Source: a bacterium M00.F.Ca.ET.205.01.1.1
GTDB lineage: Bacteria > Pseudomonadota > Alphaproteobacteria > Rhizobiales > Rhizobiaceae
Direction: 5' to 3'
DNA length: 64,000 nucleotides
Assembly: GCA_004791255.1 (NCBI GenBank)
Contig: SRUQ01000007.1
Location: forward strand, 62,001 to 126,000
In this document: piece after piece, positions 1-64,000 of the stretch
How the letters are laid out: each line of letters opens with the position of its first letter
Numbering within the stretch: the stretch's first letter is position 1
Program-made: the position numbers and the translations under genes
The notes under the pieces: model-generated
The model's input: the letters and a program-made list of their open reading frames with translations, nothing else
Database searches by the model: none
What the model was told of the DNA's origin: nothing

Positions 1-489
1 CGTCCACAAGGCCGACTTCGACAGCGCATAGGAGAAATAGCGCGGCGTCGGCCGCCAGACGCGCTGGTCGATGATGTTGACGATCAGCCCCTCCTGCCCT
101 TCCGGTAGAGCCCGGGCGAAACTCTGCGCCAGCAGCGCCGGGGTTTTCAGGTGAATGGCAAAGTGGCGGTCCCAGGCCTGCCAATCGAAATCCTCAACGG
201 AATCGTCGACGAACAGCGAAGCGTTGTTGACCAGAAGCGAGATTGGTCCGAGCGCTGCCTCCGCCCGGCCGACCAGGCCGGCGACAGCATCCATATCGGT
301 CAGGTCGGCGCCGACCACGACGGCGCGGCCGCCGGCGCGGTTGATTCCGGCGGCCAGCGCATCCGCCTCGCCGTGCGAGCGGTTGGCGTGGATGGCAACG
401 GCAAAACCATGGGCGCAGAGATCCTCGACGATCGCCTTGCCGATCCGTTTTGCCCCGCCCGTCACCAGCGCCGCGGTAGCTTTATTCAT
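1..489 (-). CDS. SDR family oxidoreductase (3' end outside the window)
   Basis: Reading leftward from an ATG at 489 there is an open frame of 163 codons that runs off the window edge. The N-terminus has the Rossmann glycine motif (VTGGAKRIGKA, near residues 9-19), a central NNAS motif and, close to the window edge, the catalytic Tyr/Lys pair as YALSK. These are hallmarks of classical NAD(P)-dependent short-chain dehydrogenases. The TGGAKRIG pattern resembles pteridine/dihydromonapterin reductase-like members (FolM type), but the substrate cannot be read from sequence. The gene is partial because only its C-terminal tail is missing, not because it is broken. Confidence 0.85.
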   Translation of the reverse strand, partial: MNKATAALVTGGAKRIGKAIVEDLCAHGFAVAIHANRSHGEADALAAGINRAGGRAVVVGADLTDMDAVAGLVGRAEAALGPISLLVNNASLFVDDSVEDFDWQAWDRHFAIHLKTPALLAQSFARALPEGQEGLIVNIIDQRVWRPTPRYFSYALSKSALWT

Positions 490-903
490 CTGTCGTCAAT
501 CCCTTGTTTTCGACGCGAAATGATGGCGCCGGCAAAATATGGCCTATCATCGGTTAAGTGACGTTCGCACCTGGGGCAGCATTGTGGCGAAACGGCCTGG
601 CCGGCACTCCGACTCGTCCCGCAACGAGGCCAGCCGGGACCCAATATAGGGTGATGGACTCCATGCACCAAGCGGTGTGCAGCGCAGCATGACCCGGCTG
701 CTGACATTTCGCTGTTGCGAAGATGCAACGTCAAGGTTCGGCCTCATTCGTGCCGGGGAATGACCCAAGTTCAGGTTCGCTTCAGCCGCATTTCGACACG
801 ACATTCGGAACCGACGAACGCCAGATCCGTTTCACCCCCCGGACGGGTCGATGGCGATCGTGAGAAACAAGCCTGTGTCCTGTGGCTTAAGGAGTAAAGA
901 ACA
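490..903. other. Intergenic stretch between divergent genes
   Basis: This 414-bp region separates the leftward SDR from the rightward outer-membrane protein gene. Short open frames occur on both strands, but none has a convincing ribosome-binding site or a recognisable product. The last bases before 904 carry a good Shine-Dalgarno (AAGGAG near 889-894) for the downstream gene. I could not pick out a confident promoter. Confidence 0.5.
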
Positions 904-1560
904 ATGCAAGCCAATCTCAAATTCGCACGGCCGCTGGCTGTCGCGCTCGGGCTCTTCGCCCTCGGTGGTTCCGCTTATGCTGCGGACGTCGTTCAGGAAG
1001 AGCCGCCGGCACCCGCCCCGATTGCCGAACTGCCCGTCGCATCCTGGGCCGGACCCTATGCCGGTCTTAACGTCGGCTACGGCTTCAGCGGCAAGACCAA
1101 GGAAAAGGACTTCGGCGTTCAGACCGACACCAAGGGTTTCGTCGGCAGTGTCTTCGGCGGCTACCAGTGGCAGCAGGAGAACTTCGTGTACGGCGCTGAA
1201 GCCGAACTCGGCTACAACGGCGTCAAGGGTGACGATAACGGCATCAACTCCAAAGCCGGCTTCGAAGGCTCGCTGCGTGCCCGTCTCGGCTACGCTGTGA
1301 CCCCGGAGATTCTGCTCTACGGAACCGGCGGTCTCGCCGGCAGAAGCCTGAAGGTCGAGGACTCCGTCATTCCGGCCAGCGACACCGCCACCATGCTCGG
1401 CTGGACGGCCGGCGTCGGTACCGACATCAAGCTGACCGACAATGTGTTCGGCCGCGTCGAGTATCGCTACACCGACTTCGGCTCCAAGAGCTTCGACGGT
1501 ATCGGCAAGGTCAAGGCCACCGACAACCGCGTCACCTTCGGCGTCGGTATGAAGTTCTAA
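904..1560 (+). CDS. Outer membrane beta-barrel protein (Omp25/Omp31-like porin family)
   Basis: The 218-residue product has a clear Sec signal peptide (hydrophobic VALGLFALGGSAYA, cleavage after AYA near residue 27). A short proline-rich linker follows, then an eight-strand-type barrel pattern with repeated GxxxGY segments. The C-terminus ends in VTFGVGMKF with the terminal aromatic residue that BAM recognises. AGLNVGYGF and the WAGPYAG motif are typical of the Omp25/31 and RopB-like surface proteins of Rhizobiales. Those are abundant structural porin-like proteins of the outer membrane. The start is supported by AAGGAG about 9 bases upstream. A strong terminator follows 20 bp after the stop, so it is monocistronic. 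Confidence 0.88.
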   Translation: MQANLKFARPLAVALGLFALGGSAYAADVVQEEPPAPAPIAELPVASWAGPYAGLNVGYGFSGKTKEKDFGVQTDTKGFVGSVFGGYQWQQENFVYGAEAELGYNGVKGDDNGINSKAGFEGSLRARLGYAVTPEILLYGTGGLAGRSLKVEDSVIPASDTATMLGWTAGVGTDIKLTDNVFGRVEYRYTDFGSKSFDGIGKVKATDNRVTFGVGMKF

Positions 1561-1580
1561 GTCGTTCAAGCCACGACACG

Positions 1581-1609
1581 AAAAGCCGGGCCTCGCGCCC
1601 GGCTTTTTT
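1581..1609 (+). terminator. Rho-independent terminator of the outer-membrane protein gene
   Basis: A perfect 7-bp GCCGGGC/GCCCGGC stem (1585-1591 with 1597-1603) and 5-nt loop is followed immediately by six T residues (1604-1609). It sits 20 bp after the stop codon of the porin-like gene. Confidence 0.9.
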
Positions 1610-1696
1610 GTTGCCCGCCGTCGCGATTGCTTTCAGGCGCACCGCCCCCTTGCGACAGGTCCGCCAACACCGCGCAGAATAAGCCGCGCGATCTCC

Positions 1697-2074
1697 TCAG
1701 GCTGGCCGCTTTGCGACTTTGGCCGGTTTGACTTTCGGCGGCAGCGTCTCGACGAAAGCCAGTGCGCGACCGAGCCAGCCGGCGAGATCGGCTTCGCCCG
1801 CCGTGCCTTGAGCCGCGACATGGACGTAGCCTTCCATCGAGCGCCCGCCCATCTCCATCGGGCTCGCATGAGGAAGCGCTACGGTGGCCGCATGCGCGGC
1901 CCTGCCGACGCGCACCAGGAGCCCGCGCTTCGAGGTGCCGATCAGCATGTTGCCGTTGATCATGAAGCAGGTGCCGCCGAACATCTTCTGCTCGGTGAAG
2001 GCGCGCTTGCCGAGGGCGGCACGCAGACGCTCGACCATCGGATCGGGCGCAGCGCTGGTTGAGGGCGTTGCCAT
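1697..2074 (-). CDS. TfoX/Sxy N-terminal domain protein
   Basis: The 125-residue product has the TfoX N-terminal domain pattern: FTEQKMFGGTCFMINGNML near residues 24-42, followed by LLVRVG and the GRSMEGYVHV strand, then a helical tail and a basic end. In gammaproteobacteria TfoX/Sxy regulates competence. Standalone single-domain versions in alphaproteobacteria have no established role. I chose the ATG at 2074 because GGAG lies about 7-10 bases upstream and the domain starts there; an upstream in-frame start would add 37 unlikely residues read from a repeat. Confidence 0.82.
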   Translation of the reverse strand: MATPSTSAAPDPMVERLRAALGKRAFTEQKMFGGTCFMINGNMLIGTSKRGLLVRVGRAAHAATVALPHASPMEMGGRSMEGYVHVAAQGTAGEADLAGWLGRALAFVETLPPKVKPAKVAKRPA

Positions 2075-2156
2075 GCTAACCACTCCGCGATTTGGATGGG
2101 TGTCAGGCAAGCATGGAAGCGGGTGGGAATTCAAGGCGGGAGCGCGCGCACCACCA

Positions 2157-2177
2157 ATCTCCCCACAATGGGGAGAT
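2157..2177. repeat. Short palindromic intergenic repeat (ATCTCCCC type)
   Basis: ATCTCCCCA and TGGGGAGAT form a perfect 9-bp inverted repeat around CAA. A related copy with the same ATCTCCCC arms lies in the opposite orientation at 56981-57003. Both sit just beyond gene ends, consistent with a dispersed palindromic element rather than gene-specific regulation. Confidence 0.65.
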
Positions 2178-2185
2178 CGCTGCAA

Positions 2186-2785
2186 TTACCCCGGCACGCA
2201 ACCCTTCAGCTCCGGGTACTTCTCATCGAAGCGCGCGGCCCAGCGCACGAGCCGGCCGCGGCCCTTTTCCCATTGCCCGCCAAAGCGCAGCGAGAGGTAG
2301 CCGAGGGTGGCGCGCAGCGCCATCTGGCCGACGGTGATCTTCTTCGGCAGTTTCGGCGGGTTGGCGTTGATGAGGTCGAGTGCGGCGGTGATCTTCACCC
2401 ACTGGCGGTCGAGCCAGGGCTGATAGACCATCTCCTCCGGTCGCGTGCGGCGCTCATAGACCATCGACAGCGCGCAGTCGCAAATGCCGTCGGCGAGTGC
2501 CTCCAGCATTTCCGCCTCCAGCCGCTTGTCGGGGTTGCGCGGGAACAATGCGTTCTTCGAGGCGCGGTTGAGGTGCTGGGTGATGACGCGGCTGTCATGG
2601 ATCGCGCGACCGTCCTCGAGCACCAGCACCGGGATCTTGCCGAGCGGATTGGCATCGATCAGTTCGGCCGGCTTCTCCTCGGTCTTGATGGGCACCAGAT
2701 CGATCGCAATGCCAGCATAGGCCGCCGCCATCCGCACCTTCGAGCTGTAGGGGGAGGTGGAGGCGTAGAGAAGCTTCGGCATCAT
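2186..2785 (-). CDS. Glutathione S-transferase family protein
   Basis: The 199-residue protein has an N-terminal thioredoxin-like GST domain: PKLLYASTSPYSSKVRMAA with the SPYSxKVR signature near residues 10-17, and a cis-proline region GKIPVLVLEDG followed by the glutathione-contacting DSR (residues 49-65). An all-helical C-terminal domain follows. Such GSTs conjugate or reduce small molecules with glutathione in the cytosol, and the substrate is unknown. Two consecutive ATGs are possible starts; AGGAA lies just upstream. It reads in the same direction as the TfoX-like gene, separated by about 110 bp that contain the palindromic repeat. Confidence 0.88.
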   Translation of the reverse strand: MMPKLLYASTSPYSSKVRMAAAYAGIAIDLVPIKTEEKPAELIDANPLGKIPVLVLEDGRAIHDSRVITQHLNRASKNALFPRNPDKRLEAEMLEALADGICDCALSMVYERRTRPEEMVYQPWLDRQWVKITAALDLINANPPKLPKKITVGQMALRATLGYLSLRFGGQWEKGRGRLVRWAARFDEKYPELKGCVPG

Positions 2786-3192
2786 CGGGTTCCTGTTGCA
2801 GTCGGGCAGTGTTGACCGAACAGGTTCTCGCGATCAACGGCCAGAGCACAAAAAACAACAGCCAGAAAACCGAAGGCGGCGGTTTCCTCTCCCGGCTATC
2901 GCGACATGCCTACAGACTTGGTACGCCGGAACACGGGAGCAGCAGGCGGCTGGATTCAAAACCCGCTCCAACCAAGCTCGTTCCCGGGCACTGCAACCGG
3001 GTTAGCCCGCTCCGAGAGAAGCCCGAAGGCGAGCGAGGCGGCCTATTGGCGCCTCGCTTTGCAGCCCTCGTCCCTTCCTCGACAGCCCAGCACACGATCC
3101 CGGATAACTTGCCTCCGAAACCGCGCCGATCCAGAGCGCCAGAGCGTCCTCGCCGCGTCCACAGAGACGTGCGACGCCCCGACGGCTCGGGT
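2786..3192. other. Intergenic region with one hairpin
   Basis: No convincing gene lies here. A 9-bp inverted repeat, AGCGAGGCG (3032-3040) with CGCCTCGCT (3050-3058), is followed by only a few T residues, so it is at best a weak terminator or a small dispersed element. The open frames crossing the region are extensions of frames antisense to the H1-like gene. Confidence 0.4.
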
Positions 3193-3645
3193 CTACTTCT
3201 TGGCCGGAGCCTTGGCCTTCGCAGGCGCTGCCTTGGCCTTCGGTGCGGCGGCTTTCTTCACCGCGGGCTTGGTCGCGGCGGCCGCGGCCTTCTTGGGCGC
3301 CGCCTTCGCTGCCGGCTTGGCGGCGGCCTTCGCAGGCGCTGCTTTCTTGGCTGCAGGTTTCGCCGCAGGTTTTGCCGCAGCCTTGGCCGCTGGCTTCTTG
3401 GCTGGTGCTGCCTTCGCTGCCGGCTTTGCCGCAGCCTTCGCAGGCGCTGCTTTCTTCACTGCCGGCTTTGCTGCTGCCTTGGCCGCAGGCTTCTTGGCCG
3501 GTGCCGCCTTTGCCGCAGGCTTTGCTGCGGCCTTCGCAGGCGCTGCTTTCTTCACTGCCGTTGCGGCCTTCGCCGCGACTGCTTTTGCGGGTGCTTTCTT
3601 TGCCGGAGCCTTGGATGCCGGCGCTTTAGATGACTGCTTAGCCAT
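3193..3645 (-). CDS. Lysine/alanine/proline-rich histone H1-like protein
   Basis: The 150-residue product is made almost wholly of Lys, Ala and Pro in KPAAK/APAKK blocks after a short MAKQSSKAPASK start. This is the composition of eukaryotic H1 tails and bacterial H1-like nucleoid proteins (AlgP, Hc1 family). It has no globular domain. It probably binds DNA or another polyanion nonspecifically, but that is inference from charge. The ATG at 3645 has AAGGGG about 8 bases upstream; an earlier in-frame start would add 17 unrelated residues. Internally it carries a 32-residue repeat encoded by 96-bp DNA repeats (3295-3555), so the length should vary between strains. Confidence 0.8.
   Translation of the reverse strand: MAKQSSKAPASKAPAKKAPAKAVAAKAATAVKKAAPAKAAAKPAAKAAPAKKPAAKAAAKPAVKKAAPAKAAAKPAAKAAPAKKPAAKAAAKPAAKPAAKKAAPAKAAAKPAAKAAPKKAAAAATKPAVKKAAAPKAKAAPAKAKAPAKK
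3295..3555. repeat. 96-bp tandem repeat within the H1-like gene
   Basis: Residues 31-62 and 63-94 of the H1-like protein are the same 32-residue unit (VKKAAPAK ... AAAKPA). A truncated third copy ends near residue 117. At DNA level the segment beginning CGCAGGCGCTGCTTTC recurs exactly 96 bp apart (3439 and 3535). Confidence 0.8.
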
Positions 3646-4134
3646 GTCATGCCCCTTCACGTTATGCCGACGGCCGTGAATGACCCCGGCCGGCAATGCA
3701 TATCTGACTCGCGGCTCGCTAGCCAGCGAAGCAATGAGATGATTTTTCGCGAACGAGAGCTTGGCTGCGCGCGACTGTTCTCGGCACCGACTTTCGCAAA
3801 ATCATCGGCTGATCTTGGAGCCCGATCAGACGTTTCCGCCGACACTACGAGAGCATAAAAACGTCGAAGCTTTCACGCGCGACAATCGCGCGGCTCACAA
3901 GCTGCGAACATTGCGGGATGCCGTCCATCCGTCTCGTCGACTTGAGTTGCAGGACGATCTACATCGGCTGCGAACGCAAAGACCTCGCGTTCTGGATCAG
4001 CAGAATACTCTGTGTTATAGAGTAATCTGCATCCATCGAAGGGAATGCGTGATGCGGTTCCTCGAAGATCAGACAGCCTGTAGCGTTGGGCTCATCGCCG
4101 GCGGCCTGCGGCTGATCCATATTGAGACCTGCTG
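3646..4134. other. Intergenic region upstream of the winged-helix regulator
   Basis: About 490 bp lies between the divergent H1-like gene and the regulator at 4135. It is less GC-rich than its surroundings around 3990-4050. No open frame with a credible start was found, and no clear promoter or RNA gene. Only the AAGGGG Shine-Dalgarno of the H1-like gene at its left edge is certain. Confidence 0.4.
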
Positions 4135-4467
4135 ATGGGTGCCGACGAGATCATTCATCAAAGCACACGGCTGAAGATCATGGTGGCGCTCAATGTACTG
4201 GACAGGCGCGAGGCGCTGGAATTCACCCGGCTGAAGGTCATCGTGGATGTCACAGATGGCAATCTTGGGGCGCATATCGACACGCTGGCGAGAGCCGGCT
4301 ACGTCGATATCGAAAAGCTATTCGTTGGGCGCAGGCCGCAGACACGGGTCAAGGCGACCGCGGTTGGGCGACGCGCTTTTCGCAATCACGCCGCCTTCCT
4401 GCGCACCCTTCTCGACGAGGCGGAGCCGCCGCCGGAGCGCCGTCAGCGCAAGGCGCGGCGACGCTGA
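4135..4467 (+). CDS. Winged-helix transcriptional regulator (HTH_34/MarR-like)
   Basis: The 110-residue product fits the small single-domain winged-helix family. It has IHQSTRLKIMVALNVL as helix 1, LKVIVDVTDGNLGAHIDTLARAGYVDIEK as the recognition helix plus start of the wing, and KTxVKATAVGRRAF as the wing strand and last helix. The TDGNLGAHL core is characteristic. Members are cytosolic DNA-binding regulators, usually local. The ribosome-binding site is weak. The 3' end is 40 bp from the convergent LysE gene, so no obvious target is adjacent on the same strand. Confidence 0.8.
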   Translation: MGADEIIHQSTRLKIMVALNVLDRREALEFTRLKVIVDVTDGNLGAHIDTLARAGYVDIEKLFVGRRPQTRVKATAVGRRAFRNHAAFLRTLLDEAEPPPERRQRKARRR

Positions 4468-4506
4468 TTGCTGGCCATCGCAAGCGGCAATTACCAGCGC
4501 AATCTC

Positions 4507-5121
4507 TCAGCGCGTGGCGACCACGGCGACGCCGGCGCCTATCATTACACCGCCGGCGGCGCGGTTCACCCGACGCACGATGCGCGGCGTGCTCAACAGG
4601 CTGCGGGCGCGGCTGGCGAGGACGACATGCCCACCGATCACCACAGCCTCGACAGCCAGGATGACTGCAATCAGGATGATGAGATGATCGGCGGTCAGCG
4701 ACGCGCCGACGACATTGGGCAACAGCGCCACGTAGAACAGCGGCATTTTCGGATTGCCGAGATTGAGGGCGACGCCGGTGGCAAAGATCATCAGCATTCC
4801 GCGCCGTCCAGAGACTGGCTGCAGGTCAGGCACGACCGGCACGGCCGTCCATAGCCTGATGCCCATCCAGATCAGATAGGCCGCTCCGCCGTAGCGAAGC
4901 AGGGTCATGACAACCGCCATCTTGGCGGCGATGATCGACAGGCCGAAGGCCGCGAGCGCCAGAAAGATGAGAATGCCGACCACCGTGCCGGCACCATAGG
5001 CGATGCCCGACGCCGCGCCGCTGGAGATCGTGCGGGCAACGATTGTCATGTTGTCCGGACCCGGGCTGGCGGCGAACACGAAGAAGGCAGCAGCGAAGGC
5101 AAGGATGGTGGCAAGGTCCAT
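4507..5121 (-). CDS. LysE/RhtB family amino-acid exporter
   Basis: The 204-residue inner-membrane protein has about six hydrophobic segments and the LysE family N-terminal signature AASPGPDNMTIVAR (residues 18-31). GNPKMPLFYVALLP follows in the middle, matching the family N-P-K motif. Such proteins export amino acids or derivatives; which one is unknown. I chose the ATG at 5121 because GGAG lies about 7 bases upstream and the first membrane segment starts directly after it. An upstream alternative would add a 22-residue polar leader. Confidence 0.87.
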   Translation of the reverse strand: MDLATILAFAAAFFVFAASPGPDNMTIVARTISSGAASGIAYGAGTVVGILIFLALAAFGLSIIAAKMAVVMTLLRYGGAAYLIWMGIRLWTAVPVVPDLQPVSGRRGMLMIFATGVALNLGNPKMPLFYVALLPNVVGASLTADHLIILIAVILAVEAVVIGGHVVLASRARSLLSTPRIVRRVNRAAGGVMIGAGVAVVATR

Positions 5122-5277
5122 GGAGACTCCGAAAGTGGCCTGTTGCCCTCGGGCTTTCAGCCTAGCCGATCCGGCGGTCGGCGACATCTGGAAAAATCAG
5201 CATTGTCTTCCAGAATCATCGTCGCCATGGATGCGCGCCTGGTTGGCGACCTGCGACGATCGCACCGGAGATTTTCG

Positions 5278-6114
5278 TCACGGCTGATAGCCGAGGCAGA
5301 TGGCGCCGAACGCGACAACGGCACAGGCGCCGACCCGCCGCGGCGTCAGCGACTCGCCGAGAAACAGCCGGCCGATAAGGGCCGCGAAGACGACACTTGT
5401 CTCGCGGATGGCGGTGATTGGTCCCGCCGGCCCGAGCGCGAATGCGGCGACGACGACACCATAGGCCAGAAGCGCAAAGAGTCCGCCGCCCATTGCTTTC
5501 CAGGTATCGGGTGCCCGCAGGTCGACGGTGAGCCGGCCACGCAGAATCACGAAGGTCGTGGGCAGCAGCGCGCCGTAGAGCAGCAGCACCCAGGCGGTGT
5601 AGGCGCCGGCATTTCCCGCGGCGCGGACGCCGATTGCATCCACGGTCGCGTATGCGGCGATAATCGCACCCGTCGCCAACGCGTAGAAGATCGACGTCGT
5701 GGCGGCTCTCCCCCGTCCCAGCGAAAGCCCCATGATGCCGCAACCAACCAAGGCGACGCCCAAGGCCTGCGGCATGGTGAGCCGCTGGTCGGCCAGGAGA
5801 AATCCACCGAGCGTGACGAGCAGCGGCACGCTTCCGCGAACTATGGGATAGACCTGTCCGAGTTCGCCATATCTGTAGGCGGCCACCAGAAATACGCTGT
5901 AGCCGACCTGGAGGCAGGCCGAGAGCGCGACGTAGGGCCAGGCCGACGCAGCCGGAAAGGCGTGGAAAATGGCGAAGGGAATGGCGAGCGCCGTGCTGGA
6001 AAAGCTCATCACGGTGATGGTCCACAACCTGTCCGCTCCCGTTCGCAGAAAGGCGTTCCAGCTTGCGTGCAGGATCGCGGCAAAAAGCGCGAGCCCGATG
6101 ACCAGCGGGCTCAT
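5278..6114 (-). CDS. EamA/DMT family transporter
   Basis: The 278-residue protein shows about ten hydrophobic segments arranged as two tandem EamA repeats of roughly 140 residues. Typical features are LHASWNAFLR near the start, AYRYGELGQVYPIVRGSVPLLV at the end of repeat 1, and ETSVVFAALIGRLFLGE in repeat 2. These drug/metabolite transporters move small metabolites across the inner membrane, and the substrate is not predictable. Its ATG overlaps the stop of the upstream TetR gene by 4 nt (ATGA). The two are therefore translationally coupled, and the transporter is likely the target of that repressor. Confidence 0.88.
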   Translation of the reverse strand: MSPLVIGLALFAAILHASWNAFLRTGADRLWTITVMSFSSTALAIPFAIFHAFPAASAWPYVALSACLQVGYSVFLVAAYRYGELGQVYPIVRGSVPLLVTLGGFLLADQRLTMPQALGVALVGCGIMGLSLGRGRAATTSIFYALATGAIIAAYATVDAIGVRAAGNAGAYTAWVLLLYGALLPTTFVILRGRLTVDLRAPDTWKAMGGGLFALLAYGVVVAAFALGPAGPITAIRETSVVFAALIGRLFLGESLTPRRVGACAVVAFGAICLGYQP

Positions 6115-6692
6115 TGCGGCCTGCGAGAGGCGGCGATCAGCCCCAAGCCTGCCTTGCGGGCCGCGCGAACGGCGGCGTCGACCTGCCCCATCTGCGCCAT
6201 CAGGGTCGCGCCTTCGATCAGCATCAGCAGCGCTGCCGCCACACTCTCCGCCTGTCCGCGTGGCATTGCGTCCGTGAGGATCTGCCGCATGCGCAGCCTG
6301 AGGCCGTTCTTCTGCCTGGCGACAGCCTTGAAAACCGGATGCTGGGGATCACCGAACTCGGCCAGCGCATGCGCGAACAGGCAGCCATGAAAATCCTCGC
6401 TGCGGAACCAGCGCTCATGCCAATCGAATATCTTTTTGATTTTCTGCTCCGGCGTCCCCCCCTCCTCCGCGAGCCGATCGAGCTGGCGGTCAAACCGCCT
6501 GGCGCGATAGTCGAGCACCTCGACGATCAGGTCGTCCTTGCTCGGGAAATGCCGGTACATCGTCATCTTGGCCACATCGGCCTCGGCGATGATGCGATCG
6601 ATACCGGTGGCGTGGAAGCCAGCACGCTTGAACAGCGCGTAGGCCGTCTCGACGACGTGCTGGCGTTTGTCGGAAGCGGGCGATGATGGCAT
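6111..6692 (-). CDS. TetR/AcrR family repressor of the adjacent EamA transporter
   Basis: The 193-residue protein has a TetR N-terminal HTH: VVETAYALFKRAGFHATGIDRIIAEADVAKMTMYRHFPSKDDLIVEVL at about residues 11-58, with the TMYRHFPSKDDL end typical of the family. A helical ligand-binding domain follows. I chose the ATG at 6692; a TTG four codons earlier is possible. It heads a two-gene operon with the transporter, and a perfect palindrome lies just upstream (6707-6728). That arrangement is standard for autoregulated repressor-transporter pairs. Confidence 0.88.
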   Translation of the reverse strand: MPSSPASDKRQHVVETAYALFKRAGFHATGIDRIIAEADVAKMTMYRHFPSKDDLIVEVLDYRARRFDRQLDRLAEEGGTPEQKIKKIFDWHERWFRSEDFHGCLFAHALAEFGDPQHPVFKAVARQKNGLRLRMRQILTDAMPRGQAESVAAALLMLIEGATLMAQMGQVDAAVRAARKAGLGLIAASRRPQ

Positions 6693-6706
6693 GGCGGCTA
6701 CCAAGT

Positions 6707-6728
6707 GATGAGACAGGTCTGTCTCATC
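6707..6728. promoter_or_regulatory. Perfect palindromic operator for the TetR-EamA operon
   Basis: GATGAGACAG at 6707-6716 and CTGTCTCATC at 6719-6728 are exact reverse complements separated by GT. The site begins 15 bp upstream of the TetR start codon. Its size and symmetry match a TetR dimer site, and autorepression is inferred. Confidence 0.82.
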
Positions 6729-6823
6729 CTAGTGCGCCGGAACCCATCGGTTGTCAACACGGGTTGAAACGCGCCTGCAGCGGGCCGCAGGCGCGAGAGG
6801 GAACCGTAAGCGGAAAAACGCGC

Positions 6824-7276
6824 TTAGCGCAGGACGCGGCAGCGGCCGTTGTAGACCATCCAGCGGTCGAAGCCGGCGACGCAGAATTCGACATTGTCGC
6901 CGATCGAGGCAAAGCCCTGCCCTTCTTCGATCAGATAGAAGATCGAGCGGTCACGGCCGTCGGACAGATTGACGGTGGCCCGGCAATAATGACGGCCGAT
7001 CGGCCATTGTTCGCTCGCCTGCTGATACCGGTGCTGACGAATGTTGCGAAAATCGGTGATGGCGACATCGGGCAAATGCGGCACGTGACGCACCTGATAG
7101 GCGAACCGGTTGGTGATCTTGTTCAGCACCCATGACTCGCCGCAGACGCTGCCGTCATCGCCGGAATAGACGCCAAGGTCAGCGGCATGAACCGCCTGGG
7201 TGACGCCGAGCGATGCGGAAAGCGGAGTGCACAAAGCAACGAGTGCCGCTAGGGCGGATTTGGCGAAGCGAGTCAT
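6824..7276 (-). CDS. Secreted cysteine-containing protein of unknown function
   Basis: The 150-residue product begins with a signal peptide (LAALVALCTPLSASLGVTQAVHA, cleavage near residue 31). The mature part has four cysteines (SVCGES, HYCRA, EFCVA, GRCRV), which could form two disulfides in the periplasm. Aromatic motifs such as SWVLNKITNRFAYQVRHVP and RWMVYNGRCRVLR are present. I do not recognise a named domain; similar small secreted proteins are widespread in Rhizobiales. It has its own transcription unit, flanked by the TetR operator region and the rlmJ side. Confidence 0.7.
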   Translation of the reverse strand: MTRFAKSALAALVALCTPLSASLGVTQAVHAADLGVYSGDDGSVCGESWVLNKITNRFAYQVRHVPHLPDVAITDFRNIRQHRYQQASEQWPIGRHYCRATVNLSDGRDRSIFYLIEEGQGFASIGDNVEFCVAGFDRWMVYNGRCRVLR

Positions 7277-7422
7277 GACAGCCTCTCAGGGTCGATTGCG
7301 CGCACTGTGGGGATTCGCTTGGCGGCGGTCAAGCGGTTGCATCAACGATGGTGAACCAGGAGAAACGCTCCCACGCGGATTGCCTGGAAATGCGTGGTCT
7401 TTGTTGATCCTGGCCCGCCAAT

Positions 7423-8271
7423 CTACTCCCGGGCCAGCCAGTCCAGCGACCAGTCCGCCGGCTTTGCCACCGCCAGCAGCTTGTGCAGTGCCGGCAGCAA
7501 GGTGCGCAACTCGCCCTCAAGCGTGAAAGGTGGATTGACCACCACCATGCCGCTGCCGTCCAGGCTGGGCTCCGAAGAGGGTGGCCTGATCTCGAATTCT
7601 ATGTCGAGCAGCTTCGGAATGCCGGATTGCTTCAGCGCCTTCCTGAAGGCGATGATCGCCTTGCGGTCCTTGATCGGATACCACAGCGCATAGAGGCCGC
7701 CGGGCCAGCGTCTGTGGGCTCTCATGAGCCCGTCAACGAGGCGGTCGAATTCACCCGCTTCCTCGAAGGGAGGGTCGATCAGAACCAGGCCGCGCTTTTC
7801 CTTCGGCGGCAGATGCGCGCCAAGCGCCAGCCAGCCATCGAGTTCGATCACCCTTGCCTGGAAATCGCCTGCGAATACCGCCTTAAGCGTCGCGGCATCC
7901 TTGGGGTGCAGTTCGATCGCCGTCAGCCGATCCTGCTTGCGCATGAGATGCCGGGCGATCAGCGGCGAGCCCGGATATCTGGTCACGCCGCCGTTGGGGT
8001 TGAGCGAGCGCACCGCATCGAGGTAGGGCGCCAGAAGCGCAGCGGCCTTTGCCTCGAGCGCGGCATCGACCAGCCGGCCGATACCGCCTTGCCATTCGCC
8101 TGTCTTCTGCGCTTCGAGCGACGACAGGTCGTAACGGCCGATGCCGGCATGGGTGTCGATGACGCGAAACGCCTTGTCCTTCTGCTTCAAATAGTCGAGC
8201 AGCCGTGTCAGCACGACATGCTTGACGACATCGGCGAAGTTTCCGGCGTGATAGACGTGGCGATAGTTCAC
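7423..8271 (-). CDS. rlmJ: 23S rRNA (adenine(2030)-N6)-methyltransferase RlmJ
   Basis: The 282-residue protein starts with MNYRHVYHAGNFADVVKH, the invariant N-terminus of the RlmJ family. It has the SAM-binding DTHAGIGRYDL segment (residues 39-50) and the N6-adenine methyltransferase motif DPPFE (166-170). RlmJ methylates A2030 of 23S rRNA during ribosome maturation in the cytosol. Its start overlaps the stop of the upstream membrane-protein gene by 4 nt, so the two are co-translated. Confidence 0.93.
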   Translation of the reverse strand: MNYRHVYHAGNFADVVKHVVLTRLLDYLKQKDKAFRVIDTHAGIGRYDLSSLEAQKTGEWQGGIGRLVDAALEAKAAALLAPYLDAVRSLNPNGGVTRYPGSPLIARHLMRKQDRLTAIELHPKDAATLKAVFAGDFQARVIELDGWLALGAHLPPKEKRGLVLIDPPFEEAGEFDRLVDGLMRAHRRWPGGLYALWYPIKDRKAIIAFRKALKQSGIPKLLDIEFEIRPPSSEPSLDGSGMVVVNPPFTLEGELRTLLPALHKLLAVAKPADWSLDWLARE

Positions 8272-8885
8272 TTGGAGCCCCTGCCCCAGCGCGGCTGTGG
8301 CGGCTGCGAGTTCGGATTTTGCGGATGGCCACCGCCGCCGCCGAAACGCAGCGACAGCACGAACCCAATCAGGCCGGCCGCTATCATGGCGTAGCCGACC
8401 GGCCGTGCGCGGCTGTCGACCTCGCCCGCACCGGAGCGCAGGACGAGGTCTACCGCGCGGATCGGAATATCGTCGGCATCGCCCGGGCCGACGGTGAAGA
8501 CGTAGGGCCCAGGATTGACCGTGGCGATCACGCCGGCTTCGTCGCGAAAAATCTTGTCGGGAAGCTGCGGGCTCACCTGGCGTGGGTTGTCGGAATGGTT
8601 GAACTGGAGTGTCGAGGCAAGCGCGGTGCGGCCGCCGCCGGCGGCGGTCAAGGTCAGCACGGTTCGCTGCTGCGAGACGATGCGCTCGGCCCTCGCGGTC
8701 AGGTCGACCAGCACCCGAACCGGCGCATCGCGGCCGGTGAGCGGCACCGTCACCGGCTTGAAGCGGCCGCCCTCGTACACCCGCCAGGTTCCGATCTCAT
8801 GGCCGGAGAAATTGGTCATCGCCCAGGGATAGAGAACGCCGACGCCGATGCCGGCGAACAGGATCAACAGGAAGAGAAAGCGCAT
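8268..8885 (-). CDS. Inner-membrane protein of unknown function upstream of rlmJ
   Basis: The 205-residue protein has an N-terminal hydrophobic anchor (FLFLLILFAGIGVGVLYPWAM, residues 3-23), a mainly beta extracytoplasmic middle section, a second hydrophobic segment (GYAMIAAGLIGFVLSLRFG, about residues 164-182) and a Gly/Pro/Asn-rich cytoplasmic tail. I recognise no catalytic motif. The two anchors place a soluble domain of about 140 residues in the periplasm. Its stop overlaps the rlmJ start by 4 nt. The pairing looks like shared expression rather than shared function. Confidence 0.72.
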   Translation of the reverse strand: MRFLFLLILFAGIGVGVLYPWAMTNFSGHEIGTWRVYEGGRFKPVTVPLTGRDAPVRVLVDLTARAERIVSQQRTVLTLTAAGGGRTALASTLQFNHSDNPRQVSPQLPDKIFRDEAGVIATVNPGPYVFTVGPGDADDIPIRAVDLVLRSGAGEVDSRARPVGYAMIAAGLIGFVLSLRFGGGGGHPQNPNSQPPQPRWGRGSK

Positions 8886-9148
8886 TTCGACCTCACCTCA
8901 TGATTTTGCCATACCTTGCGGGAGCCAAAAAGGCGATGGGCTCGACATCGCCGTCTGCGACACGCCTTTGCATGGTCGGCGATGTGGGCGTTTGTCAGGA
9001 ACCGTTCGCGAGCCCCTTGCGCGCCATCGCGCACCGGATGACGGTAGAGCCAGGGGACAGAGGTCGGAGGATTCGATTTGATGGCAGGCATGCGGTACCG
9101 CAGCCAGTCGCGTCTAGCGCGTCGCGGCAAAACCGGGTGTATCAACTG

Positions 9149-9748
9149 ATGGCGCCGATCAAGGTCGATCCTGCCAAGGTGCACGAATTCAGGGAAGCCG
9201 GCGATTTCCACGCCTGGCTCGGCATACACCATGACATCGAGACCGAGGTGTGGATCAAGATCCACAAGGCTGGATCGGGACTGACGTCGATCACCCCCAA
9301 GCAAGCCATCGACGTGGTGTTGTGCTGGGGCTGGATCGATGCGGTGCGCAAGGGGTTCGACGAAAACTCCTTCCTGCAGCGCTACACGCCGCGGGGCGCG
9401 AAAAGCATCTGGAGCCAGATCAACATCGACAATGTCGCCCGGCTGATCGAGGAAGGCCGCATGACCGCGCACGGGCTTGCCCAGGCCGAAGCCGCCAAGG
9501 CCGACGGGCGCTGGGCGCGCGCCTATGGCAGCAGCAAGGACATGAAGATCCCCGAGGATCTTCAGGCGGCCATCGATGCCGAGCCCAAGGCTAGCGCGAT
9601 GCTTGCCAAGCTCAGCGCGCAGAACCGCTTCGCGCTGGCCTTCCGCACCCACAACATGAAGACCGAAGCCGCGCGCAAGAAGAAAATCGAGACGTTCGTG
9701 GAGATGCTGAAGCGCGGCGAAACGATCTACCCTCAGGGCAGGAAATGA
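9149..9748 (+). CDS. YdeI/OmpD-associated (OmdA-like) family protein
   Basis: The 199-residue product shows the conserved N-terminal half VWIKIHKAGSGLTSITPKQAIDVVLCWGWIDAVRKGFDENSFLQRYTPR, seen as residues about 32-76. It also has the SIWSQINIDNVARLIEEGRMT helix and the C-terminal RFALAFRTHNMKTEAARKKKIETFVEML block of the YdeI family. The biochemical role is not established; E. coli YdeI is linked to stress and antimicrobial-peptide resistance. I placed the start at the ATG at 9149 because homologues begin there (MAPIKVDPAK), although no Shine-Dalgarno is visible. The frame stays open upstream, so a longer start cannot be excluded. Confidence 0.8.
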   Translation: MAPIKVDPAKVHEFREAGDFHAWLGIHHDIETEVWIKIHKAGSGLTSITPKQAIDVVLCWGWIDAVRKGFDENSFLQRYTPRGAKSIWSQINIDNVARLIEEGRMTAHGLAQAEAAKADGRWARAYGSSKDMKIPEDLQAAIDAEPKASAMLAKLSAQNRFALAFRTHNMKTEAARKKKIETFVEMLKRGETIYPQGRK

Positions 9749-9821
9749 CGGTGGACCGTTGCCTTCCCGAGACCAGTTGGCGAACCGACAAGGCGAGACG
9801 TCCTGTCCTTCCGCTTAAAAA

Positions 9822-10481
9822 CTAGTTTGCATTGGCGCCATCGCGCAGGCGTTCCATTTCGTCCAGCAGCATGTCGAGCCCAAGTTCGAATGTCTTGTCG
9901 AATTCGACGGCGCCGAAAAAGCGCCCGGCGGCCATGGCATTGGGAAAGTCCCGCGCCAGCTGCTCGTCGCTGACCGTGGTCACGGCCGACGGACCCTTGG
10001 CGTAGCCTGCGTTCTCGTCCAGCATCGCGCCCATCAGATAGTAGCCGACGGCCCGGAACAGCCGCGCGCTGAGTTCGGTATCGAAACCGCCATCCCTGAA
10101 CAGCCCGAGAATGCCGTTCAACCAGGCAAGACAAACCGGCGAGTTCATCCGATAGGTGACGAGGAAGGTGGCATAGGCCGGGTGATCGTGGCCGATGCGA
10201 CGAAAATCCTGCATGGCGGTGCGCATCCTTTGCCGCCACGGCAGGCCGGCGTCGGGCATTTCAAGGGCGCCAATCAGACGGTCGACCAGCGCTTCGTGTA
10301 AATGCGCCACCGAAGGAAAGTGGTGATAGATGCTCATCGCCTCGCAGCCGAGTGCCGCCGCGAGCTTGCGCATCGAGAAGCCCGCCAGGCCCTCGGCTTC
10401 GATCACCTCAAAGGCGGCGTTTTCGATCATGTCGCGGGACAACCGCCCGCGCGTTCTCTTTTTTTTGATCGGTGAATCCAT
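9822..10481 (-). CDS. TetR/AcrR family regulator, divergent to the AhpD-like gene
   Basis: The 219-residue protein starts with a very basic MDSPIKKKRTRGR and then the TetR HTH (IENAAFEVIEAEGLAGFSMRKLAAALGCEAMSIYHHFPSVAHLHEAL, residues about 19-65). Its helical C-terminal domain resembles the TetR_C group that senses small hydrophobic ligands. It is divergently placed 85 bp from the carboxymuconolactone-decarboxylase-like gene. Two CTTAC-N3-GTAAG palindromes lie between them, so it very probably represses both directions. Confidence 0.87.
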   Translation of the reverse strand: MDSPIKKKRTRGRLSRDMIENAAFEVIEAEGLAGFSMRKLAAALGCEAMSIYHHFPSVAHLHEALVDRLIGALEMPDAGLPWRQRMRTAMQDFRRIGHDHPAYATFLVTYRMNSPVCLAWLNGILGLFRDGGFDTELSARLFRAVGYYLMGAMLDENAGYAKGPSAVTTVSDEQLARDFPNAMAAGRFFGAVEFDKTFELGLDMLLDEMERLRDGANAN

Positions 10482-10489
10482 GGCGTCGC

Positions 10490-10541
10490 TTGACAGCTTA
10501 CACTGTAAGGTTCAATTTCCCCGATACCTTACACAGTAAGG
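10490..10541 (+). promoter_or_regulatory. Promoter with two TetR-type operators
   Basis: A consensus -35 TTGACA (10490-10495) is followed by a weak -10 (about 10511-10516). A palindrome CTTACACTGTAAG (10497-10509) lies between them. A second, CCTTACACAGTAAGG (10527-10541), lies just downstream. Both are CTTAC-N3-GTAAG sites about 31 bp apart. Binding there would block the promoter of the gene at 10567 and occlude the start region of the divergent TetR gene. Confidence 0.8.
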
Positions 10542-10566
10542 CTAACAAAAACCAGAGGAGAAAAAC

Positions 10567-11037
10567 ATGTCGACCCATCGCGTTGTCAATACCGTGCAGT
10601 CTTCCATCCGCCGTGCTCTCCTGCTCTCCGCCTCGGCCTGCTTCCTGTCGCTGGGCGCGGCGCCGGTCCGCGCCGACGACTATGATGCAGCCATCAAGGA
10701 CATCCAGTCGACCATGGGTGGCGTACCAAGCTTTGTAAAGCAGTTCCCAAAGGCTGGCCTGCCCGGTGCATGGGCCGAGGTCAAGGCTATCGAACTCAGC
10801 GACAAGACGGCGTTGCCGCCTAAGGTCAAGTCGCTGATCTCGCTGGCGGTCGCGGCACAGATTCCATGCAACTATTGCATATGGTCGGATACGCAGGATG
10901 CCAAGCGCGCCGGCGCCACAGACGAAGAGATCCAGGAAGCCGTGGCAATGGCGGCGCTCACCCGCCACTGGAGCACCATCTTCAACGGCATGCAGGTCGA
11001 TTTCGACACGTACAAGAAGGAAATGGGCGGGCAATAA
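10567..11037 (+). CDS. Secreted carboxymuconolactone decarboxylase/AhpD-like protein
   Basis: The 156-residue product has a long signal peptide (ALLLSASACFLSLGAAPVRA, cleavage near residue 36). A CMD/AhpD fold follows, with the redox CxxC as PCNYCIW (about residues 100-106) and downstream EEIQEAVAMAALTRHW containing the conserved Glu and His. AhpD-type proteins are alkyl hydroperoxidases working through the CxxC pair. Here the signal peptide implies periplasmic action, which is less usual for the family. AGAGGAG gives a good ribosome-binding site. The gene is controlled by the operators described upstream. Confidence 0.85.
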   Translation: MSTHRVVNTVQSSIRRALLLSASACFLSLGAAPVRADDYDAAIKDIQSTMGGVPSFVKQFPKAGLPGAWAEVKAIELSDKTALPPKVKSLISLAVAAQIPCNYCIWSDTQDAKRAGATDEEIQEAVAMAALTRHWSTIFNGMQVDFDTYKKEMGGQ

Positions 11038-11067
11038 GCCGCTGGCAACGGTTGGCGCCCCTCCGCA

Positions 11068-11089
11068 GAGGCCCGCAATGGCGGGCCTC
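11068..11089 (+). terminator. Hairpin after the AhpD-like gene (no T-run)
   Basis: GAGGCCCGC (11068-11076) and GCGGGCCTC (11081-11089) form a perfect 9-bp stem with a 4-nt loop, 30 bp after the stop codon. There is no T-tract, so it may be a transcript-stabilising hairpin or a weak terminator. Confidence 0.5.
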
Positions 11090-11797
11090 TCAGCGCACCC
11101 GTGCGGACCGGCACTCGATCGCACCTCTCTACCTAAGCGATCAGTAGCTATGGCTAATTGACCATTAGCGGAATAAGGACGAACCTGTCGGCGCCTCTGC
11201 GGCTTTGGACGGAAATTCCGGCTGTTTTTAAGGATAAAGGTCGAGATACATGCGAAACCTACGGCATATTGAAGCTGATTTTGAACGTCTTGAAAATCTT
11301 TTTTGAGTCATTTCGAACTTACTTTTAAAGCATCCCTGACCTAAACTTTTTCTGAGCTGAGATTTTATTTTATTTTTCCACGATCACGTAAGTTTTGTAT
11401 TTTTTGCCAACAGCAGGCCAAAATCCGATGAATTTGAGGTGCGCGCCAGGGCTTCGGCGCCGGGATTAACCACCTGCGAGCGATTGTGGTTAAGGGATTG
11501 CTAATTTAGTTGACTAGGATAGCCACAGGTATATTTTTAAACTCGTTGGGATGTGCAATTTGCGCGAGCAATGGGCGATAGTGGCAACAAACGTGTAGTC
11601 GCGAAGTCGGGCATCGGGAAAACTGAGCGGCGATAGGCCGCGCCACGTCGGTCCTGCGAACTCAAAGAGCAATTGGCGCACATCAGAGATGGCGAGTCCG
11701 CGCAAGCGGAGGGTTTTGTCACGTCCGTAGGGGCTTGGCAGGGCAGTGCTTTGCCCTGTCGCGGGCGATGGTGTGCGAAGTGCGTAAGGGGAAGACC
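11090..11797. other. Long AT-rich intergenic region ahead of the glycan island
   Basis: About 700 bp without a credible gene. From about 11225 to 11420 the sequence is strikingly AT-rich, with runs such as TTTTATTTTATTTTT, in an otherwise GC-rich window. Downstream lies an inverted repeat ATTAACCAC (11465-11473) / GTGGTTAAG (11486-11494) and then the 15-mer shared with the processive glycosyltransferase promoter region. AT-rich islands with T-A steps in rhizobia are typical binding regions for Ros/MucR-type zinc-finger repressors of exopolysaccharide genes. That link is inference. Confidence 0.55.
11490..11515 (+). promoter_or_regulatory. Shared regulatory motif, copy 1 (TTAA-N7-CTAATTTAGTTGACT)
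   Basis: TTAA at 11490-11493, a 7-nt spacer, then CTAATTTAGTTGACT at 11501-11515. The same 15-mer with the same TTAA-N7 prefix occurs in opposite orientation at 22378-22403, upstream of the leftward processive glycosyltransferase. TTAA-N7-CTAA differs by one base from the CtrA consensus TTAA-N7-TTAA. It lies about 280 bp upstream of the uxs-like gene. Confidence 0.6.
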
Positions 11798-12832
11798 ATG
11801 AGTAAGGTTATCAAGGTTCTGAAACTCGGGGCTGGAACCAACAGAAGGGGCGCTCGCAGAAGTCGCGTATTGATCGCCGGGGGAGCAGGATTTCTGGGCT
11901 CGCATCTGTCCGAACGGCTGCTGGCCGACGGATACGAAGTCGTCGCGCTCGACAATTTCCATACCGGCAAGAAGTGCAATCTCGGCGGCATACTGAGCGA
12001 TCCGGCATTCAGATGCGTCGAGCATGACATCATCGATGCGCTTCCCTGGGACATTCCGGTCGACGAAATCTACAACCTCGCCTGCCCTGCCTCGCCGCCA
12101 CATTATCAGGCCGACCCGATCCATACATTCAAGACCAGCGTCTATGGCTCGTTGAACCTTCTGGAACTCGCCCGGCGCCACAATGCCAAGATCTTCCAGG
12201 CTTCCACTTCGGAGGTCTATGGCGATCCGCTGGTGCATCCGCAGCCGGAAAGTTACCTCGGCAATGTCAACACGCACGGTCCACGTTCCTGTTACGACGA
12301 GGGCAAGCGTTCGGCGGAGACCCTGTTCTTCGACTATTCGCGAACGTACGGCCTCGATGTCCGCGTCGCGCGGATATTCAACACCTATGGCCGCCGTATG
12401 CAGCCCGATGACGGCCGCGTAGTGTCAAACTTCATCGTCCAGGCGCTGCGCGGCGAAGACCTGACCGTTTATGGCAGCGGCATGCAGACACGATCGTTCT
12501 GCTACGTGGACGACCTGATCGAGGGCTTTGTCAGGCTTATGAATGCTTCAACACCGCCGCCGCACCCGGTCAATCTCGGCAACCCTGCCGAATTCACCGT
12601 CATGGATCTGGCCAAGCTGGTCGTCAACTCCACGAATTCCCGGTCGCGCATCGTGCATCGGCCGCTGCCCGTCGACGACCCCAGGCAACGCAGGCCCGAC
12701 ATCTCTTTTGCCAGGCAAAATCTCGGTTGGGAACCGACGATCAGCCTCAGCCAGGGCCTGGCCCGCACCGTGGAGTATTTCGATGCCCTGCTTTGCGGCG
12801 GCCGGTCGGTCAAGGAAGCCGCGGCGTCATGA
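11798..12832 (+). CDS. UDP-glucuronate decarboxylase (UDP-xylose synthase)-like epimerase
   Basis: The 344-residue protein is an extended-SDR nucleotide-sugar enzyme. The NAD-binding GGAGFLGSH is near residues 28-36. The run [13 protein letters not shown] ... DPIHTFKT is the diagnostic signature of UDP-glucuronic acid decarboxylases. The catalytic Tyr/Lys appear as YDEGKR. Bacterial Uxs converts UDP-glucuronate to UDP-xylose with NAD+. The ATG at 11798 has AAGGGGA upstream. The next gene, galE, overlaps its stop by 4 nt. Together they would feed xylose and galactose (or their derivatives) to the glycan genes downstream. Related sugar epimerases share the fold, so the product is likely but not proven. 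Confidence 0.85.
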
Positions 12833-13860
12833 CAGTCGCCGCCGTTCTCGTGACGGGCGGCGCCGGCTTCATCGGCAGCCACACCTGCAAGCTCTTGTCA
12901 GCTGCCGGGTATCTCCCGGTGGTCTATGACAATCTGAGCCGCGGCAACGAGAAATCCGTTGCTTGGGGTCCGCTTGTCATCGGCGATATCCGGGACCAGG
13001 ATACGCTGCAGGGGGCAATGAAGACCTATCGGCCAACGGCCGTCATTCACTTTGCGGCGCTGGCCTATGTCGGGGAGTCCGTTCGCGAGCCGGCCGAATA
13101 TTATTCGACCAATGTGACGGGCACCATCGCCGTGCTCGATGCCGCGCGTTCGAACTCCATCAAAAACATCATCTTCTCCAGCAGTTGCGCGACCTACGGC
13201 GTGCCGGATGCATTGCCCGTGCGCGAGACCTCCGCGCAAAATCCGATCAGCCCGTACGGACGCACCAAGCTGATGGGCGAGCAGATCATCGGCGACTACG
13301 CGGCCGCCTACGGGATGAAATACGCCATCCTGCGCTATTTCAATGCCTGCGGTGCCGATCCCGAGGGCGAGCTTGGTGAGTGGCATTCGCCGGAAACCCA
13401 CCTAGTCCCTAGGGTGCTCATGGCCGCATCGGGCATCATCGACGAGATCGAGGTTTTCGGCACGGACTACGACACATCGGATGGCACTTGCGTACGCGAC
13501 TATATCCATGTCAGCGATCTCGCCCGCGCCCATCTAAAGGCGCTCCTGCATCTGGAAGTCGGCCGCGAAAGCCTGTCGGTCAATCTCGGCACCGGGCGAG
13601 GTGTTTCGATCAAGGAGATCCTGCAGGCAGTCAGCCGCATGACCTCCCGACCCGTCCCGGCAGTCTACAGGACCAGGCGTCCCGGAGACCCGGCCGAACT
13701 CTATGCCGATCCGGCGAATGCGCGCGAACATCTTGGCTTTGTGCCAGAGCTTTCCGACATCGACACGATCGTCAAGACAGCCGCCCCGTTTTTTGGCCTG
13801 GCAACGAAATCGACGCCAATGCCGCAAACCGGGCGGGCAGAACCTCGCGCCGCTCAATAG
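12829..13860 (+). CDS. galE: UDP-glucose 4-epimerase
   Basis: The 343-residue product has GGAGFIGSH (residues 10-18), the GalE-typical [14 protein letters not shown] and FSSSCATYG, catalytic [34 protein letters not shown], and [14 protein letters not shown]. GalE interconverts UDP-glucose and UDP-galactose in the cytosol. It starts in an ATGA overlap with the uxs-like gene, so the two form one translationally coupled unit. Its stop is 1 nt from the stop of the convergent lipoprotein gene, leaving no room for a terminator between them. Confidence 0.92.
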
Positions 13861-13861
13861 C

Positions 13862-14281
13862 TCAGAGATAGCGGGCGTGGCAGCTCGCGCGTTGGCCAAA
13901 ACCGCTAGGGCTGCAGATATAAGGCGAACCGCCCAGGACCTTGCCGCCACCGACCGGATTGAAAGAGACTTTCACCGGGTCCAGCGCGTGGGCCTTGATC
14001 TGCTGTGGTGAGGCAAAAGCGTAACCTCGTCCAGTGATCCGTGTTGTGCTCGTCGCCAGGATCGATGGCTCGATTCTAAGCGAATGAGCCGTAGGCATGG
14101 CGTAGGCCGCCTGGACCGCAGGTTTGCTGCGGAGCGAGTAGACCACGGGCTTGGAGACCGAATTGGTTGTGGTCGCATCCATATTCTGACAGCCTGAAAT
14201 CATCGAAATGATCGCTGCGGCGGCAACAATAGATACGACATTTTTGCCTGGGCGGAATGCGCCCATTGCGGAATTGCTCAT
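13862..14281 (-). CDS. Small lipoprotein, paralogue A (SPSGFGQRASC family)
   Basis: The 139-residue product has an N-terminal hydrophobic stretch ending in a lipobox-like SMISGC (Cys near residue 31), so it is probably a lipoprotein. The middle is Ser/Thr/Ala-rich with no recognised fold. The C-terminus, PYICSPSGFGQRASCHARYL, is nearly the same as that of the gene at 19630-20037. Both also share upstream DNA and a GCAGGGGACA ribosome-binding region. The function is unknown. Two copies flank the GT39/UPF0104/GT2 genes, which suggests a role in glycan assembly or anchoring; this is inference. Confidence 0.75.
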   Translation of the reverse strand: MSNSAMGAFRPGKNVVSIVAAAAIISMISGCQNMDATTTNSVSKPVVYSLRSKPAVQAAYAMPTAHSLRIEPSILATSTTRITGRGYAFASPQQIKAHALDPVKVSFNPVGGGKVLGGSPYICSPSGFGQRASCHARYL

Positions 14282-14365
14282 CAGGTGTCCCCTGCGTCAA
14301 ATATAGGCCAATGGCGCGTTGCGACATATTTCGTGTTCGCCGCCTTCACGCCGTATGAACAGCAA

Positions 14366-14420
14366 CCACTCGCACATCACGCTGGAATATTAGACATCAC
14401 TAATTATTAAACTTCATGAA
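14366..14420 (-). promoter_or_regulatory. Conserved upstream block of lipoprotein paralogue A
   Basis: Read toward the gene, this block contains TTTAATAATTAG, then TCTAATAT, then GCGTGATGTG and GAGTGG. The same order (TTAATAA, TCTAATAT, GCGTGATGTG, AGTGG) occurs upstream of paralogue B at 20129-20180. TAATAT is a plausible -10. Such conservation between two loci 6 kb apart suggests shared control. Confidence 0.6.
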
Positions 14421-14652
14421 AGCCGTCTGGCAGGCTCACCGTCTCGTCGCCCTGTCAGATACAACGCGATCATCGGCAGTCCGCGCGCCGATTGCTCCAG
14501 CCGAACCGCTTGGGGCTTCAGCATAAATGATTCGCCAGTTCCTTGACAGGCGCCCTGCAAGAGCAGCCCTGCTGGTCGAATCAGAAACATCCGACGGGGA
14601 TCGCGAACCGCTCTATCTCTTTGTTTTGACGCAGTTTCCAAGGGAACGCGTT

Positions 14653-14702
14653 ACGCGCTTTTCCGGGAAAACCGTTTCACACTTTTCCTGGAATTGCTCT
14701 AA
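14653..14702. repeat. Rhizobial intergenic mosaic repeat fragment
   Basis: The segment with AAAACCGTTTCACACTTTTC and GGAATTGCTCT matches the recurrent rhizobial intergenic motif also present, in divergent form, at 19393-19437 (AAAACCGCTTCACGCTTTTC). It ends inside the stop codon region of the DUF995 gene. Confidence 0.6.
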
Positions 14703-15304
14703 TTCTTGGAACTGAGCAGCTTGCGGGCTTCTTCGAATTGTGCGGCCTTTGTGTCGCCCACTTCAAATTTCCGATGTTCGTCGGAAGGGTCCTCGGGAGA
14801 TCGCAGGAAACTGTACCACTTCCCATCCGGCTCCTTGCGCTGTTCGATGTTGCCGCCGTTGATGCGGTGGCTGTAGCAGGTGCGATGCTGCTCGCCGGCA
14901 TAGTTCTTGGACCGCCAGGCAAGGTCCATGCAGATCTTGCCGTCGTTGGTCACCAACCATTTGCCTTCCGCGAAGGAGGCCGAATCCTGTCTTGATGTCC
15001 AGGCCCGCAGCGGACGGCCATTCTTTCCAAAATAGGCCGCTCCATCTTTCCATATCCATGTGCGGTCGGCGTAGAGGATCGACAGCTCGAAGGCCGTTGG
15101 AACACTGGCAGTATCCGGCCCCGCGGGTCCGCTGTCTTTGACGGCAGCCGCGTGCGCCACTCCCGAGAGAACCGTCTGGCCGCAGAGGATCAGGAGAACG
15201 AGAAGTCGGGTGCCTGCCGGTCGACGAGGTTGCTTGCGCTGCCGATGGTCGACACGAAGCGGAGACAATCTGGTCAGAGCTATCGGCACAATTGGCGTTC
15301 GCAT
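14699..15304 (-). CDS. DUF995 family exported protein
   Basis: From the ATG at 15304 the product is 201 residues. It has a basic N-terminus and then a hydrophobic export signal (LLVLLILCGQTVLSGVAHA). The DUF995-type domain follows, with LYADRTWIWKDGAAYFGKNGRPLRAWTS, WLVTNDGKICMDLAW, TCYSHRINGGNIEQRKEPDGKWYSF as its conserved blocks. DUF995 proteins are periplasmic and common in Rhizobiales, often near polysaccharide genes; their function is unknown. The start is uncertain because no good ribosome-binding site is visible and a TTG start 27 codons earlier is open. A frameshifted relative lies at 24054-24538. Confidence 0.78.
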   Translation of the reverse strand: MRTPIVPIALTRLSPLRVDHRQRKQPRRPAGTRLLVLLILCGQTVLSGVAHAAAVKDSGPAGPDTASVPTAFELSILYADRTWIWKDGAAYFGKNGRPLRAWTSRQDSASFAEGKWLVTNDGKICMDLAWRSKNYAGEQHRTCYSHRINGGNIEQRKEPDGKWYSFLRSPEDPSDEHRKFEVGDTKAAQFEEARKLLSSKN

Positions 15305-15534
15305 GTTTGCTTGGCCCGAGGCAGCACCATCAGCGCCTTGGCGCCCATGCCAACTATTTAACAGTCGCGAGAACGGTGATGTCAACCTTTACGACGCGGA
15401 GGAACAACAACCATTCGAGACACGCGCGCGGCCTGCACTCGTCAAAATTAAGGATTGCGCGGTATATTCCTACGTCTCTGACAATCGCGCGTGACAAGAA
15501 GATCCGCGGACGTCGGGGAGGACGCGGTTTTCAA

Positions 15535-17163
15535 ATGACGGAAGACCCGGAATTGGAACAGGTCGAAGGTCAGCAATACCTGCAGCAGTCGATCGATCGG
15601 GGCGTTGCTGCTCGCGACTACCTGAGCCCCAACACGGCGATCTTGCTCGGAATCCTGTTCATTGCGGTCGTGTTCAGATTCCACAACATCACCTTGCCGC
15701 TGGTCGATGCCTTCAGCTGGCGCGAGACAAGTACGGCAATGATGGCCGACAATTTTCAACAGCGCAGCTGGAACATCTTCTTCCCCGAGGTCAGTTGGAC
15801 CGGACCCGGGCCAAGCTATCAGGGCCGCGAGTTCCAGATCATCAGCTATCTGACGGCCTTGCTCTACGAGGCGTTTGGCTGGCACGACTGGTTTGGCCGC
15901 ATGGTCGCCGCCTTGTTCGGGCTGGTGACGGTCTTTTCGCTGCACCGGCTGACAGCTCTGTGCTGGGGCGAAACACACGCGCATGCCGCGGCTCTGGCCT
16001 ACGCGCTGATGCCCGCGACGATCATGATCGACAGTTCGTTTCTTCCCGACCCCTCGATGCTGGCCCTGGTGACAACAGGTGTCTGGCTGTTCGCCAAGTA
16101 CTGGGCCGGCGGCAGCGGCTGGCTGTTGCCGCTGGCCACCGTCAGCTTTTCGCTGGGTGCGCTGGCAAAGCCGCCGGGGCTGGCCGCAGGCGCCGTCATC
16201 TTCTTCCTGATGGTCTGCTGGATCCGGGAGAACAGGCGAAAGCAGGCAGTCAAGGTCTTCGTAGCAGGGCTTCTGAGCCTCGCCTGCATCGCCGCCTATT
16301 TCAGCTGGGCCATCTATCTCGGCCGCAGCTATCCCCCCTATCACGTCGCGGGCAGCGGCTACATCTGGGATTCCGGCTTCGGGACATTCTTCAGGAACAG
16401 CTTCTACTTCAAATCCGTGTGGAACACCTCGGTCTGGTGGTTCTACGGCTATCCGTTCATGGCACTGATCGCGGTCGGCTTCTGGATGCCGCCTCGAGCC
16501 GCCGAAGACCCGAAGCAACGCACCCTTTCGGCCATTCCCTATGTCTGGCTGGCGGCGGCCATGGTCGTCTATCTGGCGGCTGCGCGCGAGATCACCAACA
16601 ATCCGTGGAACTACCACATCTTCCATGTGCCGTTCGCGATGTTCTGCGGCCGCGGCGCGCTTTTGCTGGTTACGCTCGCATCGGGAACCGTTCTGTCGCC
16701 GGCGGTCGTGCTGCGCGCGATCTGCCTTGCTGTCGTCACGCTCGTCTGGTCGACCTTCCCCCTTATTGCAACCATGAAGGCGCCGATCGCCATGGACGGC
16801 AAGCTGCTAGGCGAGGACCTGGCGCGGCTCGCCAAGCCCGGCGATCTCGTCATCGCCATTGCACCAGAGGTCGGCGATCCCGTCCCCGTTTATTACAGCC
16901 GAACGCGCGGCTGGGTGTTCCCGCCCGGCGGCGGCGACGTCGAATGGTCCAAATTCGTCGCCGACGATGCGACTGCGGTCGCGCAGCTCGAGGACTTGCG
17001 CGCGCAAGGCGCGGACCTGTTCGGTGTCGCCAAGAGCGCGGCCGACAAGAAGGACCGACTGTTCATGGAGCATCATAAAGGGGTGGTCGAGTATCTGGAC
17101 AAAACCGCAACCAAGCTTGTGGATTCGGACACGCTGCTAATCTATAGACTTGGCAGTCCCTGA
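15535..17163 (+). CDS. GT39-family (ArnT/PMT-like) membrane glycosyltransferase
   Basis: The 542-residue product has a polar N-terminus of about 32 residues and then roughly 10-11 membrane segments. The first periplasmic loop carries an acidic residue and VDAFSWRE (D58, R63, E64), like the catalytic loop of GT-C/GT39 enzymes. A C-terminal soluble region of about 120 residues follows. GT39 enzymes take sugar from a polyprenyl-phosphate carrier on the periplasmic face and transfer it to lipid A, glycan or protein. The ATG at 15535 has GGGAGG 13 bases upstream. The partner GtrB-like and UPF0104 genes follow, suggesting one pathway. Confidence 0.8.
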   Translation: MTEDPELEQVEGQQYLQQSIDRGVAARDYLSPNTAILLGILFIAVVFRFHNITLPLVDAFSWRETSTAMMADNFQQRSWNIFFPEVSWTGPGPSYQGREFQIISYLTALLYEAFGWHDWFGRMVAALFGLVTVFSLHRLTALCWGETHAHAAALAYALMPATIMIDSSFLPDPSMLALVTTGVWLFAKYWAGGSGWLLPLATVSFSLGALAKPPGLAAGAVIFFLMVCWIRENRRKQAVKVFVAGLLSLACIAAYFSWAIYLGRSYPPYHVAGSGYIWDSGFGTFFRNSFYFKSVWNTSVWWFYGYPFMALIAVGFWMPPRAAEDPKQRTLSAIPYVWLAAAMVVYLAAAREITNNPWNYHIFHVPFAMFCGRGALLLVTLASGTVLSPAVVLRAICLAVVTLVWSTFPLIATMKAPIAMDGKLLGEDLARLAKPGDLVIAIAPEVGDPVPVYYSRTRGWVFPPGGGDVEWSKFVADDATAVAQLEDLRAQGADLFGVAKSAADKKDRLFMEHHKGVVEYLDKTATKLVDSDTLLIYRLGSP

Positions 17164-17378
17164 TGGAGCCGGACCGGCAAGAGGCTTTGTGGGCCCGAGA
17201 TTGGGCAAGGGCAAGAATGCGGCGGTCGCCGGCGGTTGCGCAAGCTCCGCACGCCCGGGCCTGACAGGCAATGCGGTCGACCGGCGACCCGATCGGCTAC
17301 CAATGCCGTGGATCTTGAGATACAGCACGCCGCGGCAAAGGGAACTCAAGGGCGCAAGCCTGCGCAGGAATTGTTGAA

Positions 17379-18308
17379 TTGTTGAAGCGAGTGATTTCGA
17401 TCGTCGTGACCTTGGCCCTGCTGGCCTGGCTCGCCAGCGACGCGCGCTGGCGGATGGTCGGCGATGCCTTCGACCGTATCACGCTCGGCACGTTCGCAGT
17501 GGCGACGATCGCGTTTTTCGTCACCTATGTCTTGCGTGCGTTGCGCGTCTGCGACGAGTTCCGCGATGAGGTGCATGGCCGATTTGGCGCCTGCCTGCGC
17601 GTCATTCTGATTCACAATGCGATGATCAACGTCATACCGTTCCGCGGCGGCGAGACCGCCTTTCCGCTGCTCCTGCGCCAGGTCTTCGGTGTACCGATCA
17701 TGCGCGCCAGCGCCTCGCTGCTTTGGTTCAGGCTGCAGGACGCTTTCGTCGTAGGGGTGCTGGCCCTGGCGGTGTGGCCGGGCCTGCATCCGGCAATGAG
17801 GATCGCGGGCATAGTCGCCTTGATCGCCGCGGCCTGGTACCTGCCGCGCTGGGCGCGCGCGCCGCATGACTGGGCCGAGCGCAGCAGGCTCGTGGCGAAG
17901 CTCGGCCTGCTGCGCGACACCTTCACCGAGGCCACCGGGCGTTCGCGCTACGGCTGGTGGTGGACGATCGCCAACTGGTCGCTGAAGCTCGCCGTGCAGG
18001 GATGGCTTCTGGCATTGATGTTGGGGACATCGTTTACCACGGCTTTTCCAGGCGTCATCGGGGCCGAAGGCGCCGCCATACTACCGGTGCAAGGCGTCGC
18101 CGGCTTCGGCACCTATGAAGCGGGAGCGGCGGCGGCATTGCTCACCTCCGGAATCGCGATGAAGAGTGGCCTGCAAGCGGCACTGGCGCTGCACCTGTTC
18201 ATCTTTTGCTCGGCTATCGCCACGGGCGCGGTCGCCTGGCTGTTTCCCTCGAAATCGACGCTGCCGGAGAACCCGGCCGTCGGACCTGCAAGGAAGCCAT
18301 CCCAATGA
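17379..18308 (+). CDS. UPF0104/lysylphosphatidylglycerol-synthase-like membrane protein
   Basis: The 309-residue polytopic protein matches the LPG-synthase transmembrane (UPF0104) family, with HNAMINVIPFRGGETAFPLLLRQVFGVP near residues 78-106 and GVIGAEGAAILPVQGVAGFGTYEAG near 226-250. Family members include lipid flippases/synthases and proteins that accompany glycosyltransferases. Here it lies between a GT39 gene and a GtrB-like gene, so a flippase for a polyprenyl-phosphate sugar is plausible. It starts with TTG (AGGA 9 bases upstream). The next gene overlaps its stop by 4 nt. Confidence 0.8.
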   Translation: MLKRVISIVVTLALLAWLASDARWRMVGDAFDRITLGTFAVATIAFFVTYVLRALRVCDEFRDEVHGRFGACLRVILIHNAMINVIPFRGGETAFPLLLRQVFGVPIMRASASLLWFRLQDAFVVGVLALAVWPGLHPAMRIAGIVALIAAAWYLPRWARAPHDWAERSRLVAKLGLLRDTFTEATGRSRYGWWWTIANWSLKLAVQGWLLALMLGTSFTTAFPGVIGAEGAAILPVQGVAGFGTYEAGAAAALLTSGIAMKSGLQAALALHLFIFCSAIATGAVAWLFPSKSTLPENPAVGPARKPSQ

Positions 18309-19357
18309 ACGTATTGCCCATCCCTGCTTCGGAACTGCCTGACGGCGCGGTGATGCCTGATCATACGCTGTCCATCGTCGTGCCAATGTACAACGAGGCC
18401 GAGAACGTCGAGCCGCTGCTGACACGGATTCACCAGGCGATGGAACACTATGGCCGGCCGTGGGAGGTGGTGCTGGTCGATGACGGCAGCACCGACGCGA
18501 CGGTCAGTGAGATAAGGCGACTGGCGGCGCATTACGGTTCGCATGTGCATGCAGTCGAGCTGGTGCGCAACTACAAGCAGACAGCCGCGATGCAGGCAGG
18601 CATCGACGCGGCACGTGGCGATGTCATCGCCACGATCGACGGCGATCTGCAAAACGACCCCTTCGATATCCCGCGCATGGTCTACCGCCTGCTGAGCGAG
18701 GATCTCGACCTGGTGGTCGGCTGGCGCAAGGACCGCCAAGAGGGGTTTTTGATGCGCAGACTCCCCTCTCGGATCGCCAACGCGCTGATCGCACGCGTCA
18801 CCGGCGTGCGCCTCAAGGACTATGGGTGCAGCCTCAAGGTCTATCGCGGCAACGTCATCCGTAGCGTCAAGCTCTATGGCGAGATGCACCGATTCATCCC
18901 GGCCTGGCTGGCCACGGTGACGACCCCAAGACGCATCGCGCAGGAGGTGGTGACGCACCATGCCCGCATCCACGGCGAATCCAAATACGGCATTTCGCGC
19001 ACCTTCAGGGTCGTTCTCGATCTGGTGTTCATGTATTTCTTCATGCGCTACCGCACCCGGCCCGGGCATTTCTTCGGCGGCATCGGCATCGTGCTTGGCG
19101 CGCTGGGTTCGCTGATCCTTGCCTATCTGCTTTGCCTGAAGCTGCTTTTCGCGGAAGACATCGGAACACGCCCGATGCTGTTCACCGGCTTCTTCCTGCT
19201 CATCGCCGGGGTGCAGATGGTGACGTCGGGCGTCCTGGCGGAAATGCTGGCACGCGTCTATCACGAGGCGAACGGATCATCGGCTTATGTCGCGCGACCG
19301 CGGCCAGAGCCCCGAGACAATGATGGTGACGGTTGGTACCGCCCTGGAGTCGGATGA
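18305..19357 (+). CDS. GtrB/DPM1-like family 2 glycosyltransferase
   Basis: The 350-residue protein has an N-terminal GT-A domain with SIVVPMYNEAENV (residues 23-35), the nucleotide-binding DDGSTD (59-64), the metal-binding DGDLQNDP (112-119) and KDYGCSLKVYR. Two C-terminal membrane segments follow (HFFGGIGIVLGALGSL and the next). This layout is that of GtrB/ArnC/DPM1 enzymes, which move a sugar from its nucleotide onto polyprenyl phosphate at the inner membrane. ATGA overlap with the UPF0104 gene implies coupled translation. The product would be the donor for the GT39 enzyme upstream; the sugar is unknown. Confidence 0.87.
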   Translation: MNVLPIPASELPDGAVMPDHTLSIVVPMYNEAENVEPLLTRIHQAMEHYGRPWEVVLVDDGSTDATVSEIRRLAAHYGSHVHAVELVRNYKQTAAMQAGIDAARGDVIATIDGDLQNDPFDIPRMVYRLLSEDLDLVVGWRKDRQEGFLMRRLPSRIANALIARVTGVRLKDYGCSLKVYRGNVIRSVKLYGEMHRFIPAWLATVTTPRRIAQEVVTHHARIHGESKYGISRTFRVVLDLVFMYFFMRYRTRPGHFFGGIGIVLGALGSLILAYLLCLKLLFAEDIGTRPMLFTGFFLLIAGVQMVTSGVLAEMLARVYHEANGSSAYVARPRPEPRDNDGDGWYRPGVG

Positions 19358-19437
19358 TTTCAGGTCGAATCGGCCTGAAATCTGACTCGCTCGCCAAAAC
19401 CGCTTCACGCTTTTCGGGATCATGCTCTTGCAGAGCG
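19356..19437. repeat. Rhizobial mosaic intergenic element at the end of the GT2 gene
   Basis: GATTTCAGG (19356-19364) and CCTGAAATC (19374-19382) are perfect inverted arms. They are followed by AAAACCGCTTCACGCTTTTC and GGGATCATGCTC, modules typical of rhizobial mosaic elements. The element begins within the stop codon of the GT2 gene and may serve as its 3' hairpin. Confidence 0.65.
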
Positions 19438-19629
19438 CCCGTTTCCAGGACGATCTAGGAAGGAACGGCAAGGTACGTCGACCGGTATCGCCAGCAACGG
19501 CCGGAGGGCAAGAGGTAAGGCGCAACACCTGCGCCACCCTCTCGCCCTCGGCGCGCGCCCCCCGGCGAAGACGGACCAGCGGCTCCCTCAGTCAATTCAC
19601 GCCGCCGCTTTCGGGTCTGATATTCTGAA

Positions 19630-20037
19630 CTAGTAACGCGAACGGCAGCTGGCGCGCTGGCCGAAGCCGCTCGGGCTGCAAATCCAGGGCGAATGGCCCA
19701 GGAACGGACCGCCTGGGCTGAAGGAAACCTTCACCCGCGCCGGGCTGCCGACCCGCGGCGGCCGCACAAAGGCCGCATAGGCCTCCTCCCTCGTGCGCGT
19801 CACGCTGGTTAGCTGCGTGAGCGCCTTGCGGTAAAGAACCTTCTTCCCGACATTATGAATCTTGTTGACGTGGTGGGTATTGTTGCCGAACCCTTGGTCG
19901 ATCCGGCCGTTGATCGAACCGGTTCTGGTCGTGTCCGTGGCCTGACAGCCGGATACCATCGAGACCAACGCGATGGCAGCAGCAGCTAAGGCATGTTTCC
20001 TGCCTGCGCTGGCCAGACTTTCCGCAAACTTGTTCAT
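19630..20037 (-). CDS. Small lipoprotein, paralogue B (SPSGFGQRASC family)
   Basis: The 135-residue product starts MNKFAESLASAGRKHALAAAAIALVSMVSGC with a clear lipobox (VSGC, Cys near residue 31). It ends in FLGHSPWICSPSGFGQRASCRSRY. The C-terminal block, with two or three Cys, is shared with paralogue A at 13862-14281; the middle is divergent. The ATG at 20037 has AGGGGA about 7 bases upstream. The function is unknown; it is probably anchored in the outer membrane or periplasm. Its upstream DNA matches that of paralogue A. Confidence 0.78.
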   Translation of the reverse strand: MNKFAESLASAGRKHALAAAAIALVSMVSGCQATDTTRTGSINGRIDQGFGNNTHHVNKIHNVGKKVLYRKALTQLTSVTRTREEAYAAFVRPPRVGSPARVKVSFSPGGPFLGHSPWICSPSGFGQRASCRSRY

Positions 20038-20128
20038 CGCCTGTCCCCTGCCCTGGAAAACAGCTTGGTTGTGCGCGGACGGTATACTTTGTACCCGCCG
20101 TTTTCCGCGCCTTGTGAATGGCCGTTTT

Positions 20129-20180
20129 CCACTCACATCACGCCCGTATATTAGAGGGGACTTATTAAGATTCGTGCAAA
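20129..20180 (-). promoter_or_regulatory. Conserved upstream block of lipoprotein paralogue B
   Basis: Reading toward the gene: CTTAATAA, then TCTAATAT, then GCGTGATGTG and AGTGG. This matches the block at 14366-14420 in order and near-identical spacing. It lies about 100-140 bp upstream of the start codon. Confidence 0.6.
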
Positions 20181-20409
20181 CAGCATGATGAACACGGTCT
20201 TTCGCTGTTCGTTCGGATATGATGGAAAAATTCAGGCGGTTGGATCGAGGCCCCGACGGACGGGCTTCGCCATAGAATGCTTGGGAGAACGACGCATTTG
20301 CGCCGGCGGCAAAATAGCGGCCGGTGCTCGGGCTGGCATGCTCGGAGGGTTGTTTTCGGCTTTACGAGACGCTCAACACGAGGCGCTTAGAGCATGATGC
20401 CGACATGCA
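20181..20409. other. Intergenic remainder with a repeat fragment
   Basis: This stretch between the leftward glycosyltransferase 3' end and the lipoprotein promoter holds no credible gene. AGAGCATGATGCCGA near 20390-20404 is a fragment of the rhizobial mosaic repeat, close to the stop of the processive glycosyltransferase. Confidence 0.4.
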
Positions 20410-22287
20410 TTAGCGCCGCGTTTCCCAACCTGGATCGAAATAGAAATTGCGGGCCCCGATGTTGCCTTGGCCGGCGCCGGAAACCACATAGGCGATGCGG
20501 ACGATGCGGACGCCGCCGGCGCCTTGCTGCAGCCCGTATACGCCCTCCATGCCACGATCGTAGAAGCCCACGGCCGGCACGATGATCGCCAGCATGGCGA
20601 GCGAAGCCTGCAAGGCGACTATCGTCGCATTGGCGCGCAGCGGGATCTTGTTCTCGATGACGTGCCTTACGACGATGACCACCACCAGAAGCCCGTAGAG
20701 AAAGGCGTTGAAGGCGGCGAACCAATAGAAGCCGGTGGCATCGAAGGGATGCTCTACGAGCAGGACGGGCAGCGCAGCACCGATGGCCAACACCACATAG
20801 GGAGCGAAGGCGCGGGCCGGCAGAAGCTGCTTGGGGCCGCTGCCCTTGGGCGTGACGCGGAAATCCACGAACGACTTGGTCACATGATCGCGCAGCGACG
20901 ACAGCGTGCCGGCCAGCACCCAAGGCCAGCGCGCGAAGAACAGGAACAGCGTGCCTTCCCAGCTGATCGTCTTGGCCGTGATCGGCCGCGACACGCCGAA
21001 AGCCTTCAGCATCATCACCAGGCCGACCAGGGCGGCCGCGTTCGGCAGGTAGTAGAACAGGAAATCGAGATACGTGACATTAGCGAAGTTGCGCCCGGTG
21101 AAGAGCGCATACATCGGCATTACGTACATCAGCAGCGCGAAGACGGCGAATAGCGGATACCAGAGCTGGCAAAAGAGGAACTGGAACCTCAACCGCGGCG
21201 GCAGCTTGGGAAAATAGGTGGGCGAATATTCGAGCATGATCGTCATCAGGCTGCGCGACCACTGGAATTCCTGGGTGACAAGATCAGCAAAGGTTTGCGG
21301 TCCGTCACCATGGGCGATGGCATCTATCGCATGCACGCCGTGCCATCCGGCCGCGTTGATCAGCATCGAGGTGGAATGATCCTCGGCCAGTTCCGGACCG
21401 AGACCGCCCGCCTGCTTGAGCGCCTTGGTTCGTACGGCATAGTGCGAGCCGATGCACAGCGGCGCCCCGTGGCCGGTATGGCCTGACTGCAACGGGCCGT
21501 GGAACATCCCTTCTGGAAACAGCCGGCCGCGCGCTGACCAGCTTTCGGCGGCATTGTTGTCGCAGATGCTCGGCGCCGACACGTAGCCGACCGTGGGATC
21601 GGCGAAGGGGTAGAGGATTTCCCTGAGATAGGTCGGCGTCGGCACATGGTCGGCGTCCATCTGGGCGACGAAATCATAACGCTGATATCCATAGTGGTCG
21701 TAGAAGAACGCCAGGTTGCCTTCCTTGCAGCGGGTACGGCGCGGCCAGCTCTTGCGGTGATAGTCTTCCCTGCCGCGCCGCGTCGAGATCTGCACGCCAT
21801 GAGCATCGCACCAGCGAACCGTCTCCTCGGACGGGTCCTCGTCGGCCAGCCAGCTGTCATGCGGATAATCCTGCGCAAGCATGGCTTCCAGCGTGCGCGC
21901 GACCACGGCAAAGGGTTCGGACGGAGCCTTGGTCACCACCATGGCGACACGCGAACGCTTCGGGATATTGTAGAGCTTGGACGGTTTCCTCGACGCGTGC
22001 ACGTTGAGCAGGAAGTACATCGGCATCAACGTCAGCCAGGCCAGCACAAGCGTGGCGAAGGTGAATGCCCCGATATATTCGATATGTTCGGGTTTCAGCC
22101 ACCAGATCCAGAAAAAGCCGAGGGTGAGGAACCAGAAGGCCAGGCCCAGCCGCAGGATCCATTGGCGAACGGGAGACAGCACAGGCACAAGAAAAGAGCC
22201 CTTGCGCGCAGAGGCGACCAGAGCCGTCCCAGGTCGCCGCGCCAGCTTGCTCGCACCACCGATGCCTGCATCCGCGGAAACGCTCAT
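20410..22287 (-). CDS. Processive family 2 glycosyltransferase (cellulose-synthase-like)
   Basis: The 625-residue inner-membrane protein has two N-terminal membrane segments (about 43-63 and 72-95). A cytosolic GT-A domain carries D149/D151 (SWLADEDPSEET), DADH (211-214), AEDHS (301-305) and QEFQW (339-343). Several C-terminal membrane segments follow. That is the architecture of cellulose, hyaluronan or glucomannan synthases, which polymerise and export a beta-glycan. The usual QxxRW appears as QEFQW, with the Arg two positions later (WSRS). The start is uncertain: ATG at 22287 or GTG at 22302. It is transcribed alone from a promoter region with the shared 15-mer. Confidence 0.85.
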   Translation of the reverse strand: MSVSADAGIGGASKLARRPGTALVASARKGSFLVPVLSPVRQWILRLGLAFWFLTLGFFWIWWLKPEHIEYIGAFTFATLVLAWLTLMPMYFLLNVHASRKPSKLYNIPKRSRVAMVVTKAPSEPFAVVARTLEAMLAQDYPHDSWLADEDPSEETVRWCDAHGVQISTRRGREDYHRKSWPRRTRCKEGNLAFFYDHYGYQRYDFVAQMDADHVPTPTYLREILYPFADPTVGYVSAPSICDNNAAESWSARGRLFPEGMFHGPLQSGHTGHGAPLCIGSHYAVRTKALKQAGGLGPELAEDHSTSMLINAAGWHGVHAIDAIAHGDGPQTFADLVTQEFQWSRSLMTIMLEYSPTYFPKLPPRLRFQFLFCQLWYPLFAVFALLMYVMPMYALFTGRNFANVTYLDFLFYYLPNAAALVGLVMMLKAFGVSRPITAKTISWEGTLFLFFARWPWVLAGTLSSLRDHVTKSFVDFRVTPKGSGPKQLLPARAFAPYVVLAIGAALPVLLVEHPFDATGFYWFAAFNAFLYGLLVVVIVVRHVIENKIPLRANATIVALQASLAMLAIIVPAVGFYDRGMEGVYGLQQGAGGVRIVRIAYVVSGAGQGNIGARNFYFDPGWETRR

Positions 22288-22377
22288 ACACTTACTCGCC
22301 ACTATCTGGGGCTTCAGCCGAGCAATGGCTGAAAGCTCCCAAAAACCCGGCGGTAGAATCCGTCAGCGCTTTCTTAG

Positions 22378-22403
22378 AGTCAACTAAATTAGTGATTGGT
22401 TAA
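22378..22403 (-). promoter_or_regulatory. Shared regulatory motif, copy 2 (TTAA-N7-CTAATTTAGTTGACT)
   Basis: On the minus strand TTAA (22400-22403), a 7-nt spacer, then CTAATTTAGTTGACT (22378-22392), identical to the copy at 11490-11515 in all 15 bases and spacing. It lies about 90 bp upstream of the glycosyltransferase start. It points toward its gene, as copy 1 does. Confidence 0.62.
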
Positions 22404-22430
22404 GTATGTTGCTTCAGATCTGGTTAACTA

Positions 22431-22530
22431 AGGCACGTCGCGTCGGAACGGATTCATGCGACCGCTTTGGGCCTTTGTTTTCATGCATGTCGTTGTCGCA
22501 AAACCGAGTTCACTTTTAGGCGGCATGCAT
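22431..22530. repeat. 100-bp rhizobial mosaic repeat, copy 1
   Basis: Shares with 24569-24669 the ordered modules GCACGTCGCGTC, GATTCA, TTTGTTTTCATGCATG, GTCG, AAACCGAGT and ACTTTT, ending in a CATG motif. It lies in a non-coding region between the processive glycosyltransferase and GH26 genes. Confidence 0.75.
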
Positions 22531-22683
22531 TAACGCTTTGAATCGCGGGAGGAATCCCGTCGAACAATCGCCGCGGTCAGCTCCGGAATGAAGCGCCGAC
22601 AAAATTTCAGCGTTGGAGAATTCGCCGTCGGGGCCAGCATGATCTGGCCAGGAGCAGCATTAACCATGTTGCGGCTGTCAAGG

Positions 22684-22698
22684 TTAAGCAACCGTTAA
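22684..22698 (+). promoter_or_regulatory. CtrA-like box upstream of the GH26 gene
   Basis: TTAAGCAACCGTTAA is an exact TTAA-N7-TTAA match to the alphaproteobacterial CtrA consensus. TTAACCAT at 22660-22667 is a further half-site, and CTTAATTTAGCTAGG just downstream (about 22730-22743) resembles the shared 15-mer. The hydrolase starts 300 bp further on. Such short motifs can occur by chance. Confidence 0.45.
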
Positions 22699-22997
22699 TT
22701 GCACTTGACTCTTGGCCCCGACCGGCTCTTAATTTAGCTAGGGATCATATATCGGATTATTGACGCGAATTTGTGAGTATCGCGGCGAAATCTCTCTCTT
22801 TGGCTCCTGAATGTCGGTGCTTTTGAGAGATAATTTTGGGCCCTGGTGCGAAGGTTCGCACGCCGCCCAATGGTCGCTCCGAATTCCCATGGATTCCGCC
22901 AACAACCGATCGGGTTGGTAAGTCGTGTCGATCAAGCATCGATGCGCGCGGGCGAAGCCTCAACTTCGGTGAGATGTCGAGGCTATGGGAGGTGAAC

Positions 22998-23921
22998 ATG
23001 AAACACTTCGCAGCAAGTGCAATTGCGATCGCGCTGGCTTTGGGCGGAAGCGTCGCGTTGCCGACAGCGGGAGGCGCCGGCTCCATAGCCGGCACCGACC
23101 CCGTCCAGACGAGTAGCGCAGCTTCGGCGTTCGGGTCCTATGATCCCTACGGCGACTTCAGTGCCGACAAGACTGCCAGCATCGAGGAGTTGTTCCTGCC
23201 GTGGGAAGACGTCGATCTGGCGAGCCTTCCCTTGGCCGACGCCTATGCCCTTCAGCGCGGGCGTTCGCTGTTGATCACCATCGAGCCGTGGACCTGGTCG
23301 AAGGACTGGCGCATCACTCCGCCCGAGTTGCGTGACGGCATATTGAGCGGTCGGTATGACGCCAACATGCAGGCGATCTGCGATCTGGTAGGCCAGATGA
23401 AGAGCCCGGTGACCATTCGCTGGGCGCAGGAAATGGAAGACACGAACGGCCGCTTCACCTGGGCCAACTGGGCGCCCAAGGACTGGATCGCCGCCTACCA
23501 CCGCGAAGTCGATCTTTGTCGCAAAGCCGCACCCGCGGCAAAATACATGTGGTCGCCCAAGGGCGAGGCGGGTCTGGAGAAGTACTATCCCGGCGACAAC
23601 TATGTCGACGTGATCGGCCTGTCGGTTTTCGGCCTGCAGCAGAAGGACAATGACGAGAGCGGTCACGATCGTACCTTCGCCGAGGCGCTGAAGCCCGGCT
23701 ATGACCGCGTCGCAGGGTTCAACAAGCCGATCGTGGTGGCGGAACTCGGCTATGTCGGCAAGCAGGACTATGTCTCGAAGTGGCAGGGAGATACCCGCAA
23801 GTCCTATGCGGAGTTCCCGGCGCTGACTTCGGTCGTCTACTTCAACCAGAAGGAAGTGTGGCCGTGGCTGGGTGGCTATGGTCTGCCCGACTGGAGGGTG
23901 ACCCACAACGTCCTGCCGTAG
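22998..23921 (+). CDS. GH26-like secreted glycoside hydrolase (mannanase-type)
   Basis: The 307-residue product has a signal peptide (AIAIALALGGSVALPTAGGAG) and a GH26-type TIM barrel. The acid/base Glu lies in TIRWAQEMEDTNGRFTW (E145) and the nucleophile Glu in PIVVAELGYVG (E249). YMWSPKG and DVIGLSVFG fit the family in between. GH26 enzymes mostly cleave beta-1,4-mannans, and similar proteins accompany bacterial exopolysaccharide synthases as trimming or release enzymes. The ATG at 22998 has GGGAGG upstream. Its position divergent from the processive synthase suggests that the synthase product is its substrate; this is inference. Confidence 0.82.
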   Translation: MKHFAASAIAIALALGGSVALPTAGGAGSIAGTDPVQTSSAASAFGSYDPYGDFSADKTASIEELFLPWEDVDLASLPLADAYALQRGRSLLITIEPWTWSKDWRITPPELRDGILSGRYDANMQAICDLVGQMKSPVTIRWAQEMEDTNGRFTWANWAPKDWIAAYHREVDLCRKAAPAAKYMWSPKGEAGLEKYYPGDNYVDVIGLSVFGLQQKDNDESGHDRTFAEALKPGYDRVAGFNKPIVVAELGYVGKQDYVSKWQGDTRKSYAEFPALTSVVYFNQKEVWPWLGGYGLPDWRVTHNVLP

Positions 23922-23934
23922 GCCCATCGCGCTG

Positions 23935-23961
23935 ATCCATCCCGACACGATCGGGATGGAT
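23935..23961 (+). terminator. Hairpin terminator after the GH26 gene
   Basis: ATCCATCCCGA (23935-23945) and TCGGGATGGAT (23951-23961) form a perfect 11-bp stem with a 5-nt loop, 14 bp after the stop. Only a short T-tract follows, so termination may be partial. Confidence 0.6.
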
Positions 23962-24053
23962 TTCCATCTCCGTGTTTGATCGTGTTCCATCCCGAACCAA
24001 CGGTTCGAGACGATGGTTGAGACGTGGCATAAATCAGCCTTTGGAGTAGTTCC

Positions 24054-24538
24054 GTGAAACGCGTACTGGGAAATTGTCTGGGGGTGGCATTCGCCTGCTC
24101 CGTTCTTGTTCTTGGCTTCCAGGTCCCTGCGATGGCCAAGTCCGCAGCGAGAATCGCTGAGCAGGCGCAAAACGCCGCAGTGGTTCCTGACGAGGGCGTC
24201 TACCAGATCTATCAGGCCATTCGTGGCTGTGGGGCAAGAACGGCGCCGCGTTCTTTGCCGTCAGGCAGCGGCAGCTCGACGCCTGGACTTCCAACAAAGG
24301 CAAGCCGGGCTATGGCGACGGCATGTGGTTCATCCCCGGCGGCGGCAAGATGTGCTATCACGCGAAATGGTACGGCTCATGGGGCGTGAAGGGCTCGACG
24401 ACCTGCTTCGAGCATCGCCAGGCGGGCAATGTGGTCTACCAGCGCAAATCTCCGGATGGCGACTGGTACGTTTTCAAGAGATTGAAATACGGCGACTACG
24501 TCACCACGAAACAGACCCGGATCAAGGCAAAGCAGTAG
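24054..24538 (+). pseudogene. DUF995-like gene with a frameshift
   Basis: The start is intact: a signal peptide (VAFACSVLVLGFQVPAMA) and then VPDEGVYQIYQ in frame 1. The typical DUF995 continuation, WLWGKNGAAFFAVRQRQLDAWTS, MWFIPGGGKMCYHAKW, TCFEHRQAGNVVYQRKSPDGDWYVF, is found only in another frame, and this runs to the stop at 24538. Adding one base near 24216-24217 would join both parts into a full-length protein of about 161 residues. It is a real recent frameshift or a sequencing error. The relative at 14699-15304 is intact. Confidence 0.78.
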
Positions 24539-24568
24539 AACCTGCCGTCCGCGAGAATCCGCTGGCCT

Positions 24569-24669
24569 AAAGCACGTCGCGTCCAAACAGATTCACGCGA
24601 CGCGCTTTAGCTCTTTGTTTTCATGCATGATGTCGTCCGAAACCGAGTCGAACTTTTCGGCATGATGCT
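24569..24669. repeat. 100-bp rhizobial mosaic repeat, copy 2
   Basis: Contains GCACGTCGCGTCC, the inverted arms ACGTCGCG/CGCGACGCG, TTTGTTTTCATGCATGATG, and AAACCGAGTCGAACTTTTCGG. It shares these modules in order with 22431-22530. It ends directly at the stop codon of holC. Confidence 0.75.
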
Positions 24670-25119
24670 CTATGCCTTCCGCTCCCACCGGCGATCGGGT
24701 GTCTGCTGCCAATAGGTGACGGCGTGGCCGGCGTCCTTCATCACTTTCCAATGCCCGCGCGCCGCCTCGACCTGGCCGGCATCGTGGCCGTCGAACAGGA
24801 ACACGGCGCGCTCGTAGCCGCCGAGGTCCGGTGGTGATGCGCCATCGACCAGAAAGCGTATCTGTGCCGCGTTCGCATTGCCCTCCCCTGTGGTCAACAG
24901 GATCGGCTGCTCGGCGGGATAGGCCTCGCGGTCGGTGGCGTGCGCCAGGAATGAATCGTCGCGAAATGTCCACAGATGCTGGTCGAGCGCGTCGCGCCGT
25001 TCCTCGGTGCCGGTCTGCACCACGGCGCGCCAGCCGCGATCGACGCTGCGCTCCAAAAGGCCCGGGAGCGCATCTTCCAGCGTCGATTCGGTCAGATGGT
25101 AGAACAGCACGTCAGCCAT
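24670..25119 (-). CDS. holC: DNA polymerase III chi subunit
   Basis: The 149-residue product fits the HolC family: DVLFYHLTESTLEDALPGLLERSVDRGWRAVVQTG at the start, then DQHLWTFRDDSFLAHA, QPILLT and NAAQIRFLVDGA, RAVFLFDG. Chi links the clamp loader to single-stranded DNA-binding protein at the replication fork. In Rhizobiales it is regularly found next to the leucyl aminopeptidase gene, as here (9 bp downstream of pepA). Confidence 0.9.
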   Translation of the reverse strand: MADVLFYHLTESTLEDALPGLLERSVDRGWRAVVQTGTEERRDALDQHLWTFRDDSFLAHATDREAYPAEQPILLTTGEGNANAAQIRFLVDGASPPDLGGYERAVFLFDGHDAGQVEAARGHWKVMKDAGHAVTYWQQTPDRRWERKA

Positions 25120-25128
25120 GGATCGCGA

Positions 25129-26655
25129 TCAGCCCTCGTAGTGATCGCGCACCAGCCGGTCGAGCAACCTGACGCCGAAACCCGAACCCCATGACTGGTT
25201 GATCTCGTTCGACGGCGAACCCATCGCCGTGCCGGCGATGTCGAGATGCGCCCAGGGCGTGTCCTTGACGAAGCGCTGCAGGAACTGCGCGGCGATGATG
25301 GCGCCGCCATAGCGGCCGCCGATGTTCTTCATGTCGGCGTTCTTGGAATCGATCAGCTTGTCGTATTCGGCGCCGAGCGGCATGCGCCACAGCCGCTCCT
25401 GCGTCGCCTGTCCCGCCGCCGTCAGCCGGCCCGCCAGTTCATCATTGTTGGAGAACAGTCCGGCGTAGTGCTGGCCGAGCGCAACCATGACGGCGCCGGT
25501 CAGTGTCGCCAGGTTGACCATGAACTTCGGCTGGAAGCGGTCGTTGCAATACCAGAGCGCGTCGGCCAGCACCAGGCGCCCTTCCGCGTCGGTGTTGAGC
25601 ACCTCGATGGTCTGGCCCGACATCGAGGTGACGATGTCGCCGGGGCGCTGGGCATGGCCGTCGACGGCGTTCTCGACGAGGCCGATGATGCCGACGACAT
25701 TGGCCTTGGCCTTGCGCACGGCCAGCGCATGCAACAGGCCAGTGACCGCGGCCGCACCGCCCATGTCGCCCTTCATGTCCTCCATGCCGGACGCCGGCTT
25801 CATCGAATTGCCGCCTGTGTCGAAGGTAACGCCCTTGCCGACGAAGGCGACCGGGCTGTCCTTGGGCTTGCCGCCGTTCCATTGCATGACGGCCATGCGG
25901 GCGCCGCGCGGCGAACCCTGGGCAACGCCGAGCAGCGAGCCCATGCCGAGCTTGGTCATCTCCTTTTCGGTCAGGATCTCGACCTTGACGCCGAGCGCTT
26001 CCAGTCCCTTGGCGCGGGCGGCGAACTCGACCGGCCCCAGCATGTTCGCCGGCTCATTGACGAGGTCGCGCGCCAGAAGCACGCCGTCGATCACCGCGCC
26101 GGTGTCGGCAAAGGCCTTTTTCGCACCTGCCGGATCAGCCGTATGGATGGTTATCTTGACCGGCTTTTTGGGATCGGCCTTGCCGTTCGCGTGGCCGTCA
26201 TCCTTGTCCTTCCTGGTCTTGTACTTGTCGAAGGCATAGCCGCGCAGGAGAATGCCGGCGGCGAGGCTCGCGGCCTGCGCACCACTTAATGAAACGCCGG
26301 CCAGATCGAGCACCACAGCCACGTCGGTCGCCTTGCGCAACGATGCGGCGATGGTGCCGCCGAGCTTCAGCCAGGCATAGTCATCGAGCCCCGAGGCCTT
26401 GCCGGCACCGACCGCGACCAGCCTGTCGAGCGACGTCGCCTGCGGCGCCAGGATTTCAACGATAGTGGCGAACTTGCCTGTGAACTCGGCCACCGGGAAA
26501 GCCCGTTCCAGCGTCTTGCCCGGATCGTAAGCCTGGGTGGATTCGCTCACGCCGCCATCATCCGCCACCAGTACGAAGACTGTGCCTTTCCTGTTCGCCG
26601 CGGTCTGGGGCGCGGCGAATTTGGCGAAGGCGATCGACGGTCTCTGGTTCATCAT
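25129..26655 (-). CDS. pepA: Leucyl aminopeptidase (M17)
   Basis: The 508-residue protein has a variable N-terminal domain and a C-terminal M17 catalytic domain. The di-metal site is visible as [31 protein letters not shown] and the family signature NTDAEGRL, which together supply the Lys, Asp and Glu ligands and the catalytic Arg. PepA removes N-terminal residues from peptides in the cytosol; E. coli PepA also binds DNA in site-specific recombination. Two adjacent ATGs are possible starts, with GCAGGA upstream. It probably forms a unit with holC, 9 bp behind. Confidence 0.94.
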
Positions 26656-27015
26656 GTCCTGCTTTCAGGGAATGCGTGGCTTTGGGCGAAGCGGTTTGAA
26701 ACGATCCGCGACATTTGGTCGTTTTCCGGCATTTGGCAAGACTTTGCCAGAATGGCTACCCATATGAGACATGGAATCGATGGCGATTCGTCGCGGTACG
26801 GCTCCGCATTTCGCCGCAACCTGTTGTTAACCATCGATGTTTTCCCTTTCTTATGCATTCCCGCCGACACTCCGGCCTGCCGCGGCGCATGATGTGGAAC
26901 GGGAATCGGATCGACTTGCCCGCGCAGCCCAATGGAGCCAGTTGTGCGGGCGTCGCCGGACAGCTACCCTTAAGCGGTGGCATGATGCCGTTCGAGAAAA
27001 TCGAGTAAAGCCTTC
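26656..27015. other. Divergent intergenic region between pepA and lptF
   Basis: About 360 bp that must contain promoters for both pepA and the Lpt gene set. It includes TTAACCAT (about 26827-26834), a CtrA-type half-site. No credible gene or strong terminator was seen. Confidence 0.4.
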
Positions 27016-28218
27016 ATGAAGGTCGTTGAACGCTACATCATGCGCCGCGCTTTCGTGGTCTTCCTGGCAGCGCTGGTCTGGACGCTGGCCATCGTGTGGA
27101 CGACGCAGGTGCTGGCCAAGATCGACCTCGTCACCGACAGCGGCCAGTCATCGCTGACCTTCTTCGAGGTCGCGGCGCTCATTCTTCCCTCGATCATCCC
27201 GATCGTCGTGCCTTTCGCGCTCGTTGTGGCGGTCGCCCAGACACTCAGCGTCATGAATTCCGACTCGGAGCTTGCCGTCGTCAACGCCGCGGGTGCCTCA
27301 CGCTGGACCATCGTGCGGCCGATCATGCTTCTGGCGGCCGCGGCCAGCATCTTTTCCTTCGCGGTGGACAATGGCATCGATCCCTATGCGCGGCAGAAAA
27401 ACCGCGCGCTGGTTGCGGAGTCGCGTGCCGACCTTTTGTCGCTGATCATCCAGGAAGGCACCTTCCGCAAGATCGACGAGGGATTGTTCCTGCAGATCGG
27501 AGAGCGGCTTCCCGACAACCGGCTGGGCGGCATCTTCGTTGCGGATTCGCGCGAAGAGGGCGTCAACCTTGTCTACTACGCCAAGAGCGGCAGCATCGTC
27601 GAACGCGGCGGCGAAAAGGTGCTGATGATGAATGACGGCGTCATTCATCGGAAAACGATGACCGGCGACCTCAGCGTCATTCGCTTCACGTCCTATGCTT
27701 TCGACATGTCGGCCTTCATGGCGGCGGCCTCGCAGGTGTCGCTGATGGCGAAGGACCAGACGACCCAGTACCTGCTCAACCCAAGCGCCAACGACAAGAG
27801 TTATCAGCAAAACCCGAACGAATACCGGGCCGAGGTCAACCAGCGGTTTTCGGAATGGCTTTATTCCATGGTCTTCGCGCTGATCGCGCTCGCGGTCGCC
27901 GGCGACGCGCGCTCGCATCGCGAGGCGCGCGTCAATCCGCTGATCACGGCCATCACGATATCGCTGTTCGTGCGCTGGCTGGGCTTCTTTGCCGCCAGCA
28001 AGGCCGATGAGATCCCGCAATATGCCTATATGGTCTATGGCGTGCCCATCGTGTCGTCGGCGGTGGCGATCTGGTTCATCGCTTCCAACCGGACAATGGA
28101 ATTGCCCGTGGCCTGGGCGGACTGGATGACAAACCTCGCCGGCCGGATCGGCGAGGCGTGGAGCGCCATGAAGCTGCGCCTGTCGGGGCGCGGCGCCTCG
28201 GGCCAGGAGATCGGCTGA
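27016..28218 (+). CDS. lptF: LPS export ABC transporter permease LptF
   Basis: The 400-residue inner-membrane protein opens with VVERYIMRRAFVVFLAAL, has early membrane segments, a periplasmic beta-jellyroll region (about 120-270) and three further segments. LPSIIPIVVPFALVVAVAQTLSVMNSDSELAVVNAAGAS carries the coupling helix characteristic of LptF/G. With LptG and LptB it extracts LPS from the inner membrane and hands it to the LptA bridge. It is the first gene of a cluster running lptF-lptG-lptD-surA-pdxA-rsmA. Its stop overlaps the lptG start by one base. Confidence 0.93.
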   Translation: MKVVERYIMRRAFVVFLAALVWTLAIVWTTQVLAKIDLVTDSGQSSLTFFEVAALILPSIIPIVVPFALVVAVAQTLSVMNSDSELAVVNAAGASRWTIVRPIMLLAAAASIFSFAVDNGIDPYARQKNRALVAESRADLLSLIIQEGTFRKIDEGLFLQIGERLPDNRLGGIFVADSREEGVNLVYYAKSGSIVERGGEKVLMMNDGVIHRKTMTGDLSVIRFTSYAFDMSAFMAAASQVSLMAKDQTTQYLLNPSANDKSYQQNPNEYRAEVNQRFSEWLYSMVFALIALAVAGDARSHREARVNPLITAITISLFVRWLGFFAASKADEIPQYAYMVYGVPIVSSAVAIWFIASNRTMELPVAWADWMTNLAGRIGEAWSAMKLRLSGRGASGQEIG

Positions 28219-29300
28219 TGGGCTGGACGTTGGGCCGCTATTTCTTCTTCCGCTACGTGACGATCACCATCTGGTTCTTCCTTGGCCTTCTGGCGCTGGT
28301 ATTCCTGATCGACTTCACCGAACTTTCAGGCCGCACCACCGGCCTGCCCGGCTTCACCTATGGCACGGCGGTGGCCATTTCGGGCCTTCGGATGCCGATG
28401 ATCATGCTGCAGACAGTGCCGTTCGTCGGCCTGTTCTCGGCGATGGCGACACTGGTCTCGCTCAACCGCAGATACGAGCTGGTCATCGCGCGCTCGGCCG
28501 GCGTGTCCGCATGGCAATTCCTTTTGCCATGCTGCATCGGCGCGCTGCTGTTCGGCTTCCTTTCGGTCGGCCTCATCAACCCGCTCGCCGCGCACGCCTT
28601 TTCCTGGTCCGAGCAGATCGAAACCGAGCTGCGGTCCGGCAAGTCGAACGAAGTGTCGGCCGATGCCGCGCCCTGGATCCGGCAGAAGACCAGCACCGGA
28701 GACACCATCATCGGCGCGCGGGCGATTCTCAATCAAGGCCTGGAGATGGCCGACGCGGTGTTCTTCATTCTCGACCCGCAAGGCAACATCGTCGAGCGCA
28801 AGGACGCGGCGCGTGCCTACCTGCGGGACGGTTACTGGGATCTGCAGGATGTGAAGACCTTCAGGAACGGCGTCATCCAGCCTGCGGCAAACGATCGCGT
28901 GCCGACCAATCTGAAGCCGGAATTCGTGCAGGAGCGGCTGGCGCGGCCGGAGACGATCCCGTTCTACGACCTGCCCGGAAAGATCGAGGTTGCCCGCTCC
29001 TTCGGCCTCAAGGCAAATGCCTTTGCCATGCAGTTTGATTCGCTGGTGGCGTTGCCTTTCCTCCTCGTCGCCATGACGCTGATTGCTGCAACAGTTTCAA
29101 TGCGATTTGCGAGGATGGGGCAGTCCGCAACGATGATTCTGGGTGGCGTCGTCGCCGGGTTTCTGCTTTATGTCGTTTCGGTGCTGGTGAAGGCATTCGG
29201 CGTGGCGGGGTTCGTGCCGACTGTGGTAGCCGCCTGGGTGCCGGTCGTGGTAGCTATGTTCTTCGGGGTGACTTTCCTGCTATACAAGGAAGACGGCTAG
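28218..29300 (+). CDS. lptG: LPS export ABC transporter permease LptG
   Basis: The 360-residue paralogue of LptF has the same layout: N-terminal TLGRYFFFRYV, IMLQTVPFVGLFSAMATLVSLNRRYELVIARSAGVSA coupling segment, a periplasmic domain and three C-terminal segments. LptF and LptG form the heterodimeric membrane part of the LPS extractor. I chose the ATG at 28218, which shares one base with the lptF stop (TGATG). The next gene starts at the last base of its TAG stop. Confidence 0.93.
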   Translation: MGWTLGRYFFFRYVTITIWFFLGLLALVFLIDFTELSGRTTGLPGFTYGTAVAISGLRMPMIMLQTVPFVGLFSAMATLVSLNRRYELVIARSAGVSAWQFLLPCCIGALLFGFLSVGLINPLAAHAFSWSEQIETELRSGKSNEVSADAAPWIRQKTSTGDTIIGARAILNQGLEMADAVFFILDPQGNIVERKDAARAYLRDGYWDLQDVKTFRNGVIQPAANDRVPTNLKPEFVQERLARPETIPFYDLPGKIEVARSFGLKANAFAMQFDSLVALPFLLVAMTLIAATVSMRFARMGQSATMILGGVVAGFLLYVVSVLVKAFGVAGFVPTVVAAWVPVVVAMFFGVTFLLYKEDG

Positions 29301-31720
29301 TGAGGGAGGCCTTTTTGCCCAGCGACAGGCAGGCCCATTTGGCGCGCCTCTATGCGGCGAGCGCCTTGGCGTGCCTGCTTGCCTGCGCCGTCCCGCTGCC
29401 GGCCTTCGCGCAGGACGTCGGCGACATGGCGACCAAGGTTCCGTCCGACTCGCAGATGCTGCTGGCGGCAGATACGCTGGTCTACAACAACGACAACCAG
29501 ACCGTGACCGCCGTCGGCGGCGTGCAGATCGACTATGGCGGCAATCGGCTTGTCGCCCAGAGGGTCGAGTACAACCGCAACACCAAGCGGATGGTGGCGA
29601 GCGGCAATGTCGAGGTCGTCAACAGCGACGGCACCAAGATCAATTCGCAGCACATCGACATCACCGACGACTTCGCCGACGGCTTCGTCAACGCATTGCG
29701 CGTCGAAACCATCGACAAGGCTTATTTCGCCGCTGAAAGCGCCGAACGCATGGGCGGTGTGCTGACCACCTTCCACAACGGCGTCTACACCGCCTGCGAA
29801 CCTTGCGAAGACAAGCCAGACAAAGCGCCGACCTGGCGCGTCAAGGCCAGAAAGATCATCTGGAACGGCGAAAAGAAGACGGTTCGCTTCGAGAACGCGA
29901 ATTTCGAGTTCTTCGGCTTTCCGCTCGCCTACCTGCCAGCGTTCGAGATCGCCGATCCGACGGTGAAGCGCAAGAGCGGCTTCCTGATCCCCAGCATCAG
30001 CTACAACAGCAATCTCGGCTACAGCGTCAGGGTTCCCTATTACTTCGCGCTTTCGCCGACCTACGACCTGACGGTGACCGGCAGCGGCTATACCAGGCAG
30101 GGCTTTCTCGGCGAGGCGGAGTGGCGCCAGCGTTTCAACAATGGCGAATACAGCCTGAAGATCGCGGGCATCCAGCAGCGGAAACCCGACGCCTTCATCG
30201 ATAGCGCAGGCCCCAATGTCGATTCCGGCGCGGCCGGAGATCCGAACAAGTTCCGCGGCATGATGGGCACGCAGGGACAGTTCGCCATTAATTCGCGCTG
30301 GAATTTCGGCTGGGACGTACTGCTGCAGACCGACAAGGACTTCTCAAGCACTTATAATATCGCCAAGTACAATGCCGGCGTCCACCAGTCGTCGGTCTAC
30401 TTGACGGGTCTTGATGGCCGCAATTATTTCGATCTGCGAGCCATGCATTTCGAGGTCCAGGAAAACACGCTCAACAGCAATATCGCCGCGCGCGCCAACC
30501 AGCAGCCCTGGGTGCTGCCCTCGCTCGACTATGCCTACATTCCCGACGCGTCGGTCGCCGGCGGCCAGCTGTCGCTCGACGTCAATTCGCGCGTCCTGCG
30601 CCGCAATTCTCTCGACGAGACTTTCAAGACGCCATACGACTCTCTCACTCCTGTGCAGCGCGTCCGCGGCATTGAAGGCGAATCCGGACGTCTGACGGCC
30701 GAAGCGGAATGGAAGCGAAGCTTCGTCACCGATGACGGACTGGTGCTGACGCCGTTGCTGGCGCTGCAGGGCGATGTCGACTACCTCAACGCATCGTCGG
30801 GTTCGCTGGCCGCCGTCAATGAGATGGCGACGAATCTGGGGCAGAAGGACGACATGCGCTCGTCCTTTGCCCGTTACATGGCGACTGCCGGACTGGAGAT
30901 GCGCTGGCCGCTGCTGTTTTCCATGGCCAGCGGCTCCAACCATGTCTTCGAGCCGATGGCGCAGGTGTTCTTGCGTCCGAACGAACAGTATGTCGGTGGC
31001 CTCTCGGTTCCGAACGAAGATGCCCAGAGCATGGTCTTCGATGCGACCACGCTGTTCGAACGCGACAAATTCTCCGGTTATGACCGTGTCGAAGGCGGCT
31101 CGCGCGCCAATGTCGGTCTGCGCTATTCCGGCTCCTACAACAATGGCTGGGGCACCAATGCCCTTCTCGGCCAGTCCTATCAGCTTGGCGGCGAAAACTC
31201 GTTCGCGGCACCGGATCTGGTCAATGTCGGCGCCTATTCGGGCCTTCAGACTTCCACGTCGGATTATGTCGGCCTGTTCGGCATCAACAGCCCGAACGGG
31301 TTCGCTGCCTCGGTCAGCGGCCGTTTCGACGAACAGAGCTTCGAGGTCAGGCGCGCCGAATTGAAGGCTGCTTATTCTGGCCTGCCGGTGTCGCTCAGCG
31401 CCAAATACGCCTTCATCCAGGCGCAGCCGCTCTACGGCTTCACGACCGATCGTCATGAAGTGACGCTTGGCGTGTCGACGCATCTCGCCGAGAACTGGCG
31501 CGTGTTCGGGACCGGCACCTATGATCTGCAGCAAAGCCTGCTGGTCAAGGACGGCGTCGGTTTCGCCTACAACGATTCCTGCTTCACCTATCTGATGACG
31601 TACTCGCAGTCGCGTGACCTGAACACCAGGGAAGTGACGCAGAGCATCGGCTTCAACCTGTCGTTCCGCACCCTCGGCGATTTCGGCTCGTCGACCAGCG
31701 CCATCGACACCATCCAGTAA
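29300..31720 (+). CDS. lptD: LPS assembly outer-membrane protein LptD
   Basis: The 806-residue product has a signal peptide (ASALACLLACAVPLPAFAQ), an N-terminal LptA-like domain (DTLVYNNDNQTVTAVGGVQIDYGG ... ASGNVEVVNSDGT), and a Cys pair in the ACEPCEDKPDKAPTWRVKARK region. The long beta-barrel of the LptD family follows. LptD inserts LPS into the outer leaflet of the outer membrane. The annotated start is a GTG overlapping lptG. A TTG at 29315 has a better-placed GGAGG and would give a slightly shorter signal peptide. It follows lptF and lptG in one operon, so extraction and insertion parts are co-expressed. Confidence 0.92.
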   Translation: MREAFLPSDRQAHLARLYAASALACLLACAVPLPAFAQDVGDMATKVPSDSQMLLAADTLVYNNDNQTVTAVGGVQIDYGGNRLVAQRVEYNRNTKRMVASGNVEVVNSDGTKINSQHIDITDDFADGFVNALRVETIDKAYFAAESAERMGGVLTTFHNGVYTACEPCEDKPDKAPTWRVKARKIIWNGEKKTVRFENANFEFFGFPLAYLPAFEIADPTVKRKSGFLIPSISYNSNLGYSVRVPYYFALSPTYDLTVTGSGYTRQGFLGEAEWRQRFNNGEYSLKIAGIQQRKPDAFIDSAGPNVDSGAAGDPNKFRGMMGTQGQFAINSRWNFGWDVLLQTDKDFSSTYNIAKYNAGVHQSSVYLTGLDGRNYFDLRAMHFEVQENTLNSNIAARANQQPWVLPSLDYAYIPDASVAGGQLSLDVNSRVLRRNSLDETFKTPYDSLTPVQRVRGIEGESGRLTAEAEWKRSFVTDDGLVLTPLLALQGDVDYLNASSGSLAAVNEMATNLGQKDDMRSSFARYMATAGLEMRWPLLFSMASGSNHVFEPMAQVFLRPNEQYVGGLSVPNEDAQSMVFDATTLFERDKFSGYDRVEGGSRANVGLRYSGSYNNGWGTNALLGQSYQLGGENSFAAPDLVNVGAYSGLQTSTSDYVGLFGINSPNGFAASVSGRFDEQSFEVRRAELKAAYSGLPVSLSAKYAFIQAQPLYGFTTDRHEVTLGVSTHLAENWRVFGTGTYDLQQSLLVKDGVGFAYNDSCFTYLMTYSQSRDLNTREVTQSIGFNLSFRTLGDFGSSTSAIDTIQ

Positions 31721-31809
31721 GCCGGCGACATCGTTTCGCCGCATAGGGCTGGCACGGATTCGCGCACCCGGAAATGGAAACAATCGGGCGGGACCGGGAT
31801 AGAATTGGG

Positions 31810-32742
31810 ATGCTAAGGATGAGGAAATACCTCTTTTCGGTAGGGTTTGCGTTGCTTGTGGCAGCAACATCCCTGTCGATGGCCGTGATGACACCGCCGG
31901 CGTTCGCCAGCGAGATCAAATACGTCGTCAACGACGTACCGATCACCAGCGGCGACATCGCGCATCGCGCCGCGTTCCTCAAATTGCAGCGCAAGAAGGG
32001 CGACGCCGCCCAGGAAATGATCGACCAGACGCTGCGTTTGGCGGAGGCCAAGCGGCTTGGCATCCGCATCAGCGACGCCCAGGTCGATGCTGCCTATCAG
32101 CGCTTTGCCTCCAACAACAAGATGCAGCTTGCCCAGCTTAACGGCGTCATGGAAAAATCCGGCGTCACCAGGGACCATTTCAAGGAATTCATCCGCTCCC
32201 AGATGGCCTGGAACCAGGCCTTGAGCGCGCGCTATCGCTCCGGCGAGGGCGGCAGCGTGACCGAGCAGGACGCGGTCAGGCGCATGCTCGACAAGGGCGG
32301 CTCCAAGCCGAGCGCCACCGAATACATGCTGCAGCAGGTCATCTTCGTCGTGCCGGCGGCGGAACGCGGCGCGATGCTGGCCAAGCGCAAGCGCGAAGCC
32401 GATGCCATGCGCGCCCGCTTCAACGGCTGCAACACGACCCGCGAGTTCGCCAAGGGCCTGATCGACGTCACCGTGCGCGATCTCGGCCGGGTGCTGGCGC
32501 CGCAATTGCCACCCGATTGGGCAGAGCAGATCAAGGCAACCAAGGTTGGCGGCGCCACCACAACGCGCGAGACCGAGCGCGGCGTCGAATTCATCGGCAT
32601 CTGCTCGTCGCGTGAAGTATCCGACGACAAGGTCGCCCAGATGATGTTCCAGAGCGAAGGCTCCAACGATAAGGCCGCCGACGAGCTCAGCAAGAAATAT
32701 GTCGACGAGCTGAAGGCGAAAGCCCGTATCGTCAAGCGCTGA
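31810..32742 (+). CDS. SurA-type periplasmic chaperone/peptidylprolyl isomerase-like protein
   Basis: The 310-residue product has a signal peptide ([26 protein letters not shown]). A SurA N-terminal helical domain follows, with [49 protein letters not shown] and [21 protein letters not shown]. The region from about residue 175, QQVIFVVP onward, resembles a degenerate parvulin domain. SurA escorts outer-membrane proteins, including LptD, through the periplasm, and its place after lptD is standard. Start choice between 31810 and the ATG 9 bases later is uncertain. Confidence 0.85.
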
Positions 32743-32743
32743 C

Positions 32744-33769
32744 GTGGGTAGCGCAACGACCGCGCTGGCGCTGAGTGTCGGGGATCCGTCCGGCATAGGG
32801 CCGGAGATCGCGATTGCCGCATTTCTTGCGCGCTCTGCCGCGGCCCTGCCCGCCTTCTACCTTCTAGCCGATCCGGCACTGATCGCCGCTCGCGCGCGGA
32901 CCCTTGGCGTTTCGCTGCCTGTCCAGGAGGTGACGCCGGTGCAGGCGACGGAGGTTTTTGGCCACGGCGCCCTGCCAATCGTCGCGCTGGATGCCCGCTT
33001 CATCGACAGCCCCGGCCAGCCGGACCCGCGCAATGCAGCCGGCACCATCGAAGCCATCGACCGCGCCGTGGCCGCCTGCCTTGCCGGCGATGCCGCCGCC
33101 GTGGTCACTTGCCCGATCGCCAAAAAGCCGCTCTACGACGCGGGCTTCCGCTTTCCCGGCCACACCGAATATCTGGCGCATCTGGCAAGCCGGCACAGTG
33201 GCGTCGAGGCGATGCCGGTGATGATGCTGGCCGGTCCCGATCTGCGCACCGTACCCGTCACCATCCATATCGCGCTGGCCGAGGTGCCGAAGGCGCTGAC
33301 GACGGAATTGATCATCGCGACCGCGCGCATCACCGCCGCCGACCTCGCCAGCCGCTTCGGCATCGCCAGGCCCCGCCTCGCCATTGCCGGCCTGAACCCG
33401 CATGCCGGCGAAGGCGGTTCCATGGGCGTGGAGGATGCGCGCATCATCCTGCCGGCTGTCGAGACGCTGCGGGCAGAAGGCATCGACGCCGTCGGGCCGC
33501 TGCCCGCCGACACGTTGTTCCATGCCCGCGCGCGCGCCGGCTACGACGTGGCGCTGTGCATGTACCACGACCAGGCGCTGATCCCGGCCAAGGCGCTTGC
33601 CTTCGACGAGGCGGTCAACGTCACGCTTGGCTTGCCTTTCATCCGCACCTCACCCGACCACGGCACGGCTTTCGACATTGCCGGCAAGGGTATTGCGCGG
33701 CCCGACAGCCTGATCGCGGCGCTACGGCTTGCGCGGCAACTGGCGGATATCGGCAAGGAGCAGGCATGA
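32744..33769 (+). CDS. pdxA: 4-hydroxythreonine-4-phosphate dehydrogenase
   Basis: The 341-residue protein has the PdxA family blocks [17 protein letters not shown] at the N-terminus, [27 protein letters not shown] with the first metal-binding His, [31 protein letters not shown] with the others, and [16 protein letters not shown]. PdxA oxidises 4-phosphohydroxy-threonine in pyridoxal phosphate synthesis. It starts with GTG one base after the surA stop. Its own stop lies inside the first of three 14-bp repeats that lead into rsmA. Confidence 0.93.
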
Positions 33770-33807
33770 GGCGCTGGCCATGAGGTACTGGCCATGAGGT
33801 ACTGGCC
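33766..33807 (+). repeat. Three tandem 14-bp units forming coupled mini-ORFs
   Basis: ATGAGGCGCTGGCC (33766-33779) is followed by two exact ATGAGGTACTGGCC units (33780-33793, 33794-33807), and rsmA starts at the next base. Each unit starts an ATG whose five-codon frame (MRRWP or MRYWP) ends in a TGA overlapping the following ATG. Ribosomes ending pdxA could thus reinitiate stepwise to rsmA. Confidence 0.85.
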
Positions 33808-34644
33808 ATGAGCATCGACGGGCTGCCGCCGCTGCGCGACGTGATCGAACGCCATGGTTTGCAGGCGAAGAAGGCGCTTGGCCAGAATTTCCTGCTCGAC
33901 CTCAACCTGACCGGCAAGATCGCGCGCGCCGCCGGCGATCTCGCGGACACAACGGTGATCGAGGTCGGCCCCGGTCCCGGCGGGCTGACAAGGGCGCTGC
34001 TTTTCAACGGCGCGCGCAAGGTCGTCGCCATCGAGCGCGACGAACGCTGCCTGGCAGCGCTGGCCGAGGTTTCCGCTCATTATCCCGGCCGCCTGGAGGT
34101 GGTTTCCGGCGACGCGCTGAAGACCGACTTCACGACGCTTGCCGCAGTCGGCGGAAACGGCGGCCCGGTCAGGATCGTCGCCAACCTGCCCTACAATATC
34201 GGGACCGAATTGCTGATACGCTGGCTGACCGTCAGCGACTGGCCGCCCTTCTATGCCTCGATGACGCTGATGTTCCAACGCGAGGTGGCCCAGCGCATCG
34301 TCGCCACGCCGGGCAGCGATGCCTATGGCAGGCTCGGCGTGCTGGCCGGCTGGCGCACGCAGGCCAGGATCGCCTTCGACGTGCCGCCCCAGGCCTTCAC
34401 GCCGCCCCCAAAAGTCACCTCTTCGGTGGTGCATCTGGAGCCGCGCGCGGCGCCCTTGCCCGCCGATGTGAGGAAACTCGGCCGTGTCACCGAAGCCGCC
34501 TTCGGTCAGCGCCGAAAGATGCTGAGGCAGAGCGTAAAAAGCCTCGGCGGCGAGGCTCTGCTCGATCGCGTGGATATTGATCCGACCCGCCGCGCCGAAA
34601 CGCTCAGCGTCGAGGAATTCGTGCGGTTGACCAACGCGATGTAG
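33808..34644 (+). CDS. rsmA: 16S rRNA dimethyladenosine transferase RsmA (KsgA)
   Basis: The 278-residue product carries [20 protein letters not shown] at the N-terminus, the SAM motif [16 protein letters not shown] (about residues 51-66) and the catalytic [12 protein letters not shown] (NLPY). A small C-terminal helical domain follows. RsmA dimethylates A1518 and A1519 of 16S rRNA late in 30S assembly. It follows pdxA, the order seen in many proteobacteria. Its ATG directly abuts the tandem mini-ORF repeats. Confidence 0.94.
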
Positions 34645-34678
34645 CTTTCTTCGCCCCGTTCACGGGCAGAAGCGACAA

Positions 34679-35353
34679 TCACACCGTCTTCTCGTCCAGC
34701 AATCCTGAGACGAAATCGAACAAACCGGGTCGGCGGTCTCGCCGTAGCCGCTCGGCAACAACGATACCGCGCACTTCTGCGAACGCACGGTCGAGATCAT
34801 CGTTGACGATGACGAAGTCATATTCCTTCCAGTGCTCGATCTCGTTGCGCGCATTCTTCAGCCGCGTCTCGATCACTGCTTCCTGGTCCTCGGCGCGGCG
34901 CTTCAGCCGCGCCTTCAACTCCTTCATCGAGGGCGGCAGGATGAAGATCGAGACGATATCGGCGCGCATCTTCTCCTTCAACTGCTGGGCGCCTTGCCAG
35001 TCGATGTCGAACAGCATGTCGCGGCCCTGCGCCAGTGCCAGTTCGGCTGGCTCGCGCGGTGTCGCGTAGCAATTGCCGTGCACTTCGGCCCATTCCAGCA
35101 ACGCATCGGAGTCGCGCAGCCGCTCGAACTCGCGCATGGTGCGAAAATGGTAGTGAACCCCTTCGATCTCACTGCCGCGGCGCGGCCTGGTGGTGACCGA
35201 GACCGACAGTTCGAGACTGGAATCGCTTTCCAAAAGATTGCGCGCGATCGTCGACTTGCCGGCGCCGGACGGCGACGACAGGACCAGCATCAGGCCCCGG
35301 CGGCGAATGCGGGCTCCCAAATCCCTGGGAACCATCGGTTCCTTGGCAACCAT
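34679..35353 (-). CDS. gmk: Guanylate kinase
   Basis: The 224-residue protein has a P-loop [10 protein letters not shown] (about residues 26-35), the GMP-binding [21 protein letters not shown], and [10 protein letters not shown], then a helical lid and a C-terminal extension relative to E. coli Gmk. It phosphorylates GMP to GDP. It is the last gene of the leftward fabD-to-gmk cluster, starting 3 bp after the yicC stop, and is convergent with rsmA. Confidence 0.94.
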
Positions 35354-35356
35354 CGG

Positions 35357-36247
35357 CTACTCCAGATTCTGGACCTGTTCACGAAACTGGTCGACCACGG
35401 CCTTCAGCTCCAGTCCGATCGCGGTGACAGCGGCAGCGTTCGACTTCGAACACAGCGTATTCGATTCCCGGTTAAATTCCTGTGCCAGAAAATCGAGCTT
35501 GCGGCCGACGGCGCCGCCCCCTCTGAGTAACGCCCGGCCGGACGCGACATGCGTTTTCAGCCGGTCGATCTCTTCGCGGATGTCGGCCTTGGTGGCGAGG
35601 AACGCCGCTTCCATGTGCAGCCGGCTCGCATCCAGATTGGCGGAAGCGTCCATCAGCAGCCTGACCTGCTCGGCGATGCGCTCGCGGATCGCCGCCGGAT
35701 CGCGTGACGGATCCGCCTCGGCGCGCAAGGTCAGCGCCTCGATGGCGTCGATATGGCCCGACAAAAGCAGGGCCAGCGCAGCACCCTCGCCTTGCCGCGC
35801 CTGCTCAAGCCCTTTCAGCGCCGCTTCAAGCGCGGTCATGATCGCCATGTCGAGTGCGGCGCGGGCCTCCTCGGTTTCGACGGCCTCTGGAATGTCCAGC
35901 ACGCCACGCAGCGACAGCAGCCCGTCGGCCGTTGCGGCCGCCGCGCCGAACTGCTCCTGAAGCCGCTTGGCAAGGCCGGCCAAATCCTTCAGGAAGGCTT
36001 CGTTGACGACCGGCTGCGCCTGCGCACCGGCGGCACGGCTAATGGTCAGCGTCGCCTGGAAATTGCCCCGGGCAAACCGCTTCTGGAGTGTTTGCCTGAC
36101 CGCCGGCTCCAGCCGTTCGAAGCCTTGCGGCAGCCTTAGCCGCACCTCGACACTCTTGCCGTTGACGGACTTGACCTCCCAGGCGATCGAGGTGCCGTCG
36201 TGCTCGGCGACGGCACGCGCAAATCCGGTCATACTCTGCAAATTCAT
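35357..36247 (-). CDS. YicC/YloC family endoribonuclease
   Basis: The 296-residue product begins with the invariant MNLQSMTGFARA and has the family block WEVKSVNGKSVEVRLRLPQGFERLEPAVRQTLQKRFARGNFQ (about 23-64). The C-terminal end is LDFLAQEFNRESNTLCSKSNAAAVTAIGLELKAVVDQFREQVQNLE. YicC proteins are stress-associated proteins for which endoribonuclease activity has been reported. It is placed between mltG and gmk, the conserved rhizobial order, with only a few bases to gmk. Confidence 0.9.
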   Translation of the reverse strand: MNLQSMTGFARAVAEHDGTSIAWEVKSVNGKSVEVRLRLPQGFERLEPAVRQTLQKRFARGNFQATLTISRAAGAQAQPVVNEAFLKDLAGLAKRLQEQFGAAAATADGLLSLRGVLDIPEAVETEEARAALDMAIMTALEAALKGLEQARQGEGAALALLLSGHIDAIEALTLRAEADPSRDPAAIRERIAEQVRLLMDASANLDASRLHMEAAFLATKADIREEIDRLKTHVASGRALLRGGGAVGRKLDFLAQEFNRESNTLCSKSNAAAVTAIGLELKAVVDQFREQVQNLE

Positions 36248-36440
36248 AGTGCTCGTATATCCCCCTGGCGGATGCTCCTGAAAGGCGGTTCGCGGCCCGG
36301 ATCATGCGCGGCTTGAAAATGCCTGACGTCCGACACCTGCCATCAGGCGCACCATGCTTTTTTGCCAAAATAGCAGCGCACCCCCTCCATTCAAAACGCG
36401 CACGGCACGATTCGCGCAAGGGATGATTTCAGCGCCCGGC

Positions 36441-37694
36441 CTACTGCGCAGCCCCCGTATCGCCGCCGGCGTCGCCATTGTCATCGGTATTGCTGTTGTC
36501 GCTCCCGTCCGCCGGTGCATCGGTCTGGCCCTCGACCTTGGGGGCGTTCGCCTTGGCGGCATCCTCGGCCTGCTTCTTCTGCAAGGCGCGATAGCGGGCA
36601 ACGTTCTGGTTGTGCTCTTCCAGCGTCGCCGCAAACACATGGCCGCCCGTGCCGTCGGCCACGAAATAGAGCTCCTCGGTCTTCGACGGGTTGGCGACGG
36701 CCTCAAGAGCAGCGCGGCCGGGATTGGCGATCGGCGTCGGCGGCAGGCCGCTGATCAGATAGGTGTTGTAGGGCGTCTGCTTCTGGATGTCGGACTGGTA
36801 GATCGGACGGTCGGCGGGTTTGCCCTTGCCGCCGAACAGGCCATAGATGATGGTCGGATCGGATTGCAGCCGCATGCCCTTGGCCAACCGGTTCAGGAAG
36901 ACGGCGGCGACCCGTGAACGCTCGTCACCCCTGCCCGTTTCCTTCTCGACGATCGACGCCAGTGTGACAAACTCGTCGACATTGGCCAGCGGCAGATCCG
37001 GCGCGCGCCGTTTCCAGACGTCATCGACCAGTTTCTTCTGGTCGGCCAGAAGCTTGTCGACCATCTCCTGGCGTGTGGCGCCGCGGGTGAAGCGCAGCGT
37101 GTCGGTGGCGAGGCTGCCCTCGGCAGGCGTGGCCGCCGGCATGTCGCCACTCAGAGCGCCCTCTTCGGCGATGCGTTGCAGCGCCTGCTCGACGGTCAGA
37201 CCCTCCGGAATGGTCAGCGAGTACATTACCGACTTGCCGCTCTTCAGCAATTCCATGATGTCGCGCATGGATGCCCTGGGCTTGATCTCGTATTCGCCGG
37301 CCTTCAGCGCAGAGTCATTGCCGAAGGCCCGCACGCCAAGGCGGAATATGCGGGCGTCACTGATCAGTCCGCGCCGCTCGAGCTGGTCGGCGATATCCTG
37401 GACGCCGGTGTTCGGCTTGACCAGGAAGGTGTCGGCGTTGGCCGACGGGCCGGGCTCGGTGAATTCCTGCTTGCCGAAATACAGCGCGACGCCAGCCGCC
37501 AGAACCATCAGCATCACCGAGGAGATGACGAAGTTCATGAACACGACGACCTGGCTGCGCGAAGCGCGCGAACGCTTCGGCGGCGGCGTGCCGGCTTCAG
37601 GCCGCAAGGCCTCGTTGGCCGTCTTCGGCACGATCGGTCCCGGCGTCGCCGGCCGTTGTCCCAAATCTCCGTTTCCCGCCGGATTTGTGTTCAT
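36441..37694 (-). CDS. mltG: Endolytic murein transglycosylase MltG
   Basis: The 417-residue protein has a cytoplasmic N-terminus of about 48 residues, one membrane anchor (VVFMNFVISSVMLMVLAAGVALYF), a LysM-like segment (about 88-160) and the YceG/MltG catalytic domain with Glu250 in LASIVEKETG. NRLAKGMRLQSDPTIIYGL and TPYNTYLISGLPPTPIANPG follow. MltG cuts nascent glycan strands and limits their length. The C-terminal 60 residues are an acidic, low-complexity tail that is longer than in E. coli. It is co-directional with fabF, separated by 102 bp. Confidence 0.92.
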   Translation of the reverse strand: MNTNPAGNGDLGQRPATPGPIVPKTANEALRPEAGTPPPKRSRASRSQVVVFMNFVISSVMLMVLAAGVALYFGKQEFTEPGPSANADTFLVKPNTGVQDIADQLERRGLISDARIFRLGVRAFGNDSALKAGEYEIKPRASMRDIMELLKSGKSVMYSLTIPEGLTVEQALQRIAEEGALSGDMPAATPAEGSLATDTLRFTRGATRQEMVDKLLADQKKLVDDVWKRRAPDLPLANVDEFVTLASIVEKETGRGDERSRVAAVFLNRLAKGMRLQSDPTIIYGLFGGKGKPADRPIYQSDIQKQTPYNTYLISGLPPTPIANPGRAALEAVANPSKTEELYFVADGTGGHVFAATLEEHNQNVARYRALQKKQAEDAAKANAPKVEGQTDAPADGSDNSNTDDNGDAGGDTGAAQ

Positions 37695-37796
37695 TTTGCC
37701 CTACCGTTTGATCGCCCAACGAATCCCCTCCGGCAGAGTAGGGGCGAATATGGCAAAATTGACGACACGCCGAAGCATCGCCCGGCGGCCGGGCGA

Positions 37797-39059
37797 TCAG
37801 CCATTGTAGCGCTGGAAGACCAGCGAAGCATTGGTGCCGCCAAATCCGAAGGAATTGGACAGTGCCACGTCGATCTGGCGGGCGCGCGGCTTGTTCGGCA
37901 CCAGGTCGATGGCCGTCTCTCGCTCCGGATTGTCGAGATTGATCGTCGCCGGCGCGATGTTGTCGCGGATGGCGAGGATCGAGAAGATCGCCTCGGCGGC
38001 ACCCGCTGCCCCAAGCAGATGCCCGATCGACGACTTGGTCGACGACATCGAAATCTTGGACGCGGCATTGCCGACCAGCCGCTCGACCGCGCCGAGTTCG
38101 ATCGTGTCGGCCATGGTCGAGGTGCCGTGCGCGTTGATGTAGTCGACGTCGGCGGGCACGAGCTTCGCCCGGTTCAGCGCCGCCGTCATGCAGCGGAAGG
38201 CGCCGTCGCCATCCTCGGCGGGCGCGGTGATGTGATAGGCATCGCCGGTCAGGCCATAGCCGGTCACTTCGGCATAGATCCTGGCGCCCCGGGCCTTGGC
38301 GTGTTCAAGCTCTTCCAGCACCACCACACCGGCGCCCTCGCCCATGACGAAGCCGTCGCGGTCGCGGTCATAGGGGCGCGAAGCTTTTTGCGGTGTATCG
38401 TTGCGTTCGGTGGACAGCGCCCGGCAGGCCGCGAAGCCCGCCAGCGAAAGCCGGGTCACCGGCGATTCCGCACCGCCGGCCAACATCACATCGGCATCGC
38501 CGAAGATGATCAGACGGGCGGCATCGCCTATGGCGTGCGCACCAGTCGAACAGGCCGTGACGACAGCGTGGTTGGGGCCTTTCAGCCCGTGCCGGATCGA
38601 AACCTGGCCCGACACGAGATTGATGATGTTCCCGGGAATGAAGAACGGGCTGATGCGGCGCGGCCCGCGTTCCTTGAGGATGATCGCATTCTCGGCGATG
38701 CCCTCGAGGCCGCCGATGCCGGAGCCGATCATCACGCCGGTGGCGTGGCGCTCCGCTTCGGTGCCCGGCTCCCAGCCGGAATCCTTCAGCGCTTCGTCGG
38801 CGGCCGCGATCCCGTACAGGATGAAGTCGCCGATCTTGCGAAGTTCCTTCGGCTCAAGAACGGCTTCGGGATTGAGCGTGCCGTTGGAACCGTCGCCGCG
38901 CGGAATGACATGGGCGATCTTGCAGGCAAGATCGTCCACCTCGAACTCGGTGACGCGCTTGGCAGCGCTGCGGCCGGTCAGCAGTTCCTTCCAGCCGTGC
39001 TCGAAGCCCATACCGAACGGCGAAACCAGGCCAAGGCCCGTGACGACGACACGCCTCAT
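37797..39059 (-). CDS. fabF: 3-oxoacyl-ACP synthase II
   Basis: The 420-residue protein has the thiolase-fold catalytic triad: Cys170 in VTACSTGAHAI, and two His in NAHGTSTMADTIE and SSTKSSIGHLLGAAGA. It starts with RRVVVTGLGLVSPFG. FabF condenses malonyl-ACP with acyl-ACP in fatty-acid elongation and controls cis-vaccenate formation. It lies 34 bp downstream of acpP, its substrate carrier. Confidence 0.95.
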   Translation of the reverse strand: MRRVVVTGLGLVSPFGMGFEHGWKELLTGRSAAKRVTEFEVDDLACKIAHVIPRGDGSNGTLNPEAVLEPKELRKIGDFILYGIAAADEALKDSGWEPGTEAERHATGVMIGSGIGGLEGIAENAIILKERGPRRISPFFIPGNIINLVSGQVSIRHGLKGPNHAVVTACSTGAHAIGDAARLIIFGDADVMLAGGAESPVTRLSLAGFAACRALSTERNDTPQKASRPYDRDRDGFVMGEGAGVVVLEELEHAKARGARIYAEVTGYGLTGDAYHITAPAEDGDGAFRCMTAALNRAKLVPADVDYINAHGTSTMADTIELGAVERLVGNAASKISMSSTKSSIGHLLGAAGAAEAIFSILAIRDNIAPATINLDNPERETAIDLVPNKPRARQIDVALSNSFGFGGTNASLVFQRYNG

Positions 39060-39093
39060 CTCAGGTTCTCCCCGGTGATGACTGCGGAAAGCG

Positions 39094-39330
39094 TCAGGCC
39101 GAAGCCTTGTCGATGTACTTCACGGCATCGCCGACGGTCAGGATGGTCTCGGCCGCATCGTCGGGAATCTCGACGCCGAATTCTTCTTCGAACGCCATGA
39201 CGAGTTCGACCGTGTCGAGGCTGTCAGCGCCCAGATCATCGATGAAGCTCGCCTGCTCCGTCACCTTGTCGGCATCGACGCCCAGGTGCTCGATGACGAT
39301 CTTCTTGACGCGCTCTGCGGTGTCACTCAT
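39094..39330 (-). CDS. acpP: Acyl carrier protein
   Basis: The 78-residue acidic protein carries the phosphopantetheine attachment motif [24 protein letters not shown] with Ser37. I chose [10 protein letters not shown] (ATG at 39330) because GAGGA is about 8-9 bases upstream; an ATG three codons earlier would have the Shine-Dalgarno too close. AcpP carries the acyl chains in fatty-acid synthesis. The 211 bp upstream to fabG leaves room for its own promoter, usual for this highly expressed gene. Confidence 0.95.
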
Positions 39331-39541
39331 TTGGGGCATCCTCGTCTTTTGGTTGTCTGTCTTCGTTAGCGGGCGGAATGCCGCTAATCAAGCTGAAAGA
39401 TAGTGGTGCCGGAAACGCAACGGTTGCGAACCGGTTTTTGCCCGAACCGCCGGGTTGCGGGCCGCATTACACGAAAAATCCTGGGCGTCCAAGCCGAAAT
39501 GGTCTCTTTTCACAACCCGGCGGCGTTGCCCCGGACCTTGT

Positions 39542-40279
39542 TCAGATCATCGCCATGCCGCCATTCACGTGAATGGTCTGGCCGGTGACGTAGGCGGCCT
39601 CATTGGAAGCCAGATAAGCGACGGCAGAGGCAACCTCGGCGCTGGTGCCCATGCGTTTTGACGGGATGGCCGCCATGATCGCTTCTTTCTGCTTGTCGTT
39701 GAGCTTGTCGGTCATTGCCGATTCGATGAAGCCCGGGGCAACGCAGTTGACGGTGATGTTGCGGGTGGCGATCTCCTGCGCCAGCGATTTGGAAAAGCCG
39801 ATCATGCCGGCCTTGGTGGCGCAGTAATTGGTCTGGCCGGGATTGCCGGTCACGCCGACAACCGAAGTGATGTTGATGATCCGGCCATGGCGGCGGCGCA
39901 TCATCGGATGGGTGAGTTCCCTGGTCAGCCGGAACACGGCGGTCAGATTGACCTCGAGCACCGAGTCCCAGTCGGCATCCGACATGCGCACGAACAGCCC
40001 GTCCTTGGTGATGCCGGCATTGTTGACCAGGATGTCGACGCCTTCGAGATCCGCTTCCGCCTTCTGGCCAAGCGCCTTGACCTCGTCACGGTCGGACAGA
40101 TTGGCGGGGAACAGCTTGACGCGATCGCCAAGCTCGGAGGCCAGCGCCTCCAGCTTTTCGACGCGCGTGCCATGCAGGCCGACGATGGCGCCCTGCGCAT
40201 GCAGAACCCTGGCGATTGCCTCGCCGATGCCGCCCGATGCGCCGGTGACGAGTGCCTTGCGGCCGGTCAGTTCGAACAT
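39542..40279 (-). CDS. fabG: 3-oxoacyl-ACP reductase
   Basis: The 245-residue classical SDR has TGASGGIGEAIARVLHAQGA (residues 13-32), NNAGITKDGLFVRMSDADWD, the catalytic Ser in NITSVVGVTGNPGQTNYCATKAG with Tyr/Lys as YCATK, and VAPGFIESAMTDKLNDKQKEAI. That run is specific to FabG among SDRs. It reduces beta-ketoacyl-ACP with NADPH. AGGAGACAAAA gives a good ribosome-binding site. It follows fabD by 55 bp. Confidence 0.95.
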   Translation of the reverse strand: MFELTGRKALVTGASGGIGEAIARVLHAQGAIVGLHGTRVEKLEALASELGDRVKLFPANLSDRDEVKALGQKAEADLEGVDILVNNAGITKDGLFVRMSDADWDSVLEVNLTAVFRLTRELTHPMMRRRHGRIINITSVVGVTGNPGQTNYCATKAGMIGFSKSLAQEIATRNITVNCVAPGFIESAMTDKLNDKQKEAIMAAIPSKRMGTSAEVASAVAYLASNEAAYVTGQTIHVNGGMAMI

Positions 40280-40334
40280 TTTTGTCTCCTGATTGAAGAG
40301 AGCACCCGTCAGATGGGTGGGTCAAATCTCGTTT

Positions 40335-41276
40335 CTAGGCAAGGGTTGCCAAAGCCGCCTCGACGTCGGCCGCCGTACCTATGGCGCTGGTCGCGATGTC
40401 GCGGTTGATGCGCCGGGCCAGCCCCGAAAGCACCTTTCCGGCGCCGACTTCGTAAAGTGTGGTAACGCCATTACCACCGAACCACTCCACCGTCTCGCGC
40501 CAGCGCACGCGGCCCGTCACCTGTTCGACCAGGCGCCGGGCGATCTCATCGGGATCGCTGACCGGGGTGACACTGACGTTGGAAACGACGGGAACCGCCG
40601 GCGCATGCCTGGTCACGCCGGCAAGCGCCTCGCGCATGACATCAGCCGCAGGCGCCATGAGCGCCGAATGGAACGGCGCGGAGACCTGCAGCATCAGCGC
40701 CCGCTTGGCGCCCTTCTCGGTGCACAGTTTCGCCGCCAGTTCGACCGCCGCCTTGGCGCCTGATATGACCAGTTGGCCGCCGCCATTGTCGTTGGCGATC
40801 TGGCAGACGGATCCCTTCGCGGCCTCGGCGCAGGCGGCCTCGACATCGGCCTGTTCCAGCCCGATGATCGCCGCCATGGCGCCCTCGCCCGCCGGCACCG
40901 CCGCCTGCATGGCGTTGCCGCGGACGCGCAGCAGGCGGGCAGCGTCGGCGACCGAAACAAAACCGGCGGCGGCGAGTGCGGAATATTCGCCCAGTGAATG
41001 GCCGGCGACATAGGCGACCTTGCCCTGCAGCGAGAAGCCGCGCGATTCCAGGGCCCTGACCGTCGCCAGCGACACTGCCATCAGCGCCGGCTGCGCATTG
41101 GCAGTGAGCGTCAGCGTCTCTTCGGGTCCTTCCCAGATCAGCTTCGACAGGTTTTCGCCAAGCGCCTCATCGACTTCCTGGAAAACCCTGCGCGCCTCCG
41201 GGAAAGCGTCAGCGAGATCCTTGCCCATGCCGACAGCCTGGCTGCCTTGTCCTGGAAAGGTGAATGCAACGGCCAT
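40335..41276 (-). CDS. fabD: Malonyl-CoA:ACP transacylase
   Basis: The 313-residue protein has the FabD opening AFTFPGQGSQAVGMGKDL, the nucleophile Ser94 in GHSLGEYSALAA, the later VSAPFHSALMAPAA with the catalytic His, and NVSVTPVSDPDEI. It loads malonyl groups onto ACP. It heads the fabD-fabG-acpP-fabF-mltG-yicC-gmk cluster. Confidence 0.95.
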   Translation of the reverse strand: MAVAFTFPGQGSQAVGMGKDLADAFPEARRVFQEVDEALGENLSKLIWEGPEETLTLTANAQPALMAVSLATVRALESRGFSLQGKVAYVAGHSLGEYSALAAAGFVSVADAARLLRVRGNAMQAAVPAGEGAMAAIIGLEQADVEAACAEAAKGSVCQIANDNGGGQLVISGAKAAVELAAKLCTEKGAKRALMLQVSAPFHSALMAPAADVMREALAGVTRHAPAVPVVSNVSVTPVSDPDEIARRLVEQVTGRVRWRETVEWFGGNGVTTLYEVGAGKVLSGLARRINRDIATSAIGTAADVEAALATLA

Positions 41277-41555
41277 GCTGGGGCTCCCAAAGGCTGGTTT
41301 TGCTTGCCTGATACACGAATTTTTCCTGCCTGTGACGCAAGGCGGGCGGCCAAGTCAAGTCCAGTTCGGCTTCGCAGCAGGCCAGTATCACAAGCCGAGT
41401 GTCTGTTCCAAAAGGCTTTTTGGCGATCACTCATGATGAAAACCGCTCACGAATCGTTCGCTGGCTCTTCTTATTTTCGCTACAGGCGCTAGTTTTGCGT
41501 GACAGTTCAATGACAATTGAATGACGCTTTTGTTGCGGGCCCGGGGAAAACCAAG

Positions 41556-43484
41556 GTGGCAAAGAGTTCAAGACGGATCGGCAAGGCCGAGCCGCAGTTC
41601 CTGGAAGACGATCCCTCCACCGGCTATCTGCCGGGCCGGAGGTGGCCGGTCGTCCGCTATGGGCTGATCAGCCTGGCGATCTCGGCGGTCCTGGTCTTCG
41701 CCATCGAATGGATCGTGCGCGGCGATTTCACCGGCACCGTGTCGTTCTTCCTGCAGCCACTCAAGCCCGGCTGGACCACCATCATCGTGTTCGCGCTGAT
41801 CATGATCGGCCTCGACGCAGTGCTCGGCCGCAGCCATCAGAGCCTGATGATCATCGCGCCGCTGACGCTGTCGCTGGCTTTTGTCGGCCACCAGAAGTCG
41901 CATTATCTCGGCGATCCGCTCTATCCGACCGACTTTCTCTACGCCCGCCAGATCTTCGCCCTGCTGCCGCTCCTGGTGCGCGAACGGCCGATGACCGCGC
42001 TTGCCATGGTGGTCGGCATCGTCGCGGGCCTGTCGCTGCTCGTCTATGGCTGGCGGGTGTGGCGCCGCAGGGTTCCGGCGCTCAGCCACAAGGGCCGGCT
42101 GGCACGGCTGACGCTGGCGGTGCCGCTGCTTGCCTTCTTCGTCTCGATCATGGACTATGCCACCTTCTCCTGGACCCGCGACCGGCTGCAGATCATCCCG
42201 ATCATGTGGGACCAGAAGGAGAACTACGCTTCCAACGGCTTCGCACTCGCCTTTGCCCTCAATGTGCCGATGGCGCATGTCTCGGCGCCGCCGGACTATT
42301 CGGAAAAATCGATCGCGGCGATCGACCGGCCACAGGCGACCGCCTCGGTTCCCGACGAAAAGCCCGACATCATCATCGTCATGAGCGAATCCTTCTGGGA
42401 TCCGACCAAGCTGCCAGGCGTCACCATCACGCCCGATCCTATCCCCACGGTGCGGGCGCTGCGTTCAGGCTCGATGTTCTCGCCCGAATTCGGCGGCATG
42501 ACCGCCAACATCGAGTTCGAGGCGCTGACCGGCTTTTCCAATGCCTTCCTGCCGGCCGGCAGCATCCCCTACCAGCAATATGTGCGCACCCCGACGCCTT
42601 CGATGGCGACCTTCCTGAAAAGCGAAGGCTACAGGGCACGCGCCATCCATCCGGGCACCAACTGGTTCTGGAACCGTGGCGCGGTCTATGCCGATTTCGG
42701 CTTCAACGACTTCAAGTCGGAAGAAACGCTGCCGCCGATGGAAAAACGCGGGCCGCTGGCATCGGACGCGGCGATGACCGATGAGATCATCCGCGAGGCC
42801 GACGCCAGCGACGATCCGGTGTTCTTCTTCGCGGTCAGCCTGCAGAACCACGGCCCCTATGAACCGAACCGCTATTACAATCCGACCCATACGGTGCAGG
42901 CGCCGATCAGTCGGTGGGCGCGCGATTCGCTCCTCTCCTATGCCGAAGGGTCTGCAGACGCGGACCGCGGCCTGGAGCGTCTGATCGAATGGGCCAAGAA
43001 GCGCGAACGGCCAACCATCGTCGCCTTCTTCGGCGACCATCTGCCTCCGCTGGGACCGGTCTATGTCGAGACCGGCTTCCTCAATGACAATGTCGCGCCG
43101 CGCAAGGAAGCGACGCCGGAAGCCGCTCTCGAACATCACCAGACGCCGTTGATCATCTGGTCGAACCGCTCCGGCTCGGTCGAGGATCTGGGCGCGGTAA
43201 GCCCGGCGTTCCTGCCCTACCATATCCTCACCACCGCGGGCATCACCCATCCCTACTACACCGGCTTCCTGGGCGAGATGCGGGAGCGCTACCGCGTCGT
43301 CGACCGCAACCTGTTGCTGACCCCGGCCGGCGAAGCCACGCCCGACTGGTCGCGGCAGAAGGAGATCGACCCGGCGATCCGCGATTTCCGGCTGATCCAG
43401 TACGATATGATGTTCGGCAAGCGCCATGCGGCGCCCGACTTCTTCCCGGAAACGGTCGACAGGGTTGTCGCCCACACGAGTTGA
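41556..43484 (+). CDS. LTA-synthase-like phosphoglycerol transferase/sulfatase family membrane protein
   Basis: The 642-residue product has about five N-terminal membrane segments and a C-terminal alkaline-phosphatase-fold domain. Metal and catalytic residues are visible: Glu in VMSESFWD, Thr in GGMTANIEFEALTG, and Asp-His in FFGDHLPP. FFAVSLQNHGPYEP supplies a further His. In rhizobia such enzymes add phosphoglycerol to cyclic beta-glucans (OpgB/CgmB type); other members modify lipids. I prefer the GTG at 41556 (GGGGA 8 bases upstream) over a TTG at 41517. It is divergent from fabD. Confidence 0.82.
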   Translation: MAKSSRRIGKAEPQFLEDDPSTGYLPGRRWPVVRYGLISLAISAVLVFAIEWIVRGDFTGTVSFFLQPLKPGWTTIIVFALIMIGLDAVLGRSHQSLMIIAPLTLSLAFVGHQKSHYLGDPLYPTDFLYARQIFALLPLLVRERPMTALAMVVGIVAGLSLLVYGWRVWRRRVPALSHKGRLARLTLAVPLLAFFVSIMDYATFSWTRDRLQIIPIMWDQKENYASNGFALAFALNVPMAHVSAPPDYSEKSIAAIDRPQATASVPDEKPDIIIVMSESFWDPTKLPGVTITPDPIPTVRALRSGSMFSPEFGGMTANIEFEALTGFSNAFLPAGSIPYQQYVRTPTPSMATFLKSEGYRARAIHPGTNWFWNRGAVYADFGFNDFKSEETLPPMEKRGPLASDAAMTDEIIREADASDDPVFFFAVSLQNHGPYEPNRYYNPTHTVQAPISRWARDSLLSYAEGSADADRGLERLIEWAKKRERPTIVAFFGDHLPPLGPVYVETGFLNDNVAPRKEATPEAALEHHQTPLIIWSNRSGSVEDLGAVSPAFLPYHILTTAGITHPYYTGFLGEMRERYRVVDRNLLLTPAGEATPDWSRQKEIDPAIRDFRLIQYDMMFGKRHAAPDFFPETVDRVVAHTS

Positions 43485-43529
43485 GGGCCTCTGCCCTAGG
43501 GTTTGTTCCGACCTGTTGGGTTCGGGCGC

Positions 43530-45161
43530 TCAGTTCGTCAGTTGCAGCTTCGAGAATTTGTTGGCGATCTGCAGGAATACGTTCGGCAGTTTGGCCGGGT
43601 CGTTGACAGCATAATAGTCGCCTGGCTCCGAGGCGCATGCGCTGTAGAGCGTGCGGTTGGCCGCGGTGTCGGACTGCAAGACCATCGTGTAAATCTGCAC
43701 CCCCTGGTTCTTCAGCTGCGTGCACACGCTCTTGGTCCAGCCGTCGACATTGCGGGCTGCCGTCGCCTGGTTGTCCGATCCGAAACGGCCATCCGCCAGA
43801 TATCCGTAAGACGTATAATCGGACTTGGTCGGCTCGTTGCTGGCGCCGTAGACGACGTTCTCGCCATCGGTGAGCAAGAGCACGATCTTGCTGACGCCCA
43901 CCGTCTTGAACGGCGCGCCGTCAGTGTAGGGTTCGCCGGGCGAAAGCACCCGCATGCCCCAGGACAGGCCTTCCGAGACGTTGGTGCCGGAACCGTTCCA
44001 CTCCGTCATCTGGCTCGCTGCCTTGCGCAGCTTGTCGAAATCGTCGGTCAGGGGAACGACAGGGGTCGGACAGGAACGGTTGGGGCCAACGGTGATCGTG
44101 CTGCCGGTCTCGGTGACGATCTTTCTTGTCGGCGCGACATATTTGGCGACCTTTTCCATATCCTTGCGCGACGGTGCGTCGGCCGTCGTTAGATCGCTAA
44201 GGTCGATATCGAGAGTATTGACGCCCGGCTGCTTGACTTTCTCATCGTCTACGGTGTCGTCGAGGTAGGAATTGTTGTAGCTCGTGGCCGAATTGCCGTA
44301 GGCACCGGACGGCGTGGCTGCGGGCGCTGGATCATCAGGAGCGAAATAGGGTACGAACAGACTGTCGGGTTTCGACGGATCGGGCGGCGTGTCGGAGACA
44401 TTGTAGGCGCCGGGCCGCGCCTCGACGCAGCCTTTCCATCCGCTGTCGTTCCAGCCGCCTTTCAGGCCGAGCTGCTTGAACAGCGCCATGTGGTTCGGCC
44501 GCTTGCCCTTGATGACGGGGAAATTGATGCCGTTGGTGGAGGACTTGCCATGCATGTCGATCCACGACGGGTCGAACCCATCGCCATTGACATTGACGGC
44601 GGTGACGAACGGAACCAGCGAGGCGCGAACCTGGCGCGTCGGCGATTTTGTCGCTTCGAGCGTGTCCAGCAGCGATTTCGTCGCCGTCCTCAATGCCGTC
44701 ATGCGGGCGCCGGCCATCGAGCCGGTATTGTCCAGCACCAGCACGACTTCGAGCTGATTGTTCGATTCTACCGCCGAGGCATCGACCACGATGTGCTTGT
44801 TCTGGCCGAACAGGAAGGCGAAGTTCAGATTGACGTCGGCCGAGGCGACCGCCTTGGTCTTGACGTAGTTGACACCCCTGTCGACGGTCAGCGTGGCCTG
44901 CGCGTTCGCGAGTTCGCCATGTCCAACAATATTGGCCTGGAAATAGCGGTCGAAGGCGTCGTTGCGGGTAATTTCCAGATCGCCGAGATGCGAGGAGGCA
45001 AGATTTGCCGAGTCGAGCGCATTCTGCAGATTGCTTTTGGCCCGCATGATGGTGGAGACATCGACGGCAAAGGCCACGGCGGACAGGATGGCCGGCAGGC
45101 CCATCCCCAGCAAAAGTGCAAAATTGCCGCTCTTCGAGCGCCAGAATTTCTTGAGAAGCAT
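43530..45161 (-). CDS. TadE/TadG-type pilus assembly protein with von Willebrand domain
   Basis: The 543-residue product has the Tad-type N-terminus KFWRSKSGNFALLLGMGLPAILSAVAFAVDVS, a single membrane segment, and STIMRAKSNLQNALDSANLAS as helix. A von Willebrand A domain follows, with a variant metal site in VLVLDNTGSM and KIVLLLTDGENVVYG. It ends in a short helix. TadG-like proteins belong to the tight-adherence pilus machinery and are exported. I chose MLLKKFWRSKSG (ATG at 45161; GGGGGTAAGG upstream) over a longer start. No other tad genes are nearby, so it is an orphan copy. Confidence 0.82.
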   Translation of the reverse strand: MLLKKFWRSKSGNFALLLGMGLPAILSAVAFAVDVSTIMRAKSNLQNALDSANLASSHLGDLEITRNDAFDRYFQANIVGHGELANAQATLTVDRGVNYVKTKAVASADVNLNFAFLFGQNKHIVVDASAVESNNQLEVVLVLDNTGSMAGARMTALRTATKSLLDTLEATKSPTRQVRASLVPFVTAVNVNGDGFDPSWIDMHGKSSTNGINFPVIKGKRPNHMALFKQLGLKGGWNDSGWKGCVEARPGAYNVSDTPPDPSKPDSLFVPYFAPDDPAPAATPSGAYGNSATSYNNSYLDDTVDDEKVKQPGVNTLDIDLSDLTTADAPSRKDMEKVAKYVAPTRKIVTETGSTITVGPNRSCPTPVVPLTDDFDKLRKAASQMTEWNGSGTNVSEGLSWGMRVLSPGEPYTDGAPFKTVGVSKIVLLLTDGENVVYGASNEPTKSDYTSYGYLADGRFGSDNQATAARNVDGWTKSVCTQLKNQGVQIYTMVLQSDTAANRTLYSACASEPGDYYAVNDPAKLPNVFLQIANKFSKLQLTN

Positions 45162-45356
45162 CCTTACCCCCGGAAATGCTTGTCCCCGGTTGCGGACGCG
45201 GGGCGTCGTCTTTTGCACCGATCATCATGAATCGGCGGTTGATGGCGGGCTTCAACCCGGAACAACCTGATGTGGTGGTTAAGGCCGGGTTTCCGGAAGA
45301 TGGCGGCGGCTCGCCGAGTTTTCGACGCCCGCGACATTGCGGCATGTCCGGTGCCC

Positions 45357-45384
45357 TTGCCTTATCGACGGATTGCTGTATAGA
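45357..45384 (+). promoter_or_regulatory. Candidate promoter of the rpsF-rpsR operon
   Basis: TTGCCT (45357-45362) and TATAGA (45379-45384) are separated by 16 bp, a near-consensus sigma-70 promoter. It would give a leader of about 220 nt before rpsF, long enough for autogenous control by the S6-S18 proteins as in other bacteria. No specific leader structure was proven. Confidence 0.45.
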
Positions 45385-45611
45385 CGCCCGCAATCTGCCG
45401 GTCCCAGCTGGGGGCTGAACGGAGGGCCGGAGGTTTTATCAAAAGCCTTCGCGTGAAGCCAGAAGTGCTTCCGCCTCCCGTGTCTCCGCTCTCGACCGTC
45501 TCGTCATGCTCCTTTCTTCCCCCGTTCCTCAGGGATACGCGGGTCAGAGAAGTTGCAGAGGCTTTTGCCGCCGGGAACCGGGAGAGAAACGAAGAAAGGC
45601 ACAAAGACATA

Positions 45612-46112
45612 ATGGCTCTTTACGAACATGTGTTTCTTGCCCGGCAGGACCTCTCGCAGCAGCAGGTCGATGCGCTTGTCGAACAGTACAAGGGCGTCAT
45701 CGCAGCGAACGGCGGATCTGTCGGCCGGGTCGAGAACTGGGGACTGAAGTCCCTCACCTACCGGGTCAACAAGAACCGGAAGGCATACTACACGCTGATG
45801 GACCTCACCTGCCCGCCGGCCGCGCTCAACGAAATGGAGCGCCAGATGGGCCTGTCCGAGGACGTGCTGCGCTTCCTGACCATCAAGGTCGAGGCGCATG
45901 AGGAAGGTGCTTCGGCCATGATGCAGAAGCGCGAAGAGCGCTCGGAACGCGGCGGCTTCGGCGACCGCGACCGTGGCGATCGTGGCCCGCGCTCGTTCGG
46001 CGACCGCGATCGCGGCGACCGTGGCGATCGTCCGCCGCGCTCGTTCGGCGATGCCGCTGGCGATCGTGGTCCGCGCCGTCCGCGCGAAGGCTTTGAAGGG
46101 GGTGCAGAATAA
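45612..46112 (+). CDS. rpsF: 30S ribosomal protein S6
   Basis: The 166-residue product begins [28 protein letters not shown], with [24 protein letters not shown] and [14 protein letters not shown], the S6 fold. The C-terminal tail of about 55 residues after residue 110 is an Arg-Gly-Asp-rich extension with GDRDRGDRG repeats, absent from E. coli S6, which has a different, glutamate-modified end. S6 pairs with S18 in the 30S platform. Its stop shares one base with the rpsR ATG. Confidence 0.95.
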
Positions 46113-46360
46113 TGGTCGACATCAATCAGATCCCGACCCGGCGCCCGTTCCATCGTCGCCGCAAGACCTGCCCGTTCTCCGGCGCCAACGCGCCCAAGAT
46201 CGACTACAAGGATGTGCGTCTGCTGCAGCGCTACATTTCCGAGCGTGGCAAGATCGTGCCGTCGCGCATCACCGCCGTCAGCCAGAAGAAGCAGCGTGAG
46301 CTCGCCAAGGCGATCAAGCGCGCCCGCTTCCTCGGCCTGCTGCCCTACGTGGTTCGCTAG
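46112..46360 (+). CDS. rpsR: 30S ribosomal protein S18
   Basis: The 82-residue protein has the S18 pattern [71 protein letters not shown]. It binds S6 in the 30S platform. It starts on the last base of the rpsF stop. A TTCG-loop terminator follows 10 bp after its stop. Confidence 0.96.
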
Positions 46361-46367
46361 ATTCCTG

Positions 46368-46393
46368 AAACGGGCGGTTCGCCGCCCGTTTTC
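46368..46393 (+). terminator. TTCG-loop terminator after rpsR
   Basis: ACGGGCGG (46370-46377) and CCGCCCGT (46382-46389) form an 8-bp stem closed by a TTCG tetraloop, extended by an AA/TT pair and ending in a T-run (46389-46392). It would end the rpsF-rpsR transcript and separate rplI. Confidence 0.85.
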
Positions 46394-46423
46394 TCCTCCA
46401 CGGCGACGGGCGCCGCTGGATTG

Positions 46424-46488
46424 TTTCAATGATGCAGGTCGTTGTTGTCCCAAAACCGGGACCCACTTTTGGGCGACATGCATTGAAA
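46424..46488. repeat. 65-bp rhizobial mosaic repeat, copy 3
   Basis: TTTCAATG at the left end and CATTGAAA at the right end are perfect inverted arms. The interior has GATGCAGGTCGTTGTTGTCC, CAAAACCGGGACCCACTTTT and GGGCGACATGCAT, related to the modules GTCGTTGTCG, AAACCGAGTTCACTTTT and GGCATGCAT of copy 1. It lies between the rpsR terminator and rplI. Confidence 0.7.
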
Positions 46489-46633
46489 TCCCGGGTTGAG
46501 GCCAAAAGCCTCTAACTGCCGCGACAGGCAGGACAGCGACACCGGCGGCAACGCCCCTTTTGCTTCCTGACCTGTTCCAGAGAATTCGGCGCGAACCCCA
46601 CCGGGCGGCGTCCAAGCTGAAAGGAACAAAACC

Positions 46634-47218
46634 ATGGAAGTCATTCTTCTCGAACGCATTTCCCGCCTCGGCCAGATGGGCGACACCGTCAAGGTCAAGG
46701 ACGGGTTCGCCCGCAACTTCCTGCTGCCGCAGGGCAAGGCGCTGCGCGCCAACGAAGCCAACAAGAAGAAGTTCGAGGGCCAGCGCGCCCAGCTCGAAGC
46801 CCGTAACCTCGAGCGCAAGTCGGAGGCCACGCAGGTCGCCGAGAAGCTTGACGGCAAGAGCTTCATCGCCGTTCGTTCGGCGGGTGAGACCGGCCAGCTC
46901 TACGGTTCGGTGTCGACGCGCGACATCGCCGATCTGCTGACGGCGGAAGGCTTCACGGTCGGCCGCACCCAGATCCAGCTCAACCAGCCGATCAAGACCA
47001 TCGGCCTCACCAATGTGGCGATCGCGCTGCATCCGGAAGTCGAGGTCACCATCACGCTCAACATCGCCCGCACGGCCGACGAAGCCGAGCGTCAGGCCAA
47101 GGGCGAGACGCTGACCACCGCCGAGGCCATCTATGGCGACGACATCAACGACAACGCCCGGCCGGAGAATTTCTTCGACCCGAACAGCGAGTTCGAAGGC
47201 GGCGAAGACAACGCCTGA
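46634..47218 (+). CDS. rplI: 50S ribosomal protein L9
   Basis: The 194-residue product begins [37 protein letters not shown], the L9 N-domain, then a long helix and the C-domain ([11 protein letters not shown]-like block, [15 protein letters not shown]). The final 45 residues, acidic and Asn-rich, extend beyond the about 149 residues of E. coli L9, as is usual in rhizobia. L9 lies near the L1 stalk and supports frame maintenance. It has its own terminator and is separated from rpsR by 273 bp containing a repeat, so it probably has its own promoter. Confidence 0.95.
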
Positions 47219-47285
47219 TCGGGCACGATCGGAGCGCCGAACCGGCACTCCGATCACCCTGACGGTTTCCAGTCATTTCTGGACC

Positions 47286-47315
47286 AATGCCCGGGCCTCG
47301 CGCCTGGGCATTTTT
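47286..47315 (+). terminator. Rho-independent terminator of rplI
   Basis: ATGCCCGGGC (47287-47296) pairs with GCCTGGGCAT (47302-47311) with one mismatch and a 5-nt loop, followed by a T-run to 47315. Confidence 0.85.
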
Positions 47316-47395
47316 GTGCCAAAAGGAACTTTTCGAAACCCTATATATTGATGCAGAGTAGGACAGCCTGTCTGACCGAGAGGGGACATTGGGTG

Positions 47396-48688
47396 ATGAA
47401 TATTCTGCTGACGCGCGTTCTCGACCGCCTTGTGCGCACGGGCAATCTCAAGGTAACCGGGCCAAAGGGCGCGACGGAAACATTCGGTGACGGCAGCGGC
47501 GAGCCGGTGCACCTGCACATCAAGACCAGGCATGCCGAGCGCGCCATCACCTTCGATCCGATGCTGGCTGTGCCGGAAGCCTATATGGACGGCGAACTCG
47601 ACGTTCTCGAAGGCGGACCGCTCGGCCTGATGCGCATCGCTTTCCAGAACATGGGCAGCGGCGGCATCGACGCGACCTGGTCGAAGGCCATCGAGGGCCT
47701 GCGCCACGCCTTCCGCCGCCTGCAGCAGATCAACACCACGTCGCGCTCGCGCCGCAACGTGCAGCGCCACTATGATCTGTCGGGCGAGCTCTACCGGCTC
47801 TTCCTCGACGAGGACATGCAGTATTCCTGCGCCTATTTCGAACAGCCCGACATGACGCTCGACGAGGCGCAGGCCGCCAAGAAACGCCATATCGCTGCCA
47901 AGCTCCGGCTGAAGGCAGGACAGACTGTGCTCGACATCGGCTCCGGCTGGGGCGGGCTCGGCCTTTACCTGGCCAAGGCTTTCGACGTCGACGTGCAAGG
48001 CGTGACGCTGTCGACCGAACAGCATGGCGTGGCCACCGACCGGGCGCATGCGCAGGGGCTGGAAAACCACGTTCATTTCGAGCTGAAGGACTATCGCGAG
48101 CTCAACGAGCGTTTCGACCGCATCGTGTCGGTCGGCATGTTCGAACATGTCGGCGTCAACCATTATCGCACCTTCTTCGAGAAGGCGGCGACATTGCTCA
48201 AGCCTGACGGCGTCATGCTGTTGCACACGATCGGCCGCTCCGGCGTGCCGTGGGCGACCACCGCCTTCATCCGCAAATACATCTTCCCGGGCGGCTACGT
48301 ACCGGCGATGTCCGAGGTGCTGCCGGCGATCGAAAAATCCGGCCTCGTCGTCACCGATGTCGAAGTCCTGCGGCTCCACTATGCCGATACGCTGAAGCAT
48401 TGGGGCCAGCGTTTTGCGGCCAACCGCGACAAGGCCAAGGCGATTTATGACGAACGCTTCTGCCGTATGTGGGAGTTCTATCTGGCGGCCTCGGAAGCCG
48501 CCTTCCGCTGGCAGGACCTGGTCATCTTCCAGTTCCAGATCACGAAAACGAACGACACGCTGCCGATGACACGCGACTATATTGGCAAATGTGAAAAGGC
48601 GCTGGAAATGCGCGACATGGGCCACCGCGAACCGGCACCCGTCGCGAAGCCCGTCAAGCCCGCCCGTCGCCGCAAGGTAGCGGAGTAG
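47396..48688 (+). CDS. Cyclopropane-fatty-acyl-phospholipid synthase family methyltransferase
   Basis: The 430-residue protein has an N-terminal domain of about 120 residues and a C-terminal SAM methyltransferase domain. It shows [25 protein letters not shown], then the SAM site [20 protein letters not shown], and [18 protein letters not shown], the Cfa family pattern with the bicarbonate-binding region. It methylates unsaturated fatty-acyl chains in membrane lipids, or a related substrate. The ATG at 47396 is preferred; GAGAGGGGA lies upstream. Its terminator contains the ribosome-binding site of the next gene. Confidence 0.88.
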
Positions 48689-48739
48689 GAATTCCGCCTG
48701 CAGGACCATTGGCGCTTGCCATTCCTGGCCCCTGCCCCG

Positions 48740-48773
48740 AAAAAGGCCTCGTCGATCGTCGCGAGGCCTTTTT
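48740..48773 (+). terminator. Perfect 12-bp terminator between the Cfa-like gene and ynfA
   Basis: AAAAAGGCCTCG (48740-48751) and CGAGGCCTTTTT (48762-48773) are exact inverted arms around a 10-nt loop, ending in five T residues. The next gene starts at 48775. Its only visible Shine-Dalgarno-like stretch, GCGAGG (48761-48766), lies in the 3' arm, so the hairpin would mask it. Confidence 0.85.
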
Positions 48774-48774
48774 C

Positions 48775-49098
48775 ATGTCCTATCTCCTCTACACTGCAGC
48801 CGCGCTCGCCGAAGTCGCCGGCTGCTTTTCGGTGTGGGCGTGGTGGCGGCTGGAGAAGTCGGCGCTGTGGCTGGCACCGGGATTGGTCCTGCTGCTTCTG
48901 TTCGCCTGGCTGCTGGCGCTGGTCGACACCGATGCCGCCGGCCGCGCCTACGCCGCTTATGGCGGCATCTACATCGCCGCCTCGCTGGCCTGGCTGTGGC
49001 TGGTTGAAGGCGTGCGCCCCGACCGCTGGGATCTTGCAGGGGCGGCGCTCTGCATAGCCGGTGCCTCGGTCATCCTGCTCGCACCGCGTGGAGCGTGA
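48775..49098 (+). CDS. YnfA family membrane protein (UPF0060)
   Basis: The 107-residue protein has four membrane segments and the family blocks [32 protein letters not shown] and [46 protein letters not shown]. YnfA proteins are small-multidrug-resistance-like inner-membrane proteins; efflux activity has been reported for some. The start at 48775 is set by the family N-terminus. Its translation would be limited by the terminator hairpin unless transcription starts inside or reads through. Its stop is 3 bp before the Rsm22-like gene. Confidence 0.87.
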
Positions 49099-49101
49099 GC
49101 C

Positions 49102-50067
49102 ATGGAACTGCCCGCGCCGCTCAGACAAGCCGTCGACCGTGTCCTCGAAAAGGTGCCGCTGGCGACGCTCAGGCAAGCGGCGAAGACACTCTCCGACCGC
49201 TACCGCGCTGAACTGCGCGACGGCCGCCTGCACATGGCGCAGGACATGGCGGTCAAGGCCTATCTGGCGACGCGACTGCCAGCCACCTATGCCGCGGTCC
49301 GTGCCAGCCTCGACGCGCTGAACGAGACCAGACCGGAATTTACCCCCAAGACCCTGCTCGATGTCGGCGCCGGCCCTGGTACGGTGCTTTGGGCCACGGC
49401 GGAAGTCTGGCCCGATCTCGAAGCGGCAGTGCTGTTCGAAGCGAGTACCGTGGTGCGCAAGGTCGGCGAGATGCTCGCCGCCGATGCAATCACTGCCCGG
49501 ACCGTCTGGCAGGCGGGCGATGTCACAACAGACCTTGCCGACCTTCATCCAGCGGACCTCGTCACCTGCGCCTATGTGCTGGACGAGATCGTGCCGGCAT
49601 CCCTACCAAAAATGGTCGACCGGCTCTGGCAGCTGACAACAGACACGCTGCTGATCGTCGAGCCGGGCACACCGGCCGGCTGGCAGCGCATCCTGGCGGT
49701 GCGCGCGCAGTTGATCACGGCCGGCGCGCATCTGCTGGCGCCCTGCCCGCATGAAGCCCCTTGCCCGCTGGCCCAGCCCGACTGGTGCCACTTTTCGCGC
49801 CGCGTCGCCCGTTCACGCCTGCACCGGCTGGCCAAGGACGCCGACGTGCCATGGGAAGACGAGAAATTCATCTATGTCGCGGCCTCGCGCCGGCCCGCAG
49901 CTTCCCATGCAGCACGGGTGATCGCGCCACCGAAATCGGGCTCCGGCAAGGTTTCGCTGAAACTTTGCAGGCCCGACGGCGGCGCCGACGAGCAGTTGTT
50001 CAGCAAGCGCGACGGCGAGTTGTTCAAGGCCGCGCGACGGGCGGACTGGGGCGATACGCTGGGCTGA
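49102..50067 (+). CDS. Rsm22-like SAM methyltransferase family protein
   Basis: The 321-residue protein has a SAM motif LLDVGAGPGTVLWATAEVW (about residues 84-102) and DLVTCAYVLDEI. A cysteine cluster PCPHEAPCPLAQPDWCHFSRRV (about 213-234) follows, as in the Rsm22 family (PF09243). Mitochondrial Rsm22 is needed for small-subunit assembly, and its Cys cluster binds an iron-sulfur centre. The bacterial role is not defined but is probably ribosome related. ynfA ends 3 bp upstream, so they are in one unit. Confidence 0.85.
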   Translation: MELPAPLRQAVDRVLEKVPLATLRQAAKTLSDRYRAELRDGRLHMAQDMAVKAYLATRLPATYAAVRASLDALNETRPEFTPKTLLDVGAGPGTVLWATAEVWPDLEAAVLFEASTVVRKVGEMLAADAITARTVWQAGDVTTDLADLHPADLVTCAYVLDEIVPASLPKMVDRLWQLTTDTLLIVEPGTPAGWQRILAVRAQLITAGAHLLAPCPHEAPCPLAQPDWCHFSRRVARSRLHRLAKDADVPWEDEKFIYVAASRRPAASHAARVIAPPKSGSGKVSLKLCRPDGGADEQLFSKRDGELFKAARRADWGDTLG

Positions 50068-50518
50068 GGCGCATATGCCGATGACGTTGCACGAAGAACG
50101 AAAGCGGCCCAGAAAGGAGGCCTCTTCCGAACCGCTGCATCGCTTATAGGTAACGGCATGGATTCTGTGGTCTGCGCCGCGTCGCTTCGCTCCGTGCTCC
50201 GCCATAGAATGACGACCTGACGAGCGTTTCGGCTAATCTCGAACGTCCGTGATTCTCGTGCCCATAAGTCTCCCGTGAACGGCCCCCAGGCCATATGGCC
50301 GAACAGATTGTTCTTGCTTCGTTCCGACGCCGCGCGTAAGAATCATTGCTTGGCGAGTCAATTGGAATCGGGGCGCGGGAATAGTCTCCTGTGGACGGTT
50401 TGCCGTCCCTGTGAACAACGGGCATCAAGGCAATTTGGTCGAGCGGTGGTGCAGAAAGGTCAGCACCGTTTTCGCTTGGTTCTGATATCGACTGATCGGG
50501 ATCAAAATCGGGGACATC
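50068..50518. other. Intergenic region upstream of dnaB
   Basis: About 450 bp without a credible gene. GGCCATATGGCC at 50287-50298 is a perfect 12-bp palindrome. A segment with GTCGCTTCGCTCC and GCCATAGAATGACG near 50178-50217 is a typical degenerate rhizobial intergenic sequence. No clear promoter or RNA gene was identified; a Shine-Dalgarno-like GGGGA precedes dnaB. Confidence 0.4.
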
Positions 50519-52009
50519 ATGGCAGAGGCAGCGCGAAAAATCGGCGTAGCGGAGCAACCGCTCTATCGCGAAGCACCGAACAACATCGAGGCCGAGCAGG
50601 CGCTGCTGGGCGCGATCCTCGTCAACAACGATGCCTTTTATCGCGTGTCCGACTTCCTGAAGGCGGGCCATTTCTACGAACCGCTGCACCGCAAGATTTT
50701 TGATGTCGCTGGCGAGCTCATCCGCATGGGCAAGGTGGCGACGCCGATCACGCTGAAAACCTTCCTGCCGGCCGACGAGAAGGTCGGTGATATGACGGTT
50801 GCGCAGTATGTCGTGCGGCTGGCCGTCGAAGCCGTCACCGTCGTCAACGCCACCGACTATGGCCGCGCCATCTACGACCTTGCCACGCGCCGCGCGCTGA
50901 TCACCGTCGGCGAGGACATGGTCAACATCGCCTATGACGCGCCGGTCGACATGGCGCCTTCCGAGCAGATCGAGGACGCCGAGCGCCGGCTGTTCGAACT
51001 GGCTGAAACCGGGCGCTACGATGGCGGCTTCGAGAGCTTCACCGACGCGGTCAAGACCGCGGTCGACATGGCCAACGCCGCCTATATGCGCGACGGGCAT
51101 TTGTCGGGCCTGGCCACCGGCATGCGCGATCTCGACCGCCGCATGGGCGGCCTGCAATCATCCGACTTGATCGTGCTTGCCGGCCGCCCCGGCATGGGCA
51201 AGACGTCGCTCGCCACCAACATCGCCTTCAACATCGCCGAGATGTATGTGCCGGCGCAGCAGGCAGACGGATCGTTCAAGGCGGCCAATGGCGGCGTCGT
51301 CGGCTTCTTCTCGCTCGAAATGTCGTCCGAACAGCTCGCCACCCGTATCATTTCCGAGCAGACGGAAATCTCGTCGTCGAAGATCCGCCGCGGCGAAATC
51401 AGCGAGATGGATTTCGAAAAGCTGGTCGCCTGCTCGCAGACCATGCAAAAGATCCCGCTGTTCATCGACCAGACCGGCGGTATCTCGATCGCCCAGCTTT
51501 CGGCCCGCGCGCGCCGCCTGAAGCGACAGCGCGGCCTCGACCTGATCGTCATCGACTATATTCAGCTGATGCAGGGTTCGAGCGCCAAGTCTTCGCAGAA
51601 CCGCGTCCAGGAAATCACCGAGATCACCACCGGCCTCAAGGCGCTGGCCAAGGAGCTGGCGGTGCCGATCATCGCGCTGTCGCAGCTCTCGCGTCAGGTC
51701 GAAAGCCGCGAAGACAAGCGCCCGCAGCTCTCCGACTTGCGTGAATCCGGGTCGATCGAGCAGGACGCCGACGTCGTCATCTTCGTCTATCGCGAGGAGT
51801 ATTACCTCAAGAACCGCGAGCCGAAGCTCGGCACCGAGGAATACGTCAAGTGGGAAAACGAGATGAACGAGATGCGCGGCAAGGCCGAGGTGATCGTGGC
51901 CAAGCAGCGCCACGGCCCGACGGGTTCGGTGACGCTTGCCTTCCACGGCGAATTCACCCGCTTCTCCGACCTGGCAGAAGAGCATCATATCGCGGAAAGG
52001 TTTGAGTAG
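50519..52009 (+). CDS. dnaB: Replicative DNA helicase DnaB
   Basis: The 496-residue protein has the N-terminal helical domain (PNNIEAEQALLGAILVNNDAF) and a RecA-like C-terminal ATPase with Walker A GRPGMGKTSLA (about residues 220-230). FFSLEMSSEQLATR, LIVIDYIQLM (Walker B) and LSQLSRQVESREDKRPQLSDLRESGSIEQDAD follow. DnaB is the hexameric helicase at the replication fork. No intein is visible. radA follows 17 bp later, the usual alphaproteobacterial order. Confidence 0.96.
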   Translation: MAEAARKIGVAEQPLYREAPNNIEAEQALLGAILVNNDAFYRVSDFLKAGHFYEPLHRKIFDVAGELIRMGKVATPITLKTFLPADEKVGDMTVAQYVVRLAVEAVTVVNATDYGRAIYDLATRRALITVGEDMVNIAYDAPVDMAPSEQIEDAERRLFELAETGRYDGGFESFTDAVKTAVDMANAAYMRDGHLSGLATGMRDLDRRMGGLQSSDLIVLAGRPGMGKTSLATNIAFNIAEMYVPAQQADGSFKAANGGVVGFFSLEMSSEQLATRIISEQTEISSSKIRRGEISEMDFEKLVACSQTMQKIPLFIDQTGGISIAQLSARARRLKRQRGLDLIVIDYIQLMQGSSAKSSQNRVQEITEITTGLKALAKELAVPIIALSQLSRQVESREDKRPQLSDLRESGSIEQDADVVIFVYREEYYLKNREPKLGTEEYVKWENEMNEMRGKAEVIVAKQRHGPTGSVTLAFHGEFTRFSDLAEEHHIAERFE

Positions 52010-52026
52010 GCCTTGGCCCACGTCTG

Positions 52027-53430
52027 ATGGCTAAATCGCGCGTCCAGTTCATCTGCCAGAATTGCGGCTCGGTGCATCAGCGCTGGGCCGGCAAATGCGA
52101 TGCCTGCGGCGAGTGGAACACGCTGGTCGAGGAAGGCACGTCGGGCGGCATCGGCTCGGGGCCGGCGAACACGCGCAATGCCCGCAAGGGCCGGGCCGTG
52201 GTGCTGACCACGCTTTCGGGCGACATCGAGGACGCACCGCGCATCGTCTCGGGCATCGGCGAACTCGACCGCGCAACCGGCGGCGGGTTCGTGCGCGGAT
52301 CGGCACTGCTGGTCGGCGGCGATCCCGGCATCGGCAAGTCGACGCTGCTCACGCAAGCGGCGGCCGCCCTCGCCTCGCGGGGCCATCGCATCGTCTATGT
52401 CTCGGGCGAGGAGGCCGTCGCCCAGATCAGGCTTCGGGCGCAGCGGCTGGGCGTCGCCTCGACGCCGGTCGAACTCGCCGCCGAAACCAATGTCGAGGAT
52501 ATTCTTGCCACCATCGCCGACGGCAAGCGGCCGGACCTGGTCATCCTGGATTCGATCCAGACGCTGTGGACCGACCTTGCCGATTCGGCGCCAGGCACCG
52601 TTACCCAGGTACGCGCCGCCGCCCAGGCGATGATCCGCTATGCGAAATCCACGGGTGCTGCGATCGTGCTGGTCGGCCATGTCACCAAGGAAGGCCAGAT
52701 CGCCGGCCCGCGTGTGGTCGAGCACATGGTCGACGGCGTGCTCTATTTCGAGGGCGAAGGCGGCCATCACTACCGCATCCTGCGCACGGTAAAGAACCGC
52801 TTCGGGCCGACGGACGAGATCGGCGTTTTCGAAATGTCGGACAAGGGGCTGCGCGAGGTCTCCAATCCGTCCGAGCTTTTCCTCGGCGAACGGCACGCGA
52901 AATCGCCGGGCGCGGCGGTTTTCGCCGGCATGGAAGGGACGCGACCTGTTCTCGTCGAGATCCAGGCGCTGGTCGCGCCCTCTTCGCTCGGCACGCCGCG
53001 CCGTGCCGTCGTCGGCTGGGATGGCGCGCGCCTCTCGATGGTGCTCGCGGTGCTGGAAGCCCATTGCGGCGTGCGCTTCGGCCAGCACGACGTCTATCTC
53101 AACGTCGCCGGCGGGTACCGCATCTCTGAGCCGGCGGCCGATCTCGCCGTCGCTGCCGCACTGGTTTCGTCGCTCACCGGTCTTGCCCTTCCCGCCGATT
53201 GCGTCTATTTCGGCGAAATCAGCCTGTCGGGCGCCGTGAGGCCGGTTGCGCATGCGCAGCAACGCCTTAAGGAAGCCGAAAAGCTGGGTTTTGGAAGCGC
53301 GGTTCTGCCTTTGGGCAGCGAGGAACTGGCTGGGGGAATCGGGGCCGGCGCTTTCCAGCCCACCGAGCTTGCCGACCTCGTGGCGCGCATTGCCGGCTCA
53401 CGACGCAGCCGCGCCAACGAAGAAGAGTGA
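52027..53430 (+). CDS. radA: DNA repair protein RadA
   Basis: The 467-residue product has an N-terminal zinc finger (FICQNCG ... GKCDACGEW), Walker A GGDPGIGKST (about 98-107), the RadA motif KNRFGPTDEIGVF and a Lon-like C-terminal domain. RadA is a branch-migration helicase that helps recombination repair. It is coupled in sequence with dnaB upstream and cvpA downstream. Confidence 0.96.
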   Translation: MAKSRVQFICQNCGSVHQRWAGKCDACGEWNTLVEEGTSGGIGSGPANTRNARKGRAVVLTTLSGDIEDAPRIVSGIGELDRATGGGFVRGSALLVGGDPGIGKSTLLTQAAAALASRGHRIVYVSGEEAVAQIRLRAQRLGVASTPVELAAETNVEDILATIADGKRPDLVILDSIQTLWTDLADSAPGTVTQVRAAAQAMIRYAKSTGAAIVLVGHVTKEGQIAGPRVVEHMVDGVLYFEGEGGHHYRILRTVKNRFGPTDEIGVFEMSDKGLREVSNPSELFLGERHAKSPGAAVFAGMEGTRPVLVEIQALVAPSSLGTPRRAVVGWDGARLSMVLAVLEAHCGVRFGQHDVYLNVAGGYRISEPAADLAVAAALVSSLTGLALPADCVYFGEISLSGAVRPVAHAQQRLKEAEKLGFGSAVLPLGSEELAGGIGAGAFQPTELADLVARIAGSRRSRANEEE

Positions 53431-53474
53431 CGCGGCTCACCCGGTGGTGAGCAACACGGAGTGGGGCGAAGAAC

Positions 53475-54143
53475 ATGCCGATTACGCTGCTGGACGGAAT
53501 TCTCGTCGGCTTCACCCTGGTCTCGGCGATGCTCGCCATGGTTCGCGGCTTTTCCCGCGAAGTGCTTTCCGTCGTATCCTGGGCGGCAGCGGCGGCGGCG
53601 GCCTTCTTCTTCTACAAGCCGGTCCTGCCCTATCTGAAGCCCTATATCGAGAATGAGAAGATCGCCATGGCGGCGTCCGCCGGCGTCGTCTTCATCATCG
53701 CGCTGATCGTCGTCTCCGTCATCACCATGAAGCTTGCCGACTGGATCATCGATTCCCGCATCGGCGCGCTCGACCGCACGCTCGGCTTCCTCTACGGCGC
53801 CGCGCGCGGCATCCTGGTGGTTGCGGTGGCGCTGCTGTTCTTCAACTGGCTGGCCGGCGCCAAGGCACCCGCATGGGTCACCGATGCCAAGTCGCGGCCG
53901 CTGTTGGAACAGATCGGCGCCAAGCTCGAGAGCCTGCTGCCCGAGGATCCGGAAAACGCCATCCTCAAGAAGCTCAATCCGAATCAGCCCGCCCCGGGCG
54001 CCGAGACGCCGGCCGCTCCCGATGCGCCCGCGGCTGATGCCCCGGCAAGCGGCGACGACGCCAACGCGCCGGCTCCCGACGACAATGACACCGGTCCGGC
54101 AGATAACACTGCAAAGCCGGCGCCGGCAGCACCGGCAAACTGA
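53475..54143 (+). CDS. CvpA family membrane protein
   Basis: The 222-residue protein opens PITLLDGILVGFTLVSAMLAMVRGFSREVLSVVSWAAAAAAAFFFY and has four membrane segments with the family motif RGFSREVLSV in the first loop. The final 55 residues are a Pro/Ala/Asp-rich low-complexity tail not seen in E. coli CvpA (about 160 residues). CvpA is linked to colicin V production and envelope stress. Its place before purF is the common proteobacterial order. Confidence 0.92.
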   Translation: MPITLLDGILVGFTLVSAMLAMVRGFSREVLSVVSWAAAAAAAFFFYKPVLPYLKPYIENEKIAMAASAGVVFIIALIVVSVITMKLADWIIDSRIGALDRTLGFLYGAARGILVVAVALLFFNWLAGAKAPAWVTDAKSRPLLEQIGAKLESLLPEDPENAILKKLNPNQPAPGAETPAAPDAPAADAPASGDDANAPAPDDNDTGPADNTAKPAPAAPAN

Positions 54144-54234
54144 CGCCGGGACGGATGATCGCGTGAACGATTGCACGGCGCGCGTTGCTTTCGACGCGCG
54201 ACCGCCTTATATGGCGATTTTAGCGGAGCTTAAG

Positions 54235-55704
54235 ATGGCAGACGCAGACGACGTGCTTTCCGCCGAGGCCGACGACCATTTCCACGACGAATGCGGTGTG
54301 TTCGGCATTTTCGGCCGGCAGGACGCTGCGGCCATTGTCACGCTTGGCCTGCACGCGCTGCAGCATCGCGGCCAGGAAGCGGCCGGCATCGTCTCCTATG
54401 ACGGCACCCAGTTCCATGTCGAACGCCATGTCGGCCTGATTGGCGACACCTTCACCAAGCAGGGCGTCATGGACAGGCTGCAAGGCAATCGCGCCATCGG
54501 CCACACACGTTACGCCACCACGGGCGGCGCGGGCATACGCAACATCCAGCCCTTCTTCGCCGAACTCGCCGATGGCGGCTTTGCCGTTGCCCATAACGGC
54601 AACCTGACCAACGCCATGACCGTGCAGCGCGCGCTGCAGAAGCAGGGCGCGATCTTCTCGTCCACATCAGACACCGAGACGCTGTTGCATCTGGTCGCCA
54701 CCAGCAAGGAACGCGACCTCAACTCGCGCTTCATCGATGCGGTGCGGCAGGTCGAGGGCGCCTTCTCATTGGTGGCGATGACGGCCAAGAAGATGATCGG
54801 CTGCCGCGATCCGCTCGGCATCCGGCCGCTGGTGCTGGGCGATCTCGACGGCGCCTGGATCCTGGCTTCCGAGACCTGCGCGCTCGACATCATCGGCGCC
54901 CGCTTCGTGCGCGACCTGAAGCCCGGCGAAATGGTCGTCGTCACCGCCAAGGGCATTGAAAGCCTGTTTCCGTTCGAACCGCAGAAGACCCGCTTCTGCA
55001 TCTTCGAATATGTCTATTTCGCGCGTCCGGATTCCTCGGTCGAGGGCCGCAACGTCTATGAGGTGCGCAAGCGCATCGGCGCCGAACTGGCGCAGGAGAA
55101 CCCGGTCGAGGCCGACATCGTCGTGCCGGTGCCGGATTCCGGCACGCCGGCCGCGATCGGCTTCTCCCAGGCCGCCGGCATTCCCTTCGAGCTCGGCATC
55201 ATCCGCAACCATTATGTCGGCCGCACCTTCATCCAGCCCGGCGATTCGATCCGCCACATGGGCGTCAAGCTGAAGCACAACGCCAACCGCCGCATGATCG
55301 AGGGCAAGCGCGTCGTGCTGGTCGACGACAGCATCGTGCGCGGCACCACCAGCCAGAAGATCGTGCAGATGGTGCGCGACGCCGGCGCCAAGGAAGTGCA
55401 TATGCGCATCGCCTCGCCGCCGACCAGCGCGTCGTGCTTCTATGGCGTCGACACGCCGGAAAAATCGAAGCTCCTGGCATCGCGCATGTCGATCCAGGAG
55501 ATGGCGGAGTTCATCCGCGTCGATTCGCTCGGCTTCCTGACCATCGACGGGCTCTACCGCGCGGTCGGCGAAGCCGGTCGCGACAGCGAGCAGCCGCAAT
55601 TCTGCGATGCCTGCTTCACCGGCCAATACCCGACCCGCCTGCTCGACTTCGAAGGCCACGACAATGTGCGCACGCTGTCGCTACTGTCGACCAGCGGGGC
55701 GTAG
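54235..55704 (+). CDS. purF: Amidophosphoribosyltransferase
   Basis: The 489-residue protein is an N-terminal-nucleophile glutamine amidotransferase joined to a PRTase. The catalytic Cys is Cys20 in DECGVFGIFG, so a 19-residue propeptide must be removed. The PRPP motif is VVLVDDSIVRGTTS. Cys residues in RFCIFEY, SASCFYG and FCDACFTG match the Bacillus-type enzyme with a 4Fe-4S cluster. PurF makes the first committed step of purine synthesis. I chose the ATG at 54235 because GGAG lies about 7 bases upstream. Confidence 0.95.
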   Translation: MADADDVLSAEADDHFHDECGVFGIFGRQDAAAIVTLGLHALQHRGQEAAGIVSYDGTQFHVERHVGLIGDTFTKQGVMDRLQGNRAIGHTRYATTGGAGIRNIQPFFAELADGGFAVAHNGNLTNAMTVQRALQKQGAIFSSTSDTETLLHLVATSKERDLNSRFIDAVRQVEGAFSLVAMTAKKMIGCRDPLGIRPLVLGDLDGAWILASETCALDIIGARFVRDLKPGEMVVVTAKGIESLFPFEPQKTRFCIFEYVYFARPDSSVEGRNVYEVRKRIGAELAQENPVEADIVVPVPDSGTPAAIGFSQAAGIPFELGIIRNHYVGRTFIQPGDSIRHMGVKLKHNANRRMIEGKRVVLVDDSIVRGTTSQKIVQMVRDAGAKEVHMRIASPPTSASCFYGVDTPEKSKLLASRMSIQEMAEFIRVDSLGFLTIDGLYRAVGEAGRDSEQPQFCDACFTGQYPTRLLDFEGHDNVRTLSLLSTSGA

Positions 55705-55731
55705 GCCAGACCACCTTACGGAAATTCTCGC

Positions 55732-56487
55732 ATGACCCTCGACCTTACCGGCCGCACAGCGGTCGTCACCGGCGCCTCGCGCGGCATCGGCTACTTCATC
55801 GCCAGGGAATTGGCCGCCGCCGGCGCCCACGTCATCGCGGTTGCCCGCACCGTCGGCGGGCTGGAGGAACTTGACGACCAGATCAAGGCCGAACGGGCGA
55901 AATCCGGCAAGGGCGAAGCGACGCTGGTGCCGCTCGACCTCGCCGACATGGCCGGCATCGACAGGCTGGGCGGCGCCATTCACGAGCGCTGGGGCAAGCT
56001 CGACATTCTGGTCGCCAACGCCGGCGTGCTCGGCGTCATCTCGCCGATCGGCCATGTCGAGGCCAAGACCTTCGAAAAGGTGATGACCATCAACGTCACC
56101 TCAACCTGGCGGCTGATCCGCTCGGTCGATCCGCTGCTCAGGCTCTCCGACGCCGGACGCGCCATCATCCTGTCCTCCAACGCCGCCCATTCGGCGCGCG
56201 CGTTCTGGGCCCCTTACGCGGCTTCCAAGGCCGCGGTCGAGACGATGATGCGCTCGTGGGCGCATGAGACGCAGAGCCTGCCGCTCCGGGTCAACGCCGC
56301 CGATCCCGGCGCCACCCGCACCGCCATGCGCGCGCAAGCCGTGCCCGGCGAGGATCCCGAGACGCTGCCGCATCCCCAGGAGATCGCCAGGCGCATCGTG
56401 CCGCTGGCCAGCCCGGACCTCAAGGAAACCGGGCTGATCTTCCAGGCCAAGCACAACCGCTTCGTCGCCTACCGGCAGCCCGAATAG
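55732..56487 (+). CDS. SDR family NAD(P)-dependent oxidoreductase
   Basis: The 251-residue protein has VTGASRGIGYFIARELAAAGAHVIAVAR (about 12-39), LVANAGVLG and catalytic YAASK. It is a classical SDR of unknown substrate. It lies 27 bp after purF and is often found in that place in rhizobia, so it is probably co-transcribed. Confidence 0.87.
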   Translation: MTLDLTGRTAVVTGASRGIGYFIARELAAAGAHVIAVARTVGGLEELDDQIKAERAKSGKGEATLVPLDLADMAGIDRLGGAIHERWGKLDILVANAGVLGVISPIGHVEAKTFEKVMTINVTSTWRLIRSVDPLLRLSDAGRAIILSSNAAHSARAFWAPYAASKAAVETMMRSWAHETQSLPLRVNAADPGATRTAMRAQAVPGEDPETLPHPQEIARRIVPLASPDLKETGLIFQAKHNRFVAYRQPE

Positions 56488-56688
56488 TCCGTTCTTAAGA
56501 ACGCCTACACGAAAGGCAGCGGCTTATTCTATTGTTTCGCAGCGAACCGACCATCGCCACATCACGCGGCTGTGATGTGGCGGTGGAAAGCTGTGGCGAG
56601 GTCATGCTTTCGTCATTTCGCAGGTGTTGTTAGGATCGCATCGACTCCCACAACAACCGCCCGAAATTGGCAGAACAAGGAATTTCCC

Positions 56689-56907
56689 ATGGCTTCGACC
56701 GTAGCGTTGGTCTGGTATCTGGTAATCGCCGGCCCGCAAGGCGGCATGGTTGTGCTGCCCAGCACCTTCGACAAGCGCGAACAATGCACTGCCGCCATCA
56801 CCGAATATCAGAAGCAGCCGACGCCGACCGGCTGGTCGCTGCAATGCGTGCCGAGCGCTTCGCCGTTCACCGATGAGGGTGACGCGGAAGTACCGTCGGC
56901 GCAGTAA
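56689..56907 (+). CDS. Small hypothetical protein
   Basis: The 72-residue product has a hydrophobic N-terminus (STVALVWYLVIAGPQGGMVVLP) that could be an uncleaved anchor or weak signal. Two cysteines follow (EQCTAAI and LQCVPSA). AAGGA lies 7 bases upstream of the ATG at 56689, which supports translation. I do not recognise a family. The frame is open further upstream but without a good start. Confidence 0.6.
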   Translation: MASTVALVWYLVIAGPQGGMVVLPSTFDKREQCTAAITEYQKQPTPTGWSLQCVPSASPFTDEGDAEVPSAQ

Positions 56908-56955
56908 GCGCTGGACGGCGGCTAGACTAAACTGCCAGAAGCTTGCCGGCGGGAC

Positions 56956-57003
56956 AGCGCCCCCCTCTGCCCTGCCGGGCATCTCCCCCACGAGGGGGGA
57001 GAT
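56956..57003. repeat. Palindromic intergenic repeat, second copy
   Basis: ATCTCCCCC (56981-56989) and GGGGGAGAT (56995-57003) are perfect arms. Left of them lies a GC-rich module GCCCCCCTCTGCCCTGCCGG. The core matches the palindrome at 2157-2177 in inverse orientation. It lies between the small hypothetical gene and the OsmC gene 3' ends. Confidence 0.65.
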
Positions 57004-57011
57004 TGGCGACT

Positions 57012-57518
57012 TCAACGCCGCGCACTTACCGTCAGTTCGGGCTTCTGGTTGATGGTCTGAAACACCACGCAATAACGCTCGGTCAGCTTCAGCAGCGAGT
57101 CTATCCGCTCCTGTGGTTCATCCGTATCGAGATCGAAATTGAGCCGGATGGTGCGAAAGCCGACTGGTGCATCCTTGGCGACACCGAGTGTGCCGCGAAA
57201 GTCAAGGTCGCCTTCGGCTTCCACAGTGGCGGCGCCGAGCTTGAATTCCAGCGCCGTCGCCACCGCCTTCAAGGTCACCCCGGCACAAGCGACCAGGGCC
57301 TCTAGAAGCATGTCGCCCGAGCAGAGTTCGAGTCCCGAGCCGCCGGTTGCCGGATGCAGTCCGGCGATCGCGATCGCCCTGCCGGTCTCCACCTTGCAGG
57401 CAACCGACTGGTCATCGATCGCACCTTTGGCCCTGAGCGTGATGAGCGCGCGCGAAGCGTCGTCGCGATAGGCTTGCTTCAGTGGCCCCTGCATGGCCTT
57501 CAATCCGGTCGCATCCAT
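57012..57518 (-). CDS. OsmC family peroxiredoxin-like protein
   Basis: The 168-residue protein matches the OsmC/Ohr fold with the two redox cysteines in LELCSGDMLLEAL and ERYCVVFQTI. OsmC/Ohr proteins reduce organic hydroperoxides in the cytosol using the Cys pair. The N-terminal part (TLRAKGAIDDQSVACKVETGRAI) fits the strand-rich dimer interface. It is a single-gene unit, convergent with the small hypothetical gene. Confidence 0.85.
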   Translation of the reverse strand: MDATGLKAMQGPLKQAYRDDASRALITLRAKGAIDDQSVACKVETGRAIAIAGLHPATGGSGLELCSGDMLLEALVACAGVTLKAVATALEFKLGAATVEAEGDLDFRGTLGVAKDAPVGFRTIRLNFDLDTDEPQERIDSLLKLTERYCVVFQTINQKPELTVSARR

Positions 57519-57738
57519 TTCGCTGCCCTTTTGTCGACTGTTTCAATCGTTGGCGTGCGCCGCCCGGTCGAAATTCGCCCCGATCACCCTGTAAAGCAAA
57601 CGATATTCGTTCCCACTGCAGTTCCACTCAGCCGCCGGGGGCGCGCAGACCGATATCCCAAATGGGACATTGACGGACGCGGCCCCAAACCCGTCTGATC
57701 CCCGCAGATCTTGTCGTTCCATTTTCCGGTGATCCGCC

Positions 57739-58845
57739 ATGCCACGTACCCTTTCGACAAAGCCGAAACAGGACGGGTTTCGCGCGCCTGGCGAATTCGA
57801 GCCCAAATCGGGCTGCTGGCTGATCTGGCCGGAGCGCCCCGACACCTGGCGCCTCGGCGCCAAGCCGGCGCAGAAATTGTTCGCCAATGTCGCGGCGGCG
57901 ATCGCGCAAAGCGAACCGGTGACGGTGGCGGCCTCCGGTCGCCAATGGCAAAATGCCAGAGCGCGGCTGCCTAGCCATGTGCGCGTCGTGGAAATGTCAA
58001 CGAACGATTCATGGCTGCGCGACAGCGGTCCCAATTTCGTCGTCAACGATCATGGCGACGTGCGCGGCGTCGACTGGACCTTCAACGCCTATGGCGGGTT
58101 CAACGGTGGGCTTTACGCGCCCTGGGACCTGGATGACCTGGCGGCGCAAAAGGTGCTCGAGGTCGAAAGGATGGATCGTTACCGCGCGCCACTGATCGCC
58201 GAGGGCGGCGGCTTGCAGTGCGATGGCGAAGGTACTCTCCTCACGACGCAGCAATGCCTGCTCAATCCAAATCGCAACGCCCATCTCGGCAAGGCCGAGG
58301 TGGAACGGCAGCTTGGCGACTATCTCGGCGTCGAAACCGTCATCTGGCTGCCGCGCGGCCTTGCGTTCGACGAGACCGACGGCCATATCGACGATGTCTG
58401 TTGCTTCGTGCGGCCCGGCGTAGTCGCGCTGAGCTGGACCGACAATCGGGAAGACCCGCAATATGAGATCGTGCGGGAAGCCGAGGACATGCTTCGTTCG
58501 GCCCGTGACGCGCGCGGCCGCGCCCTGGAAGTCCACCGGCTGCCCCATCCGTTGCCGATCGAGATAACGCCGGAAGAAAGCGAAAGCGTGGACCGGCTCG
58601 ATTCGACCTGGGCGCGACCGGCCGGAATCCGGATCGCGGCGAGCTATATCAACTACTATCCCGGCAACAGTGTCGTGGTCGTGCCGGAGTTCGGCTCCGA
58701 TCTCGATGTCAAGGCCAAGGCAACGCTGGCCGCGCTTTTCCCCGACCACAGGATAATCGGCATCGAGAACTCTCGCGAGATCTTGCTCGGCGGCGGCAAT
58801 GTCGCCTGCATCACCTTGCCGGTCTATGCGCCGCAACGACGCTGA
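57739..58845 (+). CDS. aguA: Agmatine deiminase family protein
   Basis: The 368-residue protein is a pentein-fold deiminase: PKSGCWLIWPERPDTW, STNDSWLRDSGPNFVVN, FNAYGGFNGG, EGGGLQCDGEGTLLTTQQCLLNPNRN, and the catalytic GGGNVACITLP with Cys357. Agmatine deiminase makes N-carbamoylputrescine from agmatine. The usual GGGNIHCIT reads GGGNVACIT here, with Ala in place of His before the Cys. The next gene encodes a PotF-type binding protein, 48 bp away, which fits polyamine uptake and use. Confidence 0.87.
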   Translation: MPRTLSTKPKQDGFRAPGEFEPKSGCWLIWPERPDTWRLGAKPAQKLFANVAAAIAQSEPVTVAASGRQWQNARARLPSHVRVVEMSTNDSWLRDSGPNFVVNDHGDVRGVDWTFNAYGGFNGGLYAPWDLDDLAAQKVLEVERMDRYRAPLIAEGGGLQCDGEGTLLTTQQCLLNPNRNAHLGKAEVERQLGDYLGVETVIWLPRGLAFDETDGHIDDVCCFVRPGVVALSWTDNREDPQYEIVREAEDMLRSARDARGRALEVHRLPHPLPIEITPEESESVDRLDSTWARPAGIRIAASYINYYPGNSVVVVPEFGSDLDVKAKATLAALFPDHRIIGIENSREILLGGGNVACITLPVYAPQRR

Positions 58846-58893
58846 GAAACGAGCCATGCCGGCAGACCGACCGCAGCGAAAAGGAGGACATTC

Positions 58894-59997
58894 ATGCGCG
58901 CTCTTATCTTCTCGGCCCTGCTTGGCGGGCTTGCCTGCGGCACCTGTGCCGGCGCGGCCCAGGCGGACGAGGAAAAGGTGGTCAACGTCTACAACTGGTC
59001 CGACTACATCGCGCCGGACACAGCCGATAAATTCGAGAAGGAGACGGGGATCAAGGTTCGCTACGATGTCTATGACGGCAACGAAGTTCTCGAGACCAAG
59101 CTGCTGACCGGCGGCTCGGGATATGATGTGGTCTATCCCTCGGCCTATCCGTTCCTGAAGAACCAGGTTAAGGCCGGCGCTTTGCTGGAACTCGACCCAT
59201 CGAAGCTTGCAAATCACTCGAAGATCGACCAGCAGGCCCTCTCGCTGATTGCCGGCGCGGACCCCCGGAACCTGCATGCCGTGCCCTACATGGCGGTCAC
59301 CGACGGCATTGGCTACAACGTCGCCGCCGTCAAACAGCGGCTGCCGAACGCGCCGACGGATTCCTTCGCCATGGTCTTCGACGTCGACGTGGTCAAGAAG
59401 CTCTCCGATTGCGGCGTGGCCATGATCGATGCGCCCGCAGAAGTCATCCCGATGGCGATGAACTATCTCCATATCGACCCCAGGTCGACCAGCCCCGACG
59501 ACCTCGCCAAGGTCGAGGAACTGATGGGCAAGGTGCGACCCTACATCCGCTATTTCCATTCATCGAAATACATCAACGACCTGGCGAACGGCGACATCTG
59601 TGTCGTGCTGGGCTGGTCCGGCGACATACTTCAGGCAAGGACCCGTGCCGCCGAATCCGCTGGGAAGCTTGAGATCGCCTATTCCATCCCGAGGGAAGGC
59701 ACACTCATCAACTTCGATACGATGGCGATACCGAAGGATGCGCCACACCCCGGCAACGCCCAGGCCTGGATCGACTTCAATCTGCGGCCCGATATCGCCG
59801 CCGCCAATTCCAGCTATGTCTCCTACGCCAATGCAATACCGGCCTCCTTGCCGCTGATGGACAAGGCGATTGCCGGCGATCCGGGCGTCTATCCTCCCGA
59901 TGCCGTGAAGGCCAGGCTGTTCGTGGTGGACAACAATGACGCCAAGCTGCTTCGATCGCAAAATCGCATGTGGACGCGCATCGTGACGGGCCAGTAG
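58894..59997 (+). CDS. PotF-like polyamine ABC transporter substrate-binding protein
   Basis: The 367-residue periplasmic protein has a signal peptide (LIFSALLGGLACGTCAGAAQA) and the PotD/PotF start VVNVYNWSDYIAPDTADKFEKETGIKVRYDVYDGNEVLETKLLTGGSGYDVVYPS. AAGGAGG is 7-9 bases upstream. PotF binds putrescine for its ABC importer. No ATPase or permease gene follows here, so it must work with a transporter elsewhere or serve as a sensor. It follows aguA in the same direction. Confidence 0.88.
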   Translation: MRALIFSALLGGLACGTCAGAAQADEEKVVNVYNWSDYIAPDTADKFEKETGIKVRYDVYDGNEVLETKLLTGGSGYDVVYPSAYPFLKNQVKAGALLELDPSKLANHSKIDQQALSLIAGADPRNLHAVPYMAVTDGIGYNVAAVKQRLPNAPTDSFAMVFDVDVVKKLSDCGVAMIDAPAEVIPMAMNYLHIDPRSTSPDDLAKVEELMGKVRPYIRYFHSSKYINDLANGDICVVLGWSGDILQARTRAAESAGKLEIAYSIPREGTLINFDTMAIPKDAPHPGNAQAWIDFNLRPDIAAANSSYVSYANAIPASLPLMDKAIAGDPGVYPPDAVKARLFVVDNNDAKLLRSQNRMWTRIVTGQ

Positions 59998-60035
59998 CGC
60001 AATTCCAGGAAAAGTGCGTGGCGGCGCCTACGCCG

Positions 60036-60791
60036 TCAGTCCTGAGCGACGTCGCGAATCGTCGCCAGCAGTTCGACCTGGGAATGCACGCCGAGCTTGC
60101 GATAGATCTGCTTGATGTGATTGCGGACGGTGCCGGGTGAAATGGCGAGGCTTCGCGAAATGGTCTTGGCATTGCCGCCGTCGACCAGATGCTGGACGAT
60201 CTCGCTCTCGCGGCTGCTTAGCCGCGATCGTGCCGAACCGACCATCATGCTCTTGTCCCGGCAGCGGCACAGATCGAGCAGCTTCTGCAAAATGAGCTTC
60301 GTCGCGTCGCTTGCCGCGCGAGCCATCGCCAAATCCTGCTCGCCGAAAGGTGGCGTCCCGTTTCGGCGCAGAAAGGTGGCATAGCCGGCGGTCAGCCGGT
60401 CAAGATTGAACACGCCGGTTATCTCATCGAAGCTGTCGGAAGGACCGTAGAATTCGCGATAGTAGGGCGTGAACTGGAAGTCGCCGTTGCGCAGGGCCGA
60501 CAACGGCAACAGGAAGTCCTGCCTGCTGCTGGCGAACTTCTGGAAGAAAGGATCCAGACGGTAGACGCGGGCATCATAGTCGCGGTTCCAGCGATCGGGG
60601 CCGGCATCGTCGATGGTCAGGGACGTGATGTCTCGACGATAGAAGCCGACATAGACGCGGTCCGAGCCCAGCAGCACGCTCGCCGCCGCCGTGAAGCGAG
60701 CCGACAATTCTTCCGGCGTCGCGGCAACGGCCGCGGCGGCCAAACCACCGCTCCAGCGTCCAAACCGATCGAGGGAAAAGGTCGACTGCAT
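60036..60791 (-). CDS. LuxR family transcriptional regulator
   Basis: The 251-residue protein has an N-terminal sensor-like domain of about 170 residues without a clear acyl-homoserine-lactone signature. The C-terminal LuxR HTH is SRLSSRESEIVQHLVDGGNAKTISRSLAISPGTVRNHIKQIYRKLGVHSQVELL (about residues 186-239). I chose the ATG at 60791 because GGACCGGA lies just upstream. Its 3' end is 38 bp from the convergent PotF-like gene, so it could regulate polyamine use; this is inference from position only. Confidence 0.82.
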   Translation of the reverse strand: MQSTFSLDRFGRWSGGLAAAAVAATPEELSARFTAAASVLLGSDRVYVGFYRRDITSLTIDDAGPDRWNRDYDARVYRLDPFFQKFASSRQDFLLPLSALRNGDFQFTPYYREFYGPSDSFDEITGVFNLDRLTAGYATFLRRNGTPPFGEQDLAMARAASDATKLILQKLLDLCRCRDKSMMVGSARSRLSSRESEIVQHLVDGGNAKTISRSLAISPGTVRNHIKQIYRKLGVHSQVELLATIRDVAQD

Positions 60792-60984
60792 TCCGGTCCA
60801 CAGTAGCGCAAGCCGTTGCAAGTTCAACCTGACGGAGCCATGCCACCAGGCTTGAGAGGGCTTCCGCACCGCAACTCCCATCCCTTGCCCCAACGCAAGC
60901 ATGACGCTGGTTCTGCGCCTGTGACCAACGTGGCCGAGGCTGCTGACACTACGATGTCAGGACGGAACCGCGTAGAGTGGCGAC

Positions 60985-61893
60985 ATGACCGATGCCATTG
61001 CCTCCAGTTCCCCTGATACAGCCGAACGCTCGCTGGGCATCGTGCTGGTGTCGGCGTCGGCTGCGGTGTTCGGCCTGACCGGCGTCTTGACCAAATCGAT
61101 CCATGCCGATCCGCTGACCATCACCTGCTGGCGTGGCTTCATCGGCTCGATCCTGATCAGCCTCTATGTGTTGTGGCGCCGGCGGCGCTCCGGCAACCGC
61201 CAAACGCTGCGGCTCGGCTGGCGTGGCTGGCTGTTGGCGGTGGAAGGGGCGCTAGCCAGCATCGCCTTCATATCAGCCTTCAAATTCACCTTCGTCGCCA
61301 ATGTCACGGTCATCTACGCGACATCGCCCTTCATTGCCGCCTTGCTGGCCTATTTGCTGGTGCGTGAGCCGATCCGCCTGCAGACGATGCTTGCCGCCGC
61401 TGCCTCGCTTTGCGGCGTGGCGGTCATGGTCTGGTCGAGCTTCGGCAGCGGCAATCTGTTCGGCGACGGCCTGGCGCTGCTGATGACGATCGGCAGCGCG
61501 CTCTACATGATCATGGTGCGCGCCTTTCGCGACACGCCGGTGGTGTGGGCCGGCGCGGTGTCGGCCATGCTTCTGTTCGCCCTCGGCTGGTTCGTCACCG
61601 ATCCGCTGGCGGTCTCCGCACGGGACGCGCTGCTGTTGATCGCTTTCGGTTCGTGCTTTGCGCTGTCCTCGATCCTTTGGACGGAAGGTGCACGGCTCAT
61701 CCCGGCAGCCGAATCCGGCCTGCTCGGTTCGGCCGAAGTGCCGTTTGCGATCCTGTTTGCCTTCCTGTTCCTGGCCGAGATTCCGCCGATGGCCAGCCTG
61801 ATCGGTGGCGTCATCGTGCTGGCAGCGGTGTTTGCCCATGCCGGCCGTGACTGGGTGGCGGCCAGACAACACGCGGCGCCAAACCTCTCGTGA
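60985..61893 (+). CDS. EamA/DMT family transporter
   Basis: The 302-residue protein has two EamA repeats with about ten membrane segments: IVLVSASAAVFGLTGVLTKSIHADPLTITCWRGFIGSILIS in repeat 1, and SILWTEGARLIPAAESGLLGSAEVPFAILFAFLFLAEIPP in repeat 2. It is an inner-membrane transporter of unknown substrate. Divergent from the LuxR gene by about 190 bp. Confidence 0.87.
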   Translation: MTDAIASSSPDTAERSLGIVLVSASAAVFGLTGVLTKSIHADPLTITCWRGFIGSILISLYVLWRRRRSGNRQTLRLGWRGWLLAVEGALASIAFISAFKFTFVANVTVIYATSPFIAALLAYLLVREPIRLQTMLAAAASLCGVAVMVWSSFGSGNLFGDGLALLMTIGSALYMIMVRAFRDTPVVWAGAVSAMLLFALGWFVTDPLAVSARDALLLIAFGSCFALSSILWTEGARLIPAAESGLLGSAEVPFAILFAFLFLAEIPPMASLIGGVIVLAAVFAHAGRDWVAARQHAAPNLS

Positions 61894-61950
61894 CGAGGAA
61901 ATCCAAAAAAATTCCACAGTCACGGAACCATCATCCGGTTCAGGCATTAT

Positions 61951-62034
61951 GTAGCCGACGGACCACCCCCCAAGTCCCCCCAAACCCCTGGTCCGTCCTA
62001 CCTCCAAGCCGACCGCAAGGTCGGCTTTTTCTTT
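61951..62034 (+). ncRNA. Candidate small RNA with a C-rich loop and terminator
   Basis: ACGGACCA (61958-61965) and TGGTCCGT (61989-61996) are perfect 8-bp arms around a 23-nt loop made of three C-runs. A second hairpin, AAGCCGACC (62006-62014) and GGTCGGCTT (62019-62027) with GCAA loop, ends in a T-run to 62030. Together they look like a small RNA of about 75-85 nt: C-rich unpaired loop plus Rho-independent terminator. The promoter is weak (CATTAT at 61945-61950). The second hairpin could instead just terminate the upstream transporter gene. Confidence 0.5.
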
Positions 62035-62041
62035 GCCGAGA

Positions 62042-62908
62042 TCAGCCAAACGATCCCGGCAAAGCCAGGCCGGCACCAAGCAGCGTGGCCAGCTCCCGTG
62101 CCGGGCCTTCGGCATCGTCGCGTTGCCGGATGGCGAACTCGGCGACGGGAACCGGCGGCAGATCGAACCCGCGCGGCGCTTCTGAAATGCCGGAATGGGC
62201 AAAGCGTTGGGTGCGCAGCGTCAACGCAATGCCGGCATTCACCGCCGTGCGCAGTCCGGCAAGGCTGGCGCTGCCGGCCGCGATACGGTAGCGGCGCCCG
62301 GCCGCATCAAGTGCGGCGATCGCCGCTTCGCGAAAGCCGCAATACGGATCGAGCAGCGCCAGCGGCAATTCCTCCTGCCGCGCCGCCAGACCTTTTTGCG
62401 AACAAAGCCATAGCATCGGCTCGCGCAACACCGCGACTTCATCAGGCGCCGGCGCCTGGCGCATCACGATCGCCAGGTCGAGCCCGCCACCCTGAAGGGC
62501 CTGCGCCAACTCGGCGGAACGGCCGACACGCAGTTCGATCCTGACCCGCGGATGGCTTTGGGCAAAGGCCCGCAGAAGATCGGGCAGGCCGCTGTCGGCG
62601 AAATCCTGAGTCGTGCCGATGGCGATGCGTCCGTCGGCCTTCGCACCCTTGAGGCCGAGCCACGCCTCGCGATGCGCGGCAAGGATGCGCCGGGCGTGGC
62701 CGACCAGATCCTCGCCGGTCGGCGTCAGCCCACGGCCCCTGCCCTGCGGCGCCAGCAACGGTTCGCCGACGGCCTCCTCCAGCCGCTGCATCTGCGCCGT
62801 CACGGCCGAGGGCGAACGCCCCACGATCGACGCAGCCTGCGCCAGCGAACCGCCATCGACGAAGGCCAGGAATGTTTTCAGGAGGTCGGGATCAAGCGTT
62901 CTCATCAT
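62042..62908 (-). CDS. LysR family transcriptional regulator
   Basis: The 288-residue protein has the LysR HTH at the N-terminus (DLLKTFLAFVDGGSLAQAASIVGRSPSAVTAQMQRLEEAVGEPLL, about 8-52) and a periplasmic-binding-like effector domain. The start is the first or second of two adjacent ATGs (62908, 62905). No Shine-Dalgarno is visible, and a palindrome overlaps the start. It is divergent from the tautomerase gene, its likely target. Confidence 0.87.
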   Translation of the reverse strand: MMRTLDPDLLKTFLAFVDGGSLAQAASIVGRSPSAVTAQMQRLEEAVGEPLLAPQGRGRGLTPTGEDLVGHARRILAAHREAWLGLKGAKADGRIAIGTTQDFADSGLPDLLRAFAQSHPRVRIELRVGRSAELAQALQGGGLDLAIVMRQAPAPDEVAVLREPMLWLCSQKGLAARQEELPLALLDPYCGFREAAIAALDAAGRRYRIAAGSASLAGLRTAVNAGIALTLRTQRFAHSGISEAPRGFDLPPVPVAEFAIRQRDDAEGPARELATLLGAGLALPGSFG

Positions 62909-62950
62909 TCGATTTTATCGAAGTGTCTGTTAAAAACAATTCGATTTTAT
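62908..62950. promoter_or_regulatory. Palindromic operator pair between LysR and tautomerase genes
   Basis: TTCGATTTTATCGAA (62908-62922) is a perfect 6-bp inverted repeat with a 3-nt spacer. TTCGATTTTAT recurs at 62940-62950, about 32 bp away. The first site overlaps the lysR start codon. Two sites at about three helical turns fit LysR tetramer binding and autoregulation. Confidence 0.72.
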
Positions 62951-63017
62951 TGGTCAATTGATGATGGCAAGGTCACTCCAACGGCAAACGGATGCCGCTC
63001 AAACCAGGGAGAAGACA

Positions 63018-63425
63018 GTGCCTATCATCAACGTCAGCGTCACCGGCAAGCCCGACGCCGCACTCTCGGCCAGGATCGCCAGGGAGGTGACCGAACTCAC
63101 CGCCACGCATCTGCGCAAGGATCCAACCATCACCGCGGTCGCCATCTCCTATTTCGACCCGCAGCACTGGTTCGCCGGCGGCAAATCGCTGGCCGAGCAT
63201 GCCACCAACACATTCTGGCTGGACATCAAGGTGGTGGACGGCACCAACACCAAGCTGGAACTGGAAGCCTATCTCAAGGCGGTCTTCGAGGCCTTCGGCC
63301 GCTTGCTGGGCAGTGTGCACGACGAAAGCTATGCTTTCGTGCACGAAGTGCCGGCTTCCGCCTACGGCTATGGCGGCAAAACGCAGGAGTTCCGCTTCAT
63401 CAGCGGACGGTTGAAGGCGGCGTGA
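63018..63425 (+). CDS. Tautomerase (4-oxalocrotonate tautomerase-like) family protein
   Basis: The 135-residue product starts at GTG (63018) and reads MPIINVSVTGKPDAALSARIAREVTELTATHLRKDPTITAVAI, the tautomerase family N-terminus with the catalytic Pro exposed after Met removal. Its length is about twice that of classical 4-OT, suggesting a fused or cis-CaaD/MSAD-like type. GGGAG lies 6-7 bases upstream. Substrates of such enzymes range from oxalocrotonates to haloacrylates; this one's is unknown. It is divergent from LysR. Confidence 0.85.
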   Translation: MPIINVSVTGKPDAALSARIAREVTELTATHLRKDPTITAVAISYFDPQHWFAGGKSLAEHATNTFWLDIKVVDGTNTKLELEAYLKAVFEAFGRLLGSVHDESYAFVHEVPASAYGYGGKTQEFRFISGRLKAA

Positions 63426-63529
63426 GCTGCCTTCCCTTCTCACCACATTGACCTTGTCCCGACTTCCGCTACCCTCTAGCCGAAGCGGCCGCAGAGCCGC
63501 GCTGCGAAAAACGTTGGGAGCGACGCGGC

Positions 63530-64000
63530 ATGATGCTGACACTGGCGCTGCTTGCGGGTCTTGTCCTGGCCTGGCTGCTGATCGGCGTGGCGGAGAAATT
63601 CCGCCTCGGCCTGCGCTTTACCCAGGCGCTGCTCTATGTGCCGTTCAAGCTTGCGTACCGGATCAGCGACAACCGCATCAAGGTCGCGCGCGACGCGGCC
63701 GCGCCGATAATCTACGTCATTTCGCATCAGTCGCGCTTCGAACCGGCGCTGATGCTGTCGCTGCTGCCTGACGACACGCTGCACATTCTCGACGAGGCTT
63801 CGGCCAAAGCGCCATGGCTCGAGCCGTGGCGCGAGCTTGGCCGCACCATCGCCTTCAATGCCGAGCACGTCTTCGTCAGCCGCAGGCTGGTGCGCGTGCT
63901 GAAGGGCAAGGGACGGCTCGCCGTCTACCTGCCCGATGCGGTCGAACCCGATGTCAAAACGTTCCGGCTGTTTCGCGCCATCACCCGCATCGCCATGCAG
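63530..64000 (+). CDS. Acyltransferase-like (LPLAT) membrane protein, 3' end outside window
   Basis: From an ATG at 63530 (GGAG about 9 bases upstream) the frame is open for 157 codons to the window edge. A hydrophobic N-terminal anchor (TLALLAGLVLAWLLIG) is followed by IIYVISHQSRFEPALMLSLLP. HQSRFE is a variant of the glycerol-acyltransferase H-x4-D motif, with Glu for Asp. Further on, FVSRRL and YLPDAVEPDVKTF are family-like. It probably acylates lysophospholipid or glycerol-phosphate at the membrane. The Glu variant and the truncation leave the family call tentative. Confidence 0.65.
   Translation, partial: MMLTLALLAGLVLAWLLIGVAEKFRLGLRFTQALLYVPFKLAYRISDNRIKVARDAAAPIIYVISHQSRFEPALMLSLLPDDTLHILDEASAKAPWLEPWRELGRTIAFNAEHVFVSRRLVRVLKGKGRLAVYLPDAVEPDVKTFRLFRAITRIAMQ

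Follow-up and report, generated by a model that had tools for sequence, protein, structure and literature searches.

Which polymer pathway is encoded by the island of envelope-glycan genes in the 64-kb stretch of DNA analysed here (the window, whose positions are used for all gene and operator coordinates and whose own genome is labelled G000), and what controls it? The first-pass annotation had read the island as a single surface-glycan pathway, in which a processive synthase makes the backbone, an ArnC-like/GT39 branch decorates it in the periplasm with a lipid-linked sugar, and lipoproteins aid assembly. We consider it somewhat more probable than not that the island is a rearranged, Mesorhizobium-type form of the aps (arabinose-containing polysaccharide, APS) locus known from Sinorhizobium, with three CtrA-type promoters and a separate, optional cassette.

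Gene content and kinship with the aps locus

Every gene named in that annotation is present (Table 1), with family or structure matches for the uxs, galE, DUF995, GT39, UPF0104, GtrB-like, GT2 and GH26 genes and lipoboxes for the lipoprotein pair. The coupling of uxs to the galE-like gene (a 4-bp gene overlap) was confirmed, and so was the frameshift in the second DUF995 gene, which lies in two frames over 24054-24540. An Rfam search at E 0.5 over positions 9000-26000 gave four matches, each under its own gathering score.

Table 1. Genes and operators of the island, in window positions
Feature	Position	Strand	Evidence
Composite operator upstream of uxs, TTAACC-N18-TTAA-N7-CTAA-N5, then -35 hexamer TTGACT	11466..11515	+	exact genome match G000:C232:73466-73504
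Uxs-like UDP-glucuronate decarboxylase (UDP-xylose synthase), uxs1 counterpart	11798..12832	+	closest solved relative UDP-glucuronate decarboxylase 1 (PDB 2b69, E 1e-108); 65% identity to S. meliloti locus L003
GalE-like UDP-sugar 4-epimerase, uxe counterpart	12829..13860	+	NCBIfam galE 396.6 bits (cut-off 262.3); 59% identity to L003
Small lipoprotein A	13862..14281	-	lipobox ISGC; C-terminal CxPSGFGx4CxxR
DUF995 protein (first copy)	14699..15304	-	PF06191 134.3 bits
GT39-like (PMT_2) membrane glycosyltransferase	15379..17163	+	PF13231 36.7 bits (cut-off 26.1)
UPF0104 (LPG_synthase_TM) membrane protein	17379..18308	+	PF03706 64.4 bits
ArnC/GtrB-like polyprenyl-phosphate glycosyltransferase (GT2)	18305..19357	+	PDB 9bhc ArnC E 3e-50
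Small lipoprotein B, paralogue of A	19630..20037	-	alignment; CxPSGFGx4CxxR
Processive GT2, ApsS-type synthase	20410..22287	-	BcsA-like, E 3e-21; DADH and AEDHS motifs
Composite operator and -35 upstream of synthase	22378..22427	-	G000:C232:84389-84427 -
Composite operator (TTAA-N7-TTAA) and -35 upstream of GH26	22660..22710	+	G000:C232:84660-84698 +
Exported GH26 glycosidase, counterpart of aps-operon GH26	22998..23921	+	Pfam 23.2 bits (cut-off 20.2); PDB 2ddx beta-1,3-xylanase E 1.5e-7
Second DUF995 gene, frame change inside	24054..24540	+	PF06191 101.9 bits on 3' part

APS is described, in the excerpts of the literature consulted, as a recently recognised rhizobial polysaccharide tied to aggregation and attachment. 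The island matches the compact loci of other rhizobia gene for gene, including that of S. meliloti, and likewise the published aps operon as far as those excerpts describe it, and its reading as a surface-glycan locus is borne out at the level of gene content. Six homologous genes are common to both (those for Uxs, with the GalE-like epimerase coupled to it in the island, the processive ApsS-type GT2, two DUF995 proteins, one of them broken in the island, and GH26), as is a downstream CxPSGFG lipoprotein; the names apsS, apsH1, apsE and apsH2 are assigned by gene order only. The operon is compact and co-directional in S. meliloti, whereas the island, like the other complete dispersed loci, is split into separate units on both strands, with GT39, UPF0104 and ArnC-like genes interleaved, three promoters carrying a CtrA-like composite operator, and neither a CuxR gene nor a CuxR-type box close by. 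The claim that no described system has the full composition of the island fails for the six core genes, which are the known aps set.

The 80 loci compared are the best 80 of 158, picked by their similarity to the island synthase, and frequencies among them are therefore not population frequencies. Within the 35 complete dispersed loci (L014 and L036, cut by contig ends, are left out), uxs, GT2, GH26 and at least one lipoprotein are found in all 35, and galE, the first and the second DUF995 gene in 34 each, with galE in two pieces in L010, L026 lacking a clear first DUF995, L040 unassigned for the second, and presence of the latter counted with an S. meliloti query. The processive synthase and the hydrolase do belong together, as had been proposed (both occur in 35/35), and the recurrence of the core in these loci and in 47 compact operons shows that the clustering is not due to chance. 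L011, in which there is no GH26 within its 3.8 kb, belongs to neither the 37 dispersed nor the 47 compact loci. The neighbourhood comparison across relatives that had been suggested as a check gave a divided answer: the core co-occurs, and matches an already known locus, but the cassette scatters separately.

If family membership and the S. meliloti counterparts are a guide, Uxs would decarboxylate UDP-glucuronate, giving UDP-xylose, which the GalE-like enzyme would epimerise to UDP-arabinose; the membrane synthase would polymerise and export a pentose-containing chain, the exported GH26 could trim or release it, and in the envelope the chain may be acted on by the small lipoproteins and the DUF995 barrels. 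The synthase is a processive membrane GT2 like the bacterial cellulose synthase BcsA (by PDB match) and the mixed-linkage beta-glucan synthase BgsA (in the excerpted literature); it differs from them in its partner genes and in that Pfam lists no PilZ domain in it. No second ApsS was found elsewhere in G000. The GH26 match is over the Pfam gathering score but short (38 residues), and the protein has two candidate catalytic glutamates, in WAQE and AELGY.

Lipoproteins A and B are 39% identical, and share a C-terminal signature; lipoprotein A matched no Pfam family over the cut-off. These two being paralogues, best-hit labels sometimes swap and the family was counted as at least one member, which was found at 35/37 dispersed and 20/47 compact loci, in agreement with the earlier view that the lipoproteins travel with the locus. 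The first DUF995 protein, which corresponds to one of the pair encoded by the aps operon, is predicted to be an exported small beta-barrel (AF2 model, mean pLDDT 78.8; weak barrel matches, best Z 7.0). Foldseek gave no match to this fold under E 0.001; lipocalin- and avidin-like barrels were among the aligner matches (Z of 7.0 or less), too weak to place the protein in any family, and a literature search on DUF995 turned up only a paper on a rice DUF740 gene.

Could the polymer be another glycan than APS? The dispersed Mesorhizobium synthases form their own clade, sister to those of compact loci, from which they part on one fully supported, long branch (the tree is rooted at midpoint and so does not give the ancestral arrangement). 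Over 93-97% of the protein, the island enzyme shares only 58-60% identity with Sinorhizobium synthases, and its sugar substrate may be a different one; accessory genes differ as well, all three compact operons inspected having Ugd and, of the dispersed loci inspected, two having a sulfatase-CBM60 and one an acyltransferase. Both clades are nevertheless accompanied by the same two nucleotide-sugar enzymes and the same GH26, DUF995 and lipoprotein families, and a different polymer appears unlikely to us. Much less likely still is that the island is a decaying remnant with no function in this strain, as the broken second DUF995 might be taken to mean: the rest of the core has open frames, the operators are exact, and the break itself may be an error of the draft assembly. 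An open DUF995 frame stands at that position in 30/36 other dispersed loci and, by further search, in five of the remaining six (L040 is the exception).

A separable lipid-linked-sugar cassette

The GT39, UPF0104 and ArnC-like genes have the look of ArnC/ArnT and GtrB-type transfer systems, in that an ArnC-like GT2, which has a DGD motif and is predicted to have two membrane segments at its C terminus, stands near a PMT_2 transferase. Such systems use a GtrA- or ArnE/F-type flippase, in the place of which the island has UPF0104. The likeness is incomplete in other ways: the ArnC-like protein scores 193 bits against NCBIfam ArnC, below the equivalog cut-off of 529, some loci lack GT39, and a PDB sequence search with the GT39 protein gave nothing at E 0.01.

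That this cassette decorates the chain made by the synthase, as the first-pass annotation held, is improbable, even though 21 of the 35 complete dispersed loci hold all three genes within the island, in fixed position and orientation, and in four genomes without the synthase (L174-L177) uxs-galE accompanies the UPF0104-GtrB pair, which the pentose donors might therefore feed. None of the 47 compact loci has a GT39 or an ArnC/GtrB-like gene. Among the complete dispersed ones, GT39 is found in 21 and UPF0104 in 27, six of the 27 with the UPF0104-GtrB pair having no GT39, and the pair is missing from the other eight. By genomes, the GtrB-like gene is missing from 6/28 with a dispersed synthase and present in 10 without one in the 61-genome set, one of which (G007) has a compact synthase; some carriers without a synthase have no uxs nearby either (L179-L182). 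Finally, no exact copy of the operator described below precedes any cassette gene. The decorating branch is not supported by these comparisons, and membership of the cassette in the core pathway was rejected; judged from its distribution, the cassette is a separate, optional lipid-linked-sugar module outside the core.

A composite operator shared with flagellin genes

One composite operator, TTAACC-N18-TTAA-N7-YTAA, recurs at the uxs, GT2 and GH26 promoters, placed 5-6 bp before the -35 (TTGAC), which is a new observation. Within the window, TTAA-N7-YTAA occurs at these three promoters only. The 37 dispersed loci (777 kb) hold 89 exact copies, 33 before uxs, 29 before GT2, 27 before GH26 and none elsewhere, and 104 with one mismatch allowed, again solely before these genes; the 47 compact loci (961 kb) hold none, one mismatch included. 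All 19 fixed bases are kept upstream of uxs in 33/35 loci, of GT2 in 29/37, and of GH26 in 32/38 upstream regions, the last set including a truncated copy of the window, L002, which later counts omit.

In the genus, 129 exact sites were found in 51/61 genomes, one to four in each, against none for the reversed-pattern control. The gene context of 31 of them is flagellin (19), uxs (8), GT2 (2) or GH26 (2), and in the 30 genus loci examined every site away from uxs, GT2 and GH26 sits at a flagellin gene. The family-wide search of 151 genomes gave 33 sites in 25 genomes, against 16 control sites in 13. Thirty of these loci were examined, five of which (L144, L155, L156, L169 and L170) have no assigned gene, L144 after a search. 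Flagellin genes account for the site in 11 loci that lie outside the genus, Pal-like OmpA-family genes for four and ftsK for one; single sites are near Tad-like and ParA-like genes, and that of L172 precedes the gene of an OmpR-type response regulator. The site of L158 is near a solute-binding protein gene and that of L166 near FeeM. With a control count this high, chance may account for the sites seen singly, such as those at ftsK, Tad-like and ParA-like genes.

The regulator binding this operator is most probably CtrA, since the CtrA box in the literature is TTAA-N7-TTAA, and flagellin and some Pal-like genes carry the composite; the phosphorylated form of this cell-cycle regulator would bind at the uxs, GT2 and GH26 promoters. 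The S. meliloti study, in the parts consulted, gives TAA-N7-TTAAC as the CtrA consensus and predicts sites at flaA, flaC, flaD and ftsK (PMC3616915). The island shares with the CtrA regulon of Rhizobiales the TTAA-N7-TTAA box near a sigma70-type -35, and flagellin and Pal-like genes are among the other composite sites; the extra TTAACC half-site at a fixed 18 bp, and a polysaccharide synthase locus as target, are features of the island. Presence of the composite at known or predicted CtrA targets is clear for flagellin, repeated for Pal-like genes, and a single case against the family chance background for ftsK; this background weakens the argument for CtrA.

The composite is stricter than the plain CtrA box. 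Because of this, another OmpR-type regulator could own it, such as the flagellar regulator Rem, an OmpR-family protein that resembles CtrA, and the polysaccharide would then follow the flagellar hierarchy and not the cell cycle. That flagellin genes are the most widespread carriers, that few other targets turn up in the family, part of them inside the chance background, and that the L172 site precedes an OmpR-type regulator gene would all agree with it. The Pal-like sites in several family genomes and the ftsK site fit CtrA better, however, the operator core is the CtrA box as given in the excerpted literature, and Rem is described, in the part consulted, as acting on class II genes, flagellins being class III (PMC8429497). 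We regard Rem, or another OmpR-type regulator, as a rather unlikely owner. Other regulators do act on the pathway, as Uxs1 is listed among the targets of the silencer MucR in the consulted part of an S. fredii study (PMC9957244). A literature search for CtrA together with arabinose-containing polysaccharide found none naming both among the papers covered.

Possibly two regulatory forms of one pathway

The aps operon is reported, in the excerpts consulted, to be activated by c-di-GMP via CuxR. A CuxR gene is found in the fetched flanks (up to 10 kb) of 39/47 compact and 0/37 dispersed loci, and a CuxR-type box, one mismatch allowed, before uxs in about 28-29 of the 47 compact loci (3/7 of those in the genus set) and in 0/37 dispersed ones; the box, of which our reading is partial, is presumably CuxR's own. 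No CuxR relative at E 1e-60 was found in 20/28 genomes with a dispersed synthase. G000 itself keeps an orphan CuxR relative on another contig with a CuxR-type box nearby, and no such box at the island, on which ground CuxR control of the island was rejected. Where the compact operon of Sinorhizobium and Rhizobium mostly adjoins a CuxR relative, the island genes are split into separate transcription units, three of which have promoters with the shared operator.

Tentatively, then, a single exopolysaccharide pathway could exist in two regulatory forms, one compact and controlled by CuxR (Sinorhizobium, Rhizobium, Phyllobacterium), the other dispersed, with the composite operator it shares with flagellin, and timed by CtrA (Mesorhizobium). 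The aps gene set was known already; the results suggest that its split Mesorhizobium form with CtrA-like operators is new. In the locus comparison the GT39/ArnC-like cassette also comes out as distinct from the polymer pathway, and the conserved CxPSGFG lipoprotein family and DUF995 emerge as candidate envelope parts of the APS system. If the two-form interpretation is correct, second-messenger control has been swapped wholesale for cell-cycle control, and the same enzymes under cell-cycle-type operators would offer a clean example of regulatory replacement in nature. Through the shared operator, a secreted polymer would come under the switch that also serves flagellin, and its synthesis would fall in a window timed by CtrA and probably specific to a cell type, either together with the flagellum or opposite to it.

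Core genes of the island

All genes that the first-pass annotation had named in the island were verified by reading-frame, Pfam, NCBIfam and PDB-sequence searches, in the order uxs> galE> <lipA <DUF995a GT39> UPF0104> ArnC/GtrB-like> <lipB <GT2 GH26> DUF995b>, between what we take, from sequence reading, to be a TetR-like/AhpD-like pair on one side and holC-pepA-lptF-lptG on the other. The window covers G000:C232:62001-126000, G000 being its 6.9-Mb source genome. When plasmids were searched by tblastn, the GT2 synthase matched Sinorhizobium plasmids at 58-60% identity, with galE annotated alongside in some records, and the GH26 protein had matches in Rhizobium, Phyllobacterium, Sinorhizobium and others. 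Two plasmids of S. meliloti, and Phyllobacterium as well, carry loci annotated in the order uxs-galE-GT2-DUF995-GH26-DUF995. An AraC-type/helix-turn-helix regulator is annotated upstream of the locus in R. leguminosarum and Phyllobacterium, and the S. meliloti locus has an unannotated relative of it upstream.

The S. meliloti operon for the arabinose-containing polysaccharide (APS) is described as uxs1-uxe-apsS-apsH1-apsE-apsH2, activated by CuxR (PMC7902896), which mediates the effect of c-di-GMP on it (PMC9495663); the equation of apsH1, apsE and apsH2 with DUF995, GH26 and DUF995 rests on gene order. Compared with this operon, the window has homologous core genes, but in dispersed form and with CtrA-like operators. 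We therefore interpret the core of the island as an aps-type locus of that form, and this replaces the earlier interpretation.

Among named genomes and plasmid loci, 47 loci are compact and 37, including the window, dispersed, and the two forms are split on one fully supported branch of the synthase tree, whose midpoint root says nothing on direction. A CuxR relative lies within the fetched flank (at most 10 kb) of 39/47 compact and 0/37 dispersed loci, and a lipoprotein accompanies 20/47 and 35/37. Core gene order is near-constant across the 35 complete dispersed loci, the differences being mostly paralogue labels and presence or absence of the GT39/UPF0104/ArnC-like cassette. Among the best 80 of 158 synthase matches in named genomes, all with at least 73% identity are labelled Mesorhizobium, except one "Rhizobiales bacterium". 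Among plasmids, 86 records hold 86 places for the small lipoproteins, one copy each; 77 of these records are Sinorhizobium, and the listed records that annotate the gene call it 'hypothetical protein'.

In the three compact loci examined for this (L045, L053, L055) a UDP-glucose dehydrogenase gene lies within the operon, between GT2 and DUF995 or GH26, and would feed UDP-glucuronate to Uxs; comparable gaps are present in further compact loci. On plasmid pSmeSM11b (L004) the aps operon, with no adjacent CuxR, sits on a conjugative plasmid with transposase genes on both sides, which indicates that the locus can move; the same strain has a synthase on its other large plasmid also. Aps-like loci occur under two non-rhizobial labels, Candidatus Udaeobacter (L060) and Bacillus subtilis (L075), the latter record being probably mislabelled or contaminated, since its synthase is almost identical to a rhizobial one.

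As to the product, the closest solved relative of the GH26 enzyme is a beta-1,3-xylanase, and CBM60, a xylan-binding domain in Pfam, is C-terminal in sulfatase-family proteins at four of the related loci examined (L031, L033, L175, L178); these are weak signs that may point to a pentose chain. The sulfatase-CBM60 gene is inserted between GT2 and the lipoprotein in L031 and L033, and likewise, by gap size, in L030 and L039. DUF995 is predicted to be a small exported beta-barrel, a model consistent with a ligand-binding role, though no proof of it.

A shared operator and its regulator

A common sequence upstream of uxs and GT2, spotted by eye, occurs in just these two places genome-wide at up to three mismatches. 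The operator that uxs, GT2 and GH26 share has the architecture TTAACC-N18-TTAA-N7-YTAA-N5/6-TTGAC, and its 19 fixed bases are all present in 33/35 uxs, 29/37 GT2 and 32/38 GH26 upstream regions (the last number counts L002, a truncated copy of the window). Before DUF995a, lipA, lipB, GT39 and DUF995b no more than 14/19 bases match, a level that shuffled sequence also reaches. The 37 dispersed loci hold 89 exact copies, all preceding uxs, GT2 or GH26, and the 47 compact loci hold none. The 39-bp core is matched exactly at four sites of the source genome, three at the island and one at flagellin genes; one mismatch adds four further sites, against one control site, and one of these one-mismatch sites lies upstream of a Pal-like gene adjoining a TolB gene. 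The GH26 and uxs leaders are long (an estimated 250 nt or so), and their conserved blocks (table) are possibly an RNA element or a second operator.

Positions of sequence features at the island and at related loci
Feature	Record	Position	Remark
uxs leader block	window	11550-11570	around GTGCAATTTGCGCGAG; hardly varies in 35 relatives, most remaining leader drifts
GH26 leader block	window	22760-22788	around TTGACGCGAATTTGTGAGTATCGCGGCGA; hardly varies in 37 relatives, most remaining leader drifts
Intergenic pair flanking GH26-DUF995b	window	22337-22540, 24504-24680	81% alike across ~95 bp; resemble Rfam BASRCI27, below gathering score
Orphan CuxR locus	L096	G000:C199:148000-167900	CuxR relative adjoins GGDEF-EAL protein; genes for a SpoIIE phosphatase, a methyltransferase and an acyltransferase lie close by
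CuxR-type boxes	L096	10723-10752, 2145-2174	
N-acyl amino acid synthase (FeeM) gene	L166	1610-2362	composite site ~70-110 bp upstream; chance possible

Of 61 Mesorhizobium genomes, 51 contain the exact core, at 129 sites in total; the reversed-pattern control has none. The 31 sites in 30 fetched loci of the genus lie at flagellin genes (19, one of them, L129, in a locus cut by a contig end), uxs (eight), GT2 (two) and GH26 (two). In the wider family there are 33 sites in 25/151 genomes (two of the 25 being Mesorhizobium) and 16 control sites in 13 genomes, so that some of the family sites are chance. Thirteen of the 30 family loci fetched, two of them Mesorhizobium, are at flagellin genes, and four (L147, L151, L152, L165) near Pal-like OmpA-family genes; one each is near an FtsK, TPR, ParA-like, Tad-like and OmpR-type response-regulator gene. 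The uxs of the window itself accounts for another, two are near other genes and five have no gene assigned.

For S. meliloti CtrA the published consensus is TAA-N7-TTAAC, and sites are predicted for flaA, flaC, flaD and ftsK (PMC3616915); Brucella CtrA is reported to bind many envelope and division genes (PMC10787603). Because of these published data and of the distribution of sites over flagellin and Pal-like genes, CtrA is the best candidate for the putative regulator, and Rem (PMC8429497) its main rival. Agrobacterium PdhS2 is described as setting motility against adhesive polysaccharide, most likely via CtrA (PMC7003649), and S. fredii Uxs1 is listed as a MucR target (PMC9957244).

A distinct conserved box, GATAA-N6-GGAT-N7-TAACGACA, which we infer to be the CuxR site, occurs at up to one mismatch in 29/47 compact loci (29 sites, 28 of which lie at uxs) and is absent from all 37 dispersed loci. 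Seven of the 61 genus genomes have a compact synthase, each with a CuxR relative of 48-53% identity on the same contig, at most 3 kb away, and in three (G005, G053, G054) a box adjoins the locus. A second CuxR type, at least 84% identical to that of the source genome, is found in 17/61 genomes including the latter, never near a synthase; boxes occur there in pairs or threes, mostly close to that CuxR gene (although some of those in G052 and G019 are on other contigs), which, judged from sequence, may be a second, putative CuxR regulon. No CuxR relative was found at E 1e-60 in 20 of the 28 dispersed-synthase genomes, and hence the dispersed locus cannot, in general, depend on CuxR.

A variable cassette beside the core

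The island had been read as a single surface-glycan pathway that included the GtrB/GT39 branch. Comparison of related neighbourhoods upholds this for the core genes, which travel together, and not for the cassette genes, which vary independently: GtrB-like and GT39 genes are each in 0/47 compact loci, and in 27/37 and 21/37 dispersed ones (UPF0104 plus ArnC-like in 27/35 and GT39 in 21/35 complete loci). Among the 61 genus genomes the ArnC-like gene, at 83% identity or more, is present in 32, the dispersed synthase in 28 and both in 22, with six having the synthase without the ArnC-like gene and ten the reverse.

The UPF0104-GtrB pair is present with no adjoining uxs in L179-L182, in one of which (L180) it lies upstream of holC-pepA, the same placement as the window island; in L174-L177 uxs-galE is retained with the pair, and synthase and GH26 are absent. 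Such varied content marks the site as a variable slot, and we read the cassette as a lipid-sugar module independent of, or loosely linked to, the aps-type locus. It might yet be linked metabolically to the core via shared UDP-pentoses, for which the four uxs-galE-plus-cassette loci L174-L177 are the strongest remaining argument. Near uxs-galE in L174, L175 and L178, from genomes with no synthase, are very large GT4-type plus GT2 fusion proteins, several with DUF6212.

In conclusion, what is already known here is the aps-type locus, and what is new is its dispersed form with CtrA-like operators.
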